From positions 1 to 64,000 of IMG/VR virus record IMGVR_UViG_3300027631_000014: a stretch of 64,000 nt of DNA. One strand, written 5' to 3'. Position numbers and translations under genes: made by a program. The notes under the pieces were generated by a model. That model saw only the letters and a program-made list of their open reading frames with translations. It was not told the DNA's origin and did not search any database. The DNA comes from a virus. Position 1 is the first letter of the stretch, and each line of letters starts with the position of its first letter. Positions 1 through 64,000 of this stretch are shown one piece after another.

Positions 1-2
1 GA

Positions 3-803
3 ACTATTACTGCAGATACATTATCGGGTAAAAATTCGGAAGCGACTAATATCCTGAAAAAATACTTTAGTAAAACTGAATTAGGTCGTGAATATAAACT
101 ATATGATAGTTTACTTAAACGCACTAACTTGTCAGAAGGTAAAGCAGAAGTTATTATTAACACGGTTTTAGAAAGTGCTAAACAATTAAATCGTACTTCT
201 CTTAAAAAACAAAAATACAATTTAATTAATGAGATTAAAAAATACTATAATTTAGAAGATTTTTTTAAATCAAAACTTCCTAATTATAAAGCTCAAGCCG
301 CAGTTTACACGTTAATTGAGGCATACAGCGATAATAAAAAACAGTCTCATGAGCAAATCATCACTAATAAACTATCTTTATTAGAGCATTTAACATCAAA
401 CATAGTTAAATCTAAAGAAACTACATCTGGTATTATGGATGAATTTAATCACCATGATAAAGATACTCGTATTCTAACTTACAAAATATTATTAGAAAAA
501 TTCAATTCCAAATACTCAGATTTTAGCAATAACAAAAAATCTGTTCTTAAAGAATTTATCAATAGTGTAGATAATACAAATAAATTAAAAGAATTTTATA
601 ATTCTAAGATCAATGAAATTAAATCTGAACTTACTTCATTAAATATAAAAACTAAAAACCAAGTTACTAAAATTAAAATAAATGAAGTATCTACATTTTT
701 GGTTAAATTAGATAAAAATGATAAAGTAAATAACGATCATATAGTAAATTTGCTTCAATATTGTGATTTATTAGAAGAACTTCAGCAAGTAAATGGAAAA
801 TAA
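3..803 (+). CDS. Unknown head-region protein, 5' truncated by window edge
   Basis: The frame is open from base 3 with no stop, so the true start lies before the window and the TTG at 129 is probably internal. The visible part (267 residues) is Lys/Asn-rich, hydrophilic and likely mostly helical, with no membrane segment or recognised catalytic motif. It overlaps the next gene by 11 bases and lies four genes before the capsid protease-scaffold-capsid run, so a head or portal-proximal role is likely. That is inference from position only; I do not recognise the family. Confidence 0.75.
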   Translation, partial: TITADTLSGKNSEATNILKKYFSKTELGREYKLYDSLLKRTNLSEGKAEVIINTVLESAKQLNRTSLKKQKYNLINEIKKYYNLEDFFKSKLPNYKAQAAVYTLIEAYSDNKKQSHEQIITNKLSLLEHLTSNIVKSKETTSGIMDEFNHHDKDTRILTYKILLEKFNSKYSDFSNNKKSVLKEFINSVDNTNKLKEFYNSKINEIKSELTSLNIKTKNQVTKIKINEVSTFLVKLDKNDKVNNDHIVNLLQYCDLLEELQQVNGK

Positions 804-1596
804 AGAGTCAACAGGATTTGAAACAATCAACCCCGAAACTGACCAGGAAACTGGAAAAGTTTCTTGGGATGTTAAATATAAAGCTGACTATGCTTTAGTA
901 TATAAAAGATTTAAAGAACTTAATAAAGCCCTTAAAGATTTTGTCACATACGAAGAGGTTAGAACCGATCCTAAATTAATGGAAGTAGGTAGATGGTTTA
1001 ACACTTTATATAATACATTTAGAACTCACATTCGAAGAGAATATCCAAAACAATTTAAACAACTTCAAACAATAGATGAAAGTCTAATTAAAGAACTTAT
1101 TCGTAAATCATTAGGGGAAGAAAGTGCTACTGGAGCGGGTGCTGGTGCAGGACATTTTGAACCAGGTACTGGTGCTAATTACGCTACACCAAACGCATTC
1201 AACCCAAATAAAAAAGCTAATGGCGCTCAAAATATATATTACTATAAATTGGGTTGGAAACCAGTTGATGCTGAAAAATTACATAAGCAAGCTAAAGGTA
1301 TTGAACATAAAGATTTGTGGAAGAAAAAATTAGAAGAAACTGAAGAGTCTTCTGAAGCCTATGTTAGTTCATTAAATTTACCTGATCCATCACTAAAACA
1401 ATTTATCGAAACTAGAGTAACTGATTTTGATAAAATAGAAGATAAATTAAATACATTGCTTCCTTTATTGAAAAAAGCAAAAACTGAAACTATGGAGTAT
1501 TATAAAACATCTCCTGATTTTCAAGTTAAATATGGTACGGATTTAGCAGTAGATTACTTAGACGACTTAATAACACTATTTAAAGACAAAAAATAA
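793..1596 (+). CDS. Unknown head-region protein with Gly/Ala-rich linker
   Basis: A 267-residue protein not recognised by function. The N-terminal part (about 1-110) looks helical. Residues about 112-130 form a Gly/Ala-rich linker (ATGAGAGAGHFEPGTGANYA) followed by a Lys-rich stretch containing IYYYKLGW. The C-terminal third is again helical and ends in Lys. From memory, similar linkers with an F-x-P-G-x-G-x-x-YATP pattern occur in uncharacterised proteins of marine T4-like phages. The start overlaps the previous stop and the next gene begins two bases after its stop, so it sits in a tight head-gene operon. Confidence 0.8.
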   Translation: MENKESTGFETINPETDQETGKVSWDVKYKADYALVYKRFKELNKALKDFVTYEEVRTDPKLMEVGRWFNTLYNTFRTHIRREYPKQFKQLQTIDESLIKELIRKSLGEESATGAGAGAGHFEPGTGANYATPNAFNPNKKANGAQNIYYYKLGWKPVDAEKLHKQAKGIEHKDLWKKKLEETEESSEAYVSSLNLPDPSLKQFIETRVTDFDKIEDKLNTLLPLLKKAKTETMEYYKTSPDFQVKYGTDLAVDYLDDLITLFKDKK

Positions 1597-1597
1597 A

Positions 1598-2377
1598 ATG
1601 GCACAAACACTTCAAGAACATTATAACTCAATTAAGAGTGGTAAAGGAAATAAAACACAATTCTTAAGACAAGCGAGAGAAATGTTTCCTCAATATTTCA
1701 ATCAATATTCAGATTTCGATACTACTACAAATGTATTAAGATCTAAACAAATTATTAGTGAAACAACAACTAATGTTGTTACTAAAGGATTTGATATCTA
1801 CGATTGGAAAAAGATTTTAGCTGAAGAAGTTAAAGCTGAAGAAAAAGAAACATCTAAAGAAGTTAAAGACGCAAATAAAAATGCGTATCAACCATCAGAC
1901 ATGAAAAATGCTGATAACGTTAACTTCAATGAAATCATGAAAGGATTTTATGCTGAATTAAAAGATCCTAAAAACCATGATAAAACAAGTGAAGAAATTA
2001 AAGCTATGGTTGTTAAAAACTTAGCTAAAGATTGTTTACACTATACTAAAGATGGTATGTTTGGTGAAAAAGGTGTAGGATACGTTATTGAAGCCCCAGG
2101 TTTAGGTACTCCAAAAGAGGCTAAAGGCAAACATAAATCTTCAGGATATGGTGATATTGAAAAAGAAGTAAAAGTAAAATCAAATGTTCAAGACTCATTA
2201 GGTGATAAAGAAGCAGAAACTTCAATGCCTAAAAAAGTTAAAGAAATGTCTGTAACGCCTAAAAATTCAGCTGGTGTTAAAAAAATGAAGATGCCTGGTA
2301 ATGAAAAAACAATGAAGTTGCAAGAATCTAAATTCCGTTCTGTACTTAAATCAATGATTAAAGAAACATTAAAATAA
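1598..2377 (+). CDS. Unknown head-region protein, Lys/Glu-rich
   Basis: A 259-residue, highly charged protein without membrane segments or a recognised enzyme motif. The middle (about 75-110) is Lys/Glu-rich and probably coiled. The C-terminus (LQESKFRSVLKSMIKETLK) is a short basic amphipathic helix. It resembles the N-terminal peptide of the small ORF at 63494 (MKKSQLRQIIKEEISKVL), which may mean a shared targeting peptide. It lies directly before the prohead protease, so it may be an internal or core head protein; this is inference from position. Confidence 0.8.
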   Translation: MAQTLQEHYNSIKSGKGNKTQFLRQAREMFPQYFNQYSDFDTTTNVLRSKQIISETTTNVVTKGFDIYDWKKILAEEVKAEEKETSKEVKDANKNAYQPSDMKNADNVNFNEIMKGFYAELKDPKNHDKTSEEIKAMVVKNLAKDCLHYTKDGMFGEKGVGYVIEAPGLGTPKEAKGKHKSSGYGDIEKEVKVKSNVQDSLGDKEAETSMPKKVKEMSVTPKNSAGVKKMKMPGNEKTMKLQESKFRSVLKSMIKETLK

Positions 2378-2379
2378 TT

Positions 2380-2982
2380 ATGAAATCATTACTTATAGAA
2401 GTTACTCCACTTACCATATCACCACAGGCACTTAACGAGTCTCGTGATAAAGTATCTGGTAACCCATTAGTTGAAACTATATTAACTACTGTTGAAGAAA
2501 AAAATGGTAATGGAAGATATTATTCAAAAGAGTTATGGGAAAGAGAAATAAATAAGTATGCTGTATTAGTTAATGAAAGAAGAGCATTAGGAGAATTAGA
2601 CCACCCAGACTCACAAATTATTAATTTAAAAAATGTATCACATAATATTACCAAAGTGTGGTGGGATGGAAATAAAATAATGGGTATATTGGAAATACTC
2701 CCTACACCATCAGGTAATATATTAAAATCATTAATTGAATCAGGTATTAAAGTGGGCGTTTCATCTCGTGGAATGGGAAGTTTAAAACAAGTAGGTGAAG
2801 TATTAGAAGTACAAGACGATTTTGATTTATTAGGATGGGACGTAGTATCTACACCATCAAACCCAAACAGCTGGATATCTCCATTGAATGAAGGTAAAAC
2901 AACAACATTAAATCCATACAATAAAGTAGATTCTATTGTAACAGAAATACTTTGTTCAAATGGTGCTTGTCCAATATTTTAA
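2380..2982 (+). CDS. 21: Prohead core protease, T4 gp21-like
   Basis: A 200-residue protein matching the T4 gp21 serine protease family, which cleaves scaffold and capsid proteins inside the prohead, usually after L/I-x-E. The catalytic His is in ALGELDHPD (about residue 73) and the Ser in GVSSRGMGS (about 127-129), in the family order. The family G-R-Y-Y motif is at about residues 45-48. The length is close to T4 gp21 (about 212). Neighbours fit: scaffold and major capsid follow. An N-terminal LIE could be an autocleavage site. Confidence 0.93.
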   Translation: MKSLLIEVTPLTISPQALNESRDKVSGNPLVETILTTVEEKNGNGRYYSKELWEREINKYAVLVNERRALGELDHPDSQIINLKNVSHNITKVWWDGNKIMGILEILPTPSGNILKSLIESGIKVGVSSRGMGSLKQVGEVLEVQDDFDLLGWDVVSTPSNPNSWISPLNEGKTTTLNPYNKVDSIVTEILCSNGACPIF

Positions 2983-2994
2983 AATAAAAATAAT

Positions 2995-3165
2995 ATGAAA
3001 AAAATAATAAATGAACAATTTCTTCATATGCAAAAACTTGCAGGTTTAATTACTGAAGAAGAATATAAGGCTAAATTATGGTATAAAAAATATTCTGAAA
3101 ATATATCTAAAGCATTAGATGAATTAAAACAAACATTAAAAAGTGAAGGTTATAATGCTAAATGA
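2995..3165 (+). CDS. Small protein with MQKLAGL peptide, possible prohead core protein
   Basis: A 56-codon ORF starting MKKIINEQFLHMQKLAGLITEEEY. It lies 12 bases after the protease gene and overlaps the next ORF by 11 bases. The motif M-Q-K-L-A-G-L matches the last residues of the scaffold encoded at 3605 (MRELAGLKK), so both may carry the same short docking helix. L-I-T-E resembles a prohead protease site. The rest is a charged helix. No known function. The tight spacing and the motif argue that it is translated. Confidence 0.65.
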   Translation: MKKIINEQFLHMQKLAGLITEEEYKAKLWYKKYSENISKALDELKQTLKSEGYNAK

Positions 3166-3400
3166 AGACAATAAATCTATTTTAGATCTAGTAAATTATA
3201 TAGATTCTAAAATTGTAATTCTTCGTAAAGACAATAAATTTTCAAAAAATATTATAGATAGTTTATCTAATTTATACAATCTTACTGTTGGAGAATGGAT
3301 GAGTAGAAATTACATATCTAATATTGAACCTAGTTCTAGTGAAGAAGAAGAAATAGTAAATAAACTTTTAGAAATAATTGATTTTTTAAATACACTTTAA
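3155..3400 (+). CDS. Unknown small protein
   Basis: 81 residues from ATG 3155. A GTG at 3143 would add four residues, but the ATG sits in the 11-base overlap with the upstream ORF and suits translational coupling. The protein is helical and acidic, with SSSEEEE near the C-terminus, no Cys pairs and no membrane segment. It is the last gene before a strong terminator at 3428, so it ends the transcription unit that contains the prohead protease. Function unknown. Confidence 0.7.
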   Translation: MLNEDNKSILDLVNYIDSKIVILRKDNKFSKNIIDSLSNLYNLTVGEWMSRNYISNIEPSSSEEEEIVNKLLEIIDFLNTL

Positions 3401-3427
3401 CCCCCCTCTAGATAGTATCTTTAGGCC

Positions 3428-3463
3428 AAAGCGTTCCCTTAAAAAAGGAGCGCTTTTACTTTC
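3428..3463 (+). terminator. Rho-independent terminator after the protease operon
   Basis: AAAGCG (3428-3433) pairs with CGCTTT (3451-3456), extended by TCC/GGA inside, and is followed by TTTTACTTTCC. The hairpin before 35 kb ends with the same TTTTACTTTCC tail. Confidence 0.8.
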
Positions 3464-3495
3464 CTTTGTGTTTTTAATATATCTGCATATATGTA
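3464..3495 (+). promoter_or_regulatory. Host-type promoter for scaffold gene
   Basis: CTTTG (3464-3468), exactly 19 bases, then TATATGTA (3488-3495). Same geometry as eleven other sites in the window. It lies directly behind the terminator and about 110 bases before the scaffold start, so it would leave a long leader. Confidence 0.55.
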
Positions 3496-3542
3496 TAGCA
3501 AATGTGCCCAATTCTATGAGGCGCTAAATTAATAAAACTTAT

Positions 3543-3574
3543 TACGCTTCGAAGATTCCTTCATATTAAGCGTA
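3543..3574 (+). promoter_or_regulatory. Inverted repeat in scaffold leader
   Basis: TACGCTT (3543-3549) and AAGCGTA (3568-3574) are perfect complements around an 18-base loop, 30 bases before the scaffold start. It could be a leader RNA hairpin; there is no T-run, so it is unlikely to be a terminator. Confidence 0.35.
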
Positions 3575-3604
3575 TTTCCAAAACAAAAAAACAATTTAGG
3601 AAAA

Positions 3605-4552
3605 ATGGCAACAAACAGAGACTTGCTTAAAGAAGCAATCGCAGATGCTAAAACTGTTAAAGAAACAGCTATTGCAAACGCTAAAGCCGCTCTAGAAGAA
3701 GCATTTACTCCCTACCTTAAAGAAAAATTATCCATGAAAATTAATGAAATGGATGAAATGGATGAAGAGGAAATGGATAAAGGAATGTATGAAGAAGAGA
3801 TGGACGAAGAAGTTACACTAGATGAACTTTTAGCAGAATTAGAAGAAGGTGAAGACGAAATGGAAGAAAACCTTTTCGAAGCTGAAGAAGAAGAAGAAAA
3901 AGAAGAAGAGGAAATGTCTATTGAAGACATGGACGTGGACGAAAATGATTTGAAATCTTTTATCGAAGACGTTATCAAAGACATGGTTAGCGCAGGGGAA
4001 CTTGAGGCTGGACATGAAGGTGAAAATGAGGAAGAAGAAGAAATGGAATTAGAACCAGAAGAAGGTGAAGGTGAAGAAGACGAAGAAGTTAATCTTGATG
4101 AATTATTAAATGAAGAAGACGATATGTCTGAATCAAATGTTGATCTTGATGAGCTTTTAGCTGAATTAGAAGGTGATAAAGAATTAGAAGAATCAAATGA
4201 AGAACTTGAAGAAGCTATGGCTACAATTGCTGTGCTTAGAAAAGATCTTAATGAAGTTAACTTACTAAACGCTAAATTACTTTACACTAACAAAATCTTC
4301 CGTAACAAATCTTTAACGGAATCACAAAAAATCAAAGTTTTGACAGCTTTTGACAAAGCAACAACTAAAAAAGAAGTTGAATTAGTTTATGAAACTTTAA
4401 ATGAAGGACTAAAAGTATCTACAATTACAAAATCCCCAATTAAAGAATCATTAAGTTCAGCATCTAAAGCTTTAGGCAGTGCAAAATCAAAACCAATTAT
4501 CGAACATGATGCTTTCGCTCGTATGCGCGAATTAGCAGGATTAAAAAAGTAA
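3605..4552 (+). CDS. 22: Prohead scaffold (core) protein, T4 gp22-like
   Basis: A 315-residue protein that would form the inner core on which the capsid assembles and is then cleaved by the protease. The middle (about residues 48-200) is extremely Glu/Asp-rich, as in T4-like scaffolds. The ends look helical, and many L-x-E sites (for example LLKE at residues 7-10, YLKE at 37-40) fit the protease specificity. The C-terminus is ARMRELAGLKK, a motif shared with the small ORF at 2995. It lies between protease and capsid genes, as in T4, but behind its own terminator and promoter. Confidence 0.85.
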   Translation: MATNRDLLKEAIADAKTVKETAIANAKAALEEAFTPYLKEKLSMKINEMDEMDEEEMDKGMYEEEMDEEVTLDELLAELEEGEDEMEENLFEAEEEEEKEEEEMSIEDMDVDENDLKSFIEDVIKDMVSAGELEAGHEGENEEEEEMELEPEEGEGEEDEEVNLDELLNEEDDMSESNVDLDELLAELEGDKELEESNEELEEAMATIAVLRKDLNEVNLLNAKLLYTNKIFRNKSLTESQKIKVLTAFDKATTKKEVELVYETLNEGLKVSTITKSPIKESLSSASKALGSAKSKPIIEHDAFARMRELAGLKK

Positions 4553-4587
4553 AATTAACAATTTAAAAAACAATTAAAAACAAAAAA

Positions 4588-6318
4588 ATGAGTGCAATTC
4601 AATCTTTATTAGAATCAGCTAACCCATGGAAATCGTTACAAAGCGATGCTGGGAAATTAGCGACCAAGTGGGCTAAAACAGGCTTACTTGAAGGCTTTGG
4701 TACAGAAGTAGACAAGAACAACATGGCTATTATCTTAGAAAACCAAGCAAAACAATTAGTAATGGAAAACAGTGCAACTGGAGCTTCTCCAAACGCTGGT
4801 ACATTTACTGTAGGACAATCTGAAAACTGGGCAGGTATCGCTTTACCAATGGTACGTAAGGTATTTGGTCAAATCGCAGCTAAAGAATTCGTTTCTGTTC
4901 AACCAATGAACTTACCATCAGGTCTAGTGTTTTTCTTAGATTTCCAATACGGAACTGACAAGAATCCATTTGCGACAGGTGATTCACTTTATGGTGCACG
5001 TAACGCTAGTGGTCGTTTTCCATTCCAATCAACTGGTACAACTGGTGGTTTATATGGTGCTGGCCGTTTCGCTTACACTACTAACCAATTTTCAGCTTCT
5101 GTTCCTTTAACAGGTTCAGCTAATGGAGGTGCATTACCAACAGTAGGAGCAGGTACAGGTTCATTTATTGCTGCTACATGGGCAGAAGTAAATTTTGACT
5201 CTGATTTATCAGCTTCAGCAGCAGGAGGTAGAATTTACAAAATCACTACTCCAACAGCTACTTTATCATCATTTGATCCGGATGCAGTTCGTGCATTTGT
5301 AGTATTAACTGGTTCATTAGCTACTGTAGCTTCTGCTTTACCAGCATTTACTACTTACAATTATACAGCAAATACAATTTCATTCTTTGTTACAGCTTCA
5401 TCTACATTAACTGCAGCAGTTGCTGGTCAGTACATGACAGTTGAATATAACAAAACAACTGCTGATAATAATCGTGGTGATTTTGAAGATACAGCTGCTC
5501 CTTCATTCTCAACTCCGAATGCAGAAAGTGCAACTTCAATTGCAATCCCTGAAATTAACATCAAAATGCAATCTCAAGCAATTACTGCTAAGACTAAAAA
5601 GTTAAAAGCAGTATGGACTCCTGAGTTTGCACAAGATTTAAATGCTTACCAGAATATCGATGCTGAAGCTGAATTAACTAACATTATGAGTGAATACATT
5701 TCAATGGAAATTGATTTGGAGATCTTAGACATGTTAATTGAAGATGCAGCTGCTGCAACTGAATACTGGACAGTATTAAACAACGGTGTTTATAATCCAT
5801 CTAACGCTAACGGATTTGATTTTCCAACTTCAACTAGCCAAACAGGATTCTACAACACTCAAGGTGCTTGGTTCTCTACTTTAGGTACTAAAATGCAAAA
5901 AGTAAGTAACAAAATTCACCAGTTAACTTTAAGAGGTGGTGCAAATTTCTTAGTATGTTCTCCAACAGTTGCTACTGTTTTAGAATCAATCCCAGGATTT
6001 GCTGCTAACTCTAACGGTGATGCTGCTAATATGGAATTTGCAATGGGTGTTCAGAAAGTTGGTGCTATCAACAATCGTTACACAGTGTACAAGAATCCAT
6101 ATATGACTGAGAACGTTATTTTAATGGGCTTTAGAGGTAAACAATTCTTGGAAACAGGTGCTGTTTTTGCTCCATATATTCCATTAATCATGACTCCATT
6201 AGTTTATGATCCGAATACATTTACTCCACGTAAAGGTTTAATGACTCGTTACGCGAAGAAAATGTTACGTCCAGAATTTTATGGAAAAATTTATGTAAGC
6301 GGCTTAACTAGCTTGTAA
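4588..6318 (+). CDS. 23: Major capsid protein, T4 gp23-like
   Basis: 576 residues, near T4 gp23 (521). The N-terminal 60 or so residues are Glu/Lys-rich with LLE, ILE and VME sites and would be removed by the prohead protease. The mature part begins near NSATGASPNAG. Family features include ENWAGIALPMVRKVFGQI and, near the C-terminus, PRKGLMTRYAKKMLRPEFYG. Residues about 165-290 are a Gly/Ala/Ser/Thr-rich insertion-like region, probably surface exposed. A strong terminator follows, fitting a highly expressed single-gene unit. Confidence 0.97.
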   Translation: MSAIQSLLESANPWKSLQSDAGKLATKWAKTGLLEGFGTEVDKNNMAIILENQAKQLVMENSATGASPNAGTFTVGQSENWAGIALPMVRKVFGQIAAKEFVSVQPMNLPSGLVFFLDFQYGTDKNPFATGDSLYGARNASGRFPFQSTGTTGGLYGAGRFAYTTNQFSASVPLTGSANGGALPTVGAGTGSFIAATWAEVNFDSDLSASAAGGRIYKITTPTATLSSFDPDAVRAFVVLTGSLATVASALPAFTTYNYTANTISFFVTASSTLTAAVAGQYMTVEYNKTTADNNRGDFEDTAAPSFSTPNAESATSIAIPEINIKMQSQAITAKTKKLKAVWTPEFAQDLNAYQNIDAEAELTNIMSEYISMEIDLEILDMLIEDAAAATEYWTVLNNGVYNPSNANGFDFPTSTSQTGFYNTQGAWFSTLGTKMQKVSNKIHQLTLRGGANFLVCSPTVATVLESIPGFAANSNGDAANMEFAMGVQKVGAINNRYTVYKNPYMTENVILMGFRGKQFLETGAVFAPYIPLIMTPLVYDPNTFTPRKGLMTRYAKKMLRPEFYGKIYVSGLTSL

Positions 6319-6336
6319 TCATAAATTACAATAAAT

Positions 6337-6369
6337 AAAAAAGTCGGGCCCGTAAGCTCGGCTTTTTTT
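6337..6369 (+). terminator. Strong terminator after major capsid gene
   Basis: A 13-pair stem (6337-6349 with 6356-6368, two G-U pairs) around a six-base loop, ending in a T-run. The stem's A-run and T-run would let it act on either strand. Confidence 0.9.
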
Positions 6370-6389
6370 GTTCTAAAATATTACACCCA

Positions 6390-6397
6390 TATTTATC
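6390..6397 (+). promoter_or_regulatory. Late-type motif (variant TATTTATC) before phoH
   Basis: CATATTTATCAATAAAA, 11 bases before the phoH ATG. One-base variant of the recurrent TATTTATA motif, with no -33 box at the 19-base spacing. Confidence 0.4.
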
Positions 6398-6407
6398 AAT
6401 AAAAGCT

Positions 6408-7091
6408 ATGTCTCAAAATCCAAATGTAGAAGTTTTCACAAACAAGAAAAAACTTAAAGGTCCTATCAAATTTAAAATAGAACTCAACTCAGAACAAAAA
6501 GAAGCAAAACAAGCCATCTTAGATTGTCCAGTAGTATTATTAAAAGGAATGGCAGGTAGTGGTAAAACATTAGTTGCATGTCAAGCAGCTTTAGATTTAG
6601 TTTTTAAAAAAGAGATGGAGAAAATAATTATTACTCGTCCTACTGTATCTAAAGAAGAAATTGGTTTTCTACCAGGTGATTTAAAAGAAAAAATGGATCC
6701 ATGGTTAGCTCCAATTTATGCTAATTTATACCTTTTATATGATAAAGAAAAAATCGATAAAATGGTTTTAGAAAATCAAATTGAAGTAGTACCATTTGCA
6801 TTTATGAGGGGTAGAACGTTTCCTAATGCGTTTGTAATCGTTGATGAATGCCAAAATATAACACACTCACAAACAGAAATGATGTTAGGTCGTTTAGGTA
6901 AAGGAGGAAAAATAGTGTTTTGTGGTGATTTAGCTCAAGTAGATTTAAAAAGCAAAAAAGATTCAGGTATTGGATTTTTCCCACGCCTAGAAGAAAGAAT
7001 TAAAGGTGTTAAGATTATTAGTTTAAAGAAAAATCATCGTCATGAAATAGTAGAAGAAATTCTAAAAACATACGAAGAATTTAGAGACTAA
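6408..7091 (+). CDS. phoH: PhoH-like ATPase
   Basis: A 227-residue P-loop ATPase of the PhoH family, common in marine phages. The family is RNA-associated, but its job in phages is unsettled. Walker A is GMAGSGKT (residues 47-54), Walker B is AFVIVDECQN, and the downstream VFCGDLAQVDL motif is also typical. The length matches single-domain phage PhoH. It has its own late-type motif directly behind the capsid terminator, so it is probably a separate unit between capsid and fibre genes. Confidence 0.93.
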   Translation: MSQNPNVEVFTNKKKLKGPIKFKIELNSEQKEAKQAILDCPVVLLKGMAGSGKTLVACQAALDLVFKKEMEKIIITRPTVSKEEIGFLPGDLKEKMDPWLAPIYANLYLLYDKEKIDKMVLENQIEVVPFAFMRGRTFPNAFVIVDECQNITHSQTEMMLGRLGKGGKIVFCGDLAQVDLKSKKDSGIGFFPRLEERIKGVKIISLKKNHRHEIVEEILKTYEEFRD

Positions 7092-7093
7092 AA

Positions 7094-7101
7094 TATTTAT
7101 A
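7094..7101 (+). promoter_or_regulatory. Late-type motif TATTTATA
   Basis: AATATTTATAATTATAAAA directly after the phoH stop and about 45 bases before the ATG of the small membrane gene. Confidence 0.45.
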
Positions 7102-7146
7102 ATTATAAAATAACTGTTGTTAAATAAGTTCTTAAAACATACTAAT

Positions 7147-7383
7147 ATGAAATTAATGAAAAATTATTACAAACCAACTCCTACAAAATGGAGAAGAATA
7201 GGAGATTCATTATTAGCTTGCGCCGCAGTAGTTGGTGGGGGTGGATTAATGGCTTATGATCAATTAAAAGAAGTTTACTCACCACATGAATTAAAAGTAA
7301 TTATTGGTGCGGTATTGGTTGTTGGTATATTAGGAAAATTCTTAACAAATTTCTTTAAAGAAGATTCTATATCTCAAAATTAA
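7147..7383 (+). CDS. Small two-helix membrane protein, possible holin
   Basis: 78 residues from ATG 7147. A TTG at 7117 would add ten residues, but lies too close behind the promoter motif. The basic N-terminus (YYKPTPTKWRR) precedes two hydrophobic segments: GDSLLACAAVVGGGGLMAY and VIIGAVLVVGILGKF. A charged C-terminal tail follows. Size and topology suit a class II holin. The proven endolysin candidate is far away (56451), so holin is only a hypothesis; a generic small membrane protein fits equally. Confidence 0.6.
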   Translation: MKLMKNYYKPTPTKWRRIGDSLLACAAVVGGGGLMAYDQLKEVYSPHELKVIIGAVLVVGILGKFLTNFFKEDSISQN

Positions 7384-7411
7384 TTTACTACAATGAAGAC
7401 ATTTTTGTTAA

Positions 7412-7419
7412 TATTTATA
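7412..7419 (+). promoter_or_regulatory. Late-type motif TATTTATA
   Basis: AATATTTATAACAAAA, 13 bases before the ATG at 7433. No -33 box at the 19-base spacing. Confidence 0.5.
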
Positions 7420-7432
7420 ACAAAATACTCAA

Positions 7433-7813
7433 ATGTCAGCAGGTAGATACTCTTTTACAATAGAACAAGGTTCAACATTAAATTTAGAACTTCAATACAA
7501 AGACAGTAACGGAAATTCTGTAAATCTCTCCAGTTATGGAGGTAGAATGCAAATTCGTCCTTCTGTAGGTTCCGCTACTATTTATCTTACATTAAGTAGT
7601 TCATTAAACGCAGATGGTACTGGATTAAATTTCAGTGGTTCAAATGGTCAAACATCACCTTCTTCAGGATCAATTGGAATGTATATTTCAGCTGCTTCTT
7701 CTTCTGCATTAAATTTTGATATGGGAGTATATGATTTAGAAATATATTCTGGAAGTTTTGTAACAAGAATTTTAGAAGGTCAAATTAAATTATCTAAAGA
7801 AGTAACTCGCTAA
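7433..7813 (+). CDS. Small virion protein, immunoglobulin-like fold likely
   Basis: 126 residues, Ser/Gly-rich and beta-strand-like throughout. The N-terminus (YSFTIEQGSTLNLELQYKDS) and the later RMQIRPS and YDLEIYSG strands resemble the small beta-sandwich proteins found beside tail fibres in many phages, including N-terminal domains of baseplate upper proteins. The stop overlaps the ATG of the large fibre by one base (TAATG), so the two are probably translated together and may interact. Confidence 0.7.
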   Translation: MSAGRYSFTIEQGSTLNLELQYKDSNGNSVNLSSYGGRMQIRPSVGSATIYLTLSSSLNADGTGLNFSGSNGQTSPSSGSIGMYISAASSSALNFDMGVYDLEIYSGSFVTRILEGQIKLSKEVTR

Positions 7814-10800
7814 TGTCAAATGGCTGCATAGGACCAATCAACATAATTCCTGATAACAATGAAGTAATACTACAAGATGTTAATCAGGTAATAACAGTAA
7901 TAGACAATAACTGTTGTACAACTGTAGACATTACTCAACCAACAACTGCTGTAGTTCAAATATTAACTGGACCTATGGGGCAATTCCCAACAGAAGGTTC
8001 TTTTGGATTTACAGGTTCGTTTGATATATCTGGTTCATTAACTGTAACAGGAAGTATATCTTCTAATTACATTCAATCTCCATATTTTACAGGTTCATTT
8101 TACGGAAATGGAACAGGAATATTCTCAGGATCTTTTAGTGGTTCTATTTCTTCTAACTTACAAGAAGTAACAGATAATGGAGCGACTACAACTAACGTTA
8201 TTAGTGCTTCTGGTTTAGATACAAATGCTTTAAATGTTTTAGGTAATGTTAATGTAACAGGATCTTTAATAGTAAGTGGTTCAAATACATTTAGAAATAT
8301 AGGTCCTGCTCAATTTACAGGTTCTACAGATATAACAGGAAGTTTAAGTGTTAATGGGGTAGATTATGAATTTACCTCTGCTTCATTTGATACTAGAATT
8401 TTAAACAATTCATCTAGTATATCTCTTTTGTCAGGAAGTTTCCTAAACACATCAGGTTCATTAAGTACTAGGGTAACAGATTTAGAAAGCTTTAGTTCTT
8501 CATTAGATGCTACATTTGCTACTGATGCTGAATTAAATGCTGCAACTGCTTCATTAAGTGGTTCAATTTCATATTTAAGTAGTAGCTACTTAGATTCAAG
8601 TGCATCATTTAATACTAGAATCTTAGACAACTCATCTAGTATAGCTTTATTGTCAGGAAGTTTCACAAATTTTAGTTCATCATATAGTACAGGTTCATTT
8701 ACAGGTTCATTTACTGGTTCTTTAAAAGGAATAGCTGCAAGTGCATCATATGCATCAACTGCATCATATGTACTAAATGCAGTTTCAAGTTCTTTTTCAT
8801 CAACTGCATCTTACTTAAACACACTAAACCAAGATCTAACATTTAATGGAAATTTAATATTAAATGGAACAGCATCTATAACTTATTTAGATGTTACTTA
8901 CGAATCTGCATCTGTAATTTACTCATCAGGTTCAAATCAATTAGGAGATGCTACCAATGATATACAAACCTTAATAGGAACAGTAAAAATAAGTGGAAGC
9001 TTACAAGTAACAGGAAGTACAAATATACCAAGTATAACAGGTTCATTATTAGGAACCTCAAGTTATGCTATAAATGCCGCAACAGCGTCAAATATACTTG
9101 GTGGTAAAGCAACACATATACCGTTTTTTATAACGGACACTACATTAGCTACTAGTTCAATATATCAATCAGGATCGACTAGTATAATAATTAATCAAGA
9201 TGCAAATACAACTGCAAATCCAGAAGCATTATATGTTTGGCAACCAAGTACTTCATCATTTAATGTAATAAGTGGTAAAGGAAACTTAAACAATTACTTA
9301 CAGTTAAATATACAAAATACAAATCAAGGAGTAACAGCATCTTCAGATGTAGTAGCTACAGCCAATAATGGTAATGAGTTTACTAATTACATTGATATGG
9401 GTATCAACAATGAAAACTTCTCAGGAGACATTGGTGGTCCAAACGCTGGATATTTGTATTCTACAGGTCAGCATTTACATATAGGAAATGCATCAAACTT
9501 TCCAATTCAATTTTTTGCAGGTGGGCTTGATTCTGATGCTAATAGAAAATTACAACTAAGTCCAAACAACTACCATGAAATGACTGGTTCATTGGATGTT
9601 AGTGGAAGTATAGTTGTATTAGATGGTATAACTGGTTCATTACAAGGAACAGCAAGTTATGCAAATAATGCTTTAACAGCTTCTTATGCATCTAATTCCG
9701 ATTTATTAGACGGAAAAGATAGTAGTATATTTGCAACAACTGGTTCAAATGTGTTTATTGGAAATCAAATAGTAACTGGTTCTTTATTTACAACTGGCTC
9801 AAATACATTAATAGGTTCTACTACTTTAACAGGTTCATTAAGTATATCTGGTTCGACAGTACAAGTAGGAAATAATACACTTTTAGGCAATACAATTTTA
9901 TCTGGAAGTATTGTTATATCTAGTTCATTGGCACCTGGTAACTTATCAGCATCAGTAAATATTTTTGGTGATACAGCAGTAACTGGTTTTATCAAATTCA
10001 ATCCTTACTCTACAAACATAGATACTAGCATATCAGCATCTTATGTTTTTGTTTCAGGTTCTACAAATGACTTGTATTTTTCTCAAAATGGAAATGGATA
10101 TAATAACACAACTCGTTTGCGTTGGTTAGAAGGAAATTTATATACTGGTTTATTAAATGGAGCATTAATTACAACGGCATCTGCAACTACATTTAATATT
10201 AGTAGTGGTTCTGGTGTTATAGTTAGTTTAAATGCTTCATTAAACGATAATCCATACCCAACAATTCAATATGTAAATTGGGGCAACTTAACCAACCAAC
10301 CATTAACATATAGAACATCATCAGTACAAACATTTGTTGGTATTGATTCTAATGGGCAAATAATCCAACAAACAAATCCATGGATTGATGGTCAATATAA
10401 CACATCAATTTCAGTTGGTACAGTAATACATCAAAATTTAAGTACAATAAACGCTAGTATTACTTATCCAAATGTAGCTTATGGCTACAAACAAAGAACA
10501 TATGACTTTATAAAAGCATTCGGACCATTAAAGTTGTCAGGGTGTATATTAGCTGTAAGTGGTTCATCAACAGGAAGTTTAATAGTAGGAAGTGGAACAG
10601 CATTTGCTGATGGTAGAAATTATCAAGTAGATCCAAACAACCCATCATATATAACAGATCAAGGAACAACAGTATCAAAAATATTTAGGTACTATGAGTC
10701 TGGTTCTACTTTTGTTCAAGATACAAATGGTGGATTAGGATATGGAGCAATCGATCCTCTTAACTACAATCTTAATGGAACTCTAACACCAGTACCTGGT

Positions 10801-11922
10801 ACAGGAGCTAATAGAGAATGGTCAATACAACGTGTATTCTGGTATCCAAATAGTGCTACTAAAGGTATAGTTGTATATTATGGTAATGCTACTTATTTAA
10901 GTGAAGTAGATGCAGCAGCGAATTTACAATACGAAACATTTAACGAAACACCAAATACACAACAAAATGCCATATATCTTGGAGCTATAGCAGTAAGAAA
11001 TAATGCAGATTTTACAGATAGTGATTCATATAAAATACTCCCCGCTGGTGTATTTAGAAATATAGGAGGATCTGGAGGGGGGTCAACTGTAACAGCAACA
11101 CTAGCAACATTAGGTGATGTTACATTATCAGGTTTGACAAATGGTCAACCTTTAGTATACAACACTACTTCTGGTAAATGGCAAAATTTATCAACATTAA
11201 CAGCTAGTTTAAATGGAAATGCCTCTACAGCTACAAGCGCATCATATGCTTTAACAGCATCTTATGTACAAAATGCATTAAGTAGTTCATATGCTTTAAC
11301 AGCATCCTATGTTGCTAATGCATCTTCATTTCCATACACTGGAAGTGCTATCATAACCGGTAGTTTAATTATAACTGGTTCTACAATATCAACATTAGGA
11401 TTTACTGGTTCATTAGAAGGAACTTCAAGTTGGGCTCAAAACTCAATAAGTGCATCATATGCATTAAGTAGTTCTTATTCAACAACATCCATTTCTTCAT
11501 CATATGCTACATCAGCATCTTATTTAATAGGAGGAGTTGTTAGTGCAAGTTATGCAGCAACATCATCACATGCCACTAATTTTGTAGTAGAAAGTACCTT
11601 AGCGTTAAATGGAACATTAACAGATTCTGCCACTGTAAATTCAAGTATAGTAGGTTCAAACAACTTATTTACTCAGGCAACAGGTTCACGAACATCAGCA
11701 TTTGGAAAATATACTATATTTAATGGAGCAAATGCAAGAGCAGGAGAATTTATAACAGTATGGAATGGAACAACCACAACTTACACTGATACATCAACAA
11801 CAGATATAGGAAGTACAGCAGATATTACTTTTGGCTCAATTATAGTAGGAGGTAATATTGAAATAGATGCTGTAGCAACTTCATCAGGTTGGAAAATAAA
11901 AATGTTAACTACCTTCATCTAA
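7813..11922 (+). CDS. Large tail fibre or adhesin with GTASYA/TGSL repeats
   Basis: 1369 residues. From about residue 65 the chain is dominated by Ser/Thr/Gly repeats of the types T-G-S-L-x-V-T-G-S and G-T-A-S-Y-A-x-x-A-S-Y, usual in long trimeric fibres of marine phages. The N-terminal 60 residues are distinct and contain a CC pair, probably the virion attachment part. A non-repeated domain lies at about 800-1090, then repeats resume, and the last 100 residues (from about 1265) are again unique and could bind the receptor. Coupled by TAATG to the preceding small protein. Confidence 0.85.
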   Translation: MSNGCIGPINIIPDNNEVILQDVNQVITVIDNNCCTTVDITQPTTAVVQILTGPMGQFPTEGSFGFTGSFDISGSLTVTGSISSNYIQSPYFTGSFYGNGTGIFSGSFSGSISSNLQEVTDNGATTTNVISASGLDTNALNVLGNVNVTGSLIVSGSNTFRNIGPAQFTGSTDITGSLSVNGVDYEFTSASFDTRILNNSSSISLLSGSFLNTSGSLSTRVTDLESFSSSLDATFATDAELNAATASLSGSISYLSSSYLDSSASFNTRILDNSSSIALLSGSFTNFSSSYSTGSFTGSFTGSLKGIAASASYASTASYVLNAVSSSFSSTASYLNTLNQDLTFNGNLILNGTASITYLDVTYESASVIYSSGSNQLGDATNDIQTLIGTVKISGSLQVTGSTNIPSITGSLLGTSSYAINAATASNILGGKATHIPFFITDTTLATSSIYQSGSTSIIINQDANTTANPEALYVWQPSTSSFNVISGKGNLNNYLQLNIQNTNQGVTASSDVVATANNGNEFTNYIDMGINNENFSGDIGGPNAGYLYSTGQHLHIGNASNFPIQFFAGGLDSDANRKLQLSPNNYHEMTGSLDVSGSIVVLDGITGSLQGTASYANNALTASYASNSDLLDGKDSSIFATTGSNVFIGNQIVTGSLFTTGSNTLIGSTTLTGSLSISGSTVQVGNNTLLGNTILSGSIVISSSLAPGNLSASVNIFGDTAVTGFIKFNPYSTNIDTSISASYVFVSGSTNDLYFSQNGNGYNNTTRLRWLEGNLYTGLLNGALITTASATTFNISSGSGVIVSLNASLNDNPYPTIQYVNWGNLTNQPLTYRTSSVQTFVGIDSNGQIIQQTNPWIDGQYNTSISVGTVIHQNLSTINASITYPNVAYGYKQRTYDFIKAFGPLKLSGCILAVSGSSTGSLIVGSGTAFADGRNYQVDPNNPSYITDQGTTVSKIFRYYESGSTFVQDTNGGLGYGAIDPLNYNLNGTLTPVPGTGANREWSIQRVFWYPNSATKGIVVYYGNATYLSEVDAAANLQYETFNETPNTQQNAIYLGAIAVRNNADFTDSDSYKILPAGVFRNIGGSGGGSTVTATLATLGDVTLSGLTNGQPLVYNTTSGKWQNLSTLTASLNGNASTATSASYALTASYVQNALSSSYALTASYVANASSFPYTGSAIITGSLIITGSTISTLGFTGSLEGTSSWAQNSISASYALSSSYSTTSISSSYATSASYLIGGVVSASYAATSSHATNFVVESTLALNGTLTDSATVNSSIVGSNNLFTQATGSRTSAFGKYTIFNGANARAGEFITVWNGTTTTYTDTSTTDIGSTADITFGSIIVGGNIEIDAVATSSGWKIKMLTTFI

Positions 11923-11925
11923 GCA

Positions 11926-11933
11926 TATTTATA
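11926..11933 (+). promoter_or_regulatory. Late-type motif TATTTATA
   Basis: CATATTTATATTAGAAA, starting four bases after the fibre stop and 34 bases before the next ATG. Confidence 0.5.
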
Positions 11934-11967
11934 TTAGAAATTAGTTGGATAGGGAAAACTAAAAATT

Positions 11968-14172
11968 ATGGCAAACGAATTCATAGCTCGTAACGGGCTC
12001 ATATCACAAAATAATTCAATAGTAAGTGGATCACTAACTGTTACTCAAGGTATAACAGGATCTTTATTAGCAATTAATAGTATTGATTCAGAAAATAGAG
12101 TATTAAGTGATGGACTACCAAGTGCATCACTAAATTGGAATGATAGGGTTCTAATAGATACTAATGGTTCAGGCTCTTTAGGTTGGCAATCAAGAAGATT
12201 ACTAGATGAAAATGATCTTAAATCAGTAGAATGGGGTAATAGATACTTATATAGATCTGATAATGTAGTAGTAGTAGATTGGGAAAATGGTCTATTTACC
12301 GGTTCATTAGACGGAACAGCTTCATTTGCTGTATCCGCATCATGGGCGCCGAGTGTTACAATAGATACCAGTTCATTTGCAACTACAGGTTCAAATCAAT
12401 TTAACGATAGTCAATCTATTAGTGGTTCATTAAATGTTTCTCAAAATGTAGAGATATTCGGAATTCTTAACAATGGATCAAATACCGTAGCTACAGGTCA
12501 GCATTCACACGCTGAAGGAGAAAACTCTACAGCATATGGCGCGTTTTCACACGCTGAAGGTGGAGCAGCTATTGCACATGCAGAATATTCTCATGCTGAG
12601 GGTGCCAGTGCTCAAGCATTTGGAGATGGCTCTCACGCTGAAGGTTCAGTAACAGAAGCTAGAGGAGGGTATTCTCACTCAGAAGGTGACAGTACATTAG
12701 CATCTGGCTCGTATTCTCATGCAGAAGGTTCTGGTACTCAAGCAATAGGTAACTCTTCACATGCAGAAGGTACTCAAACAGCAACCGGAGGAATAAACGG
12801 ATATTTAGCAACATCAGTAGCATCTGGGTTAGTTACTTTATCTGGATCGTATGGAGATGTATCAGGTGATTATCTAGCAGGAAATTATTTATATCTAAAC
12901 GATGCTGATTATGATGCTGCATATGGTATTAGTAGTTTTGCAATTGACTCTGCAACATTCAATGGAACTGAAACCGAAGTACTTTTAGTAGATGTAAGTG
13001 TTGGCACTACAACAGCAGTAGTAGGAAATCTAAATCTTCTATCAATTAATTGGGCTGGCGATCAAACATATAAAGGCGACTATTCACACGCAGAAGGCGT
13101 TAGTACACGAGCCTTAGGTACTTATTCACACGCTGAAGGTGAAGCGGGACAAACAGTAGGAGGTGGTTCCCATGTTGAAGGTTATAGTACAATAACAATA
13201 GGACCATATTCACACGCAGAAGGAAATGCTACAATAGCGATAGGACTGTATTCTCATGCTGAAGGTTTAAGTACTTTAGCGTCAGGTTCATATTCACACA
13301 CTGAAGGAAATTCAACTCAAACAATAGGTAACTCTTCACACGCTGAAGGTAGACTAACAACAGCTCTAGGTGAATATTCACACGCTGAAGGAAATGGTTC
13401 TCTAGCAATAGGATCCTATTCTCATGCTGAAGGTAATTCAACTCAAGCAATTGGTGATTTCTCTCATGCAGAAGGAGAAAGTACAATAGCATCAGGATCT
13501 TTCCAACACGTATCAGGCAAATTCAATACTCATGGAGATGACACTTCATTATTCATAATAGGTAATGGAGTAGATGATGCAACTAGATCAGATGTATTTA
13601 GAGTATCTGGTTCATCAGTGCAAGTAACTGGTTCATTAATTGTAAATGACGGAACATATGAATCAATTAACACTACTACAAGAGAGTTAGTAGATGATGC
13701 TGGTATTATCGCAGTTAATTGGCAAACTACTATCGCGGGATCTGAAAGAACATTATTTGATGATACAGGCCTAGAGTCGCTAAAATGGAATTCACGTAAA
13801 CTCTTTGATGAGTCTAGCAACTTGTCAATTGACTGGGGTAATGCAGGTTCTGGTGATTCTAGAAATTTAAAAGACTCGGATGGTGTTAGTACAATATTAA
13901 ATTGGGATACAACCACAGCTGCAGGTGCCTGGTTTTCCGGTTCTTTAATAGGAACGGCATCATATGCTCTAACAGCATCTTTTGCTTTAAATGGTGGTGG
14001 CTCTACAGATACTGGTTCCTTACTAACAACAGCCTCAATATCATTAAATACAATTACTTTTACAAAAGGAGATGGAAGTACATTCCCAATCACTGTAGAC
14101 ACAGGATCAGGTGGTGGAGGTGGAGGAAGCAGTGCAACATCAAACTTATTTAATTACTATAACTTTATATAA
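11968..14172 (+). CDS. Tail fibre with YadA-like SHAEG repeats
   Basis: 734 residues. Residues about 40-100 and 565-650 carry repeats of a pattern L-x-D-x-x-G-x-x-S-x-x-W-x-x-R. Residues about 178-515 contain a long run of S-H-A-E-G repeats, spaced about 14-16 residues, of the head-domain type found in trimeric autotransporters such as YadA. They are interrupted by a unique insertion (about 272-370). A GTASYALTAS stretch and a Gly-rich segment precede the C-terminal NLFNYYNFI. This is a trimeric adhesin-like fibre; the receptor is unknown. Confidence 0.85.
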   Translation: MANEFIARNGLISQNNSIVSGSLTVTQGITGSLLAINSIDSENRVLSDGLPSASLNWNDRVLIDTNGSGSLGWQSRRLLDENDLKSVEWGNRYLYRSDNVVVVDWENGLFTGSLDGTASFAVSASWAPSVTIDTSSFATTGSNQFNDSQSISGSLNVSQNVEIFGILNNGSNTVATGQHSHAEGENSTAYGAFSHAEGGAAIAHAEYSHAEGASAQAFGDGSHAEGSVTEARGGYSHSEGDSTLASGSYSHAEGSGTQAIGNSSHAEGTQTATGGINGYLATSVASGLVTLSGSYGDVSGDYLAGNYLYLNDADYDAAYGISSFAIDSATFNGTETEVLLVDVSVGTTTAVVGNLNLLSINWAGDQTYKGDYSHAEGVSTRALGTYSHAEGEAGQTVGGGSHVEGYSTITIGPYSHAEGNATIAIGLYSHAEGLSTLASGSYSHTEGNSTQTIGNSSHAEGRLTTALGEYSHAEGNGSLAIGSYSHAEGNSTQAIGDFSHAEGESTIASGSFQHVSGKFNTHGDDTSLFIIGNGVDDATRSDVFRVSGSSVQVTGSLIVNDGTYESINTTTRELVDDAGIIAVNWQTTIAGSERTLFDDTGLESLKWNSRKLFDESSNLSIDWGNAGSGDSRNLKDSDGVSTILNWDTTTAAGAWFSGSLIGTASYALTASFALNGGGSTDTGSLLTTASISLNTITFTKGDGSTFPITVDTGSGGGGGGSSATSNLFNYYNFI
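12490..13520 (+). repeat. In-gene DNA repeats encoding SHAEG units
   Basis: About 18 copies of TCACACGCTGAAGG-like or TCTCATGCTGAAGG-like segments occur at roughly 40-50 base intervals inside the fibre gene. Synonymous differences show drift between copies, but many remain similar enough for recombination to change repeat number. Confidence 0.8.
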
Positions 14173-14184
14173 AAACAAAACAAT

Positions 14185-14622
14185 ATGGCAGCAAATACAA
14201 CACCAATATTTACATTAGTAGCTAACAAAGGTATTAATACCGGACTTAGATTAACAACAGCAAACACAACACGTGATTTATCAACCACTACAAATGGTGG
14301 TTTACTATTTACAGCAGGAGCAAGTGGTAGTAGAGTAGAAGCAATTGATTTTGTACACTCAGCGGCATCACAAACTCAAGCATCTATTGCGTCAGTAGGT
14401 AGAGTATTCTTATGTGATAGTGCAATTGGAGGAAGTCCAAGATTAATAAAAGAAATTGCTTTAACAGCAGTAACTCCATCAGCAATTGCAATAGGAGCAA
14501 CATTCACAGTAACATTCACAACACCTTTGTTTTTAGCAACTGGTGAACATTTATGGGCAACAATTAGTGCTACACAAACAACAGGTCAATATGACATTAA
14601 CTGTTATGGTGGAGATTATTAA
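14185..14622 (+). CDS. Small virion-associated protein in fibre cluster
   Basis: 145 residues, rich in Thr/Ala/Ser and probably all-beta, with no charged core or catalytic motif. The pattern NTTRDLSTTTNGGLLFTAG followed by a strand-rich C-terminus (EHLWATISATQTTGQYDINCYGGDY) resembles small decoration or fibre-tip proteins. It lies between two adhesin genes and starts 12 bases after the SHAEG fibre stop. No assignable function beyond a likely structural role. Confidence 0.65.
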   Translation: MAANTTPIFTLVANKGINTGLRLTTANTTRDLSTTTNGGLLFTAGASGSRVEAIDFVHSAASQTQASIASVGRVFLCDSAIGGSPRLIKEIALTAVTPSAIAIGATFTVTFTTPLFLATGEHLWATISATQTTGQYDINCYGGDY

Positions 14623-14641
14623 TAAATAAAAAATAAAAATT

Positions 14642-14884
14642 ATGACTTATAAAATTTTAAGTACTCAAGCAAACGAAGAAACAATTACAACAACTGTTGA
14701 ATATAATTTTGATGATGTAATGGTAACAGTAGATATTCCACATTTTATGCCTCAAAGTGAAAGTGATATAGAAACAGGAATATTAAATAGAGCTATGAGT
14801 GAAAAAAGAAAACTTGATGCTATCGAATTAAACAAAACAATATTAACAAGTATTATAATTGGAGAAGAAAAACCTATTCAATAG
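14642..14884 (+). CDS. Unknown small protein
   Basis: 80 residues, acidic. Two beta-strand-like segments (YKILSTQANEETITTTVEYNF and VTVDIPHFMP) precede a helix (ESDIETGILNRAMSEKRKLDAI). No membrane segment or Cys. It sits between a small structural gene and a zinc-ribbon ORF, with two bases before the latter, so it is probably co-translated within the fibre cluster. Not recognised. Confidence 0.65.
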   Translation: MTYKILSTQANEETITTTVEYNFDDVMVTVDIPHFMPQSESDIETGILNRAMSEKRKLDAIELNKTILTSIIIGEEKPIQ

Positions 14885-14886
14885 TT

Positions 14887-15042
14887 ATGAAACCATTATT
14901 TTGTAATAAATGTCATAAGAGAATTGTTCCACCTAAATTTTTAATGGGGCAAAATATTAATGTACAAAATGCTATGACTTTAAATTGTGGAGATCCAAAA
15001 TGTACAGGTCATGTAAAATATTTACCAACTAAAAAAGATTAA
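14887..15042 (+). CDS. Small zinc-ribbon-like protein
   Basis: 51 residues with C-N-K-C at 6-9 and C-G-D-P-K-C at 34-39, two knuckles about 24 residues apart, which suggests one bound zinc. The start is preceded by AGTTATG, a context seen at several other genes in this window, and the stop lies four bases before the next ATG. Zinc ribbons often bind nucleic acid or stabilise a fold; its position among adhesin genes gives no clear job. Confidence 0.65.
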   Translation: MKPLFCNKCHKRIVPPKFLMGQNINVQNAMTLNCGDPKCTGHVKYLPTKKD

Positions 15043-15046
15043 GTAA

Positions 15047-18000
15047 ATGGCTATAAGAACTGTATCAAATACTGGAGGTAACTGGAATGCAACCGCTACT
15101 TGGGTTGGTGGAGTAGTTCCTAGTGCTACATTAGATACTGTTGCATTTACAGCAACATCTGGACAATTAACAATCAATGTAGCCTCAACTTGTATAGGTA
15201 TTAATTTTACTAATTATGTTAATACTATAACTTTTACCGCATTACTTACAATTAACGGCCCAGTTAACTTAGGTACAGGTGGATACACACAAGCTGGTGC
15301 ATCAGGAATACAAGCAGGTACAACAGCAACACATACAAGTGGAGGTGTAACTTGGAGTAGACTATGGACTTTTGCTGGAACCTCACAAACACACACATTA
15401 TCTGGAACTTGGACATTCACAGGTACGTTAAATTTTAGTGCTACAACGGCAATGACTTTAACTGGTAGTACAATTAATACAACTAGGTTAACTGTAACAA
15501 CTACTGCTACAACATCTGGAACAACAGCAATTGTGTTTAATGGGACAGGGACTTGGTCACACACCGCTGCTGGTATTATTCAAAACAATATTACAATTAA
15601 TACCGCTGGAACATTAACAATAGGTACCAATATTTACTATAATACAGGAACACTTACTTATACGTTAGGAACAGTAAACACAACAACTAATAGTAGTATT
15701 TTAAATATTTCTGCCTCAACTACATTATCAACAGGAATCATATCTTGGAGTAGTCTTATAGTATCAGCAGCAGCAACCATTACTTTAGGAGCTAACTTAA
15801 AAGTATCATCTGCTTTTACAATGACCACCGGTGGTTATGCAGTAACTATTACACCTGGAGCATTTGCTGTAAATTTTTCAACTGCAAATGTTACTATTGG
15901 TAATACAAACTCAGGAGCGACAACTTTTACTTATAACGGTACAATAACTTGTGTTAATTTTACAGTAGTTGCTGGGAATGCAACTAGTGGTACTTTAAAT
16001 GGTACAACATATAATATCACAGGAAATTTCACAATAAACACATTTGGTACTGGTGGTTCAGTAGCTGGAACATCTACAATAAATCTTACAGGTACAGGTA
16101 CAGTACAACAACTTAACTCGGGAGTATATGCAGTACCAGTAACTAATAATTTTACTATAAACACATCTGGTACTATAACATTTTTATCTGGTACTAGATT
16201 TTTTTATCAAACAGGAATATTCACCTATACTGCAGGTACAGTTATAACAACTAACACTACATTAGGTATATTAGGTTCTTGTACATTAAATACTGATATG
16301 GGAGCAACACAAATAAATTGGGTTAATGTTACTTCCTTTGCCACAGCAACTATAACGTTAACTAGCAACCTAAACATAACTAATTTAACAGTTAGTTCAG
16401 GCATTCTGAGTTTTACTTTAGGTGTAAATAATTTGTTAATTTCCGGAAATTTAACTATGAATAGTAATTCTAGTCTTAATACACCACAAAATTTACAAAT
16501 AGTAAATCTTACATTAGGAAGTGGAACTGCTACAGGAGCGTTTATGAACGGCCTTTTCACAATATCAGTATCAGGTAATTTAACTCAAAATACTGGTAAT
16601 CAAGCATGTGGAGGAACAACAACTATTCAATTAAATGGGACAGGAACTTGGAGTAATGCAAGTACTGGTACTTTAAATAATAATTTAATATTTAATACAT
16701 CAGGTATTATAACTTTAGGCGCAAACATTTACTATATTGCCGGGACACTCACTTACACAGCAGGTACAGTTACAACTACTGGTAATACTCTAAATATAAC
16801 TGGTGCGGCAACTTTAAATACAAATGTGTTAAATTGGAATAATATAATTATTAGTGGTGGTTCATCAACAATAACAAGTAACTTAAATATTTTAGGAAAT
16901 TTAACTATATCAACTACCTCTACAGCAGTTAATGGTTTATTTAACATTAATGTTGGAGGTAATTTAACAATTAATATTTCAATGGGTGGAACAGCAACAA
17001 TAGTGTTAAATGGTACAGGGACATGGTCACATGGAGCCGCTTTTTATCTATCAAACCCACTAATATTCAATACAAGTGGTACAATTACAATAAGTGGTAC
17101 TGTTTATTTTAGTAGTGTCGGTTCTATAATATACACAGCAGGGACAGTTATATCAAACGGTAGTACCTTACAAACAAACGCAGGAACAATATCCACAGGC
17201 ACTATGTTATGGAATAATATACTATTTGCAACTAATGGTTCTAGTGTAATGTCTATTGGTTCTAATTTATATGTAAATGGTACATTTACAATAGGAGGTA
17301 ATGGAACAGTTAGTGGAACATTTAATATCTATTGTAATAACTTTACTATAAATAATAGTACATCAGGAGGATCTGTAGTTGCAGCGACAATGTCTCAAAT
17401 TGTCTATGTTTATAATACATTAACATTTGGTTTTTCATCCAGCGGTACAGGTTCAAATGGTGCTACATTTTATGTAAATGGAAATTTAGCATTAGGTAAT
17501 GGTGGTGCAAATGGAGGGACATCACAAGTAATAATGACTGGTACTGGAACCGTAAGTGGAACAAATAATTTCGCACATCCATTAACTATTAACTCATCGG
17601 GTGTTATAACATTTTCTACTACATTTACTATAAGTAGTACCTTTACTTACACTTCAGGTATTGTTAAAGCTAATACAACAACATTAACATGTGCACCAGC
17701 TTCTGGACAAACACTTATAGGTATGAATAAAATAGCATGGAAAGCTGTAGTTTTAACATCTGGTCAAACATTTACAATGAATGAGTTTTTTAGTGGAAGT
17801 CCTAGTGTAAGAACCAATATTACTCCATCATCAACAACAAACTACATAATCACATTCCAAGACAGATTTGAAAAATTCTCTAAATTTGTAAAAGTAAATA
17901 GAGCAACAATATCAACACCAGGACAACTAACAGTAACAACGTATAAAGGAAATCAATTAAATAACGTAGGTATAAAGTTTGCTCCTAATAACATAAACAA

Positions 18001-18091
18001 TGGACTAGCTAAAAACAACCCTAGTGTTCAACCAACCCCTACATACGGATTACAACCAACTTTTCTAATGGCAGATCCTACTTTAAGTTAA
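15047..18091 (+). CDS. Large beta-rich adhesin or tail spike-like protein
   Basis: 1014 residues, almost free of charged residues for the first 850 and rich in Thr, Gly, Asn and Ser. The N-terminus (VSNTGGNWNATATWVGGVVP) is a start often seen in phage proteins with beta-helix-like repeats. Imperfect units containing G-T-G-T-W-S, F-N-T-S-G-x-I-T and L-T-Y-T-x-G-T-V recur roughly every 60-90 residues, consistent with a long beta-solenoid. The last 100 residues are more charged (FQDRFEKFSKFVKVNRA) and may anchor to the virion. No catalytic motif seen. Confidence 0.8.
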   Translation: MAIRTVSNTGGNWNATATWVGGVVPSATLDTVAFTATSGQLTINVASTCIGINFTNYVNTITFTALLTINGPVNLGTGGYTQAGASGIQAGTTATHTSGGVTWSRLWTFAGTSQTHTLSGTWTFTGTLNFSATTAMTLTGSTINTTRLTVTTTATTSGTTAIVFNGTGTWSHTAAGIIQNNITINTAGTLTIGTNIYYNTGTLTYTLGTVNTTTNSSILNISASTTLSTGIISWSSLIVSAAATITLGANLKVSSAFTMTTGGYAVTITPGAFAVNFSTANVTIGNTNSGATTFTYNGTITCVNFTVVAGNATSGTLNGTTYNITGNFTINTFGTGGSVAGTSTINLTGTGTVQQLNSGVYAVPVTNNFTINTSGTITFLSGTRFFYQTGIFTYTAGTVITTNTTLGILGSCTLNTDMGATQINWVNVTSFATATITLTSNLNITNLTVSSGILSFTLGVNNLLISGNLTMNSNSSLNTPQNLQIVNLTLGSGTATGAFMNGLFTISVSGNLTQNTGNQACGGTTTIQLNGTGTWSNASTGTLNNNLIFNTSGIITLGANIYYIAGTLTYTAGTVTTTGNTLNITGAATLNTNVLNWNNIIISGGSSTITSNLNILGNLTISTTSTAVNGLFNINVGGNLTINISMGGTATIVLNGTGTWSHGAAFYLSNPLIFNTSGTITISGTVYFSSVGSIIYTAGTVISNGSTLQTNAGTISTGTMLWNNILFATNGSSVMSIGSNLYVNGTFTIGGNGTVSGTFNIYCNNFTINNSTSGGSVVAATMSQIVYVYNTLTFGFSSSGTGSNGATFYVNGNLALGNGGANGGTSQVIMTGTGTVSGTNNFAHPLTINSSGVITFSTTFTISSTFTYTSGIVKANTTTLTCAPASGQTLIGMNKIAWKAVVLTSGQTFTMNEFFSGSPSVRTNITPSSTTNYIITFQDRFEKFSKFVKVNRATISTPGQLTVTTYKGNQLNNVGIKFAPNNINNGLAKNNPSVQPTPTYGLQPTFLMADPTLS

Positions 18092-18106
18092 TATTTACTT
18101 TTACCA

Positions 18107-18114
18107 TATTTATA
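18107..18114 (+). promoter_or_regulatory. Late-type motif TATTTATA
   Basis: CATATTTATAATAAAATATAA, 14 bases before the ATG of the neck-protein gene. Confidence 0.55.
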
Positions 18115-18128
18115 ATAAAATATAAATC

Positions 18129-19265
18129 ATGGCTAACATTCCTATATATCCAGGTAGCTCGTCGTTTTTTCCAGGTAACACACCCTTTGGATTTTACGAC
18201 AATGACTATCAATTCCAAGTTGATGCAGATAAAGTAACTACTTTTTGTGCTCGAAGACTAGGATACCCTATTATGGATGTTGAATTACAAGATTTAAATT
18301 TCTACACAGCATTTGAAGAATCAATTACTATTTATGGAAATGAATTATATGCATTTCAAGTAAGAGATAACTTATTAAATGTAATTGGTGCTCCTACCTC
18401 ATCAAATATGAATCACGCAATCATAACTCCATCAATGGCTGGTGTTATTAGATTATCGCAGCAATATGCCTCAGAAGCAGGAACAGGAGGAAATGTAAAT
18501 TGGTATAGTGGTTCAATTGAAATGACTAATTACCAACAAGATTACGATTTAGGAGCTTGGGCAATAGAAAACAACATAACAGGAGGAATAGAAATAAAAA
18601 GAATATTCTGGCAACCAATTCCAGCAGTTAATCAAGTATACAACTTGAATATGTTCTCAGGATTAGGAGGAGTACCTGCAGTTGGAACTTATGGATTGTT
18701 TGGATCAACCGGATTTTTAATGTATCCAACAAGTTTATTAGTACAAACAACTCAAGCAGTTGAAATGCAAAACCAAATTTCACTACCTGATTTTACATTT
18801 GAATTAATAAACAACAAACTAAGAATATTTCCTATTCCAACTCAAGATGGAGATAGAATTTGGTTTCAATATCTTAGTATAGAAGAAAGATTAAATAGTG
18901 TTATTGGAAATGCACCTGGAGCAGTAACTAATGCCTCAAATGCTAACTTTACAAATCCAAAATATACACAAATTAATTCAATTGGTAGACAATGGATATT
19001 TGAATATACATTAGCATTATGTAAAGAAATGTTAGGATATGTTCGTGGAAAATACACTCAAGTACCTATTCCTGGTAAAGAAATTACTTTAAATCAATCA
19101 GACTTAATTACAGCTGCAACAGCAGAAAAAACATTATTGATTGATAGGTTAAGAGTATATTTTGATGAAACTTCAAATCAAAAATTATTAGAAAGAAAAC
19201 AAGCAGAATCAGTAGCTCGTCAAAGTGAATTAGGACAATCACCAATGACAATTTTTATAGGATAA
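18129..19265 (+). CDS. Neck/head-completion protein, possibly gp13-like
   Basis: 378 residues. The N-terminus (PFGFYDNDYQFQVDADKV, then RRLGYPIMDVELQDLNFYTAFEES) matches, from memory, a conserved structural protein of marine T4-like phages that precedes gp14- and gp15-like genes. Gene order here is compatible with T4 genes 13-14-15, which close the filled head and join it to the tail. Residues about 110-230 are Gly-rich and strand-like; the C-terminus is helical. I assign a neck role mainly from context, so the T4 number is uncertain. Confidence 0.6.
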   Translation: MANIPIYPGSSSFFPGNTPFGFYDNDYQFQVDADKVTTFCARRLGYPIMDVELQDLNFYTAFEESITIYGNELYAFQVRDNLLNVIGAPTSSNMNHAIITPSMAGVIRLSQQYASEAGTGGNVNWYSGSIEMTNYQQDYDLGAWAIENNITGGIEIKRIFWQPIPAVNQVYNLNMFSGLGGVPAVGTYGLFGSTGFLMYPTSLLVQTTQAVEMQNQISLPDFTFELINNKLRIFPIPTQDGDRIWFQYLSIEERLNSVIGNAPGAVTNASNANFTNPKYTQINSIGRQWIFEYTLALCKEMLGYVRGKYTQVPIPGKEITLNQSDLITAATAEKTLLIDRLRVYFDETSNQKLLERKQAESVARQSELGQSPMTIFIG

Positions 19266-19266
19266 T

Positions 19267-19779
19267 ATGGCAATTTTTGGATCAAGTAGAGACGCATCAT
19301 TCCTAAGAGGAATGAGTAGAGAGGTAATGGGAAACGTTATCTCACAACAATGTGCTTTTTACAAATACAAACTATCAGAAACTGTTATAAACATGTATGG
19401 AGAATCTTCAGGAGGTAAATTTTTTGGAGGTCCTATTTTGTTTAATGCTTTAATAACTATTGGAGATAATGTGAGTCCAACAAGTGAATTAGGTGTAAAC
19501 TTTGATTGGCCTATGTCATTTTCATTTTTAAGAGATGATTTAGTAGATGCAAACGTGCATCCTGAAGTAGGAGACGTTATATTATATCAAGAAAGTTATT
19601 GGGAAGTAGATAATACAATTATAGGACAATTCTGGGGAGGTAAAGATCCTGATTATCCAATGGAACCAAATCCATTAAATCCTGGATTAGCAGAGTTTGG
19701 ATATAATGTTTCTGTGATATGTGAATGTCATTACGTGCCAGCTGATAGGTTAAATATTATTAGAACAAGATTATTATAA
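19267..19779 (+). CDS. Neck protein, gp14-like
   Basis: 170 residues with the pattern FGSSRDASFLRGMSREVMGN at the start, then FSFLRDDL, VHPEVGDVILY and GKDPDYP. This combination is typical, from memory, of a conserved neck or tail-completion protein in marine T4-like phages. It starts one base after the previous stop and its own stop overlaps the next ATG (TAATG), so the three neck genes form one translationally coupled block. The T4 gp14 label is tentative, since T4 gp14 is longer (256). Confidence 0.6.
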   Translation: MAIFGSSRDASFLRGMSREVMGNVISQQCAFYKYKLSETVINMYGESSGGKFFGGPILFNALITIGDNVSPTSELGVNFDWPMSFSFLRDDLVDANVHPEVGDVILYQESYWEVDNTIIGQFWGGKDPDYPMEPNPLNPGLAEFGYNVSVICECHYVPADRLNIIRTRLL

Positions 19780-20690
19780 TGGCTAAAAATAGTAGAACAC
19801 CCATTCCAAAAACTCAAAGAGAACTTAGTATTGAACAACACACTGCTTATAGTTCTGAGGTAGGAAATCCTAATACGTCAAATGATCTTAATAGAGGAAA
19901 TCAAATTTCTTTTAATGGAGATTCTACTAAACCGTTTTCAATAGGAATTCAAGATATTGATGAGGCAGTTTTTTACTATTTTAAAAATGTAATTAAACCA
20001 TTTGTTTTACAAAATGGAGAAAGAATAGAAGTACCTATTATTTATGGTTCACCTGAAAAGTGGGCTTCATTTCAAAAGTCAGGATACTTTAGAGATTCTC
20101 AAGGTAGAATTATGATGCCAATCATCATGTTCAAAAGAGACAATGTAGAAAAAGTAAGATCAATTGCAAATAAATTAGATGCAAACAATCCACACAACAT
20201 ATCAATAGTTAAAAAATCATATTCGTCTAAAAATGCATATGACAATTTTAGTGTATTAAATAATGTTAGACCACAAAAAGTAAATTATGCAGTTGTAGTC
20301 CCAGATTACATTACTGTAACTTATAGTTGTGCTATCAATACTTATTACATGGATCAGCTAAATAAAATCGTTGAAGCAATTGAATACGCTTCAGATTCAT
20401 ATTGGGGTGATCCAGCACGTTTTCAGTTTAGAGCGATGATTGATTCGTTTGCTATTAAAGCAGAACTTGCAGATAAAGAGGAAAGAACAGTAAGTAGTAC
20501 TTTTAATATTAAAATGAATGGATACATAATCCCAGACGTAATACAAAAAGATATGACTGCATTAAAGAAAATTCCTGATGTAGTTAAAGTAGTAGTAAGT
20601 GAGCAAATAATGGGAGAAAATGGGGGAGGAAATAACTATACCCCAGTATATAGATCATTTGATGATTCATTTAATAATTCATTTGGATAA
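19779..20690 (+). CDS. 15: Tail completion / sheath terminator protein, gp15-like
   Basis: 303 residues. Order of features fits T4 gp15, the hexameric cap that ends the tail tube and sheath: a VPIIYGSPEKW segment near residue 90, MMPIIMFKR, a central YSCAINTYYMDQLNKIVEAI helix, YWGDPARFQFRAM, and a late ERTVSSTFNIKMNGYIIPD strand. Length is near T4 gp15 (272). Coupled by TAATG to the gp14-like gene. The Gly/Asn-rich C-terminal tail (from about 280) looks disordered. Confidence 0.7.
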   Translation: MAKNSRTPIPKTQRELSIEQHTAYSSEVGNPNTSNDLNRGNQISFNGDSTKPFSIGIQDIDEAVFYYFKNVIKPFVLQNGERIEVPIIYGSPEKWASFQKSGYFRDSQGRIMMPIIMFKRDNVEKVRSIANKLDANNPHNISIVKKSYSSKNAYDNFSVLNNVRPQKVNYAVVVPDYITVTYSCAINTYYMDQLNKIVEAIEYASDSYWGDPARFQFRAMIDSFAIKAELADKEERTVSSTFNIKMNGYIIPDVIQKDMTALKKIPDVVKVVVSEQIMGENGGGNNYTPVYRSFDDSFNNSFG

Positions 20691-20695
20691 CAATA

Positions 20696-20703
20696 TATTT
20701 ATA
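20696..20703 (+). promoter_or_regulatory. Late-type motif TATTTATA
   Basis: TATATTTATACTAGATAA, six bases after the gp15-like stop and 27 bases before the next ATG. Confidence 0.5.
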
Positions 20704-20730
20704 CTAGATAACATACTTATATAATAAAAA

Positions 20731-21654
20731 ATGTCACAACAAACAAAAAATCAACTAACTGTACTTTTAAATACTAATATTACTGATGCTTTAAATAAGC
20801 AAAATACCGCATCAAAAGTAAGACAAGTTATTCAAAGTACTATCGATAGTTTAGGAATACTATCTGGATCAAATTCATTTGTAGGTGATCAAACAATAAC
20901 TGGATCATTAATTGTAAATGGAAATATTATAGAGACACCGTTTTTAAATAATGAGACTAATAATGTTAATTTTATCAGAGCAACTCAAAATATTATCAAT
21001 CATGGAGATTTATTAATACCATTAAATTGTACTTTCATTATAGAAGAAAATGCCCAATATCTTATATTAGGTGAATTAATTAATAATGGAACTGTTATAG
21101 TTAGTGGAAGTTTAATAGCTAACCAAGGAATAACAGGACCAGGTTCGGTAGTAGGTCCTGGAGTTGTTTCAAATAATAACACAATAATAACATTTGATAA
21201 AGCAAATCAAGCTTATGGATTTCCTCAATTAAATAATACAGGATACAGTAATTTAGGATTTAAAAATAATACTGCAAATTTACTTTCAAACTATTCAACA
21301 GTAGCAACTCGCTTAGATGGTCAACAATCCGTTTATTCAATAGATACAACAGGATGGGATGCTAATACACAATATTTACATTACTACTTACCAGAAGGAC
21401 AATACGAAGGACAATCAGTAGAATTAATAGTGACAGGTAATGGGGTTAATTTAGGTATTGGAAACTCAGCCAAAATACAAATATGGATAGATAGTATCCG
21501 TAAGCCAGAATACTATGGACAATTATCAGGAGGACCAGGAGGATGGCAAGCGTTTTCAGATCCTAATGTGCTTGGTAATTGGAGAAAAGATGTTCCAAGA
21601 GCAATTTGGATGAATAATGCATGGACAATTGACAATGACTTTTACTGGGATTAA
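20731..21654 (+). CDS. Fibre-like virion protein with unique C-terminal domain
   Basis: 307 residues. Residues about 50-75 (SGSNSFVGDQTITGSLIVNG) have the T-G-S-L-x-V-x-G repeat seen in the large fibre genes. Residues about 110-155 look like a short beta-helix with turn repeats (LINNGTVIVSG, GPGSVVGPGVV). The C-terminal 150 residues (YLHYYLPEGQYEGQSVELIV, later WRKDVPRAIWMNNAWTID) form a distinct beta-rich domain that could bind a surface ligand. It lies between the neck and sheath blocks, beside the LCIB-like gene. Not recognised as a named protein. Confidence 0.7.
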   Translation: MSQQTKNQLTVLLNTNITDALNKQNTASKVRQVIQSTIDSLGILSGSNSFVGDQTITGSLIVNGNIIETPFLNNETNNVNFIRATQNIINHGDLLIPLNCTFIIEENAQYLILGELINNGTVIVSGSLIANQGITGPGSVVGPGVVSNNNTIITFDKANQAYGFPQLNNTGYSNLGFKNNTANLLSNYSTVATRLDGQQSVYSIDTTGWDANTQYLHYYLPEGQYEGQSVELIVTGNGVNLGIGNSAKIQIWIDSIRKPEYYGQLSGGPGGWQAFSDPNVLGNWRKDVPRAIWMNNAWTIDNDFYWD

Positions 21655-21673
21655 TTAAAACAAAAATAACTAA

Positions 21674-21681
21674 TATTTATA
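21674..21681 (+). promoter_or_regulatory. Late-type motif TATTTATA
   Basis: AATATTTATAATAAACAAAAA, 22 bases before the ATG of the LCIB-like gene. Confidence 0.55.
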
Positions 21682-21703
21682 ATAAACAAAAACTAAAAAC
21701 AAA

Positions 21704-22630
21704 ATGCCAACTTATATTGAACTTCAACAAAACGGACCGATTCCTACTTCATCACCAGTAGGAACTGTAATTTTATCAGTAAATCAAGGTCAACTTACAC
21801 TTACAGATAATAATGGAATAAATCCATCACAATCATTATATACAACAACTGTAAGAGGACTTTATCCAAGTGCTTCTTTAACAGAGGTGTGGGGTACATA
21901 TACTGTAAATTATATTAAACAAAAAAGTGGTTACCCATCAAATGATGTATTACATGCTGTAGCAATTTGCTCTGATGATGTAGATGCATTTACAGCTACA
22001 GGAAATTTAGGACAATATCCATTATCTATGCAGTCTTTTCTAGGACCATTTATGGCAGGTGGATTAGCAGGATATCCATTTGTAGGATCAGTTGGATTTG
22101 GAGCTTATGCTTCACATATCACCGATACAGGAACGTTATTTGTATCTTGTACACCACACATAGGAGTTACTTTTACTGGATCTGCAGGATATCAATTCCG
22201 TAAAGGTCAAGCAGCTATATCTACAAACTGTGGAGCAGTTCATGGAGCAGTAGGATTAGTTACAACTGATCCAAATCCACCATCACAATCAAATGCTCCA
22301 TATGATAATGAAAATTATGAATTGTGGAAATTAGCAGATATAATTTATCCATATTCCGCTTCACTTAGTGGTTCAATTAGTGAAAATGTAATGGTGGCTA
22401 CAGACATAATAAGAGAAGCAGGATGGGATTATGTTGTAAACAATTCAAGTTCATTTTTTAGTTCACTTGCAGGTAGAACAATGTATGCAATGAGTGGTAT
22501 CTTTATTAATACAGATTATCAATTTCAAGCATATACTGATGTAACATATTTTGCATCATATAATTCATTAACAGACACTTGGACAGATCTTACACAAGAT
22601 TATAAAGATGGTTTATTTGCTCAAGGATAA
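21704..22630 (+). CDS. LCIB-type (theta-class) carbonic anhydrase-like protein
   Basis: 308 residues. The central region matches the limiting-CO2-inducible B/C (LCIB) family, which holds zinc in a Cys-His-Cys site like beta-carbonic anhydrases and interconverts CO2 and bicarbonate. Visible: I-C-S-D-D-V (88-93; family pattern C-x-D-E-V), GFGAYASH (131-138), TPHIGV (150-155), an Arg-x-Gly-Gln at 166-169, and NCGAVHGA (175-182). Candidate ligands are C89, H138 and C176, with D91 and R166 as the likely Asp/Arg pair. The N-terminal 50 residues are extra and could link to the virion. It has its own late-type motif and sits between fibre and sheath genes, an unexpected place for an enzyme. Activity is untested. 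Confidence 0.75.
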   Translation: MPTYIELQQNGPIPTSSPVGTVILSVNQGQLTLTDNNGINPSQSLYTTTVRGLYPSASLTEVWGTYTVNYIKQKSGYPSNDVLHAVAICSDDVDAFTATGNLGQYPLSMQSFLGPFMAGGLAGYPFVGSVGFGAYASHITDTGTLFVSCTPHIGVTFTGSAGYQFRKGQAAISTNCGAVHGAVGLVTTDPNPPSQSNAPYDNENYELWKLADIIYPYSASLSGSISENVMVATDIIREAGWDYVVNNSSSFFSSLAGRTMYAMSGIFINTDYQFQAYTDVTYFASYNSLTDTWTDLTQDYKDGLFAQG

Positions 22631-22652
22631 TTAAAAAACAAAAATAAAATTT

Positions 22653-22901
22653 ATGACAACAAAAGTTTTGACACAAGAAGAATTACAATTATTAAAATCA
22701 ATTCAAGAAAAACGCCTTCAATTAACTGAACAATTTGGTATTATTGAATTAAGATTTCAAGAACTTGAATTACAAAAAGAATTTCTTAAAGAAGAATTAA
22801 AAAAGTTACGAAAAGAAGAAACTAACATCGGCGAAACTTTACAACAAAAATATGGTGATGGAACAATCAACCTTGAAAAAGGAGAATTTATAGGCGTCTA
22901 A
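22653..22901 (+). CDS. Small coiled-coil protein
   Basis: 82 residues. Residues about 6-65 form a continuous charged heptad helix (EELQLLKSIQEKRLQLTEQF, then ELELQKEFLKEELKKLRKEE), followed by a short beta-like tail DGTINLEKGEFIGV. Similar small coiled-coil proteins are, from memory, common near the sheath gene in marine T4-like phages, without known function. It starts 22 bases after the LCIB-like gene with no promoter motif of its own, so it is likely co-transcribed with it. Confidence 0.7.
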   Translation: MTTKVLTQEELQLLKSIQEKRLQLTEQFGIIELRFQELELQKEFLKEELKKLRKEETNIGETLQQKYGDGTINLEKGEFIGV

Positions 22902-22922
22902 TATTTTTAATGTGTTTTGCTA

Positions 22923-22930
22923 TATTTATA
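22923..22930 (+). promoter_or_regulatory. Late-type motif TATTTATA
   Basis: TATATTTATAATAAAATTAAA, 23 bases before the sheath ATG. No -33 box at the 19-base spacing. Confidence 0.55.
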
Positions 22931-22953
22931 ATAAAATTAAATAAACAAACACA

Positions 22954-24684
22954 ATGGCAGAAACTTTAATATCACCCGGCGTCTTAGCAAGAGAGAACGA
23001 TTCATCTTTTGTATCTAAAAGACCGGTTACAGTAGGAGCAGCAATTATAGGACCAACAGTAAAAGGCCCAGTAGAAGTTCCAACAGTAGTAACTACGTAC
23101 AATGAGTATGTTAATAAATTTGGTACCACTTTTGTAAGTGGAAGCACAAATGATAGCCAAACATATACATTTCTTACTTCAATTGCTGCATACAATTACT
23201 TTATTAATGGAGGTCAATCCTTATTAGTGGCAAGAGTAGTATCTGGATCTTATACAGCGGCTACTAGTTCAGCTGCAACAAATTACTTTACTTCATCTTC
23301 TTTTACATTACAAACGCTTTCTGAAGGTGCTTTAATGAATAGTAGTTGTACCGAAGTTAGTGGTGCATTATTAGCAAGTGGATCTAAAGACAACGTAAGA
23401 TGGCAAATTGTAAATTCAAATACTTCATCAGGAACATTTGATTTATTAATTAGAAGAGGTGATGACAATTTATTACAACCTGTTATTTTAGAAACATGGA
23501 CTGGATTAAATTTAGATCCTAATTCAAATAACTACATTTCTCGTGTAATTGGAGATACAGTTGAAAATTATGTAGCAGGAAACAATTATGATATTAATCA
23601 AATTGAATATTCTGGTTCATATGCTAATAGATCAAATTATGTAACTGTAAAACAAGTAATTTATACAACTCCAAATTTCTTAGATAATAATGGAGTAGCA
23701 AAATCACAGTTTACAGGTTCTATTCCTACGAATGCAAGTGGTGCTTTTGGTGGTGCAGTTGGTATTATTAAAGGTGGAGCTAATTTTTATGATAAAATTG
23801 ACGAATCTACAAATTCACAAGGATTAGTAGCAGATAATTATGACAACATGATTAATTTGTTAGCTAATACTGATGACTATAAATTTAATGTATTATTAAC
23901 ACCTGGTTTATATGATCAAGGAAATTTCGCAGGTAAAGTAAGTACTATTATTGCAAATACTCAAAATAGAGGAGACAATATTTATGTATTAGACCCAGTA
24001 GGATATAGTGTTAGTACTATATCAAGTGTAGTATCTGCAGCCGCAACAAGAAATACTTCATATGCAGCAGAATATTGGCCTTGGTGTCAAGTTGTTGAAC
24101 CTAGTACAGGTGATAACGTATGGGTTCCAGCTTCAACAGTAATAGCAGGTGTTTACGCTTACAACGATACAGTAGCAGAACCTTGGTTCGCACCAGCAGG
24201 TATTAATCGTGGTGGTTTATCTACAGTGATTAGAGCTAAATTAAAATTATCTCAAACTCAACGTGATACTTTATACACAGGAAAATTAAATCCAATCGCT
24301 ACATTCCCTGGAACAGGTGTTGTAGTATATGGTCAGAAAACATTACAAACAGCAGCATCAGCTCTTGATCGTGTAAATGTTAGAAGATTATTAATTGCTT
24401 TAAAATCATATATTTCTCAAGTAGCAAATAATTTAGTATTTGAACAAAATACAATTGCTACAAGAAATCAATTCTTATCACAAGTGAACCCATATTTAAC
24501 AAGTGTTCAACAAAGACAAGGATTATATGCATTTAAAGTAGTAATGGATGATACAAACAATACTCCAGATGTAATTGATCGTAATGAATTAAGAGGTCAA
24601 ATTTACTTACAGCCTACTAAAACAGCTGAATTTATTTACTTAGATTTCAACGTTACACCAACTGGAGCTAGCTTCCCAGCATAA
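22954..24684 (+). CDS. 18: Contractile tail sheath protein, T4 gp18-like
   Basis: 576 residues (T4 gp18 is 659). The N-terminus (LISPGVLARENDSSFVSKRP) and following VGAAIIGPTVKGPVEVPTVV are typical of sheath subunits, as is the C-terminal block with QTAASALDRVNVRRLLIALK, FEQNTIATRNQFLSQV and the final GQIYLQPTKTAEFIYLDFNV. The middle (about 110-300) is the variable, surface-exposed part. It has its own late-type motif and a terminator behind it, and the tube gene follows, as in T4. Confidence 0.95.
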   Translation: MAETLISPGVLARENDSSFVSKRPVTVGAAIIGPTVKGPVEVPTVVTTYNEYVNKFGTTFVSGSTNDSQTYTFLTSIAAYNYFINGGQSLLVARVVSGSYTAATSSAATNYFTSSSFTLQTLSEGALMNSSCTEVSGALLASGSKDNVRWQIVNSNTSSGTFDLLIRRGDDNLLQPVILETWTGLNLDPNSNNYISRVIGDTVENYVAGNNYDINQIEYSGSYANRSNYVTVKQVIYTTPNFLDNNGVAKSQFTGSIPTNASGAFGGAVGIIKGGANFYDKIDESTNSQGLVADNYDNMINLLANTDDYKFNVLLTPGLYDQGNFAGKVSTIIANTQNRGDNIYVLDPVGYSVSTISSVVSAAATRNTSYAAEYWPWCQVVEPSTGDNVWVPASTVIAGVYAYNDTVAEPWFAPAGINRGGLSTVIRAKLKLSQTQRDTLYTGKLNPIATFPGTGVVVYGQKTLQTAASALDRVNVRRLLIALKSYISQVANNLVFEQNTIATRNQFLSQVNPYLTSVQQRQGLYAFKVVMDDTNNTPDVIDRNELRGQIYLQPTKTAEFIYLDFNVTPTGASFPA

Positions 24685-24698
24685 TAAAAAATAAATAT

Positions 24699-24726
24699 CT
24701 TCCCTCTGAAAAATGAGGGGAGATTT
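24699..24726 (+). terminator. Terminator between sheath and tube genes
   Basis: CTTCCCTC (24699-24706) pairs with GAGGGGAG (24715-24722) with one G-U pair, followed by ATTTT. The short T-run suggests partial read-through. Confidence 0.65.
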
Positions 24727-24738
24727 TAAAAACACACA

Positions 24739-24746
24739 TATTTATA
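24739..24746 (+). promoter_or_regulatory. Late-type motif TATTTATA
   Basis: CATATTTATAATAAAATAAAA, 21 bases before the tail-tube ATG and just after the sheath terminator. Confidence 0.55.
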
Positions 24747-24767
24747 ATAAAATAAAACAAAAATAAA

Positions 24768-25256
24768 ATGGCAATATTAGACCCAAACGAAATATTTTTC
24801 ACAGCATTTGAACCGAAAGTAAAAAATCGATTCATTATGTATGTTGATGGTATTCCTTCATACACAATTAAGAAAATTGGTGCTGTAGGAGTAACAATGG
24901 ACGAAATTAAATTAAATCACATTAATGTTTACCGTAAAATTAAAGGTAAAGCACAGTGGGATGATATCGAAATGACTTTATTTGATCCTATCACACCATC
25001 AGGTGCTCAAGCTGTAATGGAATGGGTACGTTTACATCATGAATCAGTTACTGGTCGTGATGGTTACTCAGATTTTTATAAGAAAGATGTAACTATTAAC
25101 GTATTAGGCCCTGTAGGTGATATCGTATCAGAATGGATTATTAAAGGTGCGTTTATTAAATCTGCTAAATTTGGTGATTACAGTTGGGATGATGAAAATG
25201 CAGCTCAAGAATTATCAGTAAATTTAGGAATGGATTATTGTATCTTGAATTTCTAA
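24768..25256 (+). CDS. 19: Tail tube protein, T4 gp19-like
   Basis: 162 residues, the same size as T4 gp19 (163). The start ILDPNEIFFTAFEPKVKNRF and the strands RFIMYVDGIP, WDDIEMTLFDPI and VTINVLGPVGDIVSEWIIKG match the tube family, which forms the stacked hexameric rings of the inner tail. It directly follows the sheath gene and is closed by a strong terminator, fitting a separately tuned, highly expressed gene. Confidence 0.93.
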   Translation: MAILDPNEIFFTAFEPKVKNRFIMYVDGIPSYTIKKIGAVGVTMDEIKLNHINVYRKIKGKAQWDDIEMTLFDPITPSGAQAVMEWVRLHHESVTGRDGYSDFYKKDVTINVLGPVGDIVSEWIIKGAFIKSAKFGDYSWDDENAAQELSVNLGMDYCILNF

Positions 25257-25279
25257 AATTAATAAAAAACAATTTAAAA

Positions 25280-25313
25280 GAACTCACCTTAAACTTGGTG
25301 AGTTCCTTTTTTG
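25280..25313 (+). terminator. Strong terminator after tube gene
   Basis: GAACTCACC (25280-25288) pairs perfectly with GGTGAGTTC (25297-25305), eight-base loop, followed by CTTTTTTG. Its right arm contains the -33 box of the next promoter. Confidence 0.9.
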
Positions 25314-25325
25314 TTCGTATATGTA
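25294..25325 (+). promoter_or_regulatory. Host-type promoter for gp26-like gene
   Basis: CTTGG (25294-25298), 19 bases, TATATGTA (25318-25325), 30 bases before the ATG at 25356. The -33 box overlaps the terminator hairpin. TATATGTATATCAAA here repeats 3488-3502 with one mismatch. Confidence 0.6.
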
Positions 25326-25355
25326 TATCAAAACAAGTTACATTAAATAAAAGCT

Positions 25356-26075
25356 ATGGAAAAAAACATCCCAACAGAAATTATCGATTTACCTTCAAAA
25401 GGCTTATTGTACTCACCAGAAAATCCATTATCAAGTGGTCAAATTGAAATGTGTTACATGACCGCAAAACATGAAGATATTTTAACTAATCAATCCTATA
25501 TATCAAAAGGAACAGTATTAGATAAATTATTACAAGCATTGATAGTATCTAAAATTAATTATAACGATTTAGTTACGGGTGATAAAAATGCTATTATGGT
25601 AGCTGCTCGTATTTTAGGTTATGGTAAAGATTATACATTTAATTATGATGGTAACGAATATACAGTTGACTTAACAACAATTGATAATAAACCATTTGAA
25701 CATGCTAATAAAGGTGTTAATGAATTCAATTATACTTTACCGTCTACTAACACAAACATCACTTATAAAATCTTAACTCATGGAGATGAACAAAAGGTAC
25801 AAGCCGAATTAGACGGCCTTAAAAAAATTAATGCTAATTCGTCTCCAGAACTTTCCACACGTTTAAAATACCTTATTACATCAGTAAATGAAGATCGAGA
25901 AACAAAAACAATTCGAGAATTCGTTGACAATCATTTGCTAGCTCGAGATTCGAGAGAATTAAGAAAGCACGTTAAAGAAAACCAACCAGATGTTGATTTA
26001 ACTTTTTTTCCCACCAGTGATTCAAATAGAGTCGATATACCAGTTGGGATTAAGTTTTTTTGGCCTGACTTCTAG
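25356..26075 (+). CDS. 26: Baseplate assembly protein, T4 gp26/T4_baseplate family
   Basis: 239 residues. The start IPTEIIDLPSKGLLYSPENP, the block GQIEMCYMTAKHEDILTNQS and the ending DIPVGIKFFWPDF fit the T4 gp26-like baseplate hub assembly family (T4 gp26 is 208). Such proteins help assemble the hub or act as tail chaperones. The last 59 bases overlap the next ORF in another frame, with T7 runs in the overlap (see 26055). The host-type promoter directly upstream sets it apart from the late-motif sheath and tube genes. Confidence 0.8.
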   Translation: MEKNIPTEIIDLPSKGLLYSPENPLSSGQIEMCYMTAKHEDILTNQSYISKGTVLDKLLQALIVSKINYNDLVTGDKNAIMVAARILGYGKDYTFNYDGNEYTVDLTTIDNKPFEHANKGVNEFNYTLPSTNTNITYKILTHGDEQKVQAELDGLKKINANSSPELSTRLKYLITSVNEDRETKTIREFVDNHLLARDSRELRKHVKENQPDVDLTFFPTSDSNRVDIPVGIKFFWPDF

Positions 26076-26376
26076 TACTGCAGCAATCTCTCGCGCTAAT
26101 TTATTTACTCAAATTCATGAAATTTGTTTTCATGGTAAGGGTGGATATGATTGGAATACAATCTATGAAATGCCTCGTTGGCTTCGTTTATTTACTTTTA
26201 ATAAGATTAAAGAATTTTATGATAAAGAAAATGAAGCAACAGAAAATGCTTCCTCAAAAGGTGGTGGAAATAAATCTACACTAATAGATCCTTCAGGTAA
26301 TGTAAATCGTGAAAATTGGAAAGGTGTACCTCAAAAGGTTACACCTGGAGCAAAATCTAAAACTTCCTACAAATAG
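26017..26376 (+). CDS. Tail assembly chaperone-like ORF overlapping gp26 gene
   Basis: 119 residues if begun at GTG 26017; the frame is open from 26002, after a TAA at 25999. The conserved-looking part starts after the overlap: LFTQIHEICFHGKGGYDWNT then YEMPRWLRLFTFNKIKEFYD, a pattern seen from memory in proteins encoded directly after gp26-like genes. The C-terminal 40 residues are polar and probably disordered. The start is weak, and translation could instead come from a ribosomal frameshift out of the gp26 frame, as in lambda G/GT-type tail chaperones. It precedes the tape measure gene, as those chaperones do. Confidence 0.7.
   Translation: MIQIESIYQLGLSFFGLTSSTAAISRANLFTQIHEICFHGKGGYDWNTIYEMPRWLRLFTFNKIKEFYDKENEATENASSKGGGNKSTLIDPSGNVNRENWKGVPQKVTPGAKSKTSYK
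26055..26061 (+). other. Possible frameshift site (T7 run)
   Basis: AAGTTTTTTTGG: the gp26 frame reads AAG-TTT-TTT-TGG, the second ORF reads AGT-TTT-TTT-GGC. A +1 or -2 slip here joins KFF to GLTSST. A second T7 run at 26003-26009 would also work. Confidence 0.35.
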
Positions 26377-26380
26377 TTAA

Positions 26381-26388
26381 TATTTATA
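26381..26388 (+). promoter_or_regulatory. Late-type motif TATTTATA
   Basis: AATATTTATAGTAAATAAATA, 20 bases before the tape measure ATG. Confidence 0.5.
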
Positions 26389-26408
26389 GTAAATAAATAC
26401 CTTACAGA

Positions 26409-28862
26409 ATGGCTACCCCTCAGGATGAAATAAATGCTTTAAAAGCAAAAATTGAACAACAGCTTAAATCTAATGCACTTTCTGCTCAGCAAGTAGCAAA
26501 CCAAACAGCATCATATAATGCTATATCAGGATCAGTTAATGAATTAGAAAGATATAGAACTCTTTTTAAAGATATTAGTGTTATTATTGATGATGTTGCC
26601 GATAGTTTAGATTTTATGACTAAATCATTTATGGCAGATGTAGCTCATTTAACTAAGGGTAAATCTCTTTTAAATGATCATAAATCAGCTATGAGTAAAT
26701 TAGCTAATATAGCTAAAGAAACATTAGATGTAAGATTAGGAGAACAAGCTATTGATGAAAAGAGATTTAAAAAACTTCAAGAACAAGCTAGAAAACAAAT
26801 AGATATTTTAAAATCTGTTAGAGATCAATATATAACAGAAGGAAAAAATACAAGTGAAATACAAGCTCAAATTGATACTACTGAAAATTTATATAAAGGT
26901 TTTTCAAAAGTAGAAGAAATTAATAAAAAACTCAATAAACAATTAGGAGCTGCTCCAAAATTAGTAGCAGGTATAGATAAAGCATTTCAAAAACTGGGCC
27001 TCCCAGATTTGGGCTTTAGTACAGCTTTAGATGAAACAAAACAATTAGGTCAAGAGGCTGCGGCACAAGGAGATGAGGCTTTTAAGAAATTTTCCCCAAT
27101 GAAAACCCTTACCGGAAAAATATGGGATAATTTTAAAGGAATGTTTACTACTGCCAATATTTTACAAGCAAGTATTGGACTTTTTATTGAAGCTCTTATT
27201 ACTGGAGATAAAGCCACTGGTGATTTAGCTAAAACATTTAATATAACATATGATTCTGCGACTAACATAAGAGAAGAACTTATAGAAATAGGCAACATCT
27301 CAGGTAATGTAGCTTTAAATGCTAGAGCATTACAAGAATCAATGGTTGCTATAGGTGTAGCTTTAGGTTCAAATGCTAAATTAAATAAAGAAGATTTAAT
27401 AACATTTACTGAATTAAGAGAAATGGCCGGGTACACTAATGAAGAATTAGTAGGTATTCAAAAACTAACATTAGCAACCGGAGGTAATTTAAAAGATAAT
27501 GTAAAACAGTTTTTAGGAACAGTATCTGCTTTAAATGCTCAAAATAAATTAACTGTAAATGAAAAACAATTATTAAAAGAAGTATCAAACACGTCAGCAG
27601 CTATTAAATTGTCAGTTGGTGGAACAACTAAAGGCCTAGCAGAAGCGGCATTTCAAGCAAAACAATTTGGTATTAATTTACAACAAGCTGATCAAATAGC
27701 TGAAAAATTATTAGACTTTGAATCTTCAATTACAAATGAATTATCAGCAGAATTAATTACTGGTAAAAATTTAAATTTAGAAAAAGCAAGATTATTAGCA
27801 TTAAATAATGATATAGCAGGTGCATCTGCAGAAATATTAAAACAAGTAGGAGGTACAGCTGAATTTACTAAAATGAATCGTATTCAACAAGAAGCTTTAG
27901 CAAAAGCAGTTAATATGAGTAGAGAAGATTTAGCAGCTTCATTAGTTGAAAGAGAAGCATTAAGTAAATTAGGAGTAAAAGACGCAGCAGCAGCAAAAGT
28001 AAAATTTGACTTATTAGTTAAAGAAAAAGGATATGCAGCTGCAGTAGCAGAATTGGGTGATGATCAATATGCTAATCAATTAAAACAACAATCTATTCAA
28101 GAAAGATTTAATCAATCAGTTGAAAAATTAAAAGAAATATTTATTTCAATAGCAGAACCTGTACTTAAAATTGTTTCCCCATTAGTAGATTTAGTAACAA
28201 ATGTATTACCATTAATAAATTTTATTTTAACCCCAGCATTAGCTACTATTACGTATATAGGAGACAGCATTTCAGGATGGCTTACAATGTTTGATGGAGG
28301 TTTAAATAAATTAACTACAATGCAAAAAATTGTAGGATTTATTGGGACTGCTATTATAGCATGGAAAGCAGGAATGGTAGCATATAATGCGTATCAAGCA
28401 GTAGCAGCAGCTTTAACTGCATCTACTGCCGCAGGAGCTATGTCTACAGCTGCTGCTTTAACTTTGGGTTTAGGTTTAGCTACTATAATAGGAGGTATAA
28501 TTATAGGGGTAGGAGCTATAAAATCCGCATCCAAAGACGCAGCAAGTGGAGCTGCCCAAGTACGTGATGGTGAAATTAATTCTAATGGAGGATTAGTAGT
28601 ATCTAAATTTGAAAAGGGACAACTACAACCTGTAGCTCAAGGTATTAAAGAAGATAATGTTATATTTACTACAAATAAAGTTAAACAAAATAATTCTACT
28701 TCACAAAATTCACAACAAGACTTATCTCCACTTTTAGAAGAAATGAGAGCATTACGACAAGAGCAATCTAGATCAAACAGTAAGCCAATAATAGTAGATA
28801 GCTACACAGACAGTACTAAAACTGGAACGGCTACTGCAATGAGAAAAGTAAAAATTCAATAA
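26409..28862 (+). CDS. Tail tape measure protein
   Basis: 817 residues, the longest tail protein outside the fibres and hub. The first 200 residues are charged coiled coil. Ala/Leu-rich helices span 270-570. Hydrophobic segments lie at about 576-620 and 640-705, including an AALTLGLGLATIIGGIIIGV stretch. A polar tail follows with LLEEMRALRQEQSR. Tape measures set tail length and often have such membrane-active helices for DNA entry. Position after the tube and chaperone-like ORFs supports the call. T4 gp29 is shorter (590), so the match is functional rather than by close sequence. Confidence 0.8.
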   Translation: MATPQDEINALKAKIEQQLKSNALSAQQVANQTASYNAISGSVNELERYRTLFKDISVIIDDVADSLDFMTKSFMADVAHLTKGKSLLNDHKSAMSKLANIAKETLDVRLGEQAIDEKRFKKLQEQARKQIDILKSVRDQYITEGKNTSEIQAQIDTTENLYKGFSKVEEINKKLNKQLGAAPKLVAGIDKAFQKLGLPDLGFSTALDETKQLGQEAAAQGDEAFKKFSPMKTLTGKIWDNFKGMFTTANILQASIGLFIEALITGDKATGDLAKTFNITYDSATNIREELIEIGNISGNVALNARALQESMVAIGVALGSNAKLNKEDLITFTELREMAGYTNEELVGIQKLTLATGGNLKDNVKQFLGTVSALNAQNKLTVNEKQLLKEVSNTSAAIKLSVGGTTKGLAEAAFQAKQFGINLQQADQIAEKLLDFESSITNELSAELITGKNLNLEKARLLALNNDIAGASAEILKQVGGTAEFTKMNRIQQEALAKAVNMSREDLAASLVEREALSKLGVKDAAAAKVKFDLLVKEKGYAAAVAELGDDQYANQLKQQSIQERFNQSVEKLKEIFISIAEPVLKIVSPLVDLVTNVLPLINFILTPALATITYIGDSISGWLTMFDGGLNKLTTMQKIVGFIGTAIIAWKAGMVAYNAYQAVAAALTASTAAGAMSTAAALTLGLGLATIIGGIIIGVGAIKSASKDAASGAAQVRDGEINSNGGLVVSKFEKGQLQPVAQGIKEDNVIFTTNKVKQNNSTSQNSQQDLSPLLEEMRALRQEQSRSNSKPIIVDSYTDSTKTGTATAMRKVKIQ

Positions 28863-28868
28863 TTATAA

Positions 28869-28876
28869 TATTTATA
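28869..28876 (+). promoter_or_regulatory. Late-type motif TATTTATA
   Basis: AATATTTATAAATAAATAAAA, 20 bases before the ATG at 28897. Confidence 0.5.
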
Positions 28877-28896
28877 AATAAATAAAAACATAACAC

Positions 28897-29169
28897 ATGG
28901 GACTTTTAGATAAATTAACAACAGCAGGCTCACCATATTCATATGGTAGTGGTACAACTCCAACCGTAAATCCAGGAGCAACACAACAATCAAAACTACA
29001 TACTGATGGTAACCAACCAGGATATTCAATTAATGGATCTGGTTTTTCAACAGTAAATGCTGCATTTCAAGCGTATAACGATGGTGTAAACAATATTTTA
29101 CCTCAACCGTCACAACTAGACTTAAGTGGAGTTACACCAGTACAATACACCGATAACCTACCAGGGTAA
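28897..29169 (+). CDS. Small baseplate-region protein
   Basis: 90 residues, Gly/Pro/Ser/Thr/Asn-rich, with little predicted secondary structure (PYSYGSGTTPTVNPGATQQS, then GYSINGSG). It has no charged core. The stop overlaps the next ATG (TAATG), so it is coupled to the 616-residue gene and may be a linker or plug in the baseplate. Not recognised. Confidence 0.65.
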   Translation: MGLLDKLTTAGSPYSYGSGTTPTVNPGATQQSKLHTDGNQPGYSINGSGFSTVNAAFQAYNDGVNNILPQPSQLDLSGVTPVQYTDNLPG

Positions 29170-31019
29170 TGGCTCTTATAAATCTTCAAACTGATCTTAA
29201 ATCTCTTAAGTTTGGTCATGATAGAATTGGTGGGGGTTCTTCAAATCAACCCTACATCACCTCTCCTATCCCTGACAAAATAGGAGAGTATGGCTTTTTA
29301 AACACCGACTTTATATTAAGGGGTGGAAGTAAAGCTATAACTAACTCTCTTACAGATGTTGCGAGATTAGGAAAGTATTTTACTGATGTAAGAAATCCAA
29401 GTGGACTTTTATTTGTTGCCAAACAAAATTTACTTTCTAGAACAGCAGTTCGTACTCAAGCTAGTGGTAAATTATTAAATGAAGGAGTATATACTCCCTT
29501 AAGTACATTAATTGAAGCAGGAGGTGTAGCATTTGGTTTACATGTTAACAAGCAAGGTTTAAATCCATTTGGTGGAATTGGAGGAATAAATACATATTCT
29601 GATTTAATTAATCCTAATTTAGGATTTGTAACTTCTATTAAAAATGTAAATGTAAATAGATTAGTTAGTTTTTATAATTTAAACATAAAACAACTTAATT
29701 TAGACCCAATTTTATACCAGTATGGTGGTGGACCTGGATCTGTACTTGGAATAGGTAAAACAATTATAAGAAAAGCTACTAATACTAATGAAGGATTACA
29801 AATATCCTTCCCACAGGCCTCAGATAATCAAGTAAAAATATCTAATTCAAAAATAAATTCAAATTTAACTAGACATGTTAGAGTTAGTGAAAAATATGAA
29901 TTTTATATAGATAGTTCATTCGACCCCCTTTTAGATAATGGTTTCTCAGATGATGGTAAATTAATCAGAATATTTGGTCCTTTAGATAATAATCAAACTT
30001 TCTCTACTAACCCAGATTTATTCAAATCAGATGATGTTCTTACTTATAATCAAGAACAATTAGTTAATATCCCTACAGATCCTAATAGTGCAGTAAGTGG
30101 AAGTTCATTTTATGTAGGTGACGGATCAAAAGGAGCTACAACCACTCCAGGTGACTTTAGAGTTTTATTAAGAAAGAACTTAACTGATAATCAAAAAATT
30201 GAACAAAGAAAAATAGGAAATTTAGTAGAGGCTCCTGATTATACTACTAAAAATATTGAAACAAGAGTAAATTTAGGAGACCCAGGAAATAGAAACGGAA
30301 AAAATTTAACATCATATACTCTAGGTTCAGCAGGACAAAATGGGGCGGCATCCCCAGACTCATATGATAAAATAACTGTACAACCAATATATTCATCATC
30401 CAAACCAGATTTTACTGGTAAAGATACAAACGATTTAGTAAAATTTGCAATTACTGTTGTAGATAATGACGATCAATCAAAAAACACCAACATTCATTTT
30501 AGAGCATTTTTGAATACAATATCAGATCAATATTCCGCTGATTGGAATCCAACAAAATATTTAGGAAGAGGTGAAAACTTCTATACTTACGGTGGATTTG
30601 ACAGAAAAGTTTCATTATCTTGGACTGTAGCTGCTCAATCCAAAAAAGAACTTATTCCAATGTATAAAAAATTAAATTACTTAGCATCAGTTTGTGCTCC
30701 AGATTATAGTGAACAGGGATATATGAGAGGAAATTTAGTTAAATTAACTATTGGAGGATATTTTTATGAACAGTATGGTATTATAACTGGATTAAGTTAT
30801 GAAATGAATGATGATAGTGCTACTTGGGAAATAGGAATTAATGATAGTTTTGATAACTTTAATAGTGACCCGTCAGTAAAAGAACTACCACATTTAATTA
30901 AGGTATCTTCATTTAACTTTATTCCAATTCATGATTTTGTACCAAGAAAAGTTCGAGCTTTAACAAATACAACTGAAAGATTTATAGCGTTAGAAGCAAA
31001 TGGACAAAATAATTACTAA
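29169..31019 (+). CDS. Baseplate-associated structural protein, unknown
   Basis: 616 residues, mixed alpha/beta, without membrane segments. Features: HDRIGGGSSNQPYITSPIPD near the N-terminus, a long polar middle, and a better-ordered C-terminal part from about 425 with FAITVVDNDDQ, FRAFLNTISDQYSADWNPTK, YLGRGENFYTYGGFDRKVSL and SYEMNDDSATWEIGINDSF. The C-terminal pattern resembles baseplate or tail-needle domains that pack on the tube, but I cannot name the family. It is coupled by TAATG at both ends, joining a gene series that leads to the gp53-like wedge. Confidence 0.7.
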   Translation: MALINLQTDLKSLKFGHDRIGGGSSNQPYITSPIPDKIGEYGFLNTDFILRGGSKAITNSLTDVARLGKYFTDVRNPSGLLFVAKQNLLSRTAVRTQASGKLLNEGVYTPLSTLIEAGGVAFGLHVNKQGLNPFGGIGGINTYSDLINPNLGFVTSIKNVNVNRLVSFYNLNIKQLNLDPILYQYGGGPGSVLGIGKTIIRKATNTNEGLQISFPQASDNQVKISNSKINSNLTRHVRVSEKYEFYIDSSFDPLLDNGFSDDGKLIRIFGPLDNNQTFSTNPDLFKSDDVLTYNQEQLVNIPTDPNSAVSGSSFYVGDGSKGATTTPGDFRVLLRKNLTDNQKIEQRKIGNLVEAPDYTTKNIETRVNLGDPGNRNGKNLTSYTLGSAGQNGAASPDSYDKITVQPIYSSSKPDFTGKDTNDLVKFAITVVDNDDQSKNTNIHFRAFLNTISDQYSADWNPTKYLGRGENFYTYGGFDRKVSLSWTVAAQSKKELIPMYKKLNYLASVCAPDYSEQGYMRGNLVKLTIGGYFYEQYGIITGLSYEMNDDSATWEIGINDSFDNFNSDPSVKELPHLIKVSSFNFIPIHDFVPRKVRALTNTTERFIALEANGQNNY

Positions 31020-31345
31020 TGAACAGATATCAGCCCGTAACAATTATTAAATCGGATAATAAACCGATATATCAAACTACTCGATACCCAGAAGTACCGT
31101 TGTCTGATGAGGATACTTACGTTTATACGTCGCAAGGAGATAGATTTGATGTATTAGCAAATCAATATTATGGTGATCAATCGTTATGGTGGATTATATC
31201 TATTGCTAATACAGCTATAGCAGGAACATCTTTGCCATCAGATTTAACTCAAGATTCATTAGTTATACCTGAAGGAATACAAATACGAATACCAGCAAAT
31301 TATGTTGAGGTATTAAATAGTTTTAAACAATTAAATAGTTTTTAA
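31019..31345 (+). CDS. 53: Baseplate wedge protein, gp53/LysM-like
   Basis: 108 residues. The core GDRFDVLANQYYGDQSLWWI followed by ISIAN and then RIPANYVEVL matches the LysM-like fold of T4 gp53-type wedge proteins: a D-x-L-A-x-x-Y-Y-G-D-x-x-L-W-W helix pair and a terminal I-R-I-P strand. T4 gp53 is longer (196), so this is the minimal form found in many contractile tails. Coupled by TAATG to the upstream gene and followed after three bases by the hub-like gene. Confidence 0.8.
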   Translation: MNRYQPVTIIKSDNKPIYQTTRYPEVPLSDEDTYVYTSQGDRFDVLANQYYGDQSLWWIISIANTAIAGTSLPSDLTQDSLVIPEGIQIRIPANYVEVLNSFKQLNSF

Positions 31346-31348
31346 AAA

Positions 31349-34300
31349 ATGAATATATTAGGTGAAGGATTCCCAGACGCTATTATAGATCAAGTACACC
31401 AACGCCAAAAAAGATATGGGGCTGGATATACTGGTACTCAAAGATCAGCTGAAGAATTAGTATACTTAAATGCTAATACATCTTGGTGTAAATTAGTATC
31501 CTCAGTAGACATTGAAGATATAAAAAATATTGTAAATCAATCTTTATCTGGTCTTCCTAATATGGTTGGTAGTAGTTTAGCCGAAAAATTTGTTTTGTTT
31601 AATGGAGTAAATGATGATGGTTCTGGTGATAATCAAAGATCAGGAGTGGCTAGCTCAAATACTATTTTAGGTTACAACAATGCTTATGGTATTGGAGGAA
31701 ATGATTTTGGTATTCGTCCTATGATGGGTATCCAATCAGCTAATATCAAACACGAAAACAGAGGTTCAATAAGAAGAGCAACAGTAAAAATAAAAGCATT
31801 TAACAAAGTTCAATTTGATATTATAGATGTTTTATATTTAAGATTAGGATTTAGTATATTATTAGAATGGGGACATTCAATGTATTATGACAATAAAGGT
31901 GTATTACAAACCAATCCACAAAATAGTCTATCATCTGAATTTTTAACAGGGAAAGGACAAGGTATTTTTACCCCAACCCCAGGATCAAATAACCTAAAAT
32001 CAGGAACAACAACATATTTACCTTTAACTTATGAAGATTTTCTTAAAAAAATAGCAAGTCAAAAAATAAAATCTAACGGTAACTATGATGCTATGTTTGC
32101 TAAAGTTACTAATTACCATTGGTCATTTTTACCTGATGGAAGTTACGATATAACTTTAGATTTAGTTAGTATTGGAGACGTAGTTGAATCTTTTAAAATA
32201 AATGCATTAGTAGATGGTTTAATACTTAATACAACCACTACTGGATTATTAGATCCAAATGCACGTGATGATGAAGTTATAGATTATTATGCTAGTAAAA
32301 ATAGTATTGGTACATTTTTCTCTAACACTCTACTTAATGGAACTAGAACACAAATAGGAGGTAATGGTTTATCAATTCCTTCCGCCATAACAATTACATC
32401 AAATGAAATTAGTACTGGAAAAATAGATGCATTAGTCATAACTTATAATTCATCTATTAATTTTAAATTATATGTAAGACTAGGAACGTTACTTCAATTT
32501 TTCCAACAAAAATTAATGTATCAAATTATAGTTGGTTCTATTTCTTCTCCGATGTTAAAATTTGATTATGATGAACAAAGTAATATAATGTATGTTAATG
32601 ATATACAAGTTAGTGTTGACCCAAATGTTTGTGTAATTAATAGAACAATAAATATAAGTGGAACTGATTATTCTTTTGCACCCGATGCTGAACCATTTGA
32701 AGGAACATTATTAGGTCCAAGTTATGGACAAATAATGAATATATATGTTAATATGAAGTGGATATTACTTAAAATGGATGAATTAAAGGATGCTAGTAGT
32801 AATAAAGTAGTTCTTATTGATTTATTAAATAATATATTATCTGCAATAAATAGCTCATTAGGAGGAGTAAATGCTCTAGAAGCAACTATAGATGACACTA
32901 CTAATACTGTTATAATTAGGGATATGAATCCTCTTCCTAATACTAAATCTGTAATTGAGAAATTAAATGGGATAGGAAAATCAATTCCTGACAAATATGC
33001 ATATTTTGATTTATATGGATATAGTAAAGATGAACACCCTGTAAACCCATCAATATATAAAGATCCTACAGATCCTAGAAAAAATTTAGGTCATGCTTCA
33101 TTTATAAAAGATTTTAATTTTACAACAGAAATATCTCCTGAATTATCAACTATGTTAACTATAGGTGCAACTGCTAATAGTAAAGTAGTAGGAGAAAATT
33201 CAACTGCATTTTCAAAATTCAATATTGGTTTAAAAGATAGATTTAAAGAAGAAATAGGATACTTACCTCCATCTATTGGAGGGTTCAACATTGTTACAGC
33301 AATAACTTATATCGACCCAGCAACTATAGCAAAGTTTAGTGCTGGACAACAACAACAATCTTTAATTGATGATTTAGCATTAAAATATGTTCAAAGTAAA
33401 AAAGTATTTGATGATTATTTAATAAATCTATCTAAGAGAATATATAATGGAGATGCTGAGACTTATAAAGATGCAATGACTAGCTATCTTAATTATTTAA
33501 ATCAATTAAAACAAGCTATAGCTGTTAAATTAGCTATTCAACGTAACAAACCATTAAGTAGTATATTACCATCATTTGCACCAGGAACAGGATTCATACC
33601 ATTTAATATGTCTTTAACAATGGATGGATTGTCAGGAATGAAAATATATAGTAAATTTTTTGTCGATACAAGATATTTACCTACTAACTATCCAGACAAT
33701 GCTGAGTTTTTAATAAAAAATATTGAACATAAAATAGAAAACAATAAATGGTTTACTACTATAGAATCAATTGTTATATCTAAAGGAGATATAGATCCAA
33801 AACAACTTACCCAAGTAGTAAATATTGGAGGGTCAGGTGGAGGATCAGGTGGTGGATATGGAAATGGACAAATAACATACCCTTTAACACTTCAATTTAC
33901 AACCCCACCCCCATCAACTTTATTGTTCTCTAAATTTATATTTCCTGTAACAGGAACAATCACTAGTAAGGTTGGAGTAAGAGCTGTTCAAAATGGAGTA
34001 CCAGGTAGTGATCAACATAGAGCAATAGATATAGCTGCCCCAAAAGGAACACCAGTATACAGTTCTACAGATGGAGTTGTATCCATAATAGGAGCTGGTG
34101 GGTATGGTCCAAATTGTGTTATTATAGAAATATTCCCACCACACGCTTTACCACCTGTTGCTCAAAAATGGTATATTATTTATGGTCATATGGATACTTC
34201 AACAGTAACTGTGGGAACTAGAGTAGTGGCAGGTCAACAAATAGGAACAGTAGGAGATAAAGGTAGTCCTGGAGCGGAACATTTACATATCCAGATTAGA

Positions 34301-34402
34301 AATATTCTTAACGGAATGGATTCTACAGGGTTATCAATTGATATCAATCAATTTTTTCCACCAAAAGGAGGAAAAATAACAGCAAAACAACCATTTTTAT
34401 AA
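31349..34402 (+). CDS. Baseplate hub-like protein with C-terminal M23 peptidase
   Basis: 1017 residues. The first 820 or so form a baseplate or hub-like region; a Gly/Ser linker follows (about 829-842), then an M23 (lysostaphin/LytM-type) endopeptidase at about 865-1005. Zinc and catalytic residues are in place: H890 and D894 in HRAID, H947 in YGHMD, and H978 and H980 in HLH. The enzyme would cut peptide cross-links in peptidoglycan as the tail penetrates, the job done by the lysozyme domain of T4 gp5. It lies directly after the gp53-like wedge gene. The hub role is inferred from position and size. Confidence 0.85.
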   Translation: MNILGEGFPDAIIDQVHQRQKRYGAGYTGTQRSAEELVYLNANTSWCKLVSSVDIEDIKNIVNQSLSGLPNMVGSSLAEKFVLFNGVNDDGSGDNQRSGVASSNTILGYNNAYGIGGNDFGIRPMMGIQSANIKHENRGSIRRATVKIKAFNKVQFDIIDVLYLRLGFSILLEWGHSMYYDNKGVLQTNPQNSLSSEFLTGKGQGIFTPTPGSNNLKSGTTTYLPLTYEDFLKKIASQKIKSNGNYDAMFAKVTNYHWSFLPDGSYDITLDLVSIGDVVESFKINALVDGLILNTTTTGLLDPNARDDEVIDYYASKNSIGTFFSNTLLNGTRTQIGGNGLSIPSAITITSNEISTGKIDALVITYNSSINFKLYVRLGTLLQFFQQKLMYQIIVGSISSPMLKFDYDEQSNIMYVNDIQVSVDPNVCVINRTINISGTDYSFAPDAEPFEGTLLGPSYGQIMNIYVNMKWILLKMDELKDASSNKVVLIDLLNNILSAINSSLGGVNALEATIDDTTNTVIIRDMNPLPNTKSVIEKLNGIGKSIPDKYAYFDLYGYSKDEHPVNPSIYKDPTDPRKNLGHASFIKDFNFTTEISPELSTMLTIGATANSKVVGENSTAFSKFNIGLKDRFKEEIGYLPPSIGGFNIVTAITYIDPATIAKFSAGQQQQSLIDDLALKYVQSKKVFDDYLINLSKRIYNGDAETYKDAMTSYLNYLNQLKQAIAVKLAIQRNKPLSSILPSFAPGTGFIPFNMSLTMDGLSGMKIYSKFFVDTRYLPTNYPDNAEFLIKNIEHKIENNKWFTTIESIVISKGDIDPKQLTQVVNIGGSGGGSGGGYGNGQITYPLTLQFTTPPPSTLLFSKFIFPVTGTITSKVGVRAVQNGVPGSDQHRAIDIAAPKGTPVYSSTDGVVSIIGAGGYGPNCVIIEIFPPHALPPVAQKWYIIYGHMDTSTVTVGTRVVAGQQIGTVGDKGSPGAEHLHIQIRNILNGMDSTGLSIDINQFFPPKGGKITAKQPFL

Positions 34403-34409
34403 TTAAATT

Positions 34410-35012
34410 ATGTATTATCCTTTATCTCAAATAACCCCCAACCTAAACACTAATGGTGGAGAATTTGTTTATGTAAGTACCAAACAAAATTATAGAGGAG
34501 ATTATTTTAAAACTTCTAAAGGAGAATACTTTACAGGTAAAACACCTCAAGATGGACCAAATGAATTATTAATATTAGCACCATTAGAAGGAATACAAAT
34601 TACCTCTCAAAACGATAATGTTTCTTTTGTTAATATGGATGATTTTGAAGTTAATAATTATGTTATTGTTTCTAAACAATCCACAATAGCACCTTCATCC
34701 CCAACCTACTCTCCAAATATCCCTACTCAACAAGATTATCAAATAGGAGAATATAGAAGATATTTTTGTAAAAAAACAAACGAACTTATATATTTAGAAA
34801 TAAATAAAGATACGTATGATAAATTAGTAGGACAAGATTCTACAATACTATATCAACTATATCAACCATTTAATTTGTCTTGGCAATTAACAGGAGACAT
34901 AGAGCAAGTATATAGAATAAATAAAAATATAACTGAATTAGCAATCAAAAATCAAAAACTACTAATGCTTTCAGAATACTTAAAAATGGATTTTACTAAA
35001 TATTATCAATAA
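34410..35012 (+). CDS. Unknown baseplate-region protein
   Basis: 200 residues. The first 90 look beta-rich (GGEFVYVSTKQNYRGDYFKT, YFTGKTPQDGPNELLILAP). A Pro/Ser/Thr linker (about 90-112) leads to a domain with YQIGEYRRYFCKKTNELIYL and a helical C-terminus. It is the last gene of the tail block, seven bases after the hub-like gene and ahead of a strong terminator. The position suggests a baseplate component or assembly factor; not recognised further. Confidence 0.7.
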   Translation: MYYPLSQITPNLNTNGGEFVYVSTKQNYRGDYFKTSKGEYFTGKTPQDGPNELLILAPLEGIQITSQNDNVSFVNMDDFEVNNYVIVSKQSTIAPSSPTYSPNIPTQQDYQIGEYRRYFCKKTNELIYLEINKDTYDKLVGQDSTILYQLYQPFNLSWQLTGDIEQVYRINKNITELAIKNQKLLMLSEYLKMDFTKYYQ

Positions 35013-35049
35013 AGACATACGGATTAGGACCGTTATAGCTGCGGCTATG

Positions 35050-35084
35050 AAAGCACCCGACGACTCGCTATCTAGGGTGCTTTT
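35050..35084 (+). terminator. Terminator closing the tail block
   Basis: AAAGCACCC (35050-35058) pairs with GGGTGCTTT (35075-35083), followed by TTTTACTTTCC, the same tail as at 3456. A smaller hairpin (ATAGC-TGCG-GCTAT) precedes it. Confidence 0.85.
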
Positions 35085-35096
35085 ACTTTCCTTAAA

Positions 35097-35128
35097 TTAG
35101 GCTACTAAAAATATATTTAGTATATTTA
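35097..35128 (+). promoter_or_regulatory. Host-type promoter for polymerase A-like gene
   Basis: TTAGG (35097-35101), 19 bases, TATATTTA (35121-35128), 16 bases before the ATG at 35145, which has the leader AAAGGTTATG. Confidence 0.65.
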
Positions 35129-35144
35129 ATCAAAAATAAAGGTT

Positions 35145-36434
35145 ATGTTTTATATTGTCGAAACCGACGAACAATTAAATGAATTATTTGACAAAGACTA
35201 TGATAAAGTTTTTGTTGAACCTATTTATTATAATGACAACATACATCCATCACTAAATCATATATCTTTACTGTATATAAAGCCATTAAACAACGATAAA
35301 GGCTATATGGTGTGTATTCATCATACTGAGGCATTAGAGCTGAATAAAACGCCTATAAACCGTTTATTGGCGTCATTTACTGAAGTATATGTACGTGATA
35401 GAAAGTCATTTATATATCGTTTTCCATTAAAAAATATTATAGATATTTCATTTGGTGCTCCTGAATATGCTGAATTAACAACCCAAACACATGATTTTTT
35501 CTATCAAAAACATGGTGATGTTGAAGATATAAATACCATTATCCCATTGGTTAAACATTATGAAAGGTGTGAATTGGTATTTAATAAGGTAAAAGAGTAT
35601 TGTGTTAAATTTGACAATACAAAGTTTCATAATAAATTAACAAGTGTATTTTTTGCAATTGAAAGAAACGGAATTAAAATAAATAAAGATGTATTTAATG
35701 AATTTTTTAAACCAAACACTGAGTTATACTCTATTCAAGATAGTAAAGTATATACCCAATATAACTTATATACTACAACCGGAAGGCCTTCCAATAGCTT
35801 TAACGGCATCAATTTTGCAGCATTGAAAAAAGAGGATGGATGTAGAGAAGCATTTATACCAGAAAATGATTGCTTTATTGAAATAGATATAAGTGCTTAC
35901 CACCCAACATTAGCAGCACATTTAGTAAAATATGATTTTGGAGATGAAACACCATATCAATACTTTGCTAAAGAAGCTGAAATTGAAGTAGATGAAGCAA
36001 AAATACTAATGTTTAGACAGTTATATGGAGGAATATATAAAGAATATCAACATATAGAATACTTTCAACTAATTCAAAAACATACAGATAAGTTATGGAA
36101 GGACTTTAAAACGAATGGTTTTATCGAATGCCCAATTTCAGGACATAAATTTAAAAACAACATAAAAGATATCAATCCTCAAAAACTATTTAACTATACA
36201 TTACAAAATTTAGAAACATCAACAAATGTACTGATATTGTGGGATATCATGATGTTATTAAAAGGTAAAAAAACAAAAATAGTATTATACATATACGATG
36301 CTCTTCTATTTGATATAGATAAAGATGAAGAAAAAGAATTAATGAATAAAATATTAAACATATACTATAAATATAATTTACGAGTTACTAGTAAAAAAGG
36401 AATAAATTATAAAGATATTAAAATTATCAAGTAA
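35145..36434 (+). CDS. Short DNA polymerase I-like (family A) protein
   Basis: 429 residues. Family A polymerase motifs occur in order: T-T-G-R-P-S (211-216), followed by REAFIP; motif A EIDISAYHPTLAAH with D248; an O-helix-like KILMFRQLYGG (286-296); and motif C IYDALLFD with D385. Motif C normally reads HDE; here it is YDA, so one acidic residue is missing while both metal-binding Asp remain. The N-terminal 150 residues may be a degenerate exonuclease-like domain. Usual Pol I cores exceed 550 residues. The window also encodes a family B replicase at 57669, so this is probably an accessory polymerase. Confidence 0.8.
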   Translation: MFYIVETDEQLNELFDKDYDKVFVEPIYYNDNIHPSLNHISLLYIKPLNNDKGYMVCIHHTEALELNKTPINRLLASFTEVYVRDRKSFIYRFPLKNIIDISFGAPEYAELTTQTHDFFYQKHGDVEDINTIIPLVKHYERCELVFNKVKEYCVKFDNTKFHNKLTSVFFAIERNGIKINKDVFNEFFKPNTELYSIQDSKVYTQYNLYTTTGRPSNSFNGINFAALKKEDGCREAFIPENDCFIEIDISAYHPTLAAHLVKYDFGDETPYQYFAKEAEIEVDEAKILMFRQLYGGIYKEYQHIEYFQLIQKHTDKLWKDFKTNGFIECPISGHKFKNNIKDINPQKLFNYTLQNLETSTNVLILWDIMMLLKGKKTKIVLYIYDALLFDIDKDEEKELMNKILNIYYKYNLRVTSKKGINYKDIKIIK

Positions 36435-36461
36435 TAAGGTGTCATATTTTTTATTTTATAA

Positions 36462-36469
36462 TATTTATA
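36462..36469 (+). promoter_or_regulatory. Late-type motif TATTTATA before HNH gene
   Basis: AATATTTATAATAAAATATAG, 13 bases before the HNH ATG. It is isolated within the replication region, where the other promoter class dominates. Confidence 0.5.
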
Positions 36470-36482
36470 ATAAAATATAGGT

Positions 36483-37250
36483 ATGAAAACATGTATAAAA
36501 TGTAATAAAGAATTAGATGAATCTAATTTTTATACAAAAGGTGGAAAAAATAAAGATAAAGGATATCAAAGTAAATGTAAAATTTGTTTTAATAGTAATA
36601 CAAAAGAATATTATACACAAAATAAAATACAATTATCTGAAAAGCAAAAAAACAACTATAATATAGATAAAGAAAAATATTTAAAAAGAATAAAACAATA
36701 TAGTAAAAGTGAATTAGGTAAAAAAACAATACAAAAATATTATCAAATCCACAGAACAGAATTAAATAAAAAAGTTAAAAATAATAATAAGAATAGATAT
36801 AAAACTGATTTAGAATATAATAAGTATATTAAAAATAAAGCTAAAGAATGGGAACAAAGCAATAAAATTAAGAAAAATGAAAGACAAAAAAATAGATATA
36901 AAACTGATACTATTTTTAGATTAAAATTATTGTTAAGAAACAGATTAAATCAAGCATTATGTGGTAATATGAAATTAACTACTACCCTAAAGCTTTTAGG
37001 TTGTACAATTGAAGAATTTAAATTATATTTAGAACAACAATTTAAACCTGAAATGACTTGGGAAAATCACGGAGAAATATGGGAAATAGATCATATTAAA
37101 CCATGCGCTTCTTTTAACTTAATAGATTCTAAACAACAACAAGAGTGTTTTAACTATAAAAATACTCAACCTCTATTTAAAACAACCGAGATAGCCGTAA
37201 GTTTTGGATATATTAACGAGATAGGAAATAGAGATAAATCAATAAACTAA
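36483..37250 (+). CDS. Free-standing HNH endonuclease
   Basis: 255 residues. A zinc-knuckle-like pair at the N-terminus (CIKCNKEL, later CKICF) leads to a long Lys/Asn-rich helical spacer. The HNH core is at the C-terminus: EIDHIKPCASFNL then ECFNYKNTQPLF. The architecture suits a phage homing endonuclease. Neighbours appear intact, so it is not inside an intron or intein. Codon use is more A-rich (long AAA/AAT runs) than in the flanking genes, consistent with recent arrival. It carries its own late-type motif. Confidence 0.88.
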   Translation: MKTCIKCNKELDESNFYTKGGKNKDKGYQSKCKICFNSNTKEYYTQNKIQLSEKQKNNYNIDKEKYLKRIKQYSKSELGKKTIQKYYQIHRTELNKKVKNNNKNRYKTDLEYNKYIKNKAKEWEQSNKIKKNERQKNRYKTDTIFRLKLLLRNRLNQALCGNMKLTTTLKLLGCTIEEFKLYLEQQFKPEMTWENHGEIWEIDHIKPCASFNLIDSKQQQECFNYKNTQPLFKTTEIAVSFGYINEIGNRDKSIN

Positions 37251-37256
37251 CTTAAA

Positions 37257-37709
37257 ATGAATTTAAATCTCGTTTCAACAGATGTCTTCAATATGTATGA
37301 TTATATTACTGATGGTGACTTTATGAACAACAGGCTATATGCTACATTTACACAGCATGACTCTTTAGATGAATTAATTTTTAGTTTATCAACTACATAT
37401 ACAATAATGTATAAAAAAATGTTTGTGCTTTTTGTTAAGAGTACAAATGAATATGTAGTTACATACAATGTAGAGCAAGGCAACGTCAGTATAATTCCAG
37501 CTAATACAATATTAGTACATCGTAAAAAAGAATCAAATACTTTATATACAATCAACGCACTTAACGATTTAATTAAGAAATTAAATGGTGGTGTAGTTGA
37601 TCCATCTTATCGAATAGATTGGCAACATTATAAAAATTGTGTTCTTTTAACTCAACAAGGAGAAATCAAACAACTTAATACAAAGATATTTAAAATAGTA
37701 GATCTTTAA
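37257..37709 (+). CDS. Unknown protein
   Basis: 150 residues, mixed strands and helices, with no Cys pairs or membrane segments. Recognisable stretches are YDYITDGDFMNNRLYATFTQ at the N-terminus and YRIDWQHYKNCVLLTQQGEI followed by KQLNTKIFKIV at the C-terminus. It starts six bases after the HNH stop and has no promoter of its own, so the HNH gene may have inserted between it and the polymerase gene. Function unknown. Confidence 0.7.
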   Translation: MNLNLVSTDVFNMYDYITDGDFMNNRLYATFTQHDSLDELIFSLSTTYTIMYKKMFVLFVKSTNEYVVTYNVEQGNVSIIPANTILVHRKKESNTLYTINALNDLIKKLNGGVVDPSYRIDWQHYKNCVLLTQQGEIKQLNTKIFKIVDL

Positions 37710-37711
37710 CA

Positions 37712-37719
37712 TATTTATA
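37712..37719 (+). promoter_or_regulatory. Late-type motif TATTTATA
   Basis: CATATTTATAACATATAAC directly after the stop at 37709. No ATG follows within 100 bases, so its role is unclear here; it may serve the gp32 gene together with the promoter at 37778. Confidence 0.4.
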
Positions 37720-37777
37720 ACATATAACTAGTACAACACTACAAATAAAAAGGCATTCGAGAGCTTTAATAGCTAAA

Positions 37778-37809
37778 TTTGGCCTACGAAAAAACAAGTA
37801 GTATATTTA
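37778..37809 (+). promoter_or_regulatory. Host-type promoter for the gp32-led operon
   Basis: TTTGG (37778-37782), 19 bases, TATATTTA (37802-37809), 28 bases before the ATG of the gp32 gene. It would drive gp32, uvsX, rnh and gp41. Confidence 0.7.
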
Positions 37810-37837
37810 AATAGTAACCAATAAAATAAAATAGAAG

Positions 37838-38704
37838 ATGGATTTAAAATCAATCAAAAACAAACTGAGTGCCTTACAGACATCCGGGCAGAAAAAAGAA
37901 AAAGTAGATTATTCAAAATATCTATGGAAACCAAAACAAGAAGGTAAGTATCAAATTAGAATTGTACCATCTAAATTAAACAAAAACAATCCATTTAGGG
38001 AGATATTTGTTCATTATGGTATGACTAAATTCCCAACATACGCCTTAACCAATTGGGGTGAAAAGGATCCAATTGTAGAATTCGTAAAACAATTACGTAC
38101 AACCAGTGATAAAGAAAACTGGAAATTATCTAAAAAATTAGAACCAAAAATGCGTATTTTTGCTCCTGTAATCGTTAGAGGTGAGGAAGACAAAGGTGTT
38201 CGTTTATGGGAATTTGGTAAAGAAATTTACATGCAATTATTAGGTATCGCTGATGATGAAGATTATGGTGACTACACTGATATGAATGAAGGTCGTGATT
38301 TTACTGTTGAAGCAGTAATGGGTGATGTTGGTGGTCGTCAAGGCTTAAAGTCATCAATTCGTATTAAACCAAAAACATCTCCATTAAGTACTAGCAAAAA
38401 TGATATTGAGTTATGGTTAGAAGAACAACCAGATATTCTTGAGATTCAAAATACCTACAAGATGACTTTTGATAAAATGAAAGAAATGCTTCAAAACTTT
38501 TTAAACCCAGAAGATGCTTCTGATGAAATAGATGAAGTTGAAGAAGAAACAACTGTTACTGCTGCTGGAGAAGATTTACCGTGGAAAGATGATAAAGAAA
38601 TTGAAAAATCTAAACCAACTAAAAACTATGAGTTAAAAGCACCAGCTGGTAAAGTATCAAAAGCAGACAAATTCGACTCTTTATTTGAAGAAGACGAAGA
38701 CTAA
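37838..38704 (+). CDS. 32: Single-stranded DNA-binding protein, T4 gp32-like
   Basis: 288 residues (T4 gp32 is 301). The N-terminal basic helix (DLKSIKNKLSALQT) would give cooperative binding. The core has YLWKPKQEGKYQIRIVPSK, VHYGMTKFPTYALTNWG and later WEFGKEIYMQLLG, as in phage gp32 OB folds. The family's zinc-binding Cys/His set is not seen. The C-terminus from about 230 is strongly acidic and ends FDSLFEEDED, the usual protein-docking tail. It leads a tight replication and recombination operon. Confidence 0.93.
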   Translation: MDLKSIKNKLSALQTSGQKKEKVDYSKYLWKPKQEGKYQIRIVPSKLNKNNPFREIFVHYGMTKFPTYALTNWGEKDPIVEFVKQLRTTSDKENWKLSKKLEPKMRIFAPVIVRGEEDKGVRLWEFGKEIYMQLLGIADDEDYGDYTDMNEGRDFTVEAVMGDVGGRQGLKSSIRIKPKTSPLSTSKNDIELWLEEQPDILEIQNTYKMTFDKMKEMLQNFLNPEDASDEIDEVEEETTVTAAGEDLPWKDDKEIEKSKPTKNYELKAPAGKVSKADKFDSLFEEDED

Positions 38705-38722
38705 AATTTAAAATAATTTAAA

Positions 38723-39811
38723 ATGGCTAAAACAAACGACAAAGATTCGTTAATGGAAGCAGTCTCTAAAGAACTTAAATCTAAATTTGATTTAAATAAA
38801 TTTAAAGAGAAGAAATCATTAGGCGGAAATGTAAAGTTCAAAGATCAAGCATGGATTCCCTTCTCAACAGCAATGCAAGAAGCACTATCTATTCCTGGAA
38901 TAGCAATGGGTCATATAAATATAGTACGTGGAGGTAGCAATACTGGAAAAACTACTACATCTATAGAGGCAGCTGTATCAGCACAAAAAATGGGTGTATT
39001 GCCTGTTCTTATTATTACTGAAATGAAACACAGCTGGGAACACTGGCAAAAGATGGGTTTCGAAATGAATGAAATAAAAGACAAAGATGGTGCTGTAATT
39101 GATTATGATGGATTCTTTATTTATAAAGATAGAGGTAAATTAAATTCAATTGAGGATGTAGCTGATTTTATTATTGACATTTTAGATGAACAAGCAAAAG
39201 GGAACTTACCATATGACTTATTGTTTTTATGGGACTCAGTAGGATCAATTGCTTGCAGAATGAGTATTGAACAAGGTAAAAACAACCCAATGTGGAATGC
39301 AGGAGCAATTGCAACTCAATTTGGTAATTTTATCAATCAACGAATCATTTTATCTAGAAAAGAAGAAAGTAAATATACAAATACATTCTTAATCATTAAT
39401 AAAACCGGAGTAGCTCCAGCTGAAAATATCTTCTCACAACCGAGAATGACTAATAAAGGTGGAAATACATTCTATTATGATGCTTCATTATGTTTGACTT
39501 TTGGTAATGTTACTAATAGTGGAACATCAAAGATCAAAGCTCAAAAAGAAGGTAAAGATGTAGAGTTTGCTTTAAGAACAAAAGTAGCATGTGATAAAAA
39601 TCACGTAAACGGAATCACTACTAAAAACACAGTTATCAGTACAGTACATGGTTTCATACCTGACGATCCTAAAGAGATCACTAAATATAAAAAAGAGCAT
39701 TCACATGAATGGGCTGATATATTAGGAGAGGGAAATTACAAAACTGTAGAAGATAATAGTGAGTGGAATGAAAAAGTAGATGTCACGGACATTGTAGAAT
39801 CTGAAGACTAA
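38723..39811 (+). CDS. uvsX: UvsX, RecA-like recombinase
   Basis: 362 residues (T4 UvsX is 391). Walker A is GGSNTGKT (70-77), followed by TTSIEAAVSAQ. Walker B-like LLFLWDSVGS is near residue 170. NKTGVAP and the KGGNTFYYDASLCLTFG segment fit the phage RecA/UvsX family. It would load on gp32-covered DNA and drive strand exchange, recombination-primed replication and repair. It lies 18 bases after gp32 and 4 bases before the RNase H gene. Confidence 0.93.
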   Translation: MAKTNDKDSLMEAVSKELKSKFDLNKFKEKKSLGGNVKFKDQAWIPFSTAMQEALSIPGIAMGHINIVRGGSNTGKTTTSIEAAVSAQKMGVLPVLIITEMKHSWEHWQKMGFEMNEIKDKDGAVIDYDGFFIYKDRGKLNSIEDVADFIIDILDEQAKGNLPYDLLFLWDSVGSIACRMSIEQGKNNPMWNAGAIATQFGNFINQRIILSRKEESKYTNTFLIINKTGVAPAENIFSQPRMTNKGGNTFYYDASLCLTFGNVTNSGTSKIKAQKEGKDVEFALRTKVACDKNHVNGITTKNTVISTVHGFIPDDPKEITKYKKEHSHEWADILGEGNYKTVEDNSEWNEKVDVTDIVESED

Positions 39812-39815
39812 AATT

Positions 39816-40865
39816 ATGAACAATAAAGATTTACTTAAACTTCTTGATGGAATCAAAGAAGATATAGTACCAATCCCCGAAGAAACTGGAGAAAGAACTC
39901 TAATAGTAGATGGTTTAAATCTATTCTTAAGAAACTTTGCAGTATTAAATTATATAAATGCGGAAGGTACACATATAGGAGGTTTAGGTGGATTTTTACG
40001 TTCATTAGGGTCTTTAGTTAAACAATTAAAACCTACATCAATTTATATTGTATTTGATGGAGTGGGTTCTTCTATAAACAGGAAGAATTTACTCCCTGAA
40101 TACAAGTCAGGAAGAAATGTTAATAGAGTTAACAAAACTTCTTTTGATAGTGTTGAAAAAGAAAACGAATCTAAAACAGACCAAATTATACACTTAATTC
40201 ATTATTTACAATGTTTACCAGTTAAAATTTTATCACAAGATGGAGTAGAAGCTGATGATATCATTGCGTTTTTAAGTAAAGAGCTTACTCAAGATAAGAA
40301 AAATAAAGTATATTTAGTATCTGCGGACAACGATTTTCTTCAATTAGTAGATGAAAATATATTAATGTATAGATCTGTAGAAAAAGAATTTGTAACGTCA
40401 AAAGATGTAAAAACAAAGTATGGAGTTCATCCTCACAACTTTCTTATCTATAAAACATTAATGGGAGATAAATCAGACAAAGTAGGTGGTGTTAAAGGAT
40501 TAGGACCAAGTAAATTAGGAAAGTATTTCCCAGAAATAATGGGTTCAGAAGAATTAACTATGGACCACATTTATGATATTTGTGCTTTAAAATTTAAAGA
40601 ACATGTTATATACTGTAGAGCATTAGAAGATTTTGACAATTTAAGAAAAGCTTATAAGATTATGAATTTAAGTAATCCTATGTTGGATGAGCAAGAAAAA
40701 GAATATATATTTAATCAAATAAAGGAATCCCCATACGAATTAAACATTGAAACGTTTTTAAGATTCTATCATGAAGATGGATTAGGAAATGTTTTGAAAA
40801 ATGTAGATTACTGGATACGAGATAATTGGGCATTAATTGACAAATATAATAAAACAAAAAAATAA
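39816..40865 (+). CDS. rnh: RNase H / 5'-3' exonuclease, T4 Rnh (FEN family)
   Basis: 349 residues (T4 Rnh is 305). FEN-family metal-binding acids are visible: LIVDGLNLF near residue 30, FDGVGSS, then VEADDIIAF and VYLVSADNDFLQLV. The helix-hairpin-helix part is GDKSDKVGGVKGLGPSKLGK. It removes RNA primers and flaps from lagging-strand fragments. Its place between uvsX and gp41 fits a replication operon. Confidence 0.92.
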   Translation: MNNKDLLKLLDGIKEDIVPIPEETGERTLIVDGLNLFLRNFAVLNYINAEGTHIGGLGGFLRSLGSLVKQLKPTSIYIVFDGVGSSINRKNLLPEYKSGRNVNRVNKTSFDSVEKENESKTDQIIHLIHYLQCLPVKILSQDGVEADDIIAFLSKELTQDKKNKVYLVSADNDFLQLVDENILMYRSVEKEFVTSKDVKTKYGVHPHNFLIYKTLMGDKSDKVGGVKGLGPSKLGKYFPEIMGSEELTMDHIYDICALKFKEHVIYCRALEDFDNLRKAYKIMNLSNPMLDEQEKEYIFNQIKESPYELNIETFLRFYHEDGLGNVLKNVDYWIRDNWALIDKYNKTKK

Positions 40866-40868
40866 GTT

Positions 40869-42245
40869 ATGACATTGAACTCTCTAGAGAATTACGGAAT
40901 TGGATTCCAAACCAAAGTAATATCAGCTTTATTAACTGATAAACCATTTATACAAAATGTTAATGACATTATAACTGAAGAGTACTTTTCAAATACAGCA
41001 CACAAATGGATTATTGATCAAGTAATAAAATACTACACCAAGTACCACACAAATCCAACAATGGATGTTCTTAAGGTAGAAATGAAAAGAGTTGATAATG
41101 AAGTATTACAACTCTCTATTAAAGAACAACTAAAAGAAGCATATAGATCATCAGATGAATCTGATTTGACGTATGTTAAAGAAGAATTTACAAATTTTTG
41201 TAAAAACCAACAACTAAAAAAAGCGCTTTTAAATTCGGTTGACTTACTTAAAGCAGGTGATTATGACTCCATTAGATCATTAGTTGATAGCGCTTTACGC
41301 TCAGGTCAAGACAAAAATATTGGACATGAATATAACAAAGATGTTGAATCTCGATATATAGAAGATGATAGAAAACCTATCCCAACACCTTGGAACTTAT
41401 TTAATGAATTAATGCAAGGAGGTTTAGGTCAAGGAGATTTTGGATTAATATTTGGTAACCCAGGTGGAGGCAAATCATGGTCATTAATTGCTATGGGGGG
41501 ATATGCTGTACAATTAGGTTATAATGTTATTCACTATACATTAGAATTAGGTGAAGGATATATAGGAAAACGATACGATGCGTTTTTCACTGGAATTCCT
41601 GTTGATAAATTAAAAACTGAAAAATCACGAGTGGAAGAAGTAATTGCTGAATTACCAGGAAACTTAATTGTAAAAGAATTTTATATGGGTAAAGCCACTA
41701 TTTCTACTATAGAATCGCATATTAAAAAATGTATTGACTTAGATTTCAAACCAGATTTAATTATTATTGATTACGTTGACTTACTTTCATCAAAGAAAAA
41801 GAATCGTGAACGTAAAGATGAAATTGATGATATTTATGTAGGCACAAAAGGCCTAGCACGAGAATTAAAATTACCAATTTGGAGCGTATCTCAAGTAAAT
41901 AGAGCGGGTGCTAAAGATAATATTATTGAAGGTGATAAAGCCGCAGGATCTTATGATAAGATTATGATTGCAGATATAGCAATATCTTTATCAAGACAAA
42001 AGAAAGATAAAGTAAGTGGAACAGGTCGTTTCCATATTATGAAAAATAGATATGGGATGGATGGTATGTCATATAATGCAAAAGTAGATACATCAAACGG
42101 ACATATCGAAATTTTAAATGAGATGAGTGAAGATGAAGAAGATGCGCAAATGAAATCATCCCCAAAACCAAACAGTATGGGATTAGATAACTTAGATAGA
42201 GAATATTTACAACAACAATTTTTTAATTTAAACAAAAACAATTAA
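40869..42245 (+). CDS. 41: Replicative DNA helicase, T4 gp41 / DnaB-like
   Basis: 458 residues (T4 gp41 is 475). The N-terminal helical domain (1-160) is followed by a RecA-type motor: Walker A GNPGGGKS (196-203), a DLIIIDYVDLLSS Walker B, and LKLPIWSVSQVNRAGAKDN, typical of DnaB motif 3. It would unwind DNA as a hexamer at the fork. No primase gene (gp61) is recognised in this window. The start has the leader AATAAGTTATG. Fourth gene of the gp32 operon. Confidence 0.93.
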   Translation: MTLNSLENYGIGFQTKVISALLTDKPFIQNVNDIITEEYFSNTAHKWIIDQVIKYYTKYHTNPTMDVLKVEMKRVDNEVLQLSIKEQLKEAYRSSDESDLTYVKEEFTNFCKNQQLKKALLNSVDLLKAGDYDSIRSLVDSALRSGQDKNIGHEYNKDVESRYIEDDRKPIPTPWNLFNELMQGGLGQGDFGLIFGNPGGGKSWSLIAMGGYAVQLGYNVIHYTLELGEGYIGKRYDAFFTGIPVDKLKTEKSRVEEVIAELPGNLIVKEFYMGKATISTIESHIKKCIDLDFKPDLIIIDYVDLLSSKKKNRERKDEIDDIYVGTKGLARELKLPIWSVSQVNRAGAKDNIIEGDKAAGSYDKIMIADIAISLSRQKKDKVSGTGRFHIMKNRYGMDGMSYNAKVDTSNGHIEILNEMSEDEEDAQMKSSPKPNSMGLDNLDREYLQQQFFNLNKNN

Positions 42246-42249
42246 TAAG

Positions 42250-42281
42250 TTTGGAAATTCAAAAAACCATACTTATATTTA
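42250..42281 (+). promoter_or_regulatory. Host-type promoter for nrdB
   Basis: TTTGG (42250-42254), 19 bases, TATATTTA (42274-42281), 13 bases before the nrdB ATG. The -7 region continues TATA, so it also contains the TATTTATA motif. Confidence 0.7.
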
Positions 42282-42294
42282 TAAAAAAGAATTT

Positions 42295-43248
42295 ATGTCA
42301 TTAACAGAACCTAGGCATTTTTACAAGCCTTTTGAATACCAACAAGCTTTTGATTTTTTTAAAGACCAACATCGCAGTCACTGGCTAGCAGATGAAGTAC
42401 CATTAGCATCCGATTTAAATGATTGGAAACTTAAATTAAACGAATCAGAAAAGAATTTAATAGGTAATATATTAAAGTCATTCGCTCAAACAGAGGTTCA
42501 TGTAAATGATTACTGGTCAACTAAAGTATCACTTTGGTTTCCAAAACCTGAAGTACAAGCAATGGCTCGTGTATTTGCTGATTTTGAAAGTATACATGCT
42601 GAAGCATATGCTCGTTTAAATGAAGAATTAGGTTTAGATGATTTTCAAGCATTTATGGAAGATGAAACATCAAAAAGCAAAATTGATCGTTTAATTGAAG
42701 TACCAGGTGAAACATTAGAAGAAAAAGCAATTTCATTAGCTATATTCTCAGCATTTACTGAAGGAGTAAATTTATTCTCTTCATTCGCTATATTAATGTC
42801 TTTTCAGTTAAGAAATTTAATGAAAGGAACAGGACAAATTGTAGAATGGAGTGTTAGAGATGAATCGTTACATTCAAAAGCTGGATGTTGGTTGTTTACA
42901 ACTCTATTACAAGAATATCCTGAATTAAATACACCTAAATTAAGAAACCACATTACTGAAGCATGTGACTTGTCAGTTCAGTTAGAATATGACTTTATTG
43001 ATAAAGCATTTGAAATGGGTGACATTGAAGGTCTAAATAAAGATCAATTGAAAGCATTCATTAAAGCAAGAGCAAATGAAAAAATGATTGAATTAGGTTA
43101 TTCAAATCTTTATAACGATATTGACCCAAATTTATTAAAACAAATGGAATGGTTTGGTCATTTAACAAGTGGTAAAACACACCAAGATTTCTTTGCAGGT
43201 AGAGTTACAAATTACGCTAAGTCAGTAGGTGACTGGTCAGATCTATAA
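42295..43248 (+). CDS. nrdB: Ribonucleotide reductase small subunit, class I NrdB
   Basis: 317 residues. Metal ligands are placed as in class Ia: E67 (TEVHVND), E98 and H101 (ESIH), E156 (FTEGVNLF), E190 and H193 (RDESLH). Y105 in ESIHAEAY matches the radical tyrosine (Y122 of E. coli), so a Tyr-radical enzyme is likely. It works with NrdA encoded at 43833, reducing ribonucleotides to make deoxynucleotides for phage DNA. Two small ORFs lie between the two subunit genes. Confidence 0.94.
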   Translation: MSLTEPRHFYKPFEYQQAFDFFKDQHRSHWLADEVPLASDLNDWKLKLNESEKNLIGNILKSFAQTEVHVNDYWSTKVSLWFPKPEVQAMARVFADFESIHAEAYARLNEELGLDDFQAFMEDETSKSKIDRLIEVPGETLEEKAISLAIFSAFTEGVNLFSSFAILMSFQLRNLMKGTGQIVEWSVRDESLHSKAGCWLFTTLLQEYPELNTPKLRNHITEACDLSVQLEYDFIDKAFEMGDIEGLNKDQLKAFIKARANEKMIELGYSNLYNDIDPNLLKQMEWFGHLTSGKTHQDFFAGRVTNYAKSVGDWSDL

Positions 43249-43258
43249 AAATAAAATT

Positions 43259-43714
43259 ATGATAAAATTAACAAATTTATTAAAGGAAATAATAGATATA
43301 TATTCTCCTGAGGAACTAAATTCTAAAGAAATAGAATATGAAATTACTCAAGAGTCTAAAACTCGTTTTTCTGTTAATATAAAATATAAAGATCAATACT
43401 ATAAGTTAAAAATACTACCTTTATTTAACCCAAAACGTCCATCTATAAATTTTGGTGATACTGATGAAAATTATGAAAATTTAAATTTAGAACAATTGTT
43501 AAATTCTCCATATTCTTCTAGGATATTAGCAGCTATTTTTGGATTAATTAGATATTGGGTAGATAAATATAATGTTCAAGAATTTGAATATGGTGCTGAT
43601 GGTAATACTCGAACTAAATTATATGATTATTATTTAAAAAAACACTTTCCTGATTTTAAAAACATTCAAGAAAAATATGGTGATACAATTTTACAAACAT
43701 GGAAGAAAATATAA
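43259..43714 (+). CDS. Unknown protein with LLKE leader peptide, paralogue of 55933
   Basis: 151 residues from ATG 43259; a GTG at 43229 is in frame but would overlap nrdB by 20 bases. The N-terminus MIKLTNLLKEI closely resembles MIRLIDLLREV of the ORF at 55933. Both end in similar motifs (here RTKLYDYYLKKHFPDF at 118-133), so they are paralogues. LLKE resembles a site for the T4-type prohead protease, and the leader resembles a capsid-targeting peptide. Position between nrdB and nrdA suggests insertion. Function unknown. Confidence 0.7.
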   Translation: MIKLTNLLKEIIDIYSPEELNSKEIEYEITQESKTRFSVNIKYKDQYYKLKILPLFNPKRPSINFGDTDENYENLNLEQLLNSPYSSRILAAIFGLIRYWVDKYNVQEFEYGADGNTRTKLYDYYLKKHFPDFKNIQEKYGDTILQTWKKI

Positions 43715-43836
43715 TATACAAAATTGAAATTCTTCAACTTATTGAATTTAAATACAATATTAAAATAAAAGACGAAGAAGTAGAAAATATAATTACTTTT
43801 GAGAACTTAATTGAATTAATAAAAACAAAAATATGA
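43699..43836 (+). CDS. Half-length acyl-carrier-protein-like ORF
   Basis: 45 codons, overlapping the previous ORF by 16 bases and the nrdA start by 4 (ATGA). Residues about 9-41 (IEILQLIEFKYNIKIKDEEV, then ENIITFENLIELI) line up without gaps with helices II-IV of bacterial acyl carrier protein, including the I-x-D-E-x-x-E-x-I-x-T block. The Asp-Ser-Leu phosphopantetheine site is absent (N-I-I at that place), so it cannot carry an acyl group in the usual way. It may be a remnant or a docking peptide. Confidence 0.5.
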   Translation: MEENIIYKIEILQLIEFKYNIKIKDEEVENIITFENLIELIKTKI

Positions 43837-45557
43837 GCATACACGTAGACACAAGTACATGGATTAAAGGAAAAGATTACCCATTATGGTTTGATCAAAT
43901 TGGAGTAGATATGGTATCTAAAGGTTACTTATTACCAGACGAAAATGTATTTGATGCATATAAAAGAATTAGTAAAGCAGCTGCTCGAAGATTAAAACGT
44001 AAAGATTTACAACCGTTTTTCTATGACGCAATAGTTAAAAATTGGTTATGTCCTGCATCTCCTGTTCTATCAAACATGGGAACAGAAAGAGGAATGCCTA
44101 TTTCATGTTTTGGAATTGATGTAGGTGATTCAATTGAAGGAATTGCTGATGCAAACTCTGAATTAATGAGATTATCGTCTCAAGGTGGTGGAGTAGGAAT
44201 TGGTTTATCAAGAATCAGAGGAAGAGGAAAAAACATTAAAGATAATGGCGTATCAGAAGGCGTAGTGCCTTGGGCCAAAATTTATGATTCAACTATCTTA
44301 GCTACTAATCAAGGTTCAGTACGTAGAGGAGCAGCATCAGTAAATTTAGATATTAATCACCCAGATATTGAAGAATTTTTAATGATTCGTCGTCCTAAAG
44401 GAGATGTTAATCGTCAATGTTTAAATTTAAATCAATGTGTTGTTATTGATGATGAATGGATGAATAAATTAGAGAATAAAGATCCTAAAGCACAAAAGTT
44501 ATGGGGTGAAATTCTAAAAACACGTTTAGAAACAGGTCAACCATACATTATGTTTAAAGACAATATTAACAATGCTAACCCTGAAGCGTATAAGAAAAAT
44601 AATTTGCAAGTTACAATGACTAACATTTGTACTGAGATTGCTTTATACACAGACGAATTACATTCATTTATTTGTTGTTTATCTTCATTGAATTTAGCTA
44701 GATGGGATGAATGGAAAGATTACAAATTCGAAAATGGAATGACTTTACCTGAACTATCAACTTGGTTTTTAGAAGGTGTATTACAAGAATTTATTGACAG
44801 AGCTAAAAATATTAAGTTTTTCGAAAATACAGTTCGTTCAGCTACTAAAGGTAGAGCAATTGGATTAGGTGTTTTAGGATGGCATACGTTTTTACAAGCA
44901 AAAGGTATTCCATTTGTAGGTATTCAAGCAAATGCTCATACAAGAATGATCTTTGATTTTATGGAACAAGAAACAAAGAAAGCATCTAGAGACCAAGCCG
45001 AATTATATGGTGAACCAGAATGGTGTAAGGGTACAGGATTAAGACACACACATCATTTAGCACCTGCTCCAACAGTATCAAATGCTCATATTTCAGGAGG
45101 TGTTTCTCCATCAATTGAACCTATTCCAGCTAATGTTTATAACTTAAAAACAGCAAAAGGTGTTTTTATTAAACGAAACAAAATATTAGAAGAATTATTA
45201 AAAAGCAAAGGATACAATATTGATAGTATTTGGGATCAAATTTTAAAAGATCAAGGATCAATTTTAGGTTTACCTGACTATGTTTTAACTGATGAAGAAA
45301 AAGAAACATTCTTAACATTTAAAGAAATTAATCAATTAGAAATCGTTCGTCAAAATGCTATTCGTCAAAAATATGTTGATCAAGCAATATCATTAAATTT
45401 ATGTTTCTCGCCTGATGATTCTCCAAAATGGATATCTCAAGTACATAAAGAAGCTCATAAATTAGGTATTAAAACATTATATTACTTAAGAACAGAAAGT
45501 GTATTAAGAGGAGACAATTTACAAAGATTATCAGAATGTGTTTCATGTGAAGCATAA
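43833..45557 (+). CDS. nrdA: Ribonucleotide reductase large subunit, class I NrdA
   Basis: 574 residues, shorter than typical NrdA (about 750), and without an N-terminal ATP cone, so the usual dATP switch-off site is missing. Active-site residues are present: C92 (ISCFGID), N264-C266-E268 (NICTE) and C281 or C282 (CCLSSLNL). A C-terminal C-V-S-C pair (569-572) would relay electrons, probably from the thioredoxin at 48812. Partner of NrdB at 42295. Confidence 0.94.
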   Translation: MSIHVDTSTWIKGKDYPLWFDQIGVDMVSKGYLLPDENVFDAYKRISKAAARRLKRKDLQPFFYDAIVKNWLCPASPVLSNMGTERGMPISCFGIDVGDSIEGIADANSELMRLSSQGGGVGIGLSRIRGRGKNIKDNGVSEGVVPWAKIYDSTILATNQGSVRRGAASVNLDINHPDIEEFLMIRRPKGDVNRQCLNLNQCVVIDDEWMNKLENKDPKAQKLWGEILKTRLETGQPYIMFKDNINNANPEAYKKNNLQVTMTNICTEIALYTDELHSFICCLSSLNLARWDEWKDYKFENGMTLPELSTWFLEGVLQEFIDRAKNIKFFENTVRSATKGRAIGLGVLGWHTFLQAKGIPFVGIQANAHTRMIFDFMEQETKKASRDQAELYGEPEWCKGTGLRHTHHLAPAPTVSNAHISGGVSPSIEPIPANVYNLKTAKGVFIKRNKILEELLKSKGYNIDSIWDQILKDQGSILGLPDYVLTDEEKETFLTFKEINQLEIVRQNAIRQKYVDQAISLNLCFSPDDSPKWISQVHKEAHKLGIKTLYYLRTESVLRGDNLQRLSECVSCEA

Positions 45558-45569
45558 TAAAATAAAAAT

Positions 45570-45833
45570 ATGGCATTAAAACCTCAATCGATCAGAAAAG
45601 GAACAACTATTTCACTAAACGGAAAAGTAGTAGAAAAACCAGAAATTATAGAGTTAAGTACTCAATGGAGTGAAGCTCAAATTAATTTCTTTAAAAAAAT
45701 GCTCCAACAAGGAGGTGAATTAAGGATTAATGGTATGTTTATAAAAATAGTTACACAAGACAAAGTAGTAAATTCAGCAGGAGACAAAGATTCAGGAGTC
45801 ATAGTAGTACCAGGACTAGATCAAAGATTTTAA
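45570..45833 (+). CDS. Unknown small protein after nrdA
   Basis: 87 residues, mixed: a strand pair at the N-terminus (TTISLNGKVVEKPEIIELST), a helix (SEAQINFFKKMLQQGG), then strands ELRINGMFIKIVTQ and GVIVVPG. It contains no Cys. It starts 12 bases after nrdA and ends 3 bases before the membrane protein gene, so it is probably in the nrd operon. Not recognised. Confidence 0.7.
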   Translation: MALKPQSIRKGTTISLNGKVVEKPEIIELSTQWSEAQINFFKKMLQQGGELRINGMFIKIVTQDKVVNSAGDKDSGVIVVPGLDQRF

Positions 45834-45836
45834 ATT

Positions 45837-46805
45837 ATGAAAAAATATTTTTTACCAATACTAATAGCACTATCTGCACTATCAATTAGTGCAGCAGCTG
45901 CTTATTACAGCGTTACAGGTTTAGCAAAATTATTTGCTGGAGTAGAAACAGCAGTTATATGGATGGCTTCATCTCTTGAAGTAGCAAAATTAGTAGTAGC
46001 ATCTTTACTTTATCAATATTGGAAAGAACTAAACAAAGCATTAAGAGTATATCTTATAATTGCTTTAATTACATTAATGATTATTACATCAGCAGGTATT
46101 TATGGATACTTAAGTAGTGGGTATCAAGACACAGCTAATAAAACAGGTGTTGTAGATAAGGAAATTGCTTTAGTTGACAACAGAATTAAAACACAAGAAT
46201 TAAGTAAAGAATTTACGTTACAACAACTAAAAAATACTCAACAAAGTATTGCTCAATTAAGAGGAGCATTAGGTAACAACACTCAAACCCATAAAGACAA
46301 ACAAGGGAATATCTTAACTACTTCATCATCAGCAAATAGAAAATCATATGAAAAACAACTTGAATTTGCTTTAGGTGAAGAAAAAACTTTAACTAATAAA
46401 GTAAATATTTTAGATTCTACATTACTAGTACTTTCAGAAGAAAAATTGGCTAAAGAATCAAATGCTGAGTTAGCAGGTGAGTTAGGTCCATTAAAGTATA
46501 TAGCTAAATTAACTGGAACAGCGATGGATAAAATTATCAATTGGTTTTTAATGATCATTATATTTGTATTTGATCCGTTGGCTATAAGTTTAGTAATCGC
46601 TGCTAACTTTGCTTTTAATCAAATAAAAAATCCTAATAAATTAGCTATATATAATGAGAAACCAGTTGAAGTAAAACCAATTGTAACACAACATAAAGTT
46701 GACGATACAATTGTTCCAACACCTCCTATCGAATCGTGGTATAGGTATATTCCTCCTGTTTTTAGAAAAAAGAAAAAAGATGACGATGAAATAATCACTT
46801 ACTAG
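45837..46805 (+). CDS. Membrane protein with central coiled coil
   Basis: 322 residues. Three hydrophobic segments near the N-terminus (about 5-27, 34-58, 70-95) and one at about 235-260 surround a coiled-coil region of about 110 residues (105-225, Gln/Lys/Leu-rich). The C-terminus is basic (FRKKKKDDDE). Similar proteins with a GVETAVIWMASSLEVAKLV segment are, from memory, common in marine T4-like phages, with no known role. Its stop codon is embedded in the -33 box of the next promoter. Confidence 0.75.
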   Translation: MKKYFLPILIALSALSISAAAAYYSVTGLAKLFAGVETAVIWMASSLEVAKLVVASLLYQYWKELNKALRVYLIIALITLMIITSAGIYGYLSSGYQDTANKTGVVDKEIALVDNRIKTQELSKEFTLQQLKNTQQSIAQLRGALGNNTQTHKDKQGNILTTSSSANRKSYEKQLEFALGEEKTLTNKVNILDSTLLVLSEEKLAKESNAELAGELGPLKYIAKLTGTAMDKIINWFLMIIIFVFDPLAISLVIAANFAFNQIKNPNKLAIYNEKPVEVKPIVTQHKVDDTIVPTPPIESWYRYIPPVFRKKKKDDDEIITY

Positions 46806-46833
46806 GATTACTAAGTCTTAAAACGTATATTTA
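46802..46833 (+). promoter_or_regulatory. Host-type promoter for transglycosylase gene
   Basis: CTAGG (46802-46806), 19 bases, TATATTTA (46826-46833), 12 bases before the ATG at 46846 (AAAAAGTTATG). The TAG stop of the upstream gene lies inside the -33 box. Confidence 0.65.
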
Positions 46834-46845
46834 AATAAAAAAGTT

Positions 46846-47637
46846 ATGATTAAAGTATCACATGAAGTACCTCTATGTTTGTTAGAGGAAAGTTTAAAAT
46901 TTAACAATTACGATTATTGCTTACCCCATTTAATGGACGAAAATGAAGAATATAAACAATTCTTTATTAGATCAAAAGCAAAAGGCCGTCATATAATGAT
47001 GGACAACAGTTTACATGAATTAGGAGTTCCATACTCTGAAGATAGATTGTTTTACTGGTTAGATTGGTTAAAACCACAAGAATTCTTTGTAGCAGATTAT
47101 TGGGAAGACAAAACTCAATCAATTGTATCAGCTAAAAAATGGATTAATTGGCAGAAAAACTATCCTAAAGTAACATTTATAGCAGTAGTACAAGGAAAAT
47201 CGTATGCTGAAGTATTGGAATGTTATCAAACATATAAAGATTTAGGATATAAGAAAATAGCATTTAGTTATGGGGCGTCTTACTATAACGATATTTGTCC
47301 TCACCCAAACAAAAATCTAGGAAAAGCATTAGGACGAATTCAAGTAATATCTCAATTATTTAAAGATAAAATAATAAGTAAATCAGATTCAATTCATTTA
47401 TTAGGATGCTCAGTACCTCAAGAATTTGGGTGGTATAATGATATGCCTTTTATCAAATCAATAGATACATCAAATCCAGTTATGGCTGCTTTAGATTATG
47501 CATGCTACTCAGCTCATGGTTTGTATTTTAAACCTAAAGCAAATATGAATGATTTCTTCAATATTGATAAAAGTAAAATAAATGAAGGATATCTAATGAA
47601 CAACATTTCTGATTTTAGAAAAATAAACAATTTATAA
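46846..47637 (+). CDS. dpdA: TGT-like / DpdA-type DNA 7-deazaguanine transglycosylase (putative)
   Basis: 263 residues, shorter than bacterial tRNA-guanine transglycosylase (about 375). TGT-barrel features: MDNS with D53, FIAVVQGKSYAEV (111-123) like the TGT I-V-Q-G-G strand, HLLGCSVPQE (184-193) like the family's G-G-x-x-x-G-E, and IDTSNP with D207 as the likely nucleophile. The family exchanges guanine for a deazapurine; phage DpdA proteins act on DNA. The nearby preQ0 genes queC, queD, queE and folE make DNA modification the best reading. The subfamily cannot be settled by eye. Confidence 0.75.
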   Translation: MIKVSHEVPLCLLEESLKFNNYDYCLPHLMDENEEYKQFFIRSKAKGRHIMMDNSLHELGVPYSEDRLFYWLDWLKPQEFFVADYWEDKTQSIVSAKKWINWQKNYPKVTFIAVVQGKSYAEVLECYQTYKDLGYKKIAFSYGASYYNDICPHPNKNLGKALGRIQVISQLFKDKIISKSDSIHLLGCSVPQEFGWYNDMPFIKSIDTSNPVMAALDYACYSAHGLYFKPKANMNDFFNIDKSKINEGYLMNNISDFRKINNL

Positions 47638-47669
47638 TTTGGAATACATAAAAACAATTAATATATTTA
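47638..47669 (+). promoter_or_regulatory. Host-type promoter for the DDELPF gene and queC
   Basis: TTTGG (47638-47642), 19 bases, TATATTTA (47662-47669), 21 bases before the ATG at 47691 (ACAAAGTTATG). The -33 box starts directly after the dpdA-like stop. Confidence 0.7.
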
Positions 47670-47690
47670 ATAAAAACAAAAAACAAAGTT

Positions 47691-47933
47691 ATGAAAAAAG
47701 AAACAAAATTTTTATCATTGTATGACTATTTAGGTCATGCCGCTGGAAGTAAACTAGGAGCTGAAGTAGCAACAGCCGCCAAAACAACACTTCAACCGAT
47801 TCAAACAAGAGATGTAGAGAATCCCAAATTCAAAGGAAAAGTATTACTTTATACTCTTGAATTTTTAGATGGATATTTTAACAAATCTGCAACTTATAGT
47901 AGTACTTCACAAGACGACGAATTACCATTTTAA
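47691..47933 (+). CDS. Small protein ending in SSB-like DDELPF tail
   Basis: 80 residues. The N-terminal 65 residues look folded (SLYDYLGHAAGSKLGAEVAT, KGKVLLYTLEFLDGYFNK). A short Ser/Thr linker then leads to the last six residues D-D-E-L-P-F. This matches the acidic C-terminal tip of bacterial SSB (DDDIPF in E. coli, similar in Bacteroidota), which docks replication and repair enzymes. The phage's own gp32 lacks this tip. The protein may bind host SSB partners. It lies between the transglycosylase and queC under its own promoter. Confidence 0.75.
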   Translation: MKKETKFLSLYDYLGHAAGSKLGAEVATAAKTTLQPIQTRDVENPKFKGKVLLYTLEFLDGYFNKSATYSSTSQDDELPF

Positions 47934-47943
47934 TAAATAAAAT

Positions 47944-48810
47944 ATGAAAAAATACGCAGTATTAAGCCTCTCAGGAGGAATGGATAGCAGCACTTTACTA
48001 CTCCATTTACTATCAAATGGTTATGAAGTAACAGCTTTATCATTTGATTATGGACAAAAACATAAAGTAGAGCTTGAATGTGCTTCTGATTTAGTAGATT
48101 ATGTAAATGGAGCCTCACAAAAATATATTGATGGAGATAATGGAGAAGGAGTATATCATAACTTCTTCCCAGTTACCCATCAAATTATTAAATTAGATGG
48201 TTTAGCTCAATTACTAAATTCTACATTAGTAGAAGGAGGAGCAGAAGTACCTGAAGGGCATTACGCTCAAGAGAATATGAAGGATACAGTAGTACCTAAT
48301 CGTAATAAAATATTTAGTTCTATTATTCAAGCAGTTGCTTTATCAATTGCTGATAAAAATGAAGCTAATTGTGTTATGGCTTTAGGAATCCACTCAGGTG
48401 ATCACTCAATCTATCCTGACTGTACAGAAAACTTTAGACAAGCAGATTTAAATGCTTTTAAAGTAGGAAATTGGAACTCAGAAAGAGTAGATTTCTATGC
48501 TCCGTATATGGAAACAGATAAAGCAGGTATTTTGAAAGATGGAGAAACATGTTGTGAAACATTAGGACTAGATTTTAATGAAGTATATAAACGTACTAAT
48601 ACATCTTACAAACCACTTACAATTAAAGATAAATGGTATAGTGACTACAAATCAGCAAGTTCAGTAGAACGTATAGAAGCATTTTTAAATGTAGGTCGTA
48701 AAGATCCTGTTGACTATGCTGAAGTGATTCCAAACGGAGAAATTATCCCACGCACTTGGGAGGAAGTATTAGTGCATGTAAAACCAATATTAACAAACCA
48801 TAAAAAATAA
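47944..48810 (+). CDS. queC: 7-cyano-7-deazaguanine (preQ0) synthase QueC
   Basis: 288 residues. The N-type ATP pyrophosphatase loop SGGMDSS (10-16), FDYGQKH, and VPNRNKIFSSI match QueC, which turns carboxy-deazaguanine into preQ0 with ATP and ammonia. Later GIHSGDHSIYPDCTENF and YAPYMETDKAGIL are also family-like. The C-terminal zinc site, normally four Cys, is absent: the matching stretch (about 219-245) reads NTSYKPLTIKDKWYSDYKSA, without Cys. The fold may be stabilised differently, or the specificity changed. Confidence 0.9.
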   Translation: MKKYAVLSLSGGMDSSTLLLHLLSNGYEVTALSFDYGQKHKVELECASDLVDYVNGASQKYIDGDNGEGVYHNFFPVTHQIIKLDGLAQLLNSTLVEGGAEVPEGHYAQENMKDTVVPNRNKIFSSIIQAVALSIADKNEANCVMALGIHSGDHSIYPDCTENFRQADLNAFKVGNWNSERVDFYAPYMETDKAGILKDGETCCETLGLDFNEVYKRTNTSYKPLTIKDKWYSDYKSASSVERIEAFLNVGRKDPVDYAEVIPNGEIIPRTWEEVLVHVKPILTNHKK

Positions 48811-48811
48811 A

Positions 48812-49063
48812 ATGAAACAATTAATTTTTTTCTCGGCTCAATGGTGTGCAGCTTGCCAAACAATGAAGCCAACAGTAGAACAAGTAAGTAAACAAACCGG
48901 AGTATCAGTTAATAAAATAGATACTGACTATGATGTATCCTATACTTCTGAATATAATGTAAAAAGTGTTCCTACTTTAATATTATTAGAAAATGGAAAA
49001 GAAACAAAGCGCATTGTAGGTACCCAATCAGAAAGCAAAATTAGAGAACTTATAAACGGATAA
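48812..49063 (+). CDS. Thioredoxin-like protein
   Basis: 83 residues. The active site is W-C-A-A-C (11-15), after the strand LIFFSAQ, and the conserved cis-Pro is in VKSVPTLILLENGK. The chain is shorter than thioredoxin (about 108) and glutaredoxin-sized, as in T4 NrdC. The likely job is to reduce the phage NrdA C-terminal CxxC pair. It is coupled tightly between queC (one base) and queD (three bases), so expression is shared with the preQ0 genes. Confidence 0.88.
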   Translation: MKQLIFFSAQWCAACQTMKPTVEQVSKQTGVSVNKIDTDYDVSYTSEYNVKSVPTLILLENGKETKRIVGTQSESKIRELING

Positions 49064-49066
49064 AAC

Positions 49067-49549
49067 ATGAGATATATTTCAACTAAATTATTTGACAATT
49101 ACTCAGTAGCAATTAGACAGTGGAAAGCTCAACACTCCCACTGTCAATTGTTACATGGATATGCTTTAAAATTTAAAGTATGGTTTGCATCTAACGAACC
49201 AGATGTAGATAAACAACTTGATGATATGAATTGGATTGTTGATTACGGTGGATTTAAAGATGCTCCTAAAGGTAATGGTTTAAAATCATGGATGGACCAT
49301 ATGTGGGACCACACATTACTAATTCAAAAAGACGATCCGTTTGTAGATGTTTTTGAACAAATGGGACAAATGGGCTTAGCTAAAGTACATTTACTAGATA
49401 AAATGGGAGCCGAAAGTAATGCTAAATTAGTTTACGACCATTTTAATTCAGTATTAGCAAAAACAGATGCTGGTAGATGTAAAGTGATTAAAGTAGAGTG
49501 TTTTGAAAACGATAAAAATTCATCAATTTATGAAGAACATGGACTATAA
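49067..49549 (+). CDS. queD: 6-carboxy-tetrahydropterin synthase QueD
   Basis: 160 residues. The family's first step enzyme after FolE, converting dihydroneopterin triphosphate to carboxy-tetrahydropterin. Residues AQHSHCQLLHGY (21-32) hold the catalytic Cys (C26) and zinc His, though the usual L-H-G-H reads L-H-G-Y (Y32), so H25 or H23 may replace the third ligand. WDHTLLI keeps the family Asp-His. Longer than standard QueD (about 120), with insertions around residues 42-75. The end overlaps queE by 11 bases. Confidence 0.85.
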   Translation: MRYISTKLFDNYSVAIRQWKAQHSHCQLLHGYALKFKVWFASNEPDVDKQLDDMNWIVDYGGFKDAPKGNGLKSWMDHMWDHTLLIQKDDPFVDVFEQMGQMGLAKVHLLDKMGAESNAKLVYDHFNSVLAKTDAGRCKVIKVECFENDKNSSIYEEHGL

Positions 49550-50303
49550 TAAAGTACAACCAATAATTGAAGCATATGTTTGCGTTCAAACAGAAGGATC
49601 AAGAGCAGGACGTCCTCATTTCTTAGTAAGAACAACAGGATGTACTCATAGATGTTATTTTGGTGAAGGCGGTTGGTGCGACAGCTGGTATACTTCAATT
49701 CACCCTGAAAAAGGTACTTGGACATTAAATGCTATTAAAGAACTATTTGAAGCCAATCCTCAAATTAATCATTTAATGATATCAGGTGGTTCTCCTACAA
49801 TGCATCCTGAGTTAGTTGATGAATTAATCAATATAGCTAAGAATATGAGAGGAATGTATGTTACAATAGAGACTGAAGGTTCTCATTTTATTGAAACTAA
49901 CTACAAAATAGATTTAGTATCTTTATCTCCTAAATTTTTAAATTCACAACCTAAACTAGGAACTAAAACACCAGCAGGTAAAGATGTAGATCAGAAAATG
50001 ATTGATCAACATGAAAAATTTAGAAATAAATATGATGTTATTAAGAAAATGCTTGACTATCATTTAGACTATCACTTTAAACCAGTTGTAGACAGAAACG
50101 AACCATTTATTTGGGAACAAATAGAAGCATTTATTAATTTACATAACATTCCAAATGACAAAGTTTGGGTTATGCCAGCAGGAGATACGTTTAATAAGTT
50201 ACAACCAAATTATGCTTATGTAATGGAGGAATGTATTAAACGAGGATATAATTTTACAGGTAGAGCTCATATTGTAGCTTATAACGATTTAAGAGGAGTA
50301 TAA
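49539..50303 (+). CDS. queE: 7-carboxy-7-deazaguanine synthase QueE (radical SAM)
   Basis: 254 residues from ATG 49539. In-frame ATG 49530 and TTG 49503 would overlap queD more deeply. The cluster-binding cysteines are C35, C39 and C47 in TTGCTHRCYFGEGGWCDSW, a spaced-out variant typical of QueE rather than the CX3CX2C of most radical SAM enzymes. HLMISGGSPTMHPE is the SAM-binding GGxP-like strand, and IETEGSH follows. It contracts the pterin ring to carboxy-deazaguanine, the QueC substrate. Confidence 0.9.
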   Translation: MDYNKVQPIIEAYVCVQTEGSRAGRPHFLVRTTGCTHRCYFGEGGWCDSWYTSIHPEKGTWTLNAIKELFEANPQINHLMISGGSPTMHPELVDELINIAKNMRGMYVTIETEGSHFIETNYKIDLVSLSPKFLNSQPKLGTKTPAGKDVDQKMIDQHEKFRNKYDVIKKMLDYHLDYHFKPVVDRNEPFIWEQIEAFINLHNIPNDKVWVMPAGDTFNKLQPNYAYVMEECIKRGYNFTGRAHIVAYNDLRGV

Positions 50304-50304
50304 T

Positions 50305-50445
50305 ATGCATGAACTATTACACATAATAGGACTTTGCCCAGATAGTTGGGCTTCCCCAAATCTTATTAATATATTTATCTCAAATTATCAAAGTATAATA
50401 AATTTAATAAATAAAGGTTATGAAACAATTAAAAACATTCTTTAA
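50305..50445 (+). CDS. Small ORF with HIIGLCPDSW motif
   Basis: 46 codons starting two bases after the queE stop: MHELLHIIGLCPDSWASPNL, then a hydrophobic IINIFI-like stretch and a short tail. From memory, very small phage ORFs beginning M-H/R-E-x-x-H-x-x-G-L-C-x-D are recurrent, which supports this one. It overlaps the next gene by 26 bases and contains a complete host-type promoter (50346-50377) within its coding sequence. Function unknown. Confidence 0.45.
   Translation: MHELLHIIGLCPDSWASPNLINIFISNYQSIINLINKGYETIKNIL
50346..50377 (+). promoter_or_regulatory. Host-type promoter inside small ORF
   Basis: TTGGG (50346-50350), 19 bases, TATATTTA (50370-50377), 42 bases before ATG 50420 (AAAGGTTATG). 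The -33 box lies in the right arm of a small hairpin GCCCA-N6-TGGGC (about 50336-50351). Confidence 0.55.
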
Positions 50446-50824
50446 GTACAAATACTTAAGACGCAAAATACGTTTAAAAAAGTATCTTGATCCACGTGGT
50501 TTAGATGCCAATGAAAAATTAATTAAAAGCGTACTAATAAAAGTAGTATCTAATCAAGAAAACAATGTACTAAATAATTTAGATGCAGTTTATATTCAAA
50601 CTAAAAACAAAGAATATACTATTGTATTATCCAAAAATAGTATTAAAATATCTAACCATCAACTATTTATTGAATCTAAAATTGATGAATATTTTAGAAT
50701 GGAATTAATGGATGTAGTATATTACTACTTAGATAAATTTAAAACAAAAATGGATAGAGAAATATTTCATAACGAAGCAGAAGGACTAAATTTTATGTTA
50801 AATCAATTAAATCAAATAAATTAA
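50420..50824 (+). CDS. Unknown basic protein upstream of folE
   Basis: 134 residues. The N-terminus is strongly basic (KTFFKYKYLRRKIRLKKYLD), then comes a mixed alpha/beta part with YIQTKNKEYTIVLSKNSIKI and YFRMELMDVVYYYLDKFKTK. It contains no Cys and no membrane helix. The basic end may bind nucleic acid or membrane. It is two bases upstream of folE and shares its promoter. Not recognised. Confidence 0.7.
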   Translation: MKQLKTFFKYKYLRRKIRLKKYLDPRGLDANEKLIKSVLIKVVSNQENNVLNNLDAVYIQTKNKEYTIVLSKNSIKISNHQLFIESKIDEYFRMELMDVVYYYLDKFKTKMDREIFHNEAEGLNFMLNQLNQIN

Positions 50825-50826
50825 AA

Positions 50827-51459
50827 ATGGAATTACTAAAAAAATCAAATGGGAACATTTCCCGCACCCCAGAACAAATAGAACAAATGATTGATGAAGC
50901 ATCTATTCATTATGGTAATTTTTTAAAAGCAGTAGGTTTTGACTTCACAGCAGATAAACAAACAGAAAACACACCTCGTCGAGTAGCTAAAGCATGGTTA
51001 AAAGATTTAATCATAGGATCAGTATCAAATGAACCAAATATTACTACATTTCCTAACGACGAAAATTATACAGGTTTAGTAATTCAAAGTGGTATTCCTA
51101 TCACTAGTATGTGTGCCCACCACAATTTAGCATTTACAGGATTTGCTACAGTAGCTTATATACCTGGAGAAAAAGTAATAGGATTAAGTAAATTAAATCG
51201 TATTGTAGAATGGTTCTCAAGACGTCCTCAAATGCAAGAATCACTTACTCAACAAGTACATGACTATATTTCAGACAAAATGGAATGTGAATCAGTAGCT
51301 GTAAGTGTAGCTTGTAAACATACATGTTGTTCACATAGAGGTATTAAACATCCATCTACAATGACTACAAATAAATTTAGTGGTGTATTTATGGAACCAA
51401 GTAATATGATTAGAGATGAATTTTTACATGCAATATCTACCAATGGAGCAAAATTCTAA
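50827..51459 (+). CDS. folE: GTP cyclohydrolase I FolE
   Basis: 210 residues (E. coli FolE is 222). ENTPRRVAKAW, the zinc motif SMCAHHNLAFTG, YIPGEKVIGLSKLNRIVEWF and HTCCSHRGIKHP are all in family order; zinc ligands would be the Cys and His of CAHH and a Cys of HTCC. It opens GTP to dihydroneopterin triphosphate, the feedstock for QueD, completing the GTP-to-preQ0 route in this window. Family pattern usually reads HMCMxMRG; here HTCCSHRG. Confidence 0.94.
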   Translation: MELLKKSNGNISRTPEQIEQMIDEASIHYGNFLKAVGFDFTADKQTENTPRRVAKAWLKDLIIGSVSNEPNITTFPNDENYTGLVIQSGIPITSMCAHHNLAFTGFATVAYIPGEKVIGLSKLNRIVEWFSRRPQMQESLTQQVHDYISDKMECESVAVSVACKHTCCSHRGIKHPSTMTTNKFSGVFMEPSNMIRDEFLHAISTNGAKF

Positions 51460-51610
51460 ACACCCCGACCCTAAACTACATAAACAAATTAGTTTTCTTA
51501 AATCCGGAATTCGAATAGCAGGATATTTTATCTTGCCGTTCAATTTAGGAATAGGAGCAGCAGTATTAGTACTATCAGAAGTAATAGGAATAATTGAAGA
51601 AATGGTATAA
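51443..51610 (+). CDS. Small membrane protein
   Basis: 55 residues from ATG 51443, overlapping folE by 17 bases; an in-frame ATG at 51416 is less likely. A polar N-terminus (SKHPDPKLHKQISFLKSGIR) precedes one hydrophobic hairpin or segment (GYFILPFNLGIGAAVLVLSE, then VIGIIEEMV). Its stop overlaps the next ATG (TAATG). From memory, paired tiny membrane proteins of this sort recur in marine phages; function unknown. Confidence 0.65.
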   Translation: MEQNSKHPDPKLHKQISFLKSGIRIAGYFILPFNLGIGAAVLVLSEVIGIIEEMV

Positions 51611-51876
51611 TGAAAGAAAAAATAAAAGAAGCATTAACACTAGGCGTAATACAAATTATTTTATATTCAATTTTATGTATAAATTTTAGAGCAGTAGCTC
51701 AAGCACATTATCATGAAGCTGCATTAACTGATTTTTTAGTTGCCTCAATGAATTTTTTTGTAATTAGAAAAATAGCTCAATCTACAGATACTTTACATCA
51801 GTGGATTGGTTATGTAACTGGATCAGTGATAGGATCATATGTAGGAATTTTTTTGTCAGTATTATTAAATAGTTAG
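51610..51876 (+). CDS. Small membrane protein
   Basis: 88 residues with hydrophobic segments at about 8-28 (LGVIQIILYSILCI), 38-52 and 63-86 (WIGYVTGSVIGSYVGIFLSV). Coupled by TAATG to the preceding membrane ORF, so the two may act together, possibly in membrane alteration or superinfection exclusion; that is speculation. Its TAG stop overlaps the -33 box of the next promoter. Confidence 0.65.
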   Translation: MKEKIKEALTLGVIQIILYSILCINFRAVAQAHYHEAALTDFLVASMNFFVIRKIAQSTDTLHQWIGYVTGSVIGSYVGIFLSVLLNS

Positions 51877-51904
51877 GATTACAAGATTTTTAAACGTATA
51901 TTTA
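51873..51904 (+). promoter_or_regulatory. Host-type promoter for lipoprotein gene
   Basis: TTAGG (51873-51877), 19 bases, TATATTTA (51897-51904), 12 bases before ATG 51917. Nearly the same sequence as the promoter at 46802, including GGATTAC and AAACGTATATTTAA, and again overlapping a TAG stop. Confidence 0.65.
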
Positions 51905-51916
51905 ATTAAAAGAAAA

Positions 51917-52228
51917 ATGAAAAAACTACTAATACTTAGTTCAGCACTACTAATAGGTTGTGCGACTATTAAGAAAATAGACACTACAGGATTTCGTTCT
52001 GAACAAAATACTATTTTTTATGAACAAGATACAGTTGCAACTTTAAGTGCAATTGAATATTCCATAGACAATGGTAAGTACGTCAAAGAAATGACTTTTA
52101 AATTGTTGAATATGAAACATGCAGATAAAGTTCAAAATCTACTTTATTTTATTCACAAAAGACATAAAGACTGGGAAATTGAACTTGACTATCCTATCAC
52201 TAACTTTAAAATAAACAAAGGTGAATAA
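51917..52228 (+). CDS. Small lipoprotein
   Basis: 103 residues. A signal peptide with lipobox is clear: MKKLLILSSALLIGC with Cys at 15. The mature part starts ATIKKIDTTGF and has strands and a helix (MKHADKVQNLLYFIHKRHKD). A phage lipoprotein may act in lysis (spanin) or in blocking superinfection. Neither is shown, but the next gene is a membrane protein overlapping it by eight bases. Confidence 0.75.
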   Translation: MKKLLILSSALLIGCATIKKIDTTGFRSEQNTIFYEQDTVATLSAIEYSIDNGKYVKEMTFKLLNMKHADKVQNLLYFIHKRHKDWEIELDYPITNFKINKGE

Positions 52229-52562
52229 ATTATTTGCTGGTATTGTGTTTGGAATTATAGCACAAATTATAGTTTTCTTTCAACTACAAGGTCAATTAAA
52301 ATATGATTGGTTTAAGAATAACTATTGGTTAGTTGTCTTAATGGGTATACCCTCTTCTATGTTTTTTATGTATTCTGTGAAGAATTTAGTATTGGCATAC
52401 AACGGAGAAATGTGGCCTTCAAGACTAATTGGATTTTCATTAGGTGCGATTGTGTTTACTTATTTTAGTTGGTCTTTATTTGGAGAGCCATTTACCACTA
52501 AAACTATCATATGTTTAGTATTAGCTCTCTCTATATTAATGGTTCAATTGTTTATGAAATGA
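52221..52562 (+). CDS. Membrane protein, four predicted helices
   Basis: 113 residues with hydrophobic segments at about 4-20, 34-54, 68-88 and 95-112. Size and topology resemble small EamA/SMR-type transporters (WPSRLIGFSLGAIVFTYFSW, then LFGEPFTTKT), where a Gly-Glu-Pro motif near the third helix is common. Overlaps the lipoprotein gene by eight bases and the next gene by four (ATGA). Transport function is only a possibility. Confidence 0.65.
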   Translation: MNKLFAGIVFGIIAQIIVFFQLQGQLKYDWFKNNYWLVVLMGIPSSMFFMYSVKNLVLAYNGEMWPSRLIGFSLGAIVFTYFSWSLFGEPFTTKTIICLVLALSILMVQLFMK

Positions 52563-53080
52563 TGAAAGAAGACGAAGATAATTTATGGTGTAACTACAGT
52601 GGAATGCCATCACCTATGTCATATATGAGGTGTGATAAATGTGATGAAGTTACATACGAATGTAAATGTAAAGAAAAAACAAATATGAATAAAGAACAAC
52701 AAGAGCTATTGGATGAGGCTTATAAGAATTATAAAAGAATCACGCATGAAACTAATGAAAAGAATCATTATGGTGAGTATTCCAAATGGGGTGATAACCC
52801 ACTAATCTCAGGGGTTCAGCATTTAACAAAAGATTCATTTATTCAAATGATAAAAATTAATTCTGAGTTCTCTGAAAAGTGGGGATTGAAAATTGATGAA
52901 CGAGAGTTGAGTTTGGAAGAGAGAATGGACTTAATCGATAAAATGCACCTTCGTTCCTATTCTGGTTGGCAAAATTGGAGTGTCGAAGAAATGGAGGATC
53001 GAATGAATAACGATTGGAATATCCCAACCCGACTAATTACAGTAACATATAATAATAAAACAATAGAAAGCTATGAGTAA
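52559..53080 (+). CDS. Unknown protein sharing modules with thymidylate synthase
   Basis: 173 residues from ATG 52559 (a longer frame starts at 52511 but overlaps the upstream gene). N-terminal zinc-ribbon-like C-x2-C and C-x-C (25-37). Two segments match insertions in the thymidylate synthase at 54479: LTKDSFIQMIKINSEFSEKWG (89-109; only part aligned) and RELSLEER followed by NIPTRLITV (115-163). No catalytic motif of thymidylate synthase itself. The pairing suggests a mobile interaction or regulatory domain. Function unknown. Confidence 0.7.
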   Translation: MMKEDEDNLWCNYSGMPSPMSYMRCDKCDEVTYECKCKEKTNMNKEQQELLDEAYKNYKRITHETNEKNHYGEYSKWGDNPLISGVQHLTKDSFIQMIKINSEFSEKWGLKIDERELSLEERMDLIDKMHLRSYSGWQNWSVEEMEDRMNNDWNIPTRLITVTYNNKTIESYE

Positions 53081-53474
53081 AACAATACCTGTAAAATACA
53101 ATGACGAAATTGTTGGATATACAACAGACGAAGGAAAGACAATTCAATTTAATGATAGCGATGCATCAAAAAGGGTGAACGAAATGCTTAGTCAAAAACA
53201 AACGGTATGGGTTTCATCAAGAGCGATTGGTGAAATTAAAAGTGACAACACGGTTGAAGAAAAAGAAAAGATATCATACGATATATCACACTTTGAAAAC
53301 ACAACGATAAAACAATTGAAAGTTATGAATAAAGAACAAGCAAAAGACGCACTAATTGAAGTGCTAATGAATCAAGTAATGGACTTATCAATGATGTCTA
53401 AAATTGAATTAGGTGATGATGTAATCGCTGAAATTAAACGACTAAAAGAAATTATTAATGATCAGACTCATTAA
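53073..53474 (+). CDS. Unknown protein
   Basis: 133 residues. The first 65 residues are beta-like (IPVKYNDEIVGYTTDEGKTI, then QKQTVWVSSRAIGEI), followed by a helical, acidic half (MNKEQAKDALIEVLMNQVMD). No Cys or membrane segment. It overlaps the genes on both sides by 8 and 17 bases, in a run of small overlapping ORFs before the thymidylate synthase gene. Not recognised. Confidence 0.65.
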   Translation: MSKTIPVKYNDEIVGYTTDEGKTIQFNDSDASKRVNEMLSQKQTVWVSSRAIGEIKSDNTVEEKEKISYDISHFENTTIKQLKVMNKEQAKDALIEVLMNQVMDLSMMSKIELGDDVIAEIKRLKEIINDQTH

Positions 53475-53658
53475 AACACAAGAAGAACTTGAAGCATATC
53501 AAAAAGAGGTTCGTAACAGACAGTACGAAACAAATCCTGTGACAGCTGAGTTTGGTGATGGATTTGATAATCTAGAACCTTACAATTTTGATATTGAATA
53601 CATAAAAATAACAAGAGTTGATAATCACGAAATTATAGAACGAGTAAAATATGAATAA
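53458..53658 (+). CDS. Unknown small protein
   Basis: 66 residues, charged, starting with a helix (MIRLIKTQEELEAYQKEVRN) and ending in strands (NFDIEYIKITRVDNHEIIER). The first four residues MIRL match the start of the ORF at 55933, but the rest differs. Overlaps both neighbours. Not recognised. Confidence 0.55.
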   Translation: MIRLIKTQEELEAYQKEVRNRQYETNPVTAEFGDGFDNLEPYNFDIEYIKITRVDNHEIIERVKYE

Positions 53659-53806
53659 CCTAGATAAACTGACAGTAGATAAAGTGGATAAATTTCTTAA
53701 AGAATTGTCTGAGGCGAATGTCGGTATAAGAAGAAAGTTATTAGCCATGAAAAAATTTTTAGAGAAAGAAACTATATTATTAAATAACAATGAACAAACT
53801 AAATAA
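53651..53806 (+). CDS. Unknown small helical protein
   Basis: 51 codons (MNNLDKLTVDKVDKFLKELS..., ending NNNEQTK), a charged amphipathic helix. It overlaps the previous stop by 8 bases and the next ORF by 17. The first residues N-x-L-D-K recur in the next genes, so this may be part of a series with duplicated starts. Support is the overlap pattern and the intact frame; translation is not certain. Confidence 0.5.
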   Translation: MNNLDKLTVDKVDKFLKELSEANVGIRRKLLAMKKFLEKETILLNNNEQTK

Positions 53807-54044
53807 AACATACACAGACCCATTTCTAGGAGAAATAGAACTTTTAAAAGTTGGTGAAACATCTATGAACCTTATGGGTGAATCGGTAGTTCATACAATA
53901 TACACAGACAAATTTAATGGACATTACTATATTGATACTTGGACTACAACAGGGGGTGACCCAATTCCAATGAAGATAATACCTAAACGAGTAATAGATA
54001 AAATAATTCAAATAGAAAACGAAAAATTACCAAATGGAAAATAA
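53790..54044 (+). CDS. Unknown small protein with NKLNKTYTD start
   Basis: 84 residues, beta-rich (FLGEIELLKVGETSMNLMGE, HTIYTDKFNGHYYIDTWTTT) with a helical end. The first ten codons resemble those of thymidylate synthase (MNKLDKQYTD), including at DNA level (ACACAGACC). The middle has the look of a small phage protein that reads as a strand-turn-strand fold. Overlaps both neighbours by 11-17 bases. Not recognised. Confidence 0.6.
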   Translation: MNKLNKTYTDPFLGEIELLKVGETSMNLMGESVVHTIYTDKFNGHYYIDTWTTTGGDPIPMKIIPKRVIDKIIQIENEKLPNGK

Positions 54045-54477
54045 ACTAGATAAAGAACTAATAACACTAACAAAAAGTGATGTAATGTTTCTTATAGCAA
54101 GTGCTATGGGTTATGGATGGAATGAAGCATCTTCACATAGAAGTATTGAAGAATGTAATAAACGAAAAGAATTAGAACAAGAAAGATTACTTGAATGGAC
54201 TATACATTTATCTAATGGATTTCTTAAAGAACATACTCATCACAACCCATATGAAATGTATGATGTGAGTAAGGTTGAAAAATTAAAAGAAAAGTATAAC
54301 TTTGAATTGATTGATGATGTAACTCATAGGATTAATGATAAACCTTATTTTGTAGAAAGTTACAATTCTGGTTTAATGCAATTTTTAGAGTCGTACAAAG
54401 ATAAAAAAATGTACATTTATAGTAAATCATTACCACTCAAGCCTTGGGCCACCACTATTAGAGCAATTGTAATTTAA
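54034..54477 (+). CDS. Unknown protein
   Basis: 147 residues. The N-terminus again has N-K-L-D-K. Helical overall: TLTKSDVMFLIASAMGYGWN, then a long charged helix. The His-rich KEHTHHNPYEMYD at about 68-80 could bind a metal, but no known motif fits. The C-terminus is basic and hydrophobic (SLPLKPWATTIRAIVI). It ends one base before the thymidylate synthase start. Not recognised. Confidence 0.6.
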   Translation: MENKLDKELITLTKSDVMFLIASAMGYGWNEASSHRSIEECNKRKELEQERLLEWTIHLSNGFLKEHTHHNPYEMYDVSKVEKLKEKYNFELIDDVTHRINDKPYFVESYNSGLMQFLESYKDKKMYIYSKSLPLKPWATTIRAIVI

Positions 54478-54478
54478 A

Positions 54479-55918
54479 ATGAATAAACTAGATAAACAAT
54501 ACACAGACCTACTCCAAGACATCTTAGATAATGGAGTAACAAAAAGTGACCGTACAGGCACAGGAACGCTATCAGTATTCGGAAGACAGATTCGTCATAA
54601 AATGAGTGATGGGTTTCCTTTACTCACAACTAAAAAGATGGCTTGGAAATCAGTGGTAACTGAATTGTTATGGTTTTTAAGAGGAGATACCAACATCAAA
54701 TACCTTGTAGATAATGGTTGTCATATTTGGGACGGTGATGTGTATAAGAATTACAGAAGTAAAGCCTCTATGAGTAACGATAAAGATTGTTTAGTTAGAC
54801 AAGAAGAAGGTTCGTTGCTTAAAGAAATGAGACTTTTTACACAAGAAGAATTCATCAACAAAATAAAAACAGATGATGAGTTTGCTAATAAGTGGGGTGA
54901 TTTAGGTCCCGTGTATGGGAAGCAATGGAGGAGTTGGGGTGAAAGATATTCATCTTGGGAAAAATTTGAAGGTGGGATTGTTCCTGATGGTGTAGAAATA
55001 AAAAGTTTTGTACACAAAGGATTAATGACAAGAAAAAAAATAAAAGGTATAGACCAAATCGCAAACCTTATCAACGACCTTAAAACAAACCCAGACTCAA
55101 GACGATTAATGGTTTCAGCTTGGAATGTTGGAGAATTGGATTCAATGGTTCTTCCACCATGTCATTATGGATTTCAAGTTTATACAAGAGAGTTGAGTTA
55201 TGAAGAAAGATGTGATGTGTTTCAATTTACTACTGATTTCAACAAGGAAACCAGAGAACACCTTAAAGAATTCAATAATGATATTATGAATGACTATAAC
55301 ACCCCAACACGAGCAATCTCTCTAATGTGGAATCAACGTTCAGTAGATACATTCTTAGGTTTACCATTCAATATAGCATCTTATGGTTTACTATTAGAAA
55401 TCATCGCTAAAGCAGTTAATATGGTTCCTGATGAGCTAATTGGAAATTTAGGTGATGTACACCTTTACAGTAACCATGTTGAACAAGCAAAGGAACAGAT
55501 TGGTAGAGAGCTGAGTTTAGAAGAAGTTAAAAAAATCTATATTGATTGGAGCTTGTTAAAAAGTTCTGGAGGTTATGCTGGTGATATTAAAGCAGATATT
55601 TGTGAATTCACTAATCAGATATTTATTGATGGGTGGAAAAATAATAAAGACCCTTTCACAGGTAAACCTTTAATTGAACTTGAATGTTTTTTATTAAACT
55701 CCATTCACACAAGGCAACCATTCCCATTACCAACATTAAACATCAATGCAGAGTTCTGGCCAACAGAAAATGGTTCATGTGGAGAAGGACCATTAGATGC
55801 TATAGCAATATTTAACGGATTTAAAGATGATAATTTTTGTAAATGTTTATTAGAGGAAGATATACAATTAAGTAATTATGTATCTCATCCAAGCATTAAA
55901 GCACCTTTATCAAATTAG
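54479..55918 (+). CDS. thyA: Thymidylate synthase (ThyA type) with large insertions
   Basis: 479 residues, against 264 in E. coli ThyA. The core is complete: DRTGTGTLSVFG (24-35), LLWFLRGDTNI, DLGPVYGKQWRSW (141-153), PDSRRLMVSAWNVGELD, catalytic C228 in PPCHYGFQ, QRSVDTFLGLPFNIASYG and HLYSNHVEQ. Extra segments lie at about 85-140, 153-190, 236-285 and 342-415. Two of these share motifs with the ORF at 52559. It methylates dUMP to dTMP using methylene-tetrahydrofolate, joining the nrd genes in nucleotide supply. The gene's 3' end is duplicated at 56402. Confidence 0.9.
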   Translation: MNKLDKQYTDLLQDILDNGVTKSDRTGTGTLSVFGRQIRHKMSDGFPLLTTKKMAWKSVVTELLWFLRGDTNIKYLVDNGCHIWDGDVYKNYRSKASMSNDKDCLVRQEEGSLLKEMRLFTQEEFINKIKTDDEFANKWGDLGPVYGKQWRSWGERYSSWEKFEGGIVPDGVEIKSFVHKGLMTRKKIKGIDQIANLINDLKTNPDSRRLMVSAWNVGELDSMVLPPCHYGFQVYTRELSYEERCDVFQFTTDFNKETREHLKEFNNDIMNDYNTPTRAISLMWNQRSVDTFLGLPFNIASYGLLLEIIAKAVNMVPDELIGNLGDVHLYSNHVEQAKEQIGRELSLEEVKKIYIDWSLLKSSGGYAGDIKADICEFTNQIFIDGWKNNKDPFTGKPLIELECFLLNSIHTRQPFPLPTLNINAEFWPTENGSCGEGPLDAIAIFNGFKDDNFCKCLLEEDIQLSNYVSHPSIKAPLSN

Positions 55919-55930
55919 CGATATTTATTA
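55895..55930 (+). repeat. Direct repeat, copy 1 (end of thyA plus leader)
   Basis: ATTAAAGCACCTTTATCAAA runs into the thyA stop and continues to ATATTTATTA. It matches 56402-56438 with a few changes. The two copies bracket the ORF at 55933. Confidence 0.8.
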
Positions 55931-55932
55931 GT

Positions 55933-56403
55933 ATGATACGATTAATTGATTTATTAAGAGAAGTCGGTGAAGGAACATCCCAAACGTATAAGTGGGAAGA
56001 GTTATCATCTGATAGATGGTTTACAATTGTCAGTTTTACAACTGATTCTGAAACTGAGTATCAAGTTGAGCTAGAGTATTTTAAGAGTAGTTTCCCATTT
56101 GCAACTGGGTTACCTGGAATTGCACTAGAATTTGTAGCTAAACTTAAAGGAGAGGATGAGTTTTCAAACACTGTCGTAACAAATAAAGGAGAGGTGTATA
56201 AGGTAATGGCTACTATAGTTAATATAGTTCAGCAATACTTAAAAGACAATAAGATTATTACATATACACCAGAGAAGAAGGCGGGAGAAGAGTTTGGTAA
56301 GAAGAGAGATAGTTTGTATAAAGCATTTATTACTAAAAAGTTTCCTAATGTGGAGTTTAAACAAGTGGGAGAGGTGATAATAGCAATCTTACCCAATCAT
56401 TAA
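55933..56403 (+). CDS. Unknown protein with LLRE leader peptide, flanked by direct repeats
   Basis: 156 residues. Leader MIRLIDLLREVGEG resembles MIKLTNLLKEI of the ORF at 43259, and RDSLYKAFITKKFPNV (125-140) matches that protein's C-terminal motif, so the two are paralogues. L-L-R-E would suit the prohead protease specificity (L-x-E). The middle is beta-rich (YQVELEYFKSSFPF, IALEFVAKL). The gene is bracketed by a 36-base direct repeat made of the thyA end and its following motif, which points to insertion. Function unknown. Confidence 0.75.
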   Translation: MIRLIDLLREVGEGTSQTYKWEELSSDRWFTIVSFTTDSETEYQVELEYFKSSFPFATGLPGIALEFVAKLKGEDEFSNTVVTNKGEVYKVMATIVNIVQQYLKDNKIITYTPEKKAGEEFGKKRDSLYKAFITKKFPNVEFKQVGEVIIAILPNH

Positions 56404-56438
56404 TAAAGCACCTTTATCGAATTAAGTTATATTTATTA
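56402..56438 (+). repeat. Direct repeat, copy 2
   Basis: AATAAAGCACCTTTATCGAA, then ATTAAGTTATATTTATTA. It repeats 55895-55930 outside any reading frame, so it looks like a duplicated remnant of the thyA 3' end. Confidence 0.8.
56430..56437 (+). promoter_or_regulatory. Late-type motif (variant TATTTATT) before endolysin gene
   Basis: TATATTTATTATAAAACATAA, 13 bases before the amidase ATG, part of repeat copy 2. A matching variant lies at 55922 before the ORF at 55933. No -33 box at the 19-base spacing. Confidence 0.45.
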
Positions 56439-56450
56439 TAAAACATAACC

Positions 56451-57110
56451 ATGAAACTAACACAAACATCATTCCCAGCAACACAGTATTTTACTGAGGA
56501 ACACCCAAAAACACAAATATATTTACATCACACCGCTGGAAACCCAGATCCATTTGGAACATTTGGTTGGTGGACAAACAATCCTGAAAGAGTTGCAACA
56601 TGCGTAAGTGTTGGAGGAAAGCCAAAAGTAAACTCTAAATGGGAAGATGGCGAAATAGTACAAGGATTCTCAAGTAAACAATGGGCTTACCATTTAGGAC
56701 TAAAGCAAGACGTATTCAGCTACAATGGAGTACCTTACAAGTCACTAGACAAAATATCAATTGGTATTGAAATATGTAATTGGGGTCAACTATCTTACAC
56801 AAATGGTAAATACTATAATTACGTTGGAGGTGTTGTTAAAGCTGATGAAGTATGTGAACTTGAAACTCCATTTAAAAAATATAAATTCTTTCATAACTAC
56901 ACAGATGCTCAAATTGAGGCAGTTAGAGAGTTGTTAGTGTTATGGAATTTAAAATACAACATTCCTTTAAAATACAATGAAGATGTTTGGGATATAAGTA
57001 AACGTGCTTTAAAAGGCGAACCGGGTGTTTACACCCACAACAGTGTTCGTAAAGACAAAGTAGATATCTATCCTCATCCTAAAATGATTGCAATGTGGAA
57101 ATCTTTATAG
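56451..57110 (+). CDS. N-acetylmuramoyl-L-alanine amidase (Amidase_2), endolysin
   Basis: 219 residues. Zinc ligand His lies in IYLHHTAGN (H26 or H27), with later HNSVRKDKVDIYPHPK near the C-terminus giving the His and Lys/Asp seen in T7-lysozyme-like amidases. WAYHLGL and SIGIEICNWG are family strands. It cuts the bond between muramic acid and the stem peptide to lyse the host. No signal peptide, so it would need a holin. A late-type motif before it fits late lysis timing. Confidence 0.88.
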   Translation: MKLTQTSFPATQYFTEEHPKTQIYLHHTAGNPDPFGTFGWWTNNPERVATCVSVGGKPKVNSKWEDGEIVQGFSSKQWAYHLGLKQDVFSYNGVPYKSLDKISIGIEICNWGQLSYTNGKYYNYVGGVVKADEVCELETPFKKYKFFHNYTDAQIEAVRELLVLWNLKYNIPLKYNEDVWDISKRALKGEPGVYTHNSVRKDKVDIYPHPKMIAMWKSL

Positions 57111-57137
57111 TAAATTAAATTAACAAATATTTTAAAG

Positions 57138-57162
57138 AGGCTTGGTTTACCAAGCCTTTTTT
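57138..57162 (+). terminator. Terminator after endolysin gene
   Basis: AGGCTTGG (57138-57145) pairs perfectly with CCAAGCCT (57150-57157), four-base loop, followed by TTTTT. The left arm contains the -33 box of the next promoter. Confidence 0.88.
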
Positions 57163-57172
57163 CTTATATTTA
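57141..57172 (+). promoter_or_regulatory. Host-type promoter overlapping terminator, for mazG-like and DNA polymerase genes
   Basis: CTTGG (57141-57145), 19 bases, TATATTTA (57165-57172), 16 bases before ATG 57189 (AATAAAGTTATGG). Confidence 0.65.
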
Positions 57173-57188
57173 AATAAAAAATAAAGTT

Positions 57189-57665
57189 ATGGAAAAAAAA
57201 CAAATACCATTTATCTCCGAAGTAGAGACATTTAATGAAGTAATGGGTAAAGGTTGGCAGAACAGAACTACTCCAACTATTGATCCTAAAGATGCACAAT
57301 TTGTAATTGACTTCATAACTGAAGAACTTGATGAATTAAAGCAAGCAGTAGAAGAAAACGACATAGTAGGAGTATTAGATGCTATATTAGATATTACTTA
57401 TGTAGGATTAGGAAATGGTGCTTTGGTGTTTGGTTTAAAAGATAAAATCGAACCAGGTTATGCTGAAGTACAAGCATCTAATTTATCTAAGGTTTGTAAA
57501 ACAGAAGAAGAAGCAAATCAAACAGTTATTAAACGTTCTAAAGAACAAGATGAACCATGTCACTTTGAAAAAATAGGAGACTATTGGATTGTGTATAGAA
57601 CTAGGGATATGAAGGTAATGAAATCAATAAATTATTTTAAACCAGATTTAAAGAAATTCTTTTAA
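57189..57665 (+). CDS. MazG-like nucleotide pyrophosphohydrolase
   Basis: 158 residues. The all-alpha NTP pyrophosphatase signature is E45-E46-x2-E49 in ITEELDELKQ and D64/D68 in VLDAILDITY, which together bind Mg. KIEPGYAEVQASNLSKV is a typical later motif. Phage MazG-type enzymes hydrolyse NTPs or dNTPs; the exact substrate cannot be read here. It begins the operon with the DNA polymerase gene, three bases apart, so a role in nucleotide pool control is likely. Confidence 0.85.
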   Translation: MEKKQIPFISEVETFNEVMGKGWQNRTTPTIDPKDAQFVIDFITEELDELKQAVEENDIVGVLDAILDITYVGLGNGALVFGLKDKIEPGYAEVQASNLSKVCKTEEEANQTVIKRSKEQDEPCHFEKIGDYWIVYRTRDMKVMKSINYFKPDLKKFF

Positions 57666-57668
57666 TAA

Positions 57669-60257
57669 ATGTATCAATCAATTTACTACGATTTTAGTAC
57701 TTATACTTATCACTTAAGAGATGATAAATTAGGATGGTCTGAATTTCAGTACCAACCTACTTATTGGAGACGAGTTGATGAATGGCAAGAAAATGCTCAA
57801 CCTGTATTAACAGGAGGATGGGCTGTTCCTACTAAAAAATATAGTAAAGAAGATACTAACTTGTTAGAAAAAGATATTAGTAAAGAGTTACTTGTATTGA
57901 GGGAACTATATTACAAACTTGATGATGTAGTACCTTCATTCCATAACATTGTCCATTTAGATATTGAGATTGAAATGGGAGGAGCATTAACACCAGAATA
58001 TGTTAAAGCTGCTCCTATGCCCATTACTTCTATTGCTTTAATAGATATGACTACAAAAACAAAAATATGTTTTATTGTAGACAAAAGCAAAGAAATAGAA
58101 GAATATAATCAAGAAGGTAAACATATCATTCCTTGCCATTCAGAAAAAGAACTAATTAAAAAATTCTTAGATAAATGGGAAGAACTAGATCCAACTATTG
58201 TAATAGGATGGAATAGTGCTTACTTTGATATACCTTATGTTTACCATAGGTTTAAACAAGTAGTAGGTGGAGAACAAGTATTACGTTTATCTCCAATTAA
58301 GAAAATCAATGTAAGAGATTTTGCTGGTGAAACACAAATCACTATAGGAGGAATCAATCACTTAGATTACATGTTACTTCATAAAAAGTATATTATGAAG
58401 GAAGAGCCATCATATAAATTAAATGATATTGGTTTAAAATATGTTAAATTAGGTAAAATTGAATATGAAGGTAACTTAAATACGTTGTTTAAAAACGATT
58501 TAAATGCGTTTATAGAATATAATTTACGTGACGTAGAAATTATAGAGAAATTAGAGGAAAAGCTTAAATTTATTGAATTAACGATAATGATTTCCCACAT
58601 CTGTAATATACCTTATGAAAGTATTTACTACAACACTGTAATGAATGAGGGTGCTATTTTAAAGCATCTTAAACGTGAAGGTATTGTTTCACCAAATAAA
58701 CCAACTACTCACAATCCGATGCTAAAATCGAATACTGAGTCTTATGCTGGTGGGTATTTACTTGAACCCATACCCGGTTTGTATTTTGATGTTATTGATT
58801 TGGACTTTACCTCACTATATCCTTCCATTATTAAGTCACTTAATTTAGGTATTGAAACATTAGTAGGTCGAATTAGAGTAGAAGACAATCCAACTTATGA
58901 ACAAAACCACTCATTAGAAAAACTTAAATTAAGAGATCCTGATGAGAAAATTGTTGTTGAAAGATTAAATAAAGAAACCTACACTCTTAAATCAGCACAA
59001 ATCAAAATAGGAGACTTAATTAAATTAATTGAAAAAAATGATTACACAATAGCAGCATCAGGTGCTATGTTTAGGACTGATGAAAAAAGTGTTGTATCAA
59101 CTATTTTAGCAGGTTGGTTTGATAAACGAGAGCATTATAGAGGTTTAAAGAAAAAAGCAGGTGGAGAAGAGGATTGGGCAAATTATAAATTATATGACTT
59201 GTTCCAACACGCCTTTAAAATCTTACAAAATGCAATGTATGGTACATTTGCTATTCACGGATGGAGATATACTGATGGTCAATTAATTTGTAGTGCTGCT
59301 ATTACTAATTCAGGACAAAGACTAACTTGTGAATCAATTGACTTTGTTAACAATAAAATAAACACTGAATTAAAAGCAGAAAAACAACATATTTGCATTT
59401 CAGATACAGATTCACTTTATATAGTATTAGGTGACTTACTTAAACATAGATACCCAAATTTCAAACCTGAAGAGAAAAACGATAAAATATTATTACTAGC
59501 CCAGGAAATTCAAAACGAAGCAAATGCTGACTTAAATCGTATTTGTAAAAGTTTATTTAACATTGAACCAAACACCCACTACTTTCAATTAAAACAAGAG
59601 GTAATATGTGCTGGAGTATTAACTACAGGTAAACGAAGATATGCAATGTATGTTACTAATAAAGAAGGTGTTGCAGTAGAAGAACTAGACATGAAAGGAC
59701 TTGAATTAATGAAGTCTAATATGAATAAATTATTTAAAAAATTTGGAGAGGATTTTATTAAGAATATATTGTTTGGTAAACCTAAACCTGAAATAGATAA
59801 TGATATAATTACATTTTATAAAACATTAAAAACACTAGATCCTAGATCATTAGGTAAACCTACAGGGGTAAAACAAATTCATAACTACCATATACCTGCT
59901 AGATCAGGAGATATGTTTAGTTCATTTAGATTAAAAGCACCTGCAAATACAAAAGCAGCAGTACGTTACAATGACTTACTTAGATTTAAAAAACTAGATA
60001 AAAAGTATGAATCAATTATAGAGGGTGATAAATTGTTTATTATTAACTTAAAGAAAAATCCTTACAACTTAGAAACAATTGGTTTACCAAACGCCCAAGT
60101 ACCTCCTGTAATAGAAGAATTTGTTAAAACATATATTGATGTTGAGGAAATATTTGACTCGTTGTTAGCAAATAAGTTAAAGTCACTTTATGGAGATTTA
60201 AAATGGGATTTTCCAGCACTTAACCCAAATGTTAAAAAATTCTTTGCTTTCAACTAA
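57669..60257 (+). CDS. 43: Replicative DNA polymerase, family B (T4 gp43-like)
   Basis: 862 residues (T4 gp43 is 898). Exonuclease motifs: HLDIEIE with D98/E100, GWNSAYFDIPYV (180-191) and YNLRDVEII with D288. Polymerase motif A is DLDFTSLYPS (377-386), motif B KILQNAMYGTFA, motif C ISDTDSLYI near residue 578. Both activities therefore look intact. It copies phage DNA together with the clamp encoded just downstream. The C-terminus ends KKFFAFN and may dock the clamp. Confidence 0.95.
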   Translation: MYQSIYYDFSTYTYHLRDDKLGWSEFQYQPTYWRRVDEWQENAQPVLTGGWAVPTKKYSKEDTNLLEKDISKELLVLRELYYKLDDVVPSFHNIVHLDIEIEMGGALTPEYVKAAPMPITSIALIDMTTKTKICFIVDKSKEIEEYNQEGKHIIPCHSEKELIKKFLDKWEELDPTIVIGWNSAYFDIPYVYHRFKQVVGGEQVLRLSPIKKINVRDFAGETQITIGGINHLDYMLLHKKYIMKEEPSYKLNDIGLKYVKLGKIEYEGNLNTLFKNDLNAFIEYNLRDVEIIEKLEEKLKFIELTIMISHICNIPYESIYYNTVMNEGAILKHLKREGIVSPNKPTTHNPMLKSNTESYAGGYLLEPIPGLYFDVIDLDFTSLYPSIIKSLNLGIETLVGRIRVEDNPTYEQNHSLEKLKLRDPDEKIVVERLNKETYTLKSAQIKIGDLIKLIEKNDYTIAASGAMFRTDEKSVVSTILAGWFDKREHYRGLKKKAGGEEDWANYKLYDLFQHAFKILQNAMYGTFAIHGWRYTDGQLICSAAITNSGQRLTCESIDFVNNKINTELKAEKQHICISDTDSLYIVLGDLLKHRYPNFKPEEKNDKILLLAQEIQNEANADLNRICKSLFNIEPNTHYFQLKQEVICAGVLTTGKRRYAMYVTNKEGVAVEELDMKGLELMKSNMNKLFKKFGEDFIKNILFGKPKPEIDNDIITFYKTLKTLDPRSLGKPTGVKQIHNYHIPARSGDMFSSFRLKAPANTKAAVRYNDLLRFKKLDKKYESIIEGDKLFIINLKKNPYNLETIGLPNAQVPPVIEEFVKTYIDVEEIFDSLLANKLKSLYGDLKWDFPALNPNVKKFFAFN

Positions 60258-60273
60258 AAATTACTTATATTTA
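60242..60273 (+). promoter_or_regulatory. Host-type promoter for sliding clamp
   Basis: CTTTG (60242-60246, inside the polymerase gene), 19 bases, TATATTTA (60266-60273). The clamp ATG is only four bases further on, so the transcript could be leaderless or nearly so. Confidence 0.5.
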
Positions 60274-60277
60274 AATT

Positions 60278-61018
60278 ATGATATCAAAAATAGAATTACA
60301 AAATACAATTAGTAAATACTACCTAAACGGATTAGTAGAAGCAGTTAAATGGGAAATTAAAGATAAAAAACTAAGTGTAAAGTATACTTCACCAACCAAA
60401 GAAATGATTGGTGAAGTTACTCACACTAACTTTACTTTAGAAAACTCAACCATAGGTATTTCAAATACATCCCAACTACTAAAACTAATAGGAATTACAG
60501 GAGGAGATGTAATGTTAAATTACATTAAAAACAATAAAGTATTTACCAAACTAATCATTTCAGACAATCAATTTACAGCTAACTATACATTAGCAGATAT
60601 ATTAACTATCCCTAAAACAGGTGACTATGCTGGACCAGATGTTTACAACTTAGAAACATCACTTGATAAAGAGATGATATTGGCTTTAATTAAAGCAAAA
60701 TCTGCTTTAGATGATAGTAAAACAGTAATGTTAAAACCTACCACTGACATGGAAGGTGAGTTTTTATTAGAGTTAATATTTGGTGGTGATATAGAATATT
60801 CAAATAAAGTATCTTATTACTTACCTAACTTTGTTAAAAACAATGTACCGTATGACTTTACATTAGGGTTTAGTTCTGACTTACTTAAAGAAATATTAGT
60901 AGCAAATAAAGATGCTGAAAAAGCTAAAATGTCAATTAATTTAGAAGGTTTAATGAAATTGGAATTTGAAACAACAAACGTTAAATCAGTGTATTACATA
61001 GTCCAAAAAGAAATATAA
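60278..61018 (+). CDS. 45: Sliding clamp, T4 gp45-like
   Basis: 246 residues (T4 gp45 is 228). It has the two-domain beta-alpha pattern of PCNA-like clamps; the C-terminal half contains NNVPYDFTLGFSSDLLKEIL and ends LMKLEFETTNVKSVYYIVQK, as in gp45. It holds DNA polymerase on DNA and in T4 also activates late transcription with gp55 and gp33. No clamp loader gene (gp44/62) is recognised in this window. The stop overlaps the next ATG (TAATG). Confidence 0.88.
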   Translation: MISKIELQNTISKYYLNGLVEAVKWEIKDKKLSVKYTSPTKEMIGEVTHTNFTLENSTIGISNTSQLLKLIGITGGDVMLNYIKNNKVFTKLIISDNQFTANYTLADILTIPKTGDYAGPDVYNLETSLDKEMILALIKAKSALDDSKTVMLKPTTDMEGEFLLELIFGGDIEYSNKVSYYLPNFVKNNVPYDFTLGFSSDLLKEILVANKDAEKAKMSINLEGLMKLEFETTNVKSVYYIVQKEI

Positions 61019-61248
61019 TGTTCACAATATCAAAACAAATAGTAGACTGGAATGGAGATCTATATTCAGTTAAAAGAGTCCTTAAAGAAACATCTATTAA
61101 GGAAGAATTCACACAAGAATACAAAGAATATTTAGGTGCTGATGTAGTTCTAAAGAAAAACGGAATGTATTACTTTGTTGAAAAAATTGACGAAGCTCAA
61201 ATAGTTGAGGAAGAAAAACTAGAGCTTGATGAAACAACTGAAGTTTAA
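61018..61248 (+). CDS. Unknown small acidic protein
   Basis: 76 residues. The N-terminal half is beta-like (TISKQIVDWNGDLYSVKRVL), with a helix (TSIKEEFTQEYKEYLGAD) and strands VVLKKNGMYYFVEKI, then an acidic tail (VEEEKLELDETTEV). Coupled by TAATG to the clamp gene. In T4 small factors such as gp33 and RpbA act with the clamp, but no similarity to them can be claimed. Function unknown. Confidence 0.65.
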   Translation: MFTISKQIVDWNGDLYSVKRVLKETSIKEEFTQEYKEYLGADVVLKKNGMYYFVEKIDEAQIVEEEKLELDETTEV

Positions 61249-61256
61249 TATATTTA
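61225..61256 (+). promoter_or_regulatory. Host-type promoter for groES-groEL
   Basis: CTTGA (61225-61229), 19 bases, TATATTTA (61249-61256), 34 bases before the groES ATG. The -33 box is weaker than others, and the -7 region continues TATA, so it also matches the late-type motif. Confidence 0.5.
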
Positions 61257-61290
61257 TACCAGTAAAACAAGTTATAAAAAAATAAAATCT

Positions 61291-61584
61291 ATGTCAAAAT
61301 TACAAGCTGTATTCAACAGCATTATCGTTAGACCTCAAGAAGAGGAAGAAACAACTTATGGTTCAATCGTTGTTCCAGATTTAGGAAAAGAAAAAGGATT
61401 ACGTGGTACTATTGTATCTGTAGGACCTGGTTACTATTGTGCAACAGGAGAATTTGTACCTACAACTCTTAAAGAAGGACAGCAAGTCATTTTACCAGCA
61501 GTAGGTCCATCAAAAGTAGAACTAGATGGTCAAGAATATTGGTCATGTGGTGAAAATGTAGTATTAGCAATTATTAACGATTAA
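61291..61584 (+). CDS. groES: Co-chaperonin GroES
   Basis: 97 residues, the same length as E. coli GroES. FNSIIVRPQEEEETTYGSIV with a mobile loop, VPDLGKEKGLRGTIVSVGPG, and EGQQVILPAVGPSKVELDGQ fit the family roof and barrel strands; the C-terminal VVLAII is typical. The mobile loop (about residues 17-32) is the part that docks GroEL and differs from the bacterial G-G-I-V pattern. It lies nine bases before groEL in one operon, a complete phage chaperonin pair. Confidence 0.9.
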   Translation: MSKLQAVFNSIIVRPQEEEETTYGSIVVPDLGKEKGLRGTIVSVGPGYYCATGEFVPTTLKEGQQVILPAVGPSKVELDGQEYWSCGENVVLAIIND

Positions 61585-61593
61585 AATCAAGTT

Positions 61594-63219
61594 ATGAATA
61601 AAAAAGTAGAATTCGGGCCTGACGCTCGTAAAAGAATTGTAAACGGTATTAATAAAGTAGCAGATGCAGTGACATCCACTTTAGGACCTAATGGTAGAAA
61701 CGTTATATACACTGAATTTGGCGAAGTAAGGTCAACAAAAGATGGTGTTACTGTCGCAAAACAGATTTCAAATCTAGAAGATCCATTAGAAGAATTAGGT
61801 GTACAGATGATTAAACAAGCATCTATCAAAACAGCAAACAATGCAGGTGATGGTACAACTACATCTACTTTACTTGCTCAATCTATTATTAATGAGGGTT
61901 TATCTTATTTAGATAAAGGAGCAAATGCAGTAGAAATTAAACGTGGTATTGATCAAGCAGTAAAAGAAGTAGTAAATTGTATTCGTAAAGAGATATCACA
62001 AGATATTAACCACGAATCTCAATTAGAACAAGTAGCTACAATTTCAGCAAACAACGACCCAGAAATTGGAAAGTTAATTGCAGCAGCGATGGATAAAGTA
62101 GGTCGTGAAGGAGTAGTTCATATTGAAGAATCTAAAACAGGAGAAACATATCTTGAAACAGTAGAAGGTATGCAATTTGATAGAGGATATAAGTCACATT
62201 ACTTTGTTACAAACAATGCTGATATGACTTGTACTTTAGAAGAACCATTCATTTTAATTGCAGACAAGAAATTTAATCAAGTAAAAGATTTATTACCAAT
62301 TTTAGAAGGCGTTTCAGGAACAGGAAAATCGTTATTGATTATTGCTGAAGATATTGACGGAGAAGCTTTATCGACTTTAATTGTAAATAAAATGAGAGGA
62401 ACATTAAAAGTAGCAGCTGTAAAAGCTCCTGACTTTGGTGATCGTAGAAAATTATTACTAGAGGATATGGCTACTATGACTGGTGGTCAGGTATTTAGTT
62501 CAGATAAAGGAATGAAGTTAGATAAATTTTCTTGGGATTGGTTTGGTAAAGCTCGTTTAGTTACTATTTCTAAAGACCAAACAACTATTGTTGATGGCAA
62601 AGGAGAAACAGAAAAAATCGAAGCACGAATTGAAGAACTTCAACAGCAAATTGACAAATCAATTGTACCATTCGAAAAAGAAAAGTTACAAGAACGCTTA
62701 GCAAAATTTATTGGTGGTGTAGCTATTATTCACGTAGGTGGAAATAGTGAACTAGAAATGAAAGAAACTAAAGATCGTGTTGACGATGCTTTACATGCTA
62801 CAAAAGCAGCAATTGAAGAAGGTATTGTACCAGGTGGTGGATCTGTTTTATTATATGCTCGTGAAGCAATTATTAAAACAAGAACTGAACTAGATTCAGA
62901 CATCTACATTGGTAAACAAATAGTTTATAAAGCATGTGCTGCTCCATTTATGAAGATTTTAACAAATGCAGGTTACTCAGAAGGTGAATGTTATGGTTTA
63001 ATCAATCAAATGGGAGATAACAACTGGAAAGGATACAATTTAAAATCTGAAACATTCGTAGATATGAAAGAGGCGGGCATCATCGACCCAGCTAAAGTAA
63101 CTAGAAATGCTATTGAAAATGCAGCATCAATTGCTGGTACAGTATTGTTAACTGAAGCAGCAATTATTGAAGTAAATAACGATAAAAAAGAAGAAGGTGG
63201 AATGCCTGGAATGTACTAA
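61594..63219 (+). CDS. groEL: Chaperonin GroEL
   Basis: 541 residues (E. coli 548). Nucleotide-binding and hinge motifs: TSTLGPNGRNVIY, NNAGDGTTTSTLLAQSII (with the catalytic Asp region GDGTTT), an apical domain with GMQFDRGYKSHYFVTNNADM, and ATKAAIEEGIVPGGGSVLLY. NAIENAASIAGTVLLTEAAI closes the equatorial domain. The C-terminal tail is GGMPGMY, as in bacterial GroEL. It probably folds the abundant capsid or other phage proteins that the host chaperonin handles poorly. Confidence 0.96.
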   Translation: MNKKVEFGPDARKRIVNGINKVADAVTSTLGPNGRNVIYTEFGEVRSTKDGVTVAKQISNLEDPLEELGVQMIKQASIKTANNAGDGTTTSTLLAQSIINEGLSYLDKGANAVEIKRGIDQAVKEVVNCIRKEISQDINHESQLEQVATISANNDPEIGKLIAAAMDKVGREGVVHIEESKTGETYLETVEGMQFDRGYKSHYFVTNNADMTCTLEEPFILIADKKFNQVKDLLPILEGVSGTGKSLLIIAEDIDGEALSTLIVNKMRGTLKVAAVKAPDFGDRRKLLLEDMATMTGGQVFSSDKGMKLDKFSWDWFGKARLVTISKDQTTIVDGKGETEKIEARIEELQQQIDKSIVPFEKEKLQERLAKFIGGVAIIHVGGNSELEMKETKDRVDDALHATKAAIEEGIVPGGGSVLLYAREAIIKTRTELDSDIYIGKQIVYKACAAPFMKILTNAGYSEGECYGLINQMGDNNWKGYNLKSETFVDMKEAGIIDPAKVTRNAIENAASIAGTVLLTEAAIIEVNNDKKEEGGMPGMY

Positions 63220-63476
63220 TGGAACAAGTAGAAAAAAATATATTAATAGCAAAGCGTGTCCCTCCTGGGGACCGTTTTGTGTTAATAGATGATAAAACAA
63301 ATACAGTTCATTCATCATTAACTGAAACACTAGAAGCATATTTTCAACAAACACAAACTAAATGTGAATTTAGATTAGCACCTTTGAAAGGAGAAATATA
63401 CATGATTACTACTGAAGAAGTAGCACCCGCACCTCCACCTCCAGTAAAAAAATTCAATATATATGGAGATTATTAA
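63219..63476 (+). CDS. Unknown small protein after groEL
   Basis: 85 residues. A strand-rich first part (NILIAKRVPPGDRFVLIDDK) with a helical segment (SLTETLEAYFQQT) and a Pro-rich tail (EVAPAPPPPVKKF), ending NIYGDY. Coupled to groEL by TAATG, so it is made with the chaperonin. It could be a substrate or a cofactor, but this is position only. Not recognised. Confidence 0.65.
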   Translation: MEQVEKNILIAKRVPPGDRFVLIDDKTNTVHSSLTETLEAYFQQTQTKCEFRLAPLKGEIYMITTEEVAPAPPPPVKKFNIYGDY

Positions 63477-63484
63477 TATTTATA
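63477..63484 (+). promoter_or_regulatory. Late-type motif TATTTATA
   Basis: AATATTTATAATAAAAACCAT, overlapping the preceding stop (63474-63476) region and nine bases before ATG 63494. Confidence 0.5.
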
Positions 63485-63493
63485 ATAAAAACC

Positions 63494-63658
63494 ATGAAAA
63501 AATCACAATTACGTCAAATTATTAAGGAAGAGATATCTAAAGTATTAAGTGAAATAACATATATTGGATCTGATGGAGAACTAAAAGGAGATTTTACTTT
63601 AAATCAACTCCAATTAACTCCAGAAGTAAAAAATTATATAGAGTCTAAAATAAAATAA
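63494..63658 (+). CDS. Small protein with KKSQLRQIIKEE leader
   Basis: 54 codons. The first 20 residues (MKKSQLRQIIKEEISKVLSE) form a basic amphipathic helix ending in L-S-E, a possible prohead protease site. It resembles the C-terminus of the head-region protein encoded at 1598 (SKFRSVLKSMIKETLK). The remainder is short and polar. It has a late-type motif of the virion class, so a packaged internal protein is a reasonable guess. Confidence 0.6.
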   Translation: MKKSQLRQIIKEEISKVLSEITYIGSDGELKGDFTLNQLQLTPEVKNYIESKIK

Positions 63659-63665
63659 ATAAGTT

Positions 63666-64000
63666 ATGAAACTAGAATTAGAAAAAATTTATAAAGAATA
63701 TTGTGAGGGTGATGTAGAAAGAGAAGAAGATAAATTTATAAATATGATGAAAACATTTATAGAATTTAGACTAGAAGTAAGTGGAGGAAATAAATGTGGT
63801 TGTATGGTAAGTATGACAACTGTAACTAATTTTTTGAATGAAATATTTTTATTTGATAATATGATGGATGATTGGGGGGGATGTTATAGAGGAGATTTTT
63901 GTTGGGAAAAATTTGAATGTTTAGAAAAACTAGTGAATAAAAGTGATTTAGAAAAAGAAATCAAAAATAAAATACTAGAAGGTTATAGGAAAGAATATGG
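63666..64000 (+). CDS. Unknown protein, 3' truncated by window edge
   Basis: The frame is open from ATG 63666 (AATAAGTTATG leader) to the end of the window, 111 codons visible. It is acidic at the N-terminus (EGDVEREEDKFINMMKTFIE) with a Cys-rich middle: C-G-C near residues 48-50 and GGCYRGDFCWEKFEC near 73-87. The Cys pattern might bind a metal. The C-terminus is not in view, and I do not recognise the family. Confidence 0.6.
   Translation, partial: MKLELEKIYKEYCEGDVEREEDKFINMMKTFIEFRLEVSGGNKCGCMVSMTTVTNFLNEIFLFDNMMDDWGGCYRGDFCWEKFECLEKLVNKSDLEKEIKNKILEGYRKEY

Follow-up and report, generated by a model that had tools for sequence, protein, structure and literature searches.

LCIB-type carbonic anhydrases are known from the CO2-concentrating mechanisms of algae and from some bacteria. 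PtLCIB3 and PtLCIB4 have been described as apparently constitutively active (PMC9614477), and Chlamydomonas LCIB and LCIC are inactive when purified despite an intact fold and zinc motif (PMC5876011). Virion-borne enzymes usually have glycans, peptidoglycan or lipids as their targets, and we found no paper linking LCIB to phages in the open-access literature searched. T4 fibritin attaches to the neck through a conserved 50-aa N-terminus and has an extremely variable C-terminal domain (PMC3797505).

The window analyzed here is a stretch of 64,000 nucleotides from a virus (IMG/VR record IMGVR_UViG_3300027631_000014, positions 1 to 64,000), in which an LCIB-type gene, P0001, lies among tail genes. 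The closest cultured relatives found are the Flavobacterium immuto phages (57% identity for the major head protein, 54% for the sheath), which makes a Bacteroidota host likely, although this is an inference; caution is warranted because the next match, at 50% for the head protein, is to Microcystis phage Mel-JY01.

An LCIB-type gene between neck and sheath

The genes and signals around P0001 are as follows.

18129..19265, + strand: neck protein (PHROG head-tail adaptor Ad2, E 2e-10)
19779..20690, + strand: conserved gene with a homologue in immuto (gene 214); likely a tail completion protein, a function inferred from position
20731..21654, + strand: P0005, fiber-like neighbor of 307 aa, whose N-terminal anchor is common to the LCIB fusions L006/L007 and the fiber L194
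20731..20925, + strand: N-terminal anchor of P0005, ~60 residues long; L006/L007 carry this module fused to their LCIB domain
21674..21686, + strand: TATTTATAATAAA, inferred late promoter element, also present before neck, sheath and tube genes
21704..22630, + strand: P0001, LCIB-type beta-carbonic anhydrase-like gene of 308 aa (ORF, Pfam PF18599, PtLCIB4 fold match)
22653..22901, + strand: 82-aa charged, coiled-coil-like protein between the LCIB gene and the sheath, conserved in immuto and L015
22954..24684, + strand: tail sheath (PHROG 23, E 2e-74)
24768..25256, + strand: tail tube (PHROG 4542, E 1e-22)

The P0001 reading frame is intact, with an ATG at 21704 and a stop at 22630. Its product matches a single Pfam family, PF18599 (LCIB_C_CA), with E 7.6e-29 and 101 bits in a profile search, against a curated cut-off of 25 bits. 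Sequence matches in the PDB are 6kfs (2.5e-16), PtLCIB4 5b5y (1.5e-14) and 9vzj (6e-14), together with mutant entries of 5b5y. These matches are far past chance, and P0001 belongs to the LCIB-type beta-carbonic anhydrase family. Three parts of the protein are delimited by the profile and the alignment.

21905..22555, + strand: Pfam LCIB_C_CA match in the profile search, residues 68-284
21704..21841, + strand: N-terminal extension, residues 1-46, without a cellular LCIB counterpart in the alignment
22568..22627, + strand: C-terminal extension, residues 289-308, missing in aligned cellular LCIBs and alignable across the phage family

The protein thus has ~46 N-terminal and ~20 C-terminal residues that cellular LCIBs lack. 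A weak PDB match to a ‘tail protein’ (9c2d_S, E 0.019) was considered as an independent phage link and dismissed as spurious; when searched alone, the stretch of P0001 behind it hit repeats of 9c2d_S and likewise of 9ncf_S, a protein with immunoglobulin-like domains, and what they had in common was a short motif of the G-Y-Q-x-K-K type.

An AlphaFold2 model of P0001 (pLDDT 72, pTM 0.76) predicts the LCIB fold. Its best PDB matches are PtLCIB4 (5b5y) and 6kfs, with TM 0.80-0.81 by target length; canonical beta-carbonic anhydrases are weak matches ranked after the LCIBs. The model was built from 45 diverse sequences, and an input of five close homologues gave pLDDT 34. Confidence is low for residues 1-31, and pLDDT falls below 50 for residues 85-120, which include C89.

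A preliminary description of this locus had proposed a 308-residue LCIB/C-family product, which holds by Pfam, PDB sequence matches and predicted fold; the LCIB profile hit whose absence it had named as a refutation was found and is strong (PF18599). The motifs it listed are all present, with C89, H138 and C176 at the positions it gave, as ICSDDV (C89), GFGAYASH (H138), PHIGV (H152), R166-K-G-Q and NCGA (C176), and its claim of 50 extra residues at the start holds roughly, with ~46 lacking a cellular counterpart. It had also proposed an overlay on solved LCIBs: the predicted fold matches, but the proximity of C89, H138 and C176 is not established, since C89 falls in the region with pLDDT < 50. 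Placement between a fiber and the sheath likewise held, with P0005 upstream and the 82-aa ORF followed by the sheath downstream, and so did the virion-class motif at the gene, for this window, its late-promoter function being inferred.

Exact copies of that motif, TATTTATAATAAA, precede the genes for neck (18107), LCIB (21674), sheath (22923) and tube (24739). Further exact copies lie at 63477 and, ahead of an endonuclease VII-like gene, at 36462. With up to one mismatch there are 11 matches in the window against 2.3 expected, and none of 100 shuffles reached 11. Because the copy at 36462-36474 precedes an endonuclease VII-like gene, the motif appears to mark the late class rather than virion parts only; that it acts as a late promoter is inferred. 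Two exact copies of a second word, TATATTTAAATAAAA, lie in the non-structural half. In other phages, many of the inspected LCIB genes are preceded by ATATTTAT-type words (by eye, with no chance estimate).

Flavobacterium phage immuto (Immutovirus) has the homologues of 19779, 22653 and the sheath in the same order. Its interval from the 19779-20690 homologue to the sheath holds no LCIB gene and several genes annotated as tail fiber or structural, so the neck-to-sheath interval looks like a variable fiber cassette.

Several other genes in the window were recorded. Upstream of the neck genes, positions 15047-18091 encode a threonine-rich, highly repetitive protein of 1014 aa (repeats like GTLTYTxGTVxT) for which no family matches were found, and 11968-14172 encodes a 734-aa protein with YadA head repeats (Pfam) that is probably a fiber; stretches homologous to the latter lie near the LCIB genes of L095 and L102. 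There are two DNA polymerase PHROG matches, at 35145-36434 (429 aa; phrog_17, E 1e-9) and 57669-60257 (a family B polymerase of 862 aa). The thymidylate synthase gene at 54479-55918 is 479 aa long, its PHROG match (profile 29-270) is spread across residues 1-347, and an insertion, for instance an intein or a homing endonuclease, is possible. GroES-like and GroEL genes (the latter 541 aa, PHROG chaperonin) lie at 61291-63219.

Active-site conservation and selection

Conservation was assessed by aligning 42 non-redundant phage copies with 21 cellular LCIBs from Bacteroidota. Six residues (C89, D91, H138, H152, R166 and C176) are identical in every sequence, 42/42 phage and 21/21 cellular. The relevant positions in the window are these.

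21968..21976, + strand: C89-S90-D91, Cys and Asp of the CxD active-site motif by alignment to 5b5y; C89 and D91 invariant
22115..22117, + strand: H138, invariant, aligned with PtLCIB4 H88
22157..22159, + strand: H152 of PHIGV, invariant
22199..22201, + strand: R166, invariant arginine, probably of the active site
22229..22231, + strand: C176, second conserved cysteine, invariant

Counted along the printed alignment, S90 and H138 of P0001 fall on PtLCIB4 residues S47 and H88, which are the mutated positions in PDB 5b60 and 5b5z, respectively. S90 is kept in all but two of the phage copies (40/42), which have Ala. More broadly, 21 of the 30 positions that are invariant among the cellular proteins carry the same residue, without exception, in every phage copy. 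Five others (S87, T130, P140, Q206 and G264) have been exchanged in every phage, and the remaining cellular-invariant positions vary among the phages; the five changes could possibly mean an altered interface. Which histidine would bind zinc is undecided, H152 being as invariant as H138.

The phage LCIB genes are under purifying selection overall. In nine pairs (Nei-Gojobori), dN/dS was 0.11-0.20 for six and 0.29 for P0001 vs L006, with higher values for P0001 vs L021 (0.41; 63% identical) and P0001 vs L002 (0.47; 96% identical). A pseudogene or decaying acquisition is ruled out by the intact frame and these ratios.

Carbonic anhydrase activity of P0001 is likely on this basis, with zinc binding and catalysis both inferred, as there are no assay or metal data. 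Conservation favors activity without proving it, because the purified Chlamydomonas proteins are inactive (PMC5876011). A possible alternative is therefore a non-catalytic virion module, in which the LCIB fold was co-opted as a fiber head or adhesin, metal and fold being kept for stability and activity lost or irrelevant. The evidence for a virion location (the fusion, the upstream motif and the anchor shared with L194, described below) supports this alternative equally, as do the in vitro inactivity of Chlamydomonas LCIB and LCIC with intact motifs and the replacement of several family-invariant residues in all phages. Against it, more than the metal ligands is retained: each of the 42 phage copies has D91, R166 and both histidines, and the position equivalent to S47 of the active PtLCIB4 is nearly invariant.

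Phage relatives, fused modules and gene context

Relatives of P0001 were found on at least 65 uncultivated viral contigs in a profile scan. The same alignment against 84,980 prokaryote genomes, in a scan that depends on short patterns, returned only three loci, all in Bacteroidota MAGs (26-27%); with the Pfam model, LCIB genes were found in 35 of 395 sampled Bacteroidota genomes. Among catalogued phages, none of 50,697 records matched when queried with P0001, L101 and the 776-aa L094 protein, PHROGs contains no LCIB counterpart, and a search of BFVD by fold gave no viral LCIB homologues. The 42 phage rows of a 66-sequence tree all group in a single clade (support 100/100) on a long stem of 3.7 changes per column. 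The branches nearest this clade are Bacteroidota LCIBs (L150-L153 and L156/L157), with the caveat, raised as a program warning, that long branches meet near the stem.

The domain is joined to different partners within this clade. In the window and its close relatives (L001-L005) it follows the ~46-aa N-terminal extension, and P0001 itself lacks a fiber anchor, being a polypeptide separate from P0005. In L006 and L007, by contrast, it forms the C-terminal part of a 374-aa protein encoded in one open frame, the first ~60 residues of which are 78-80% identical to the P0005 N-terminus; the end of the stalk to which LCIB is joined in these two proteins aligns with residues 18-38 of P0001. On the contig of L007 (region L015), this single fusion gene replaces the window's two genes and is flanked by neck-region homologues and by the 82-aa and sheath genes, the neck-to-sheath placement being kept. 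An assembly artifact was considered for the fusion and ruled out, as it occurs in two metagenomes in copies that are 94% identical with dN/dS 0.135. The P0005 anchor is also 42% identical over 60 aa to the N-terminus of L194, a protein of 824 aa with collagen repeats, an S74 chaperone domain and PHROG tail-fiber matches.

Other additions occur elsewhere. L093/L094 have the domain embedded in a 776-aa protein, with homologues of the major head protein and protease in the region. A large group of contigs (e.g., L095, L101, L129) has the domain preceded by a ~80-aa module, copies of which are also encoded on their own, as small proteins, close to some LCIB genes; on several of these contigs a family B DNA polymerase is encoded downstream of the LCIB gene, and a neck homologue and glycosyltransferase-like genes are nearby. 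The LCIB of L091 is extended at its C-terminus by 108 aa that weakly resemble part of another protein (L055), and its gene adjoins a DNA polymerase and sugar-modification-type genes rather than neck or tail genes, a context that counts against a virion reading.

Further observations concern the genes around these loci. Directly upstream of the LCIB gene in L091 (L091:969-5897) are two genes with a near-start GSHNA motif, possibly carbamoyltransferase-like, and homologues of the window's GroES-like and GroEL genes both follow the L091 DNA polymerase. In the large T4-like contigs L101, L129, L133 and L142, glycosyltransferase-like genes stand in a row near the LCIB gene, one of which, in L101, matches HtrL_YibB.

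Two rival explanations bear on this context. In the first, the gene would be an auxiliary metabolic gene, encoding a soluble intracellular enzyme that supplies bicarbonate for carboxylation or buffers pH, its location among tail genes being incidental. Retained active-site residues, the presence of ribonucleotide reductase, thymidylate synthase and GroEL genes on the same phage, and the position of the L091 gene beside a DNA polymerase are in its favor. The fiber-anchor fusion of L006/L007, the modules added in other phages, the upstream motif common with virion genes and the neck-to-sheath position kept in L015 all speak against it, and we regard it as unlikely. In the second, the protein would be an environment-sensing whisker, its LCIB domain binding bicarbonate or CO2 to gate adsorption, much as fibritin controls the long tail fibers of T4 according to conditions, rather than acting as a bulk enzyme. 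The location in the neck-to-sheath interval and the conserved ~60-aa anchor with exchanged C-terminal parts, a fibritin-like organization (PMC3797505), are compatible with this idea. Fibritin homology was not found, however (no PHROG match for P0001 or P0005 and no PDB hit for P0005), direct evidence of sensing is absent, and this alternative appears very unlikely.

A proposed virion component with a probable carbonic anhydrase

The reading we prefer, with a probability of roughly 0.6, is that P0001 is a late-made part of the virion, most likely a collar or tail fiber or a fiber-tip module, with an intact LCIB-type carbonic anhydrase; zinc, catalysis and presence in the virion are inferred. 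The preliminary description had left open whether the product is an enzyme supplying bicarbonate or a part of the virion. The virion part is favored because of the L006/L007 fiber-anchor fusion, the common upstream motif and the gene order; bicarbonate supply is not excluded. The contrast between enzyme and virion part is itself probably false, and the protein is likely both, because no phage copy has lost any of the putative catalytic residues.

Under the preferred reading, P0001 would be made late and seated between neck and sheath as a collar or tail fiber or fiber-tip module. Zinc held in the conserved Cys/His/Cys set would activate water, and CO2 and bicarbonate (plus a proton) would be interconverted on the particle exterior. 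The window phage would do this with a separate LCIB protein that has a short stalk-like N-terminus and sits beside the fiber P0005, and its relatives with LCIB as the C-terminal module of an anchored fiber. The benefit is a guess: a shift of pH or bicarbonate at the host surface or, alternatively, service as an adhesin or sensor head like the variable C-terminal domain of fibritin. A bolder version, for which the evidence is balanced, is that a broad phage clade, probably of Bacteroidota, displays active carbonic anhydrase and that the particle carries out CO2/bicarbonate/proton chemistry at the host surface. Beta-carbonic anhydrases are dimeric and fibers are usually trimeric; how a dimeric enzyme fold would fit such a fiber is an unresolved point against display, and there is no assembly model.

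One phage LCIB clade recurs in dozens of contigs with varied added modules, including a fiber anchor, and with a constrained active site. If the preferred reading is true, an inorganic-carbon enzyme on a fiber would add an activity of a kind new to virions, and one open to a simple, direct assay.

Of the known systems, T4 fibritin (wac) and the neck and tail fibers of T4-like phages have a comparable plan, with a ~60-aa anchor, an exchanged C-terminal part and a neck-sheath neighborhood (PMC3797505, PMC3004832). The P0005/L007 arrangement is alike in organization without detectable homology, and fibritin has no known enzyme domain. The Bacteroidota cellular LCIB-like proteins (a domain of 224-229 aa) are the closest cellular relatives in the tree, at 29-32% identity for the five most similar; they stand alone without fiber modules, unlike the phage copies. 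With the LCIB/LCIC family as a whole (PF18599; 5b5y, 6kfs, 9vzj), the phage proteins have the domain, the fold and the putative active-site residues in common, and they differ in an extra stretch at about residues 95-100, in terminal extensions or whole added modules, in the changes at S87, T130, P140, Q206 and G264, and in their virion-type context.
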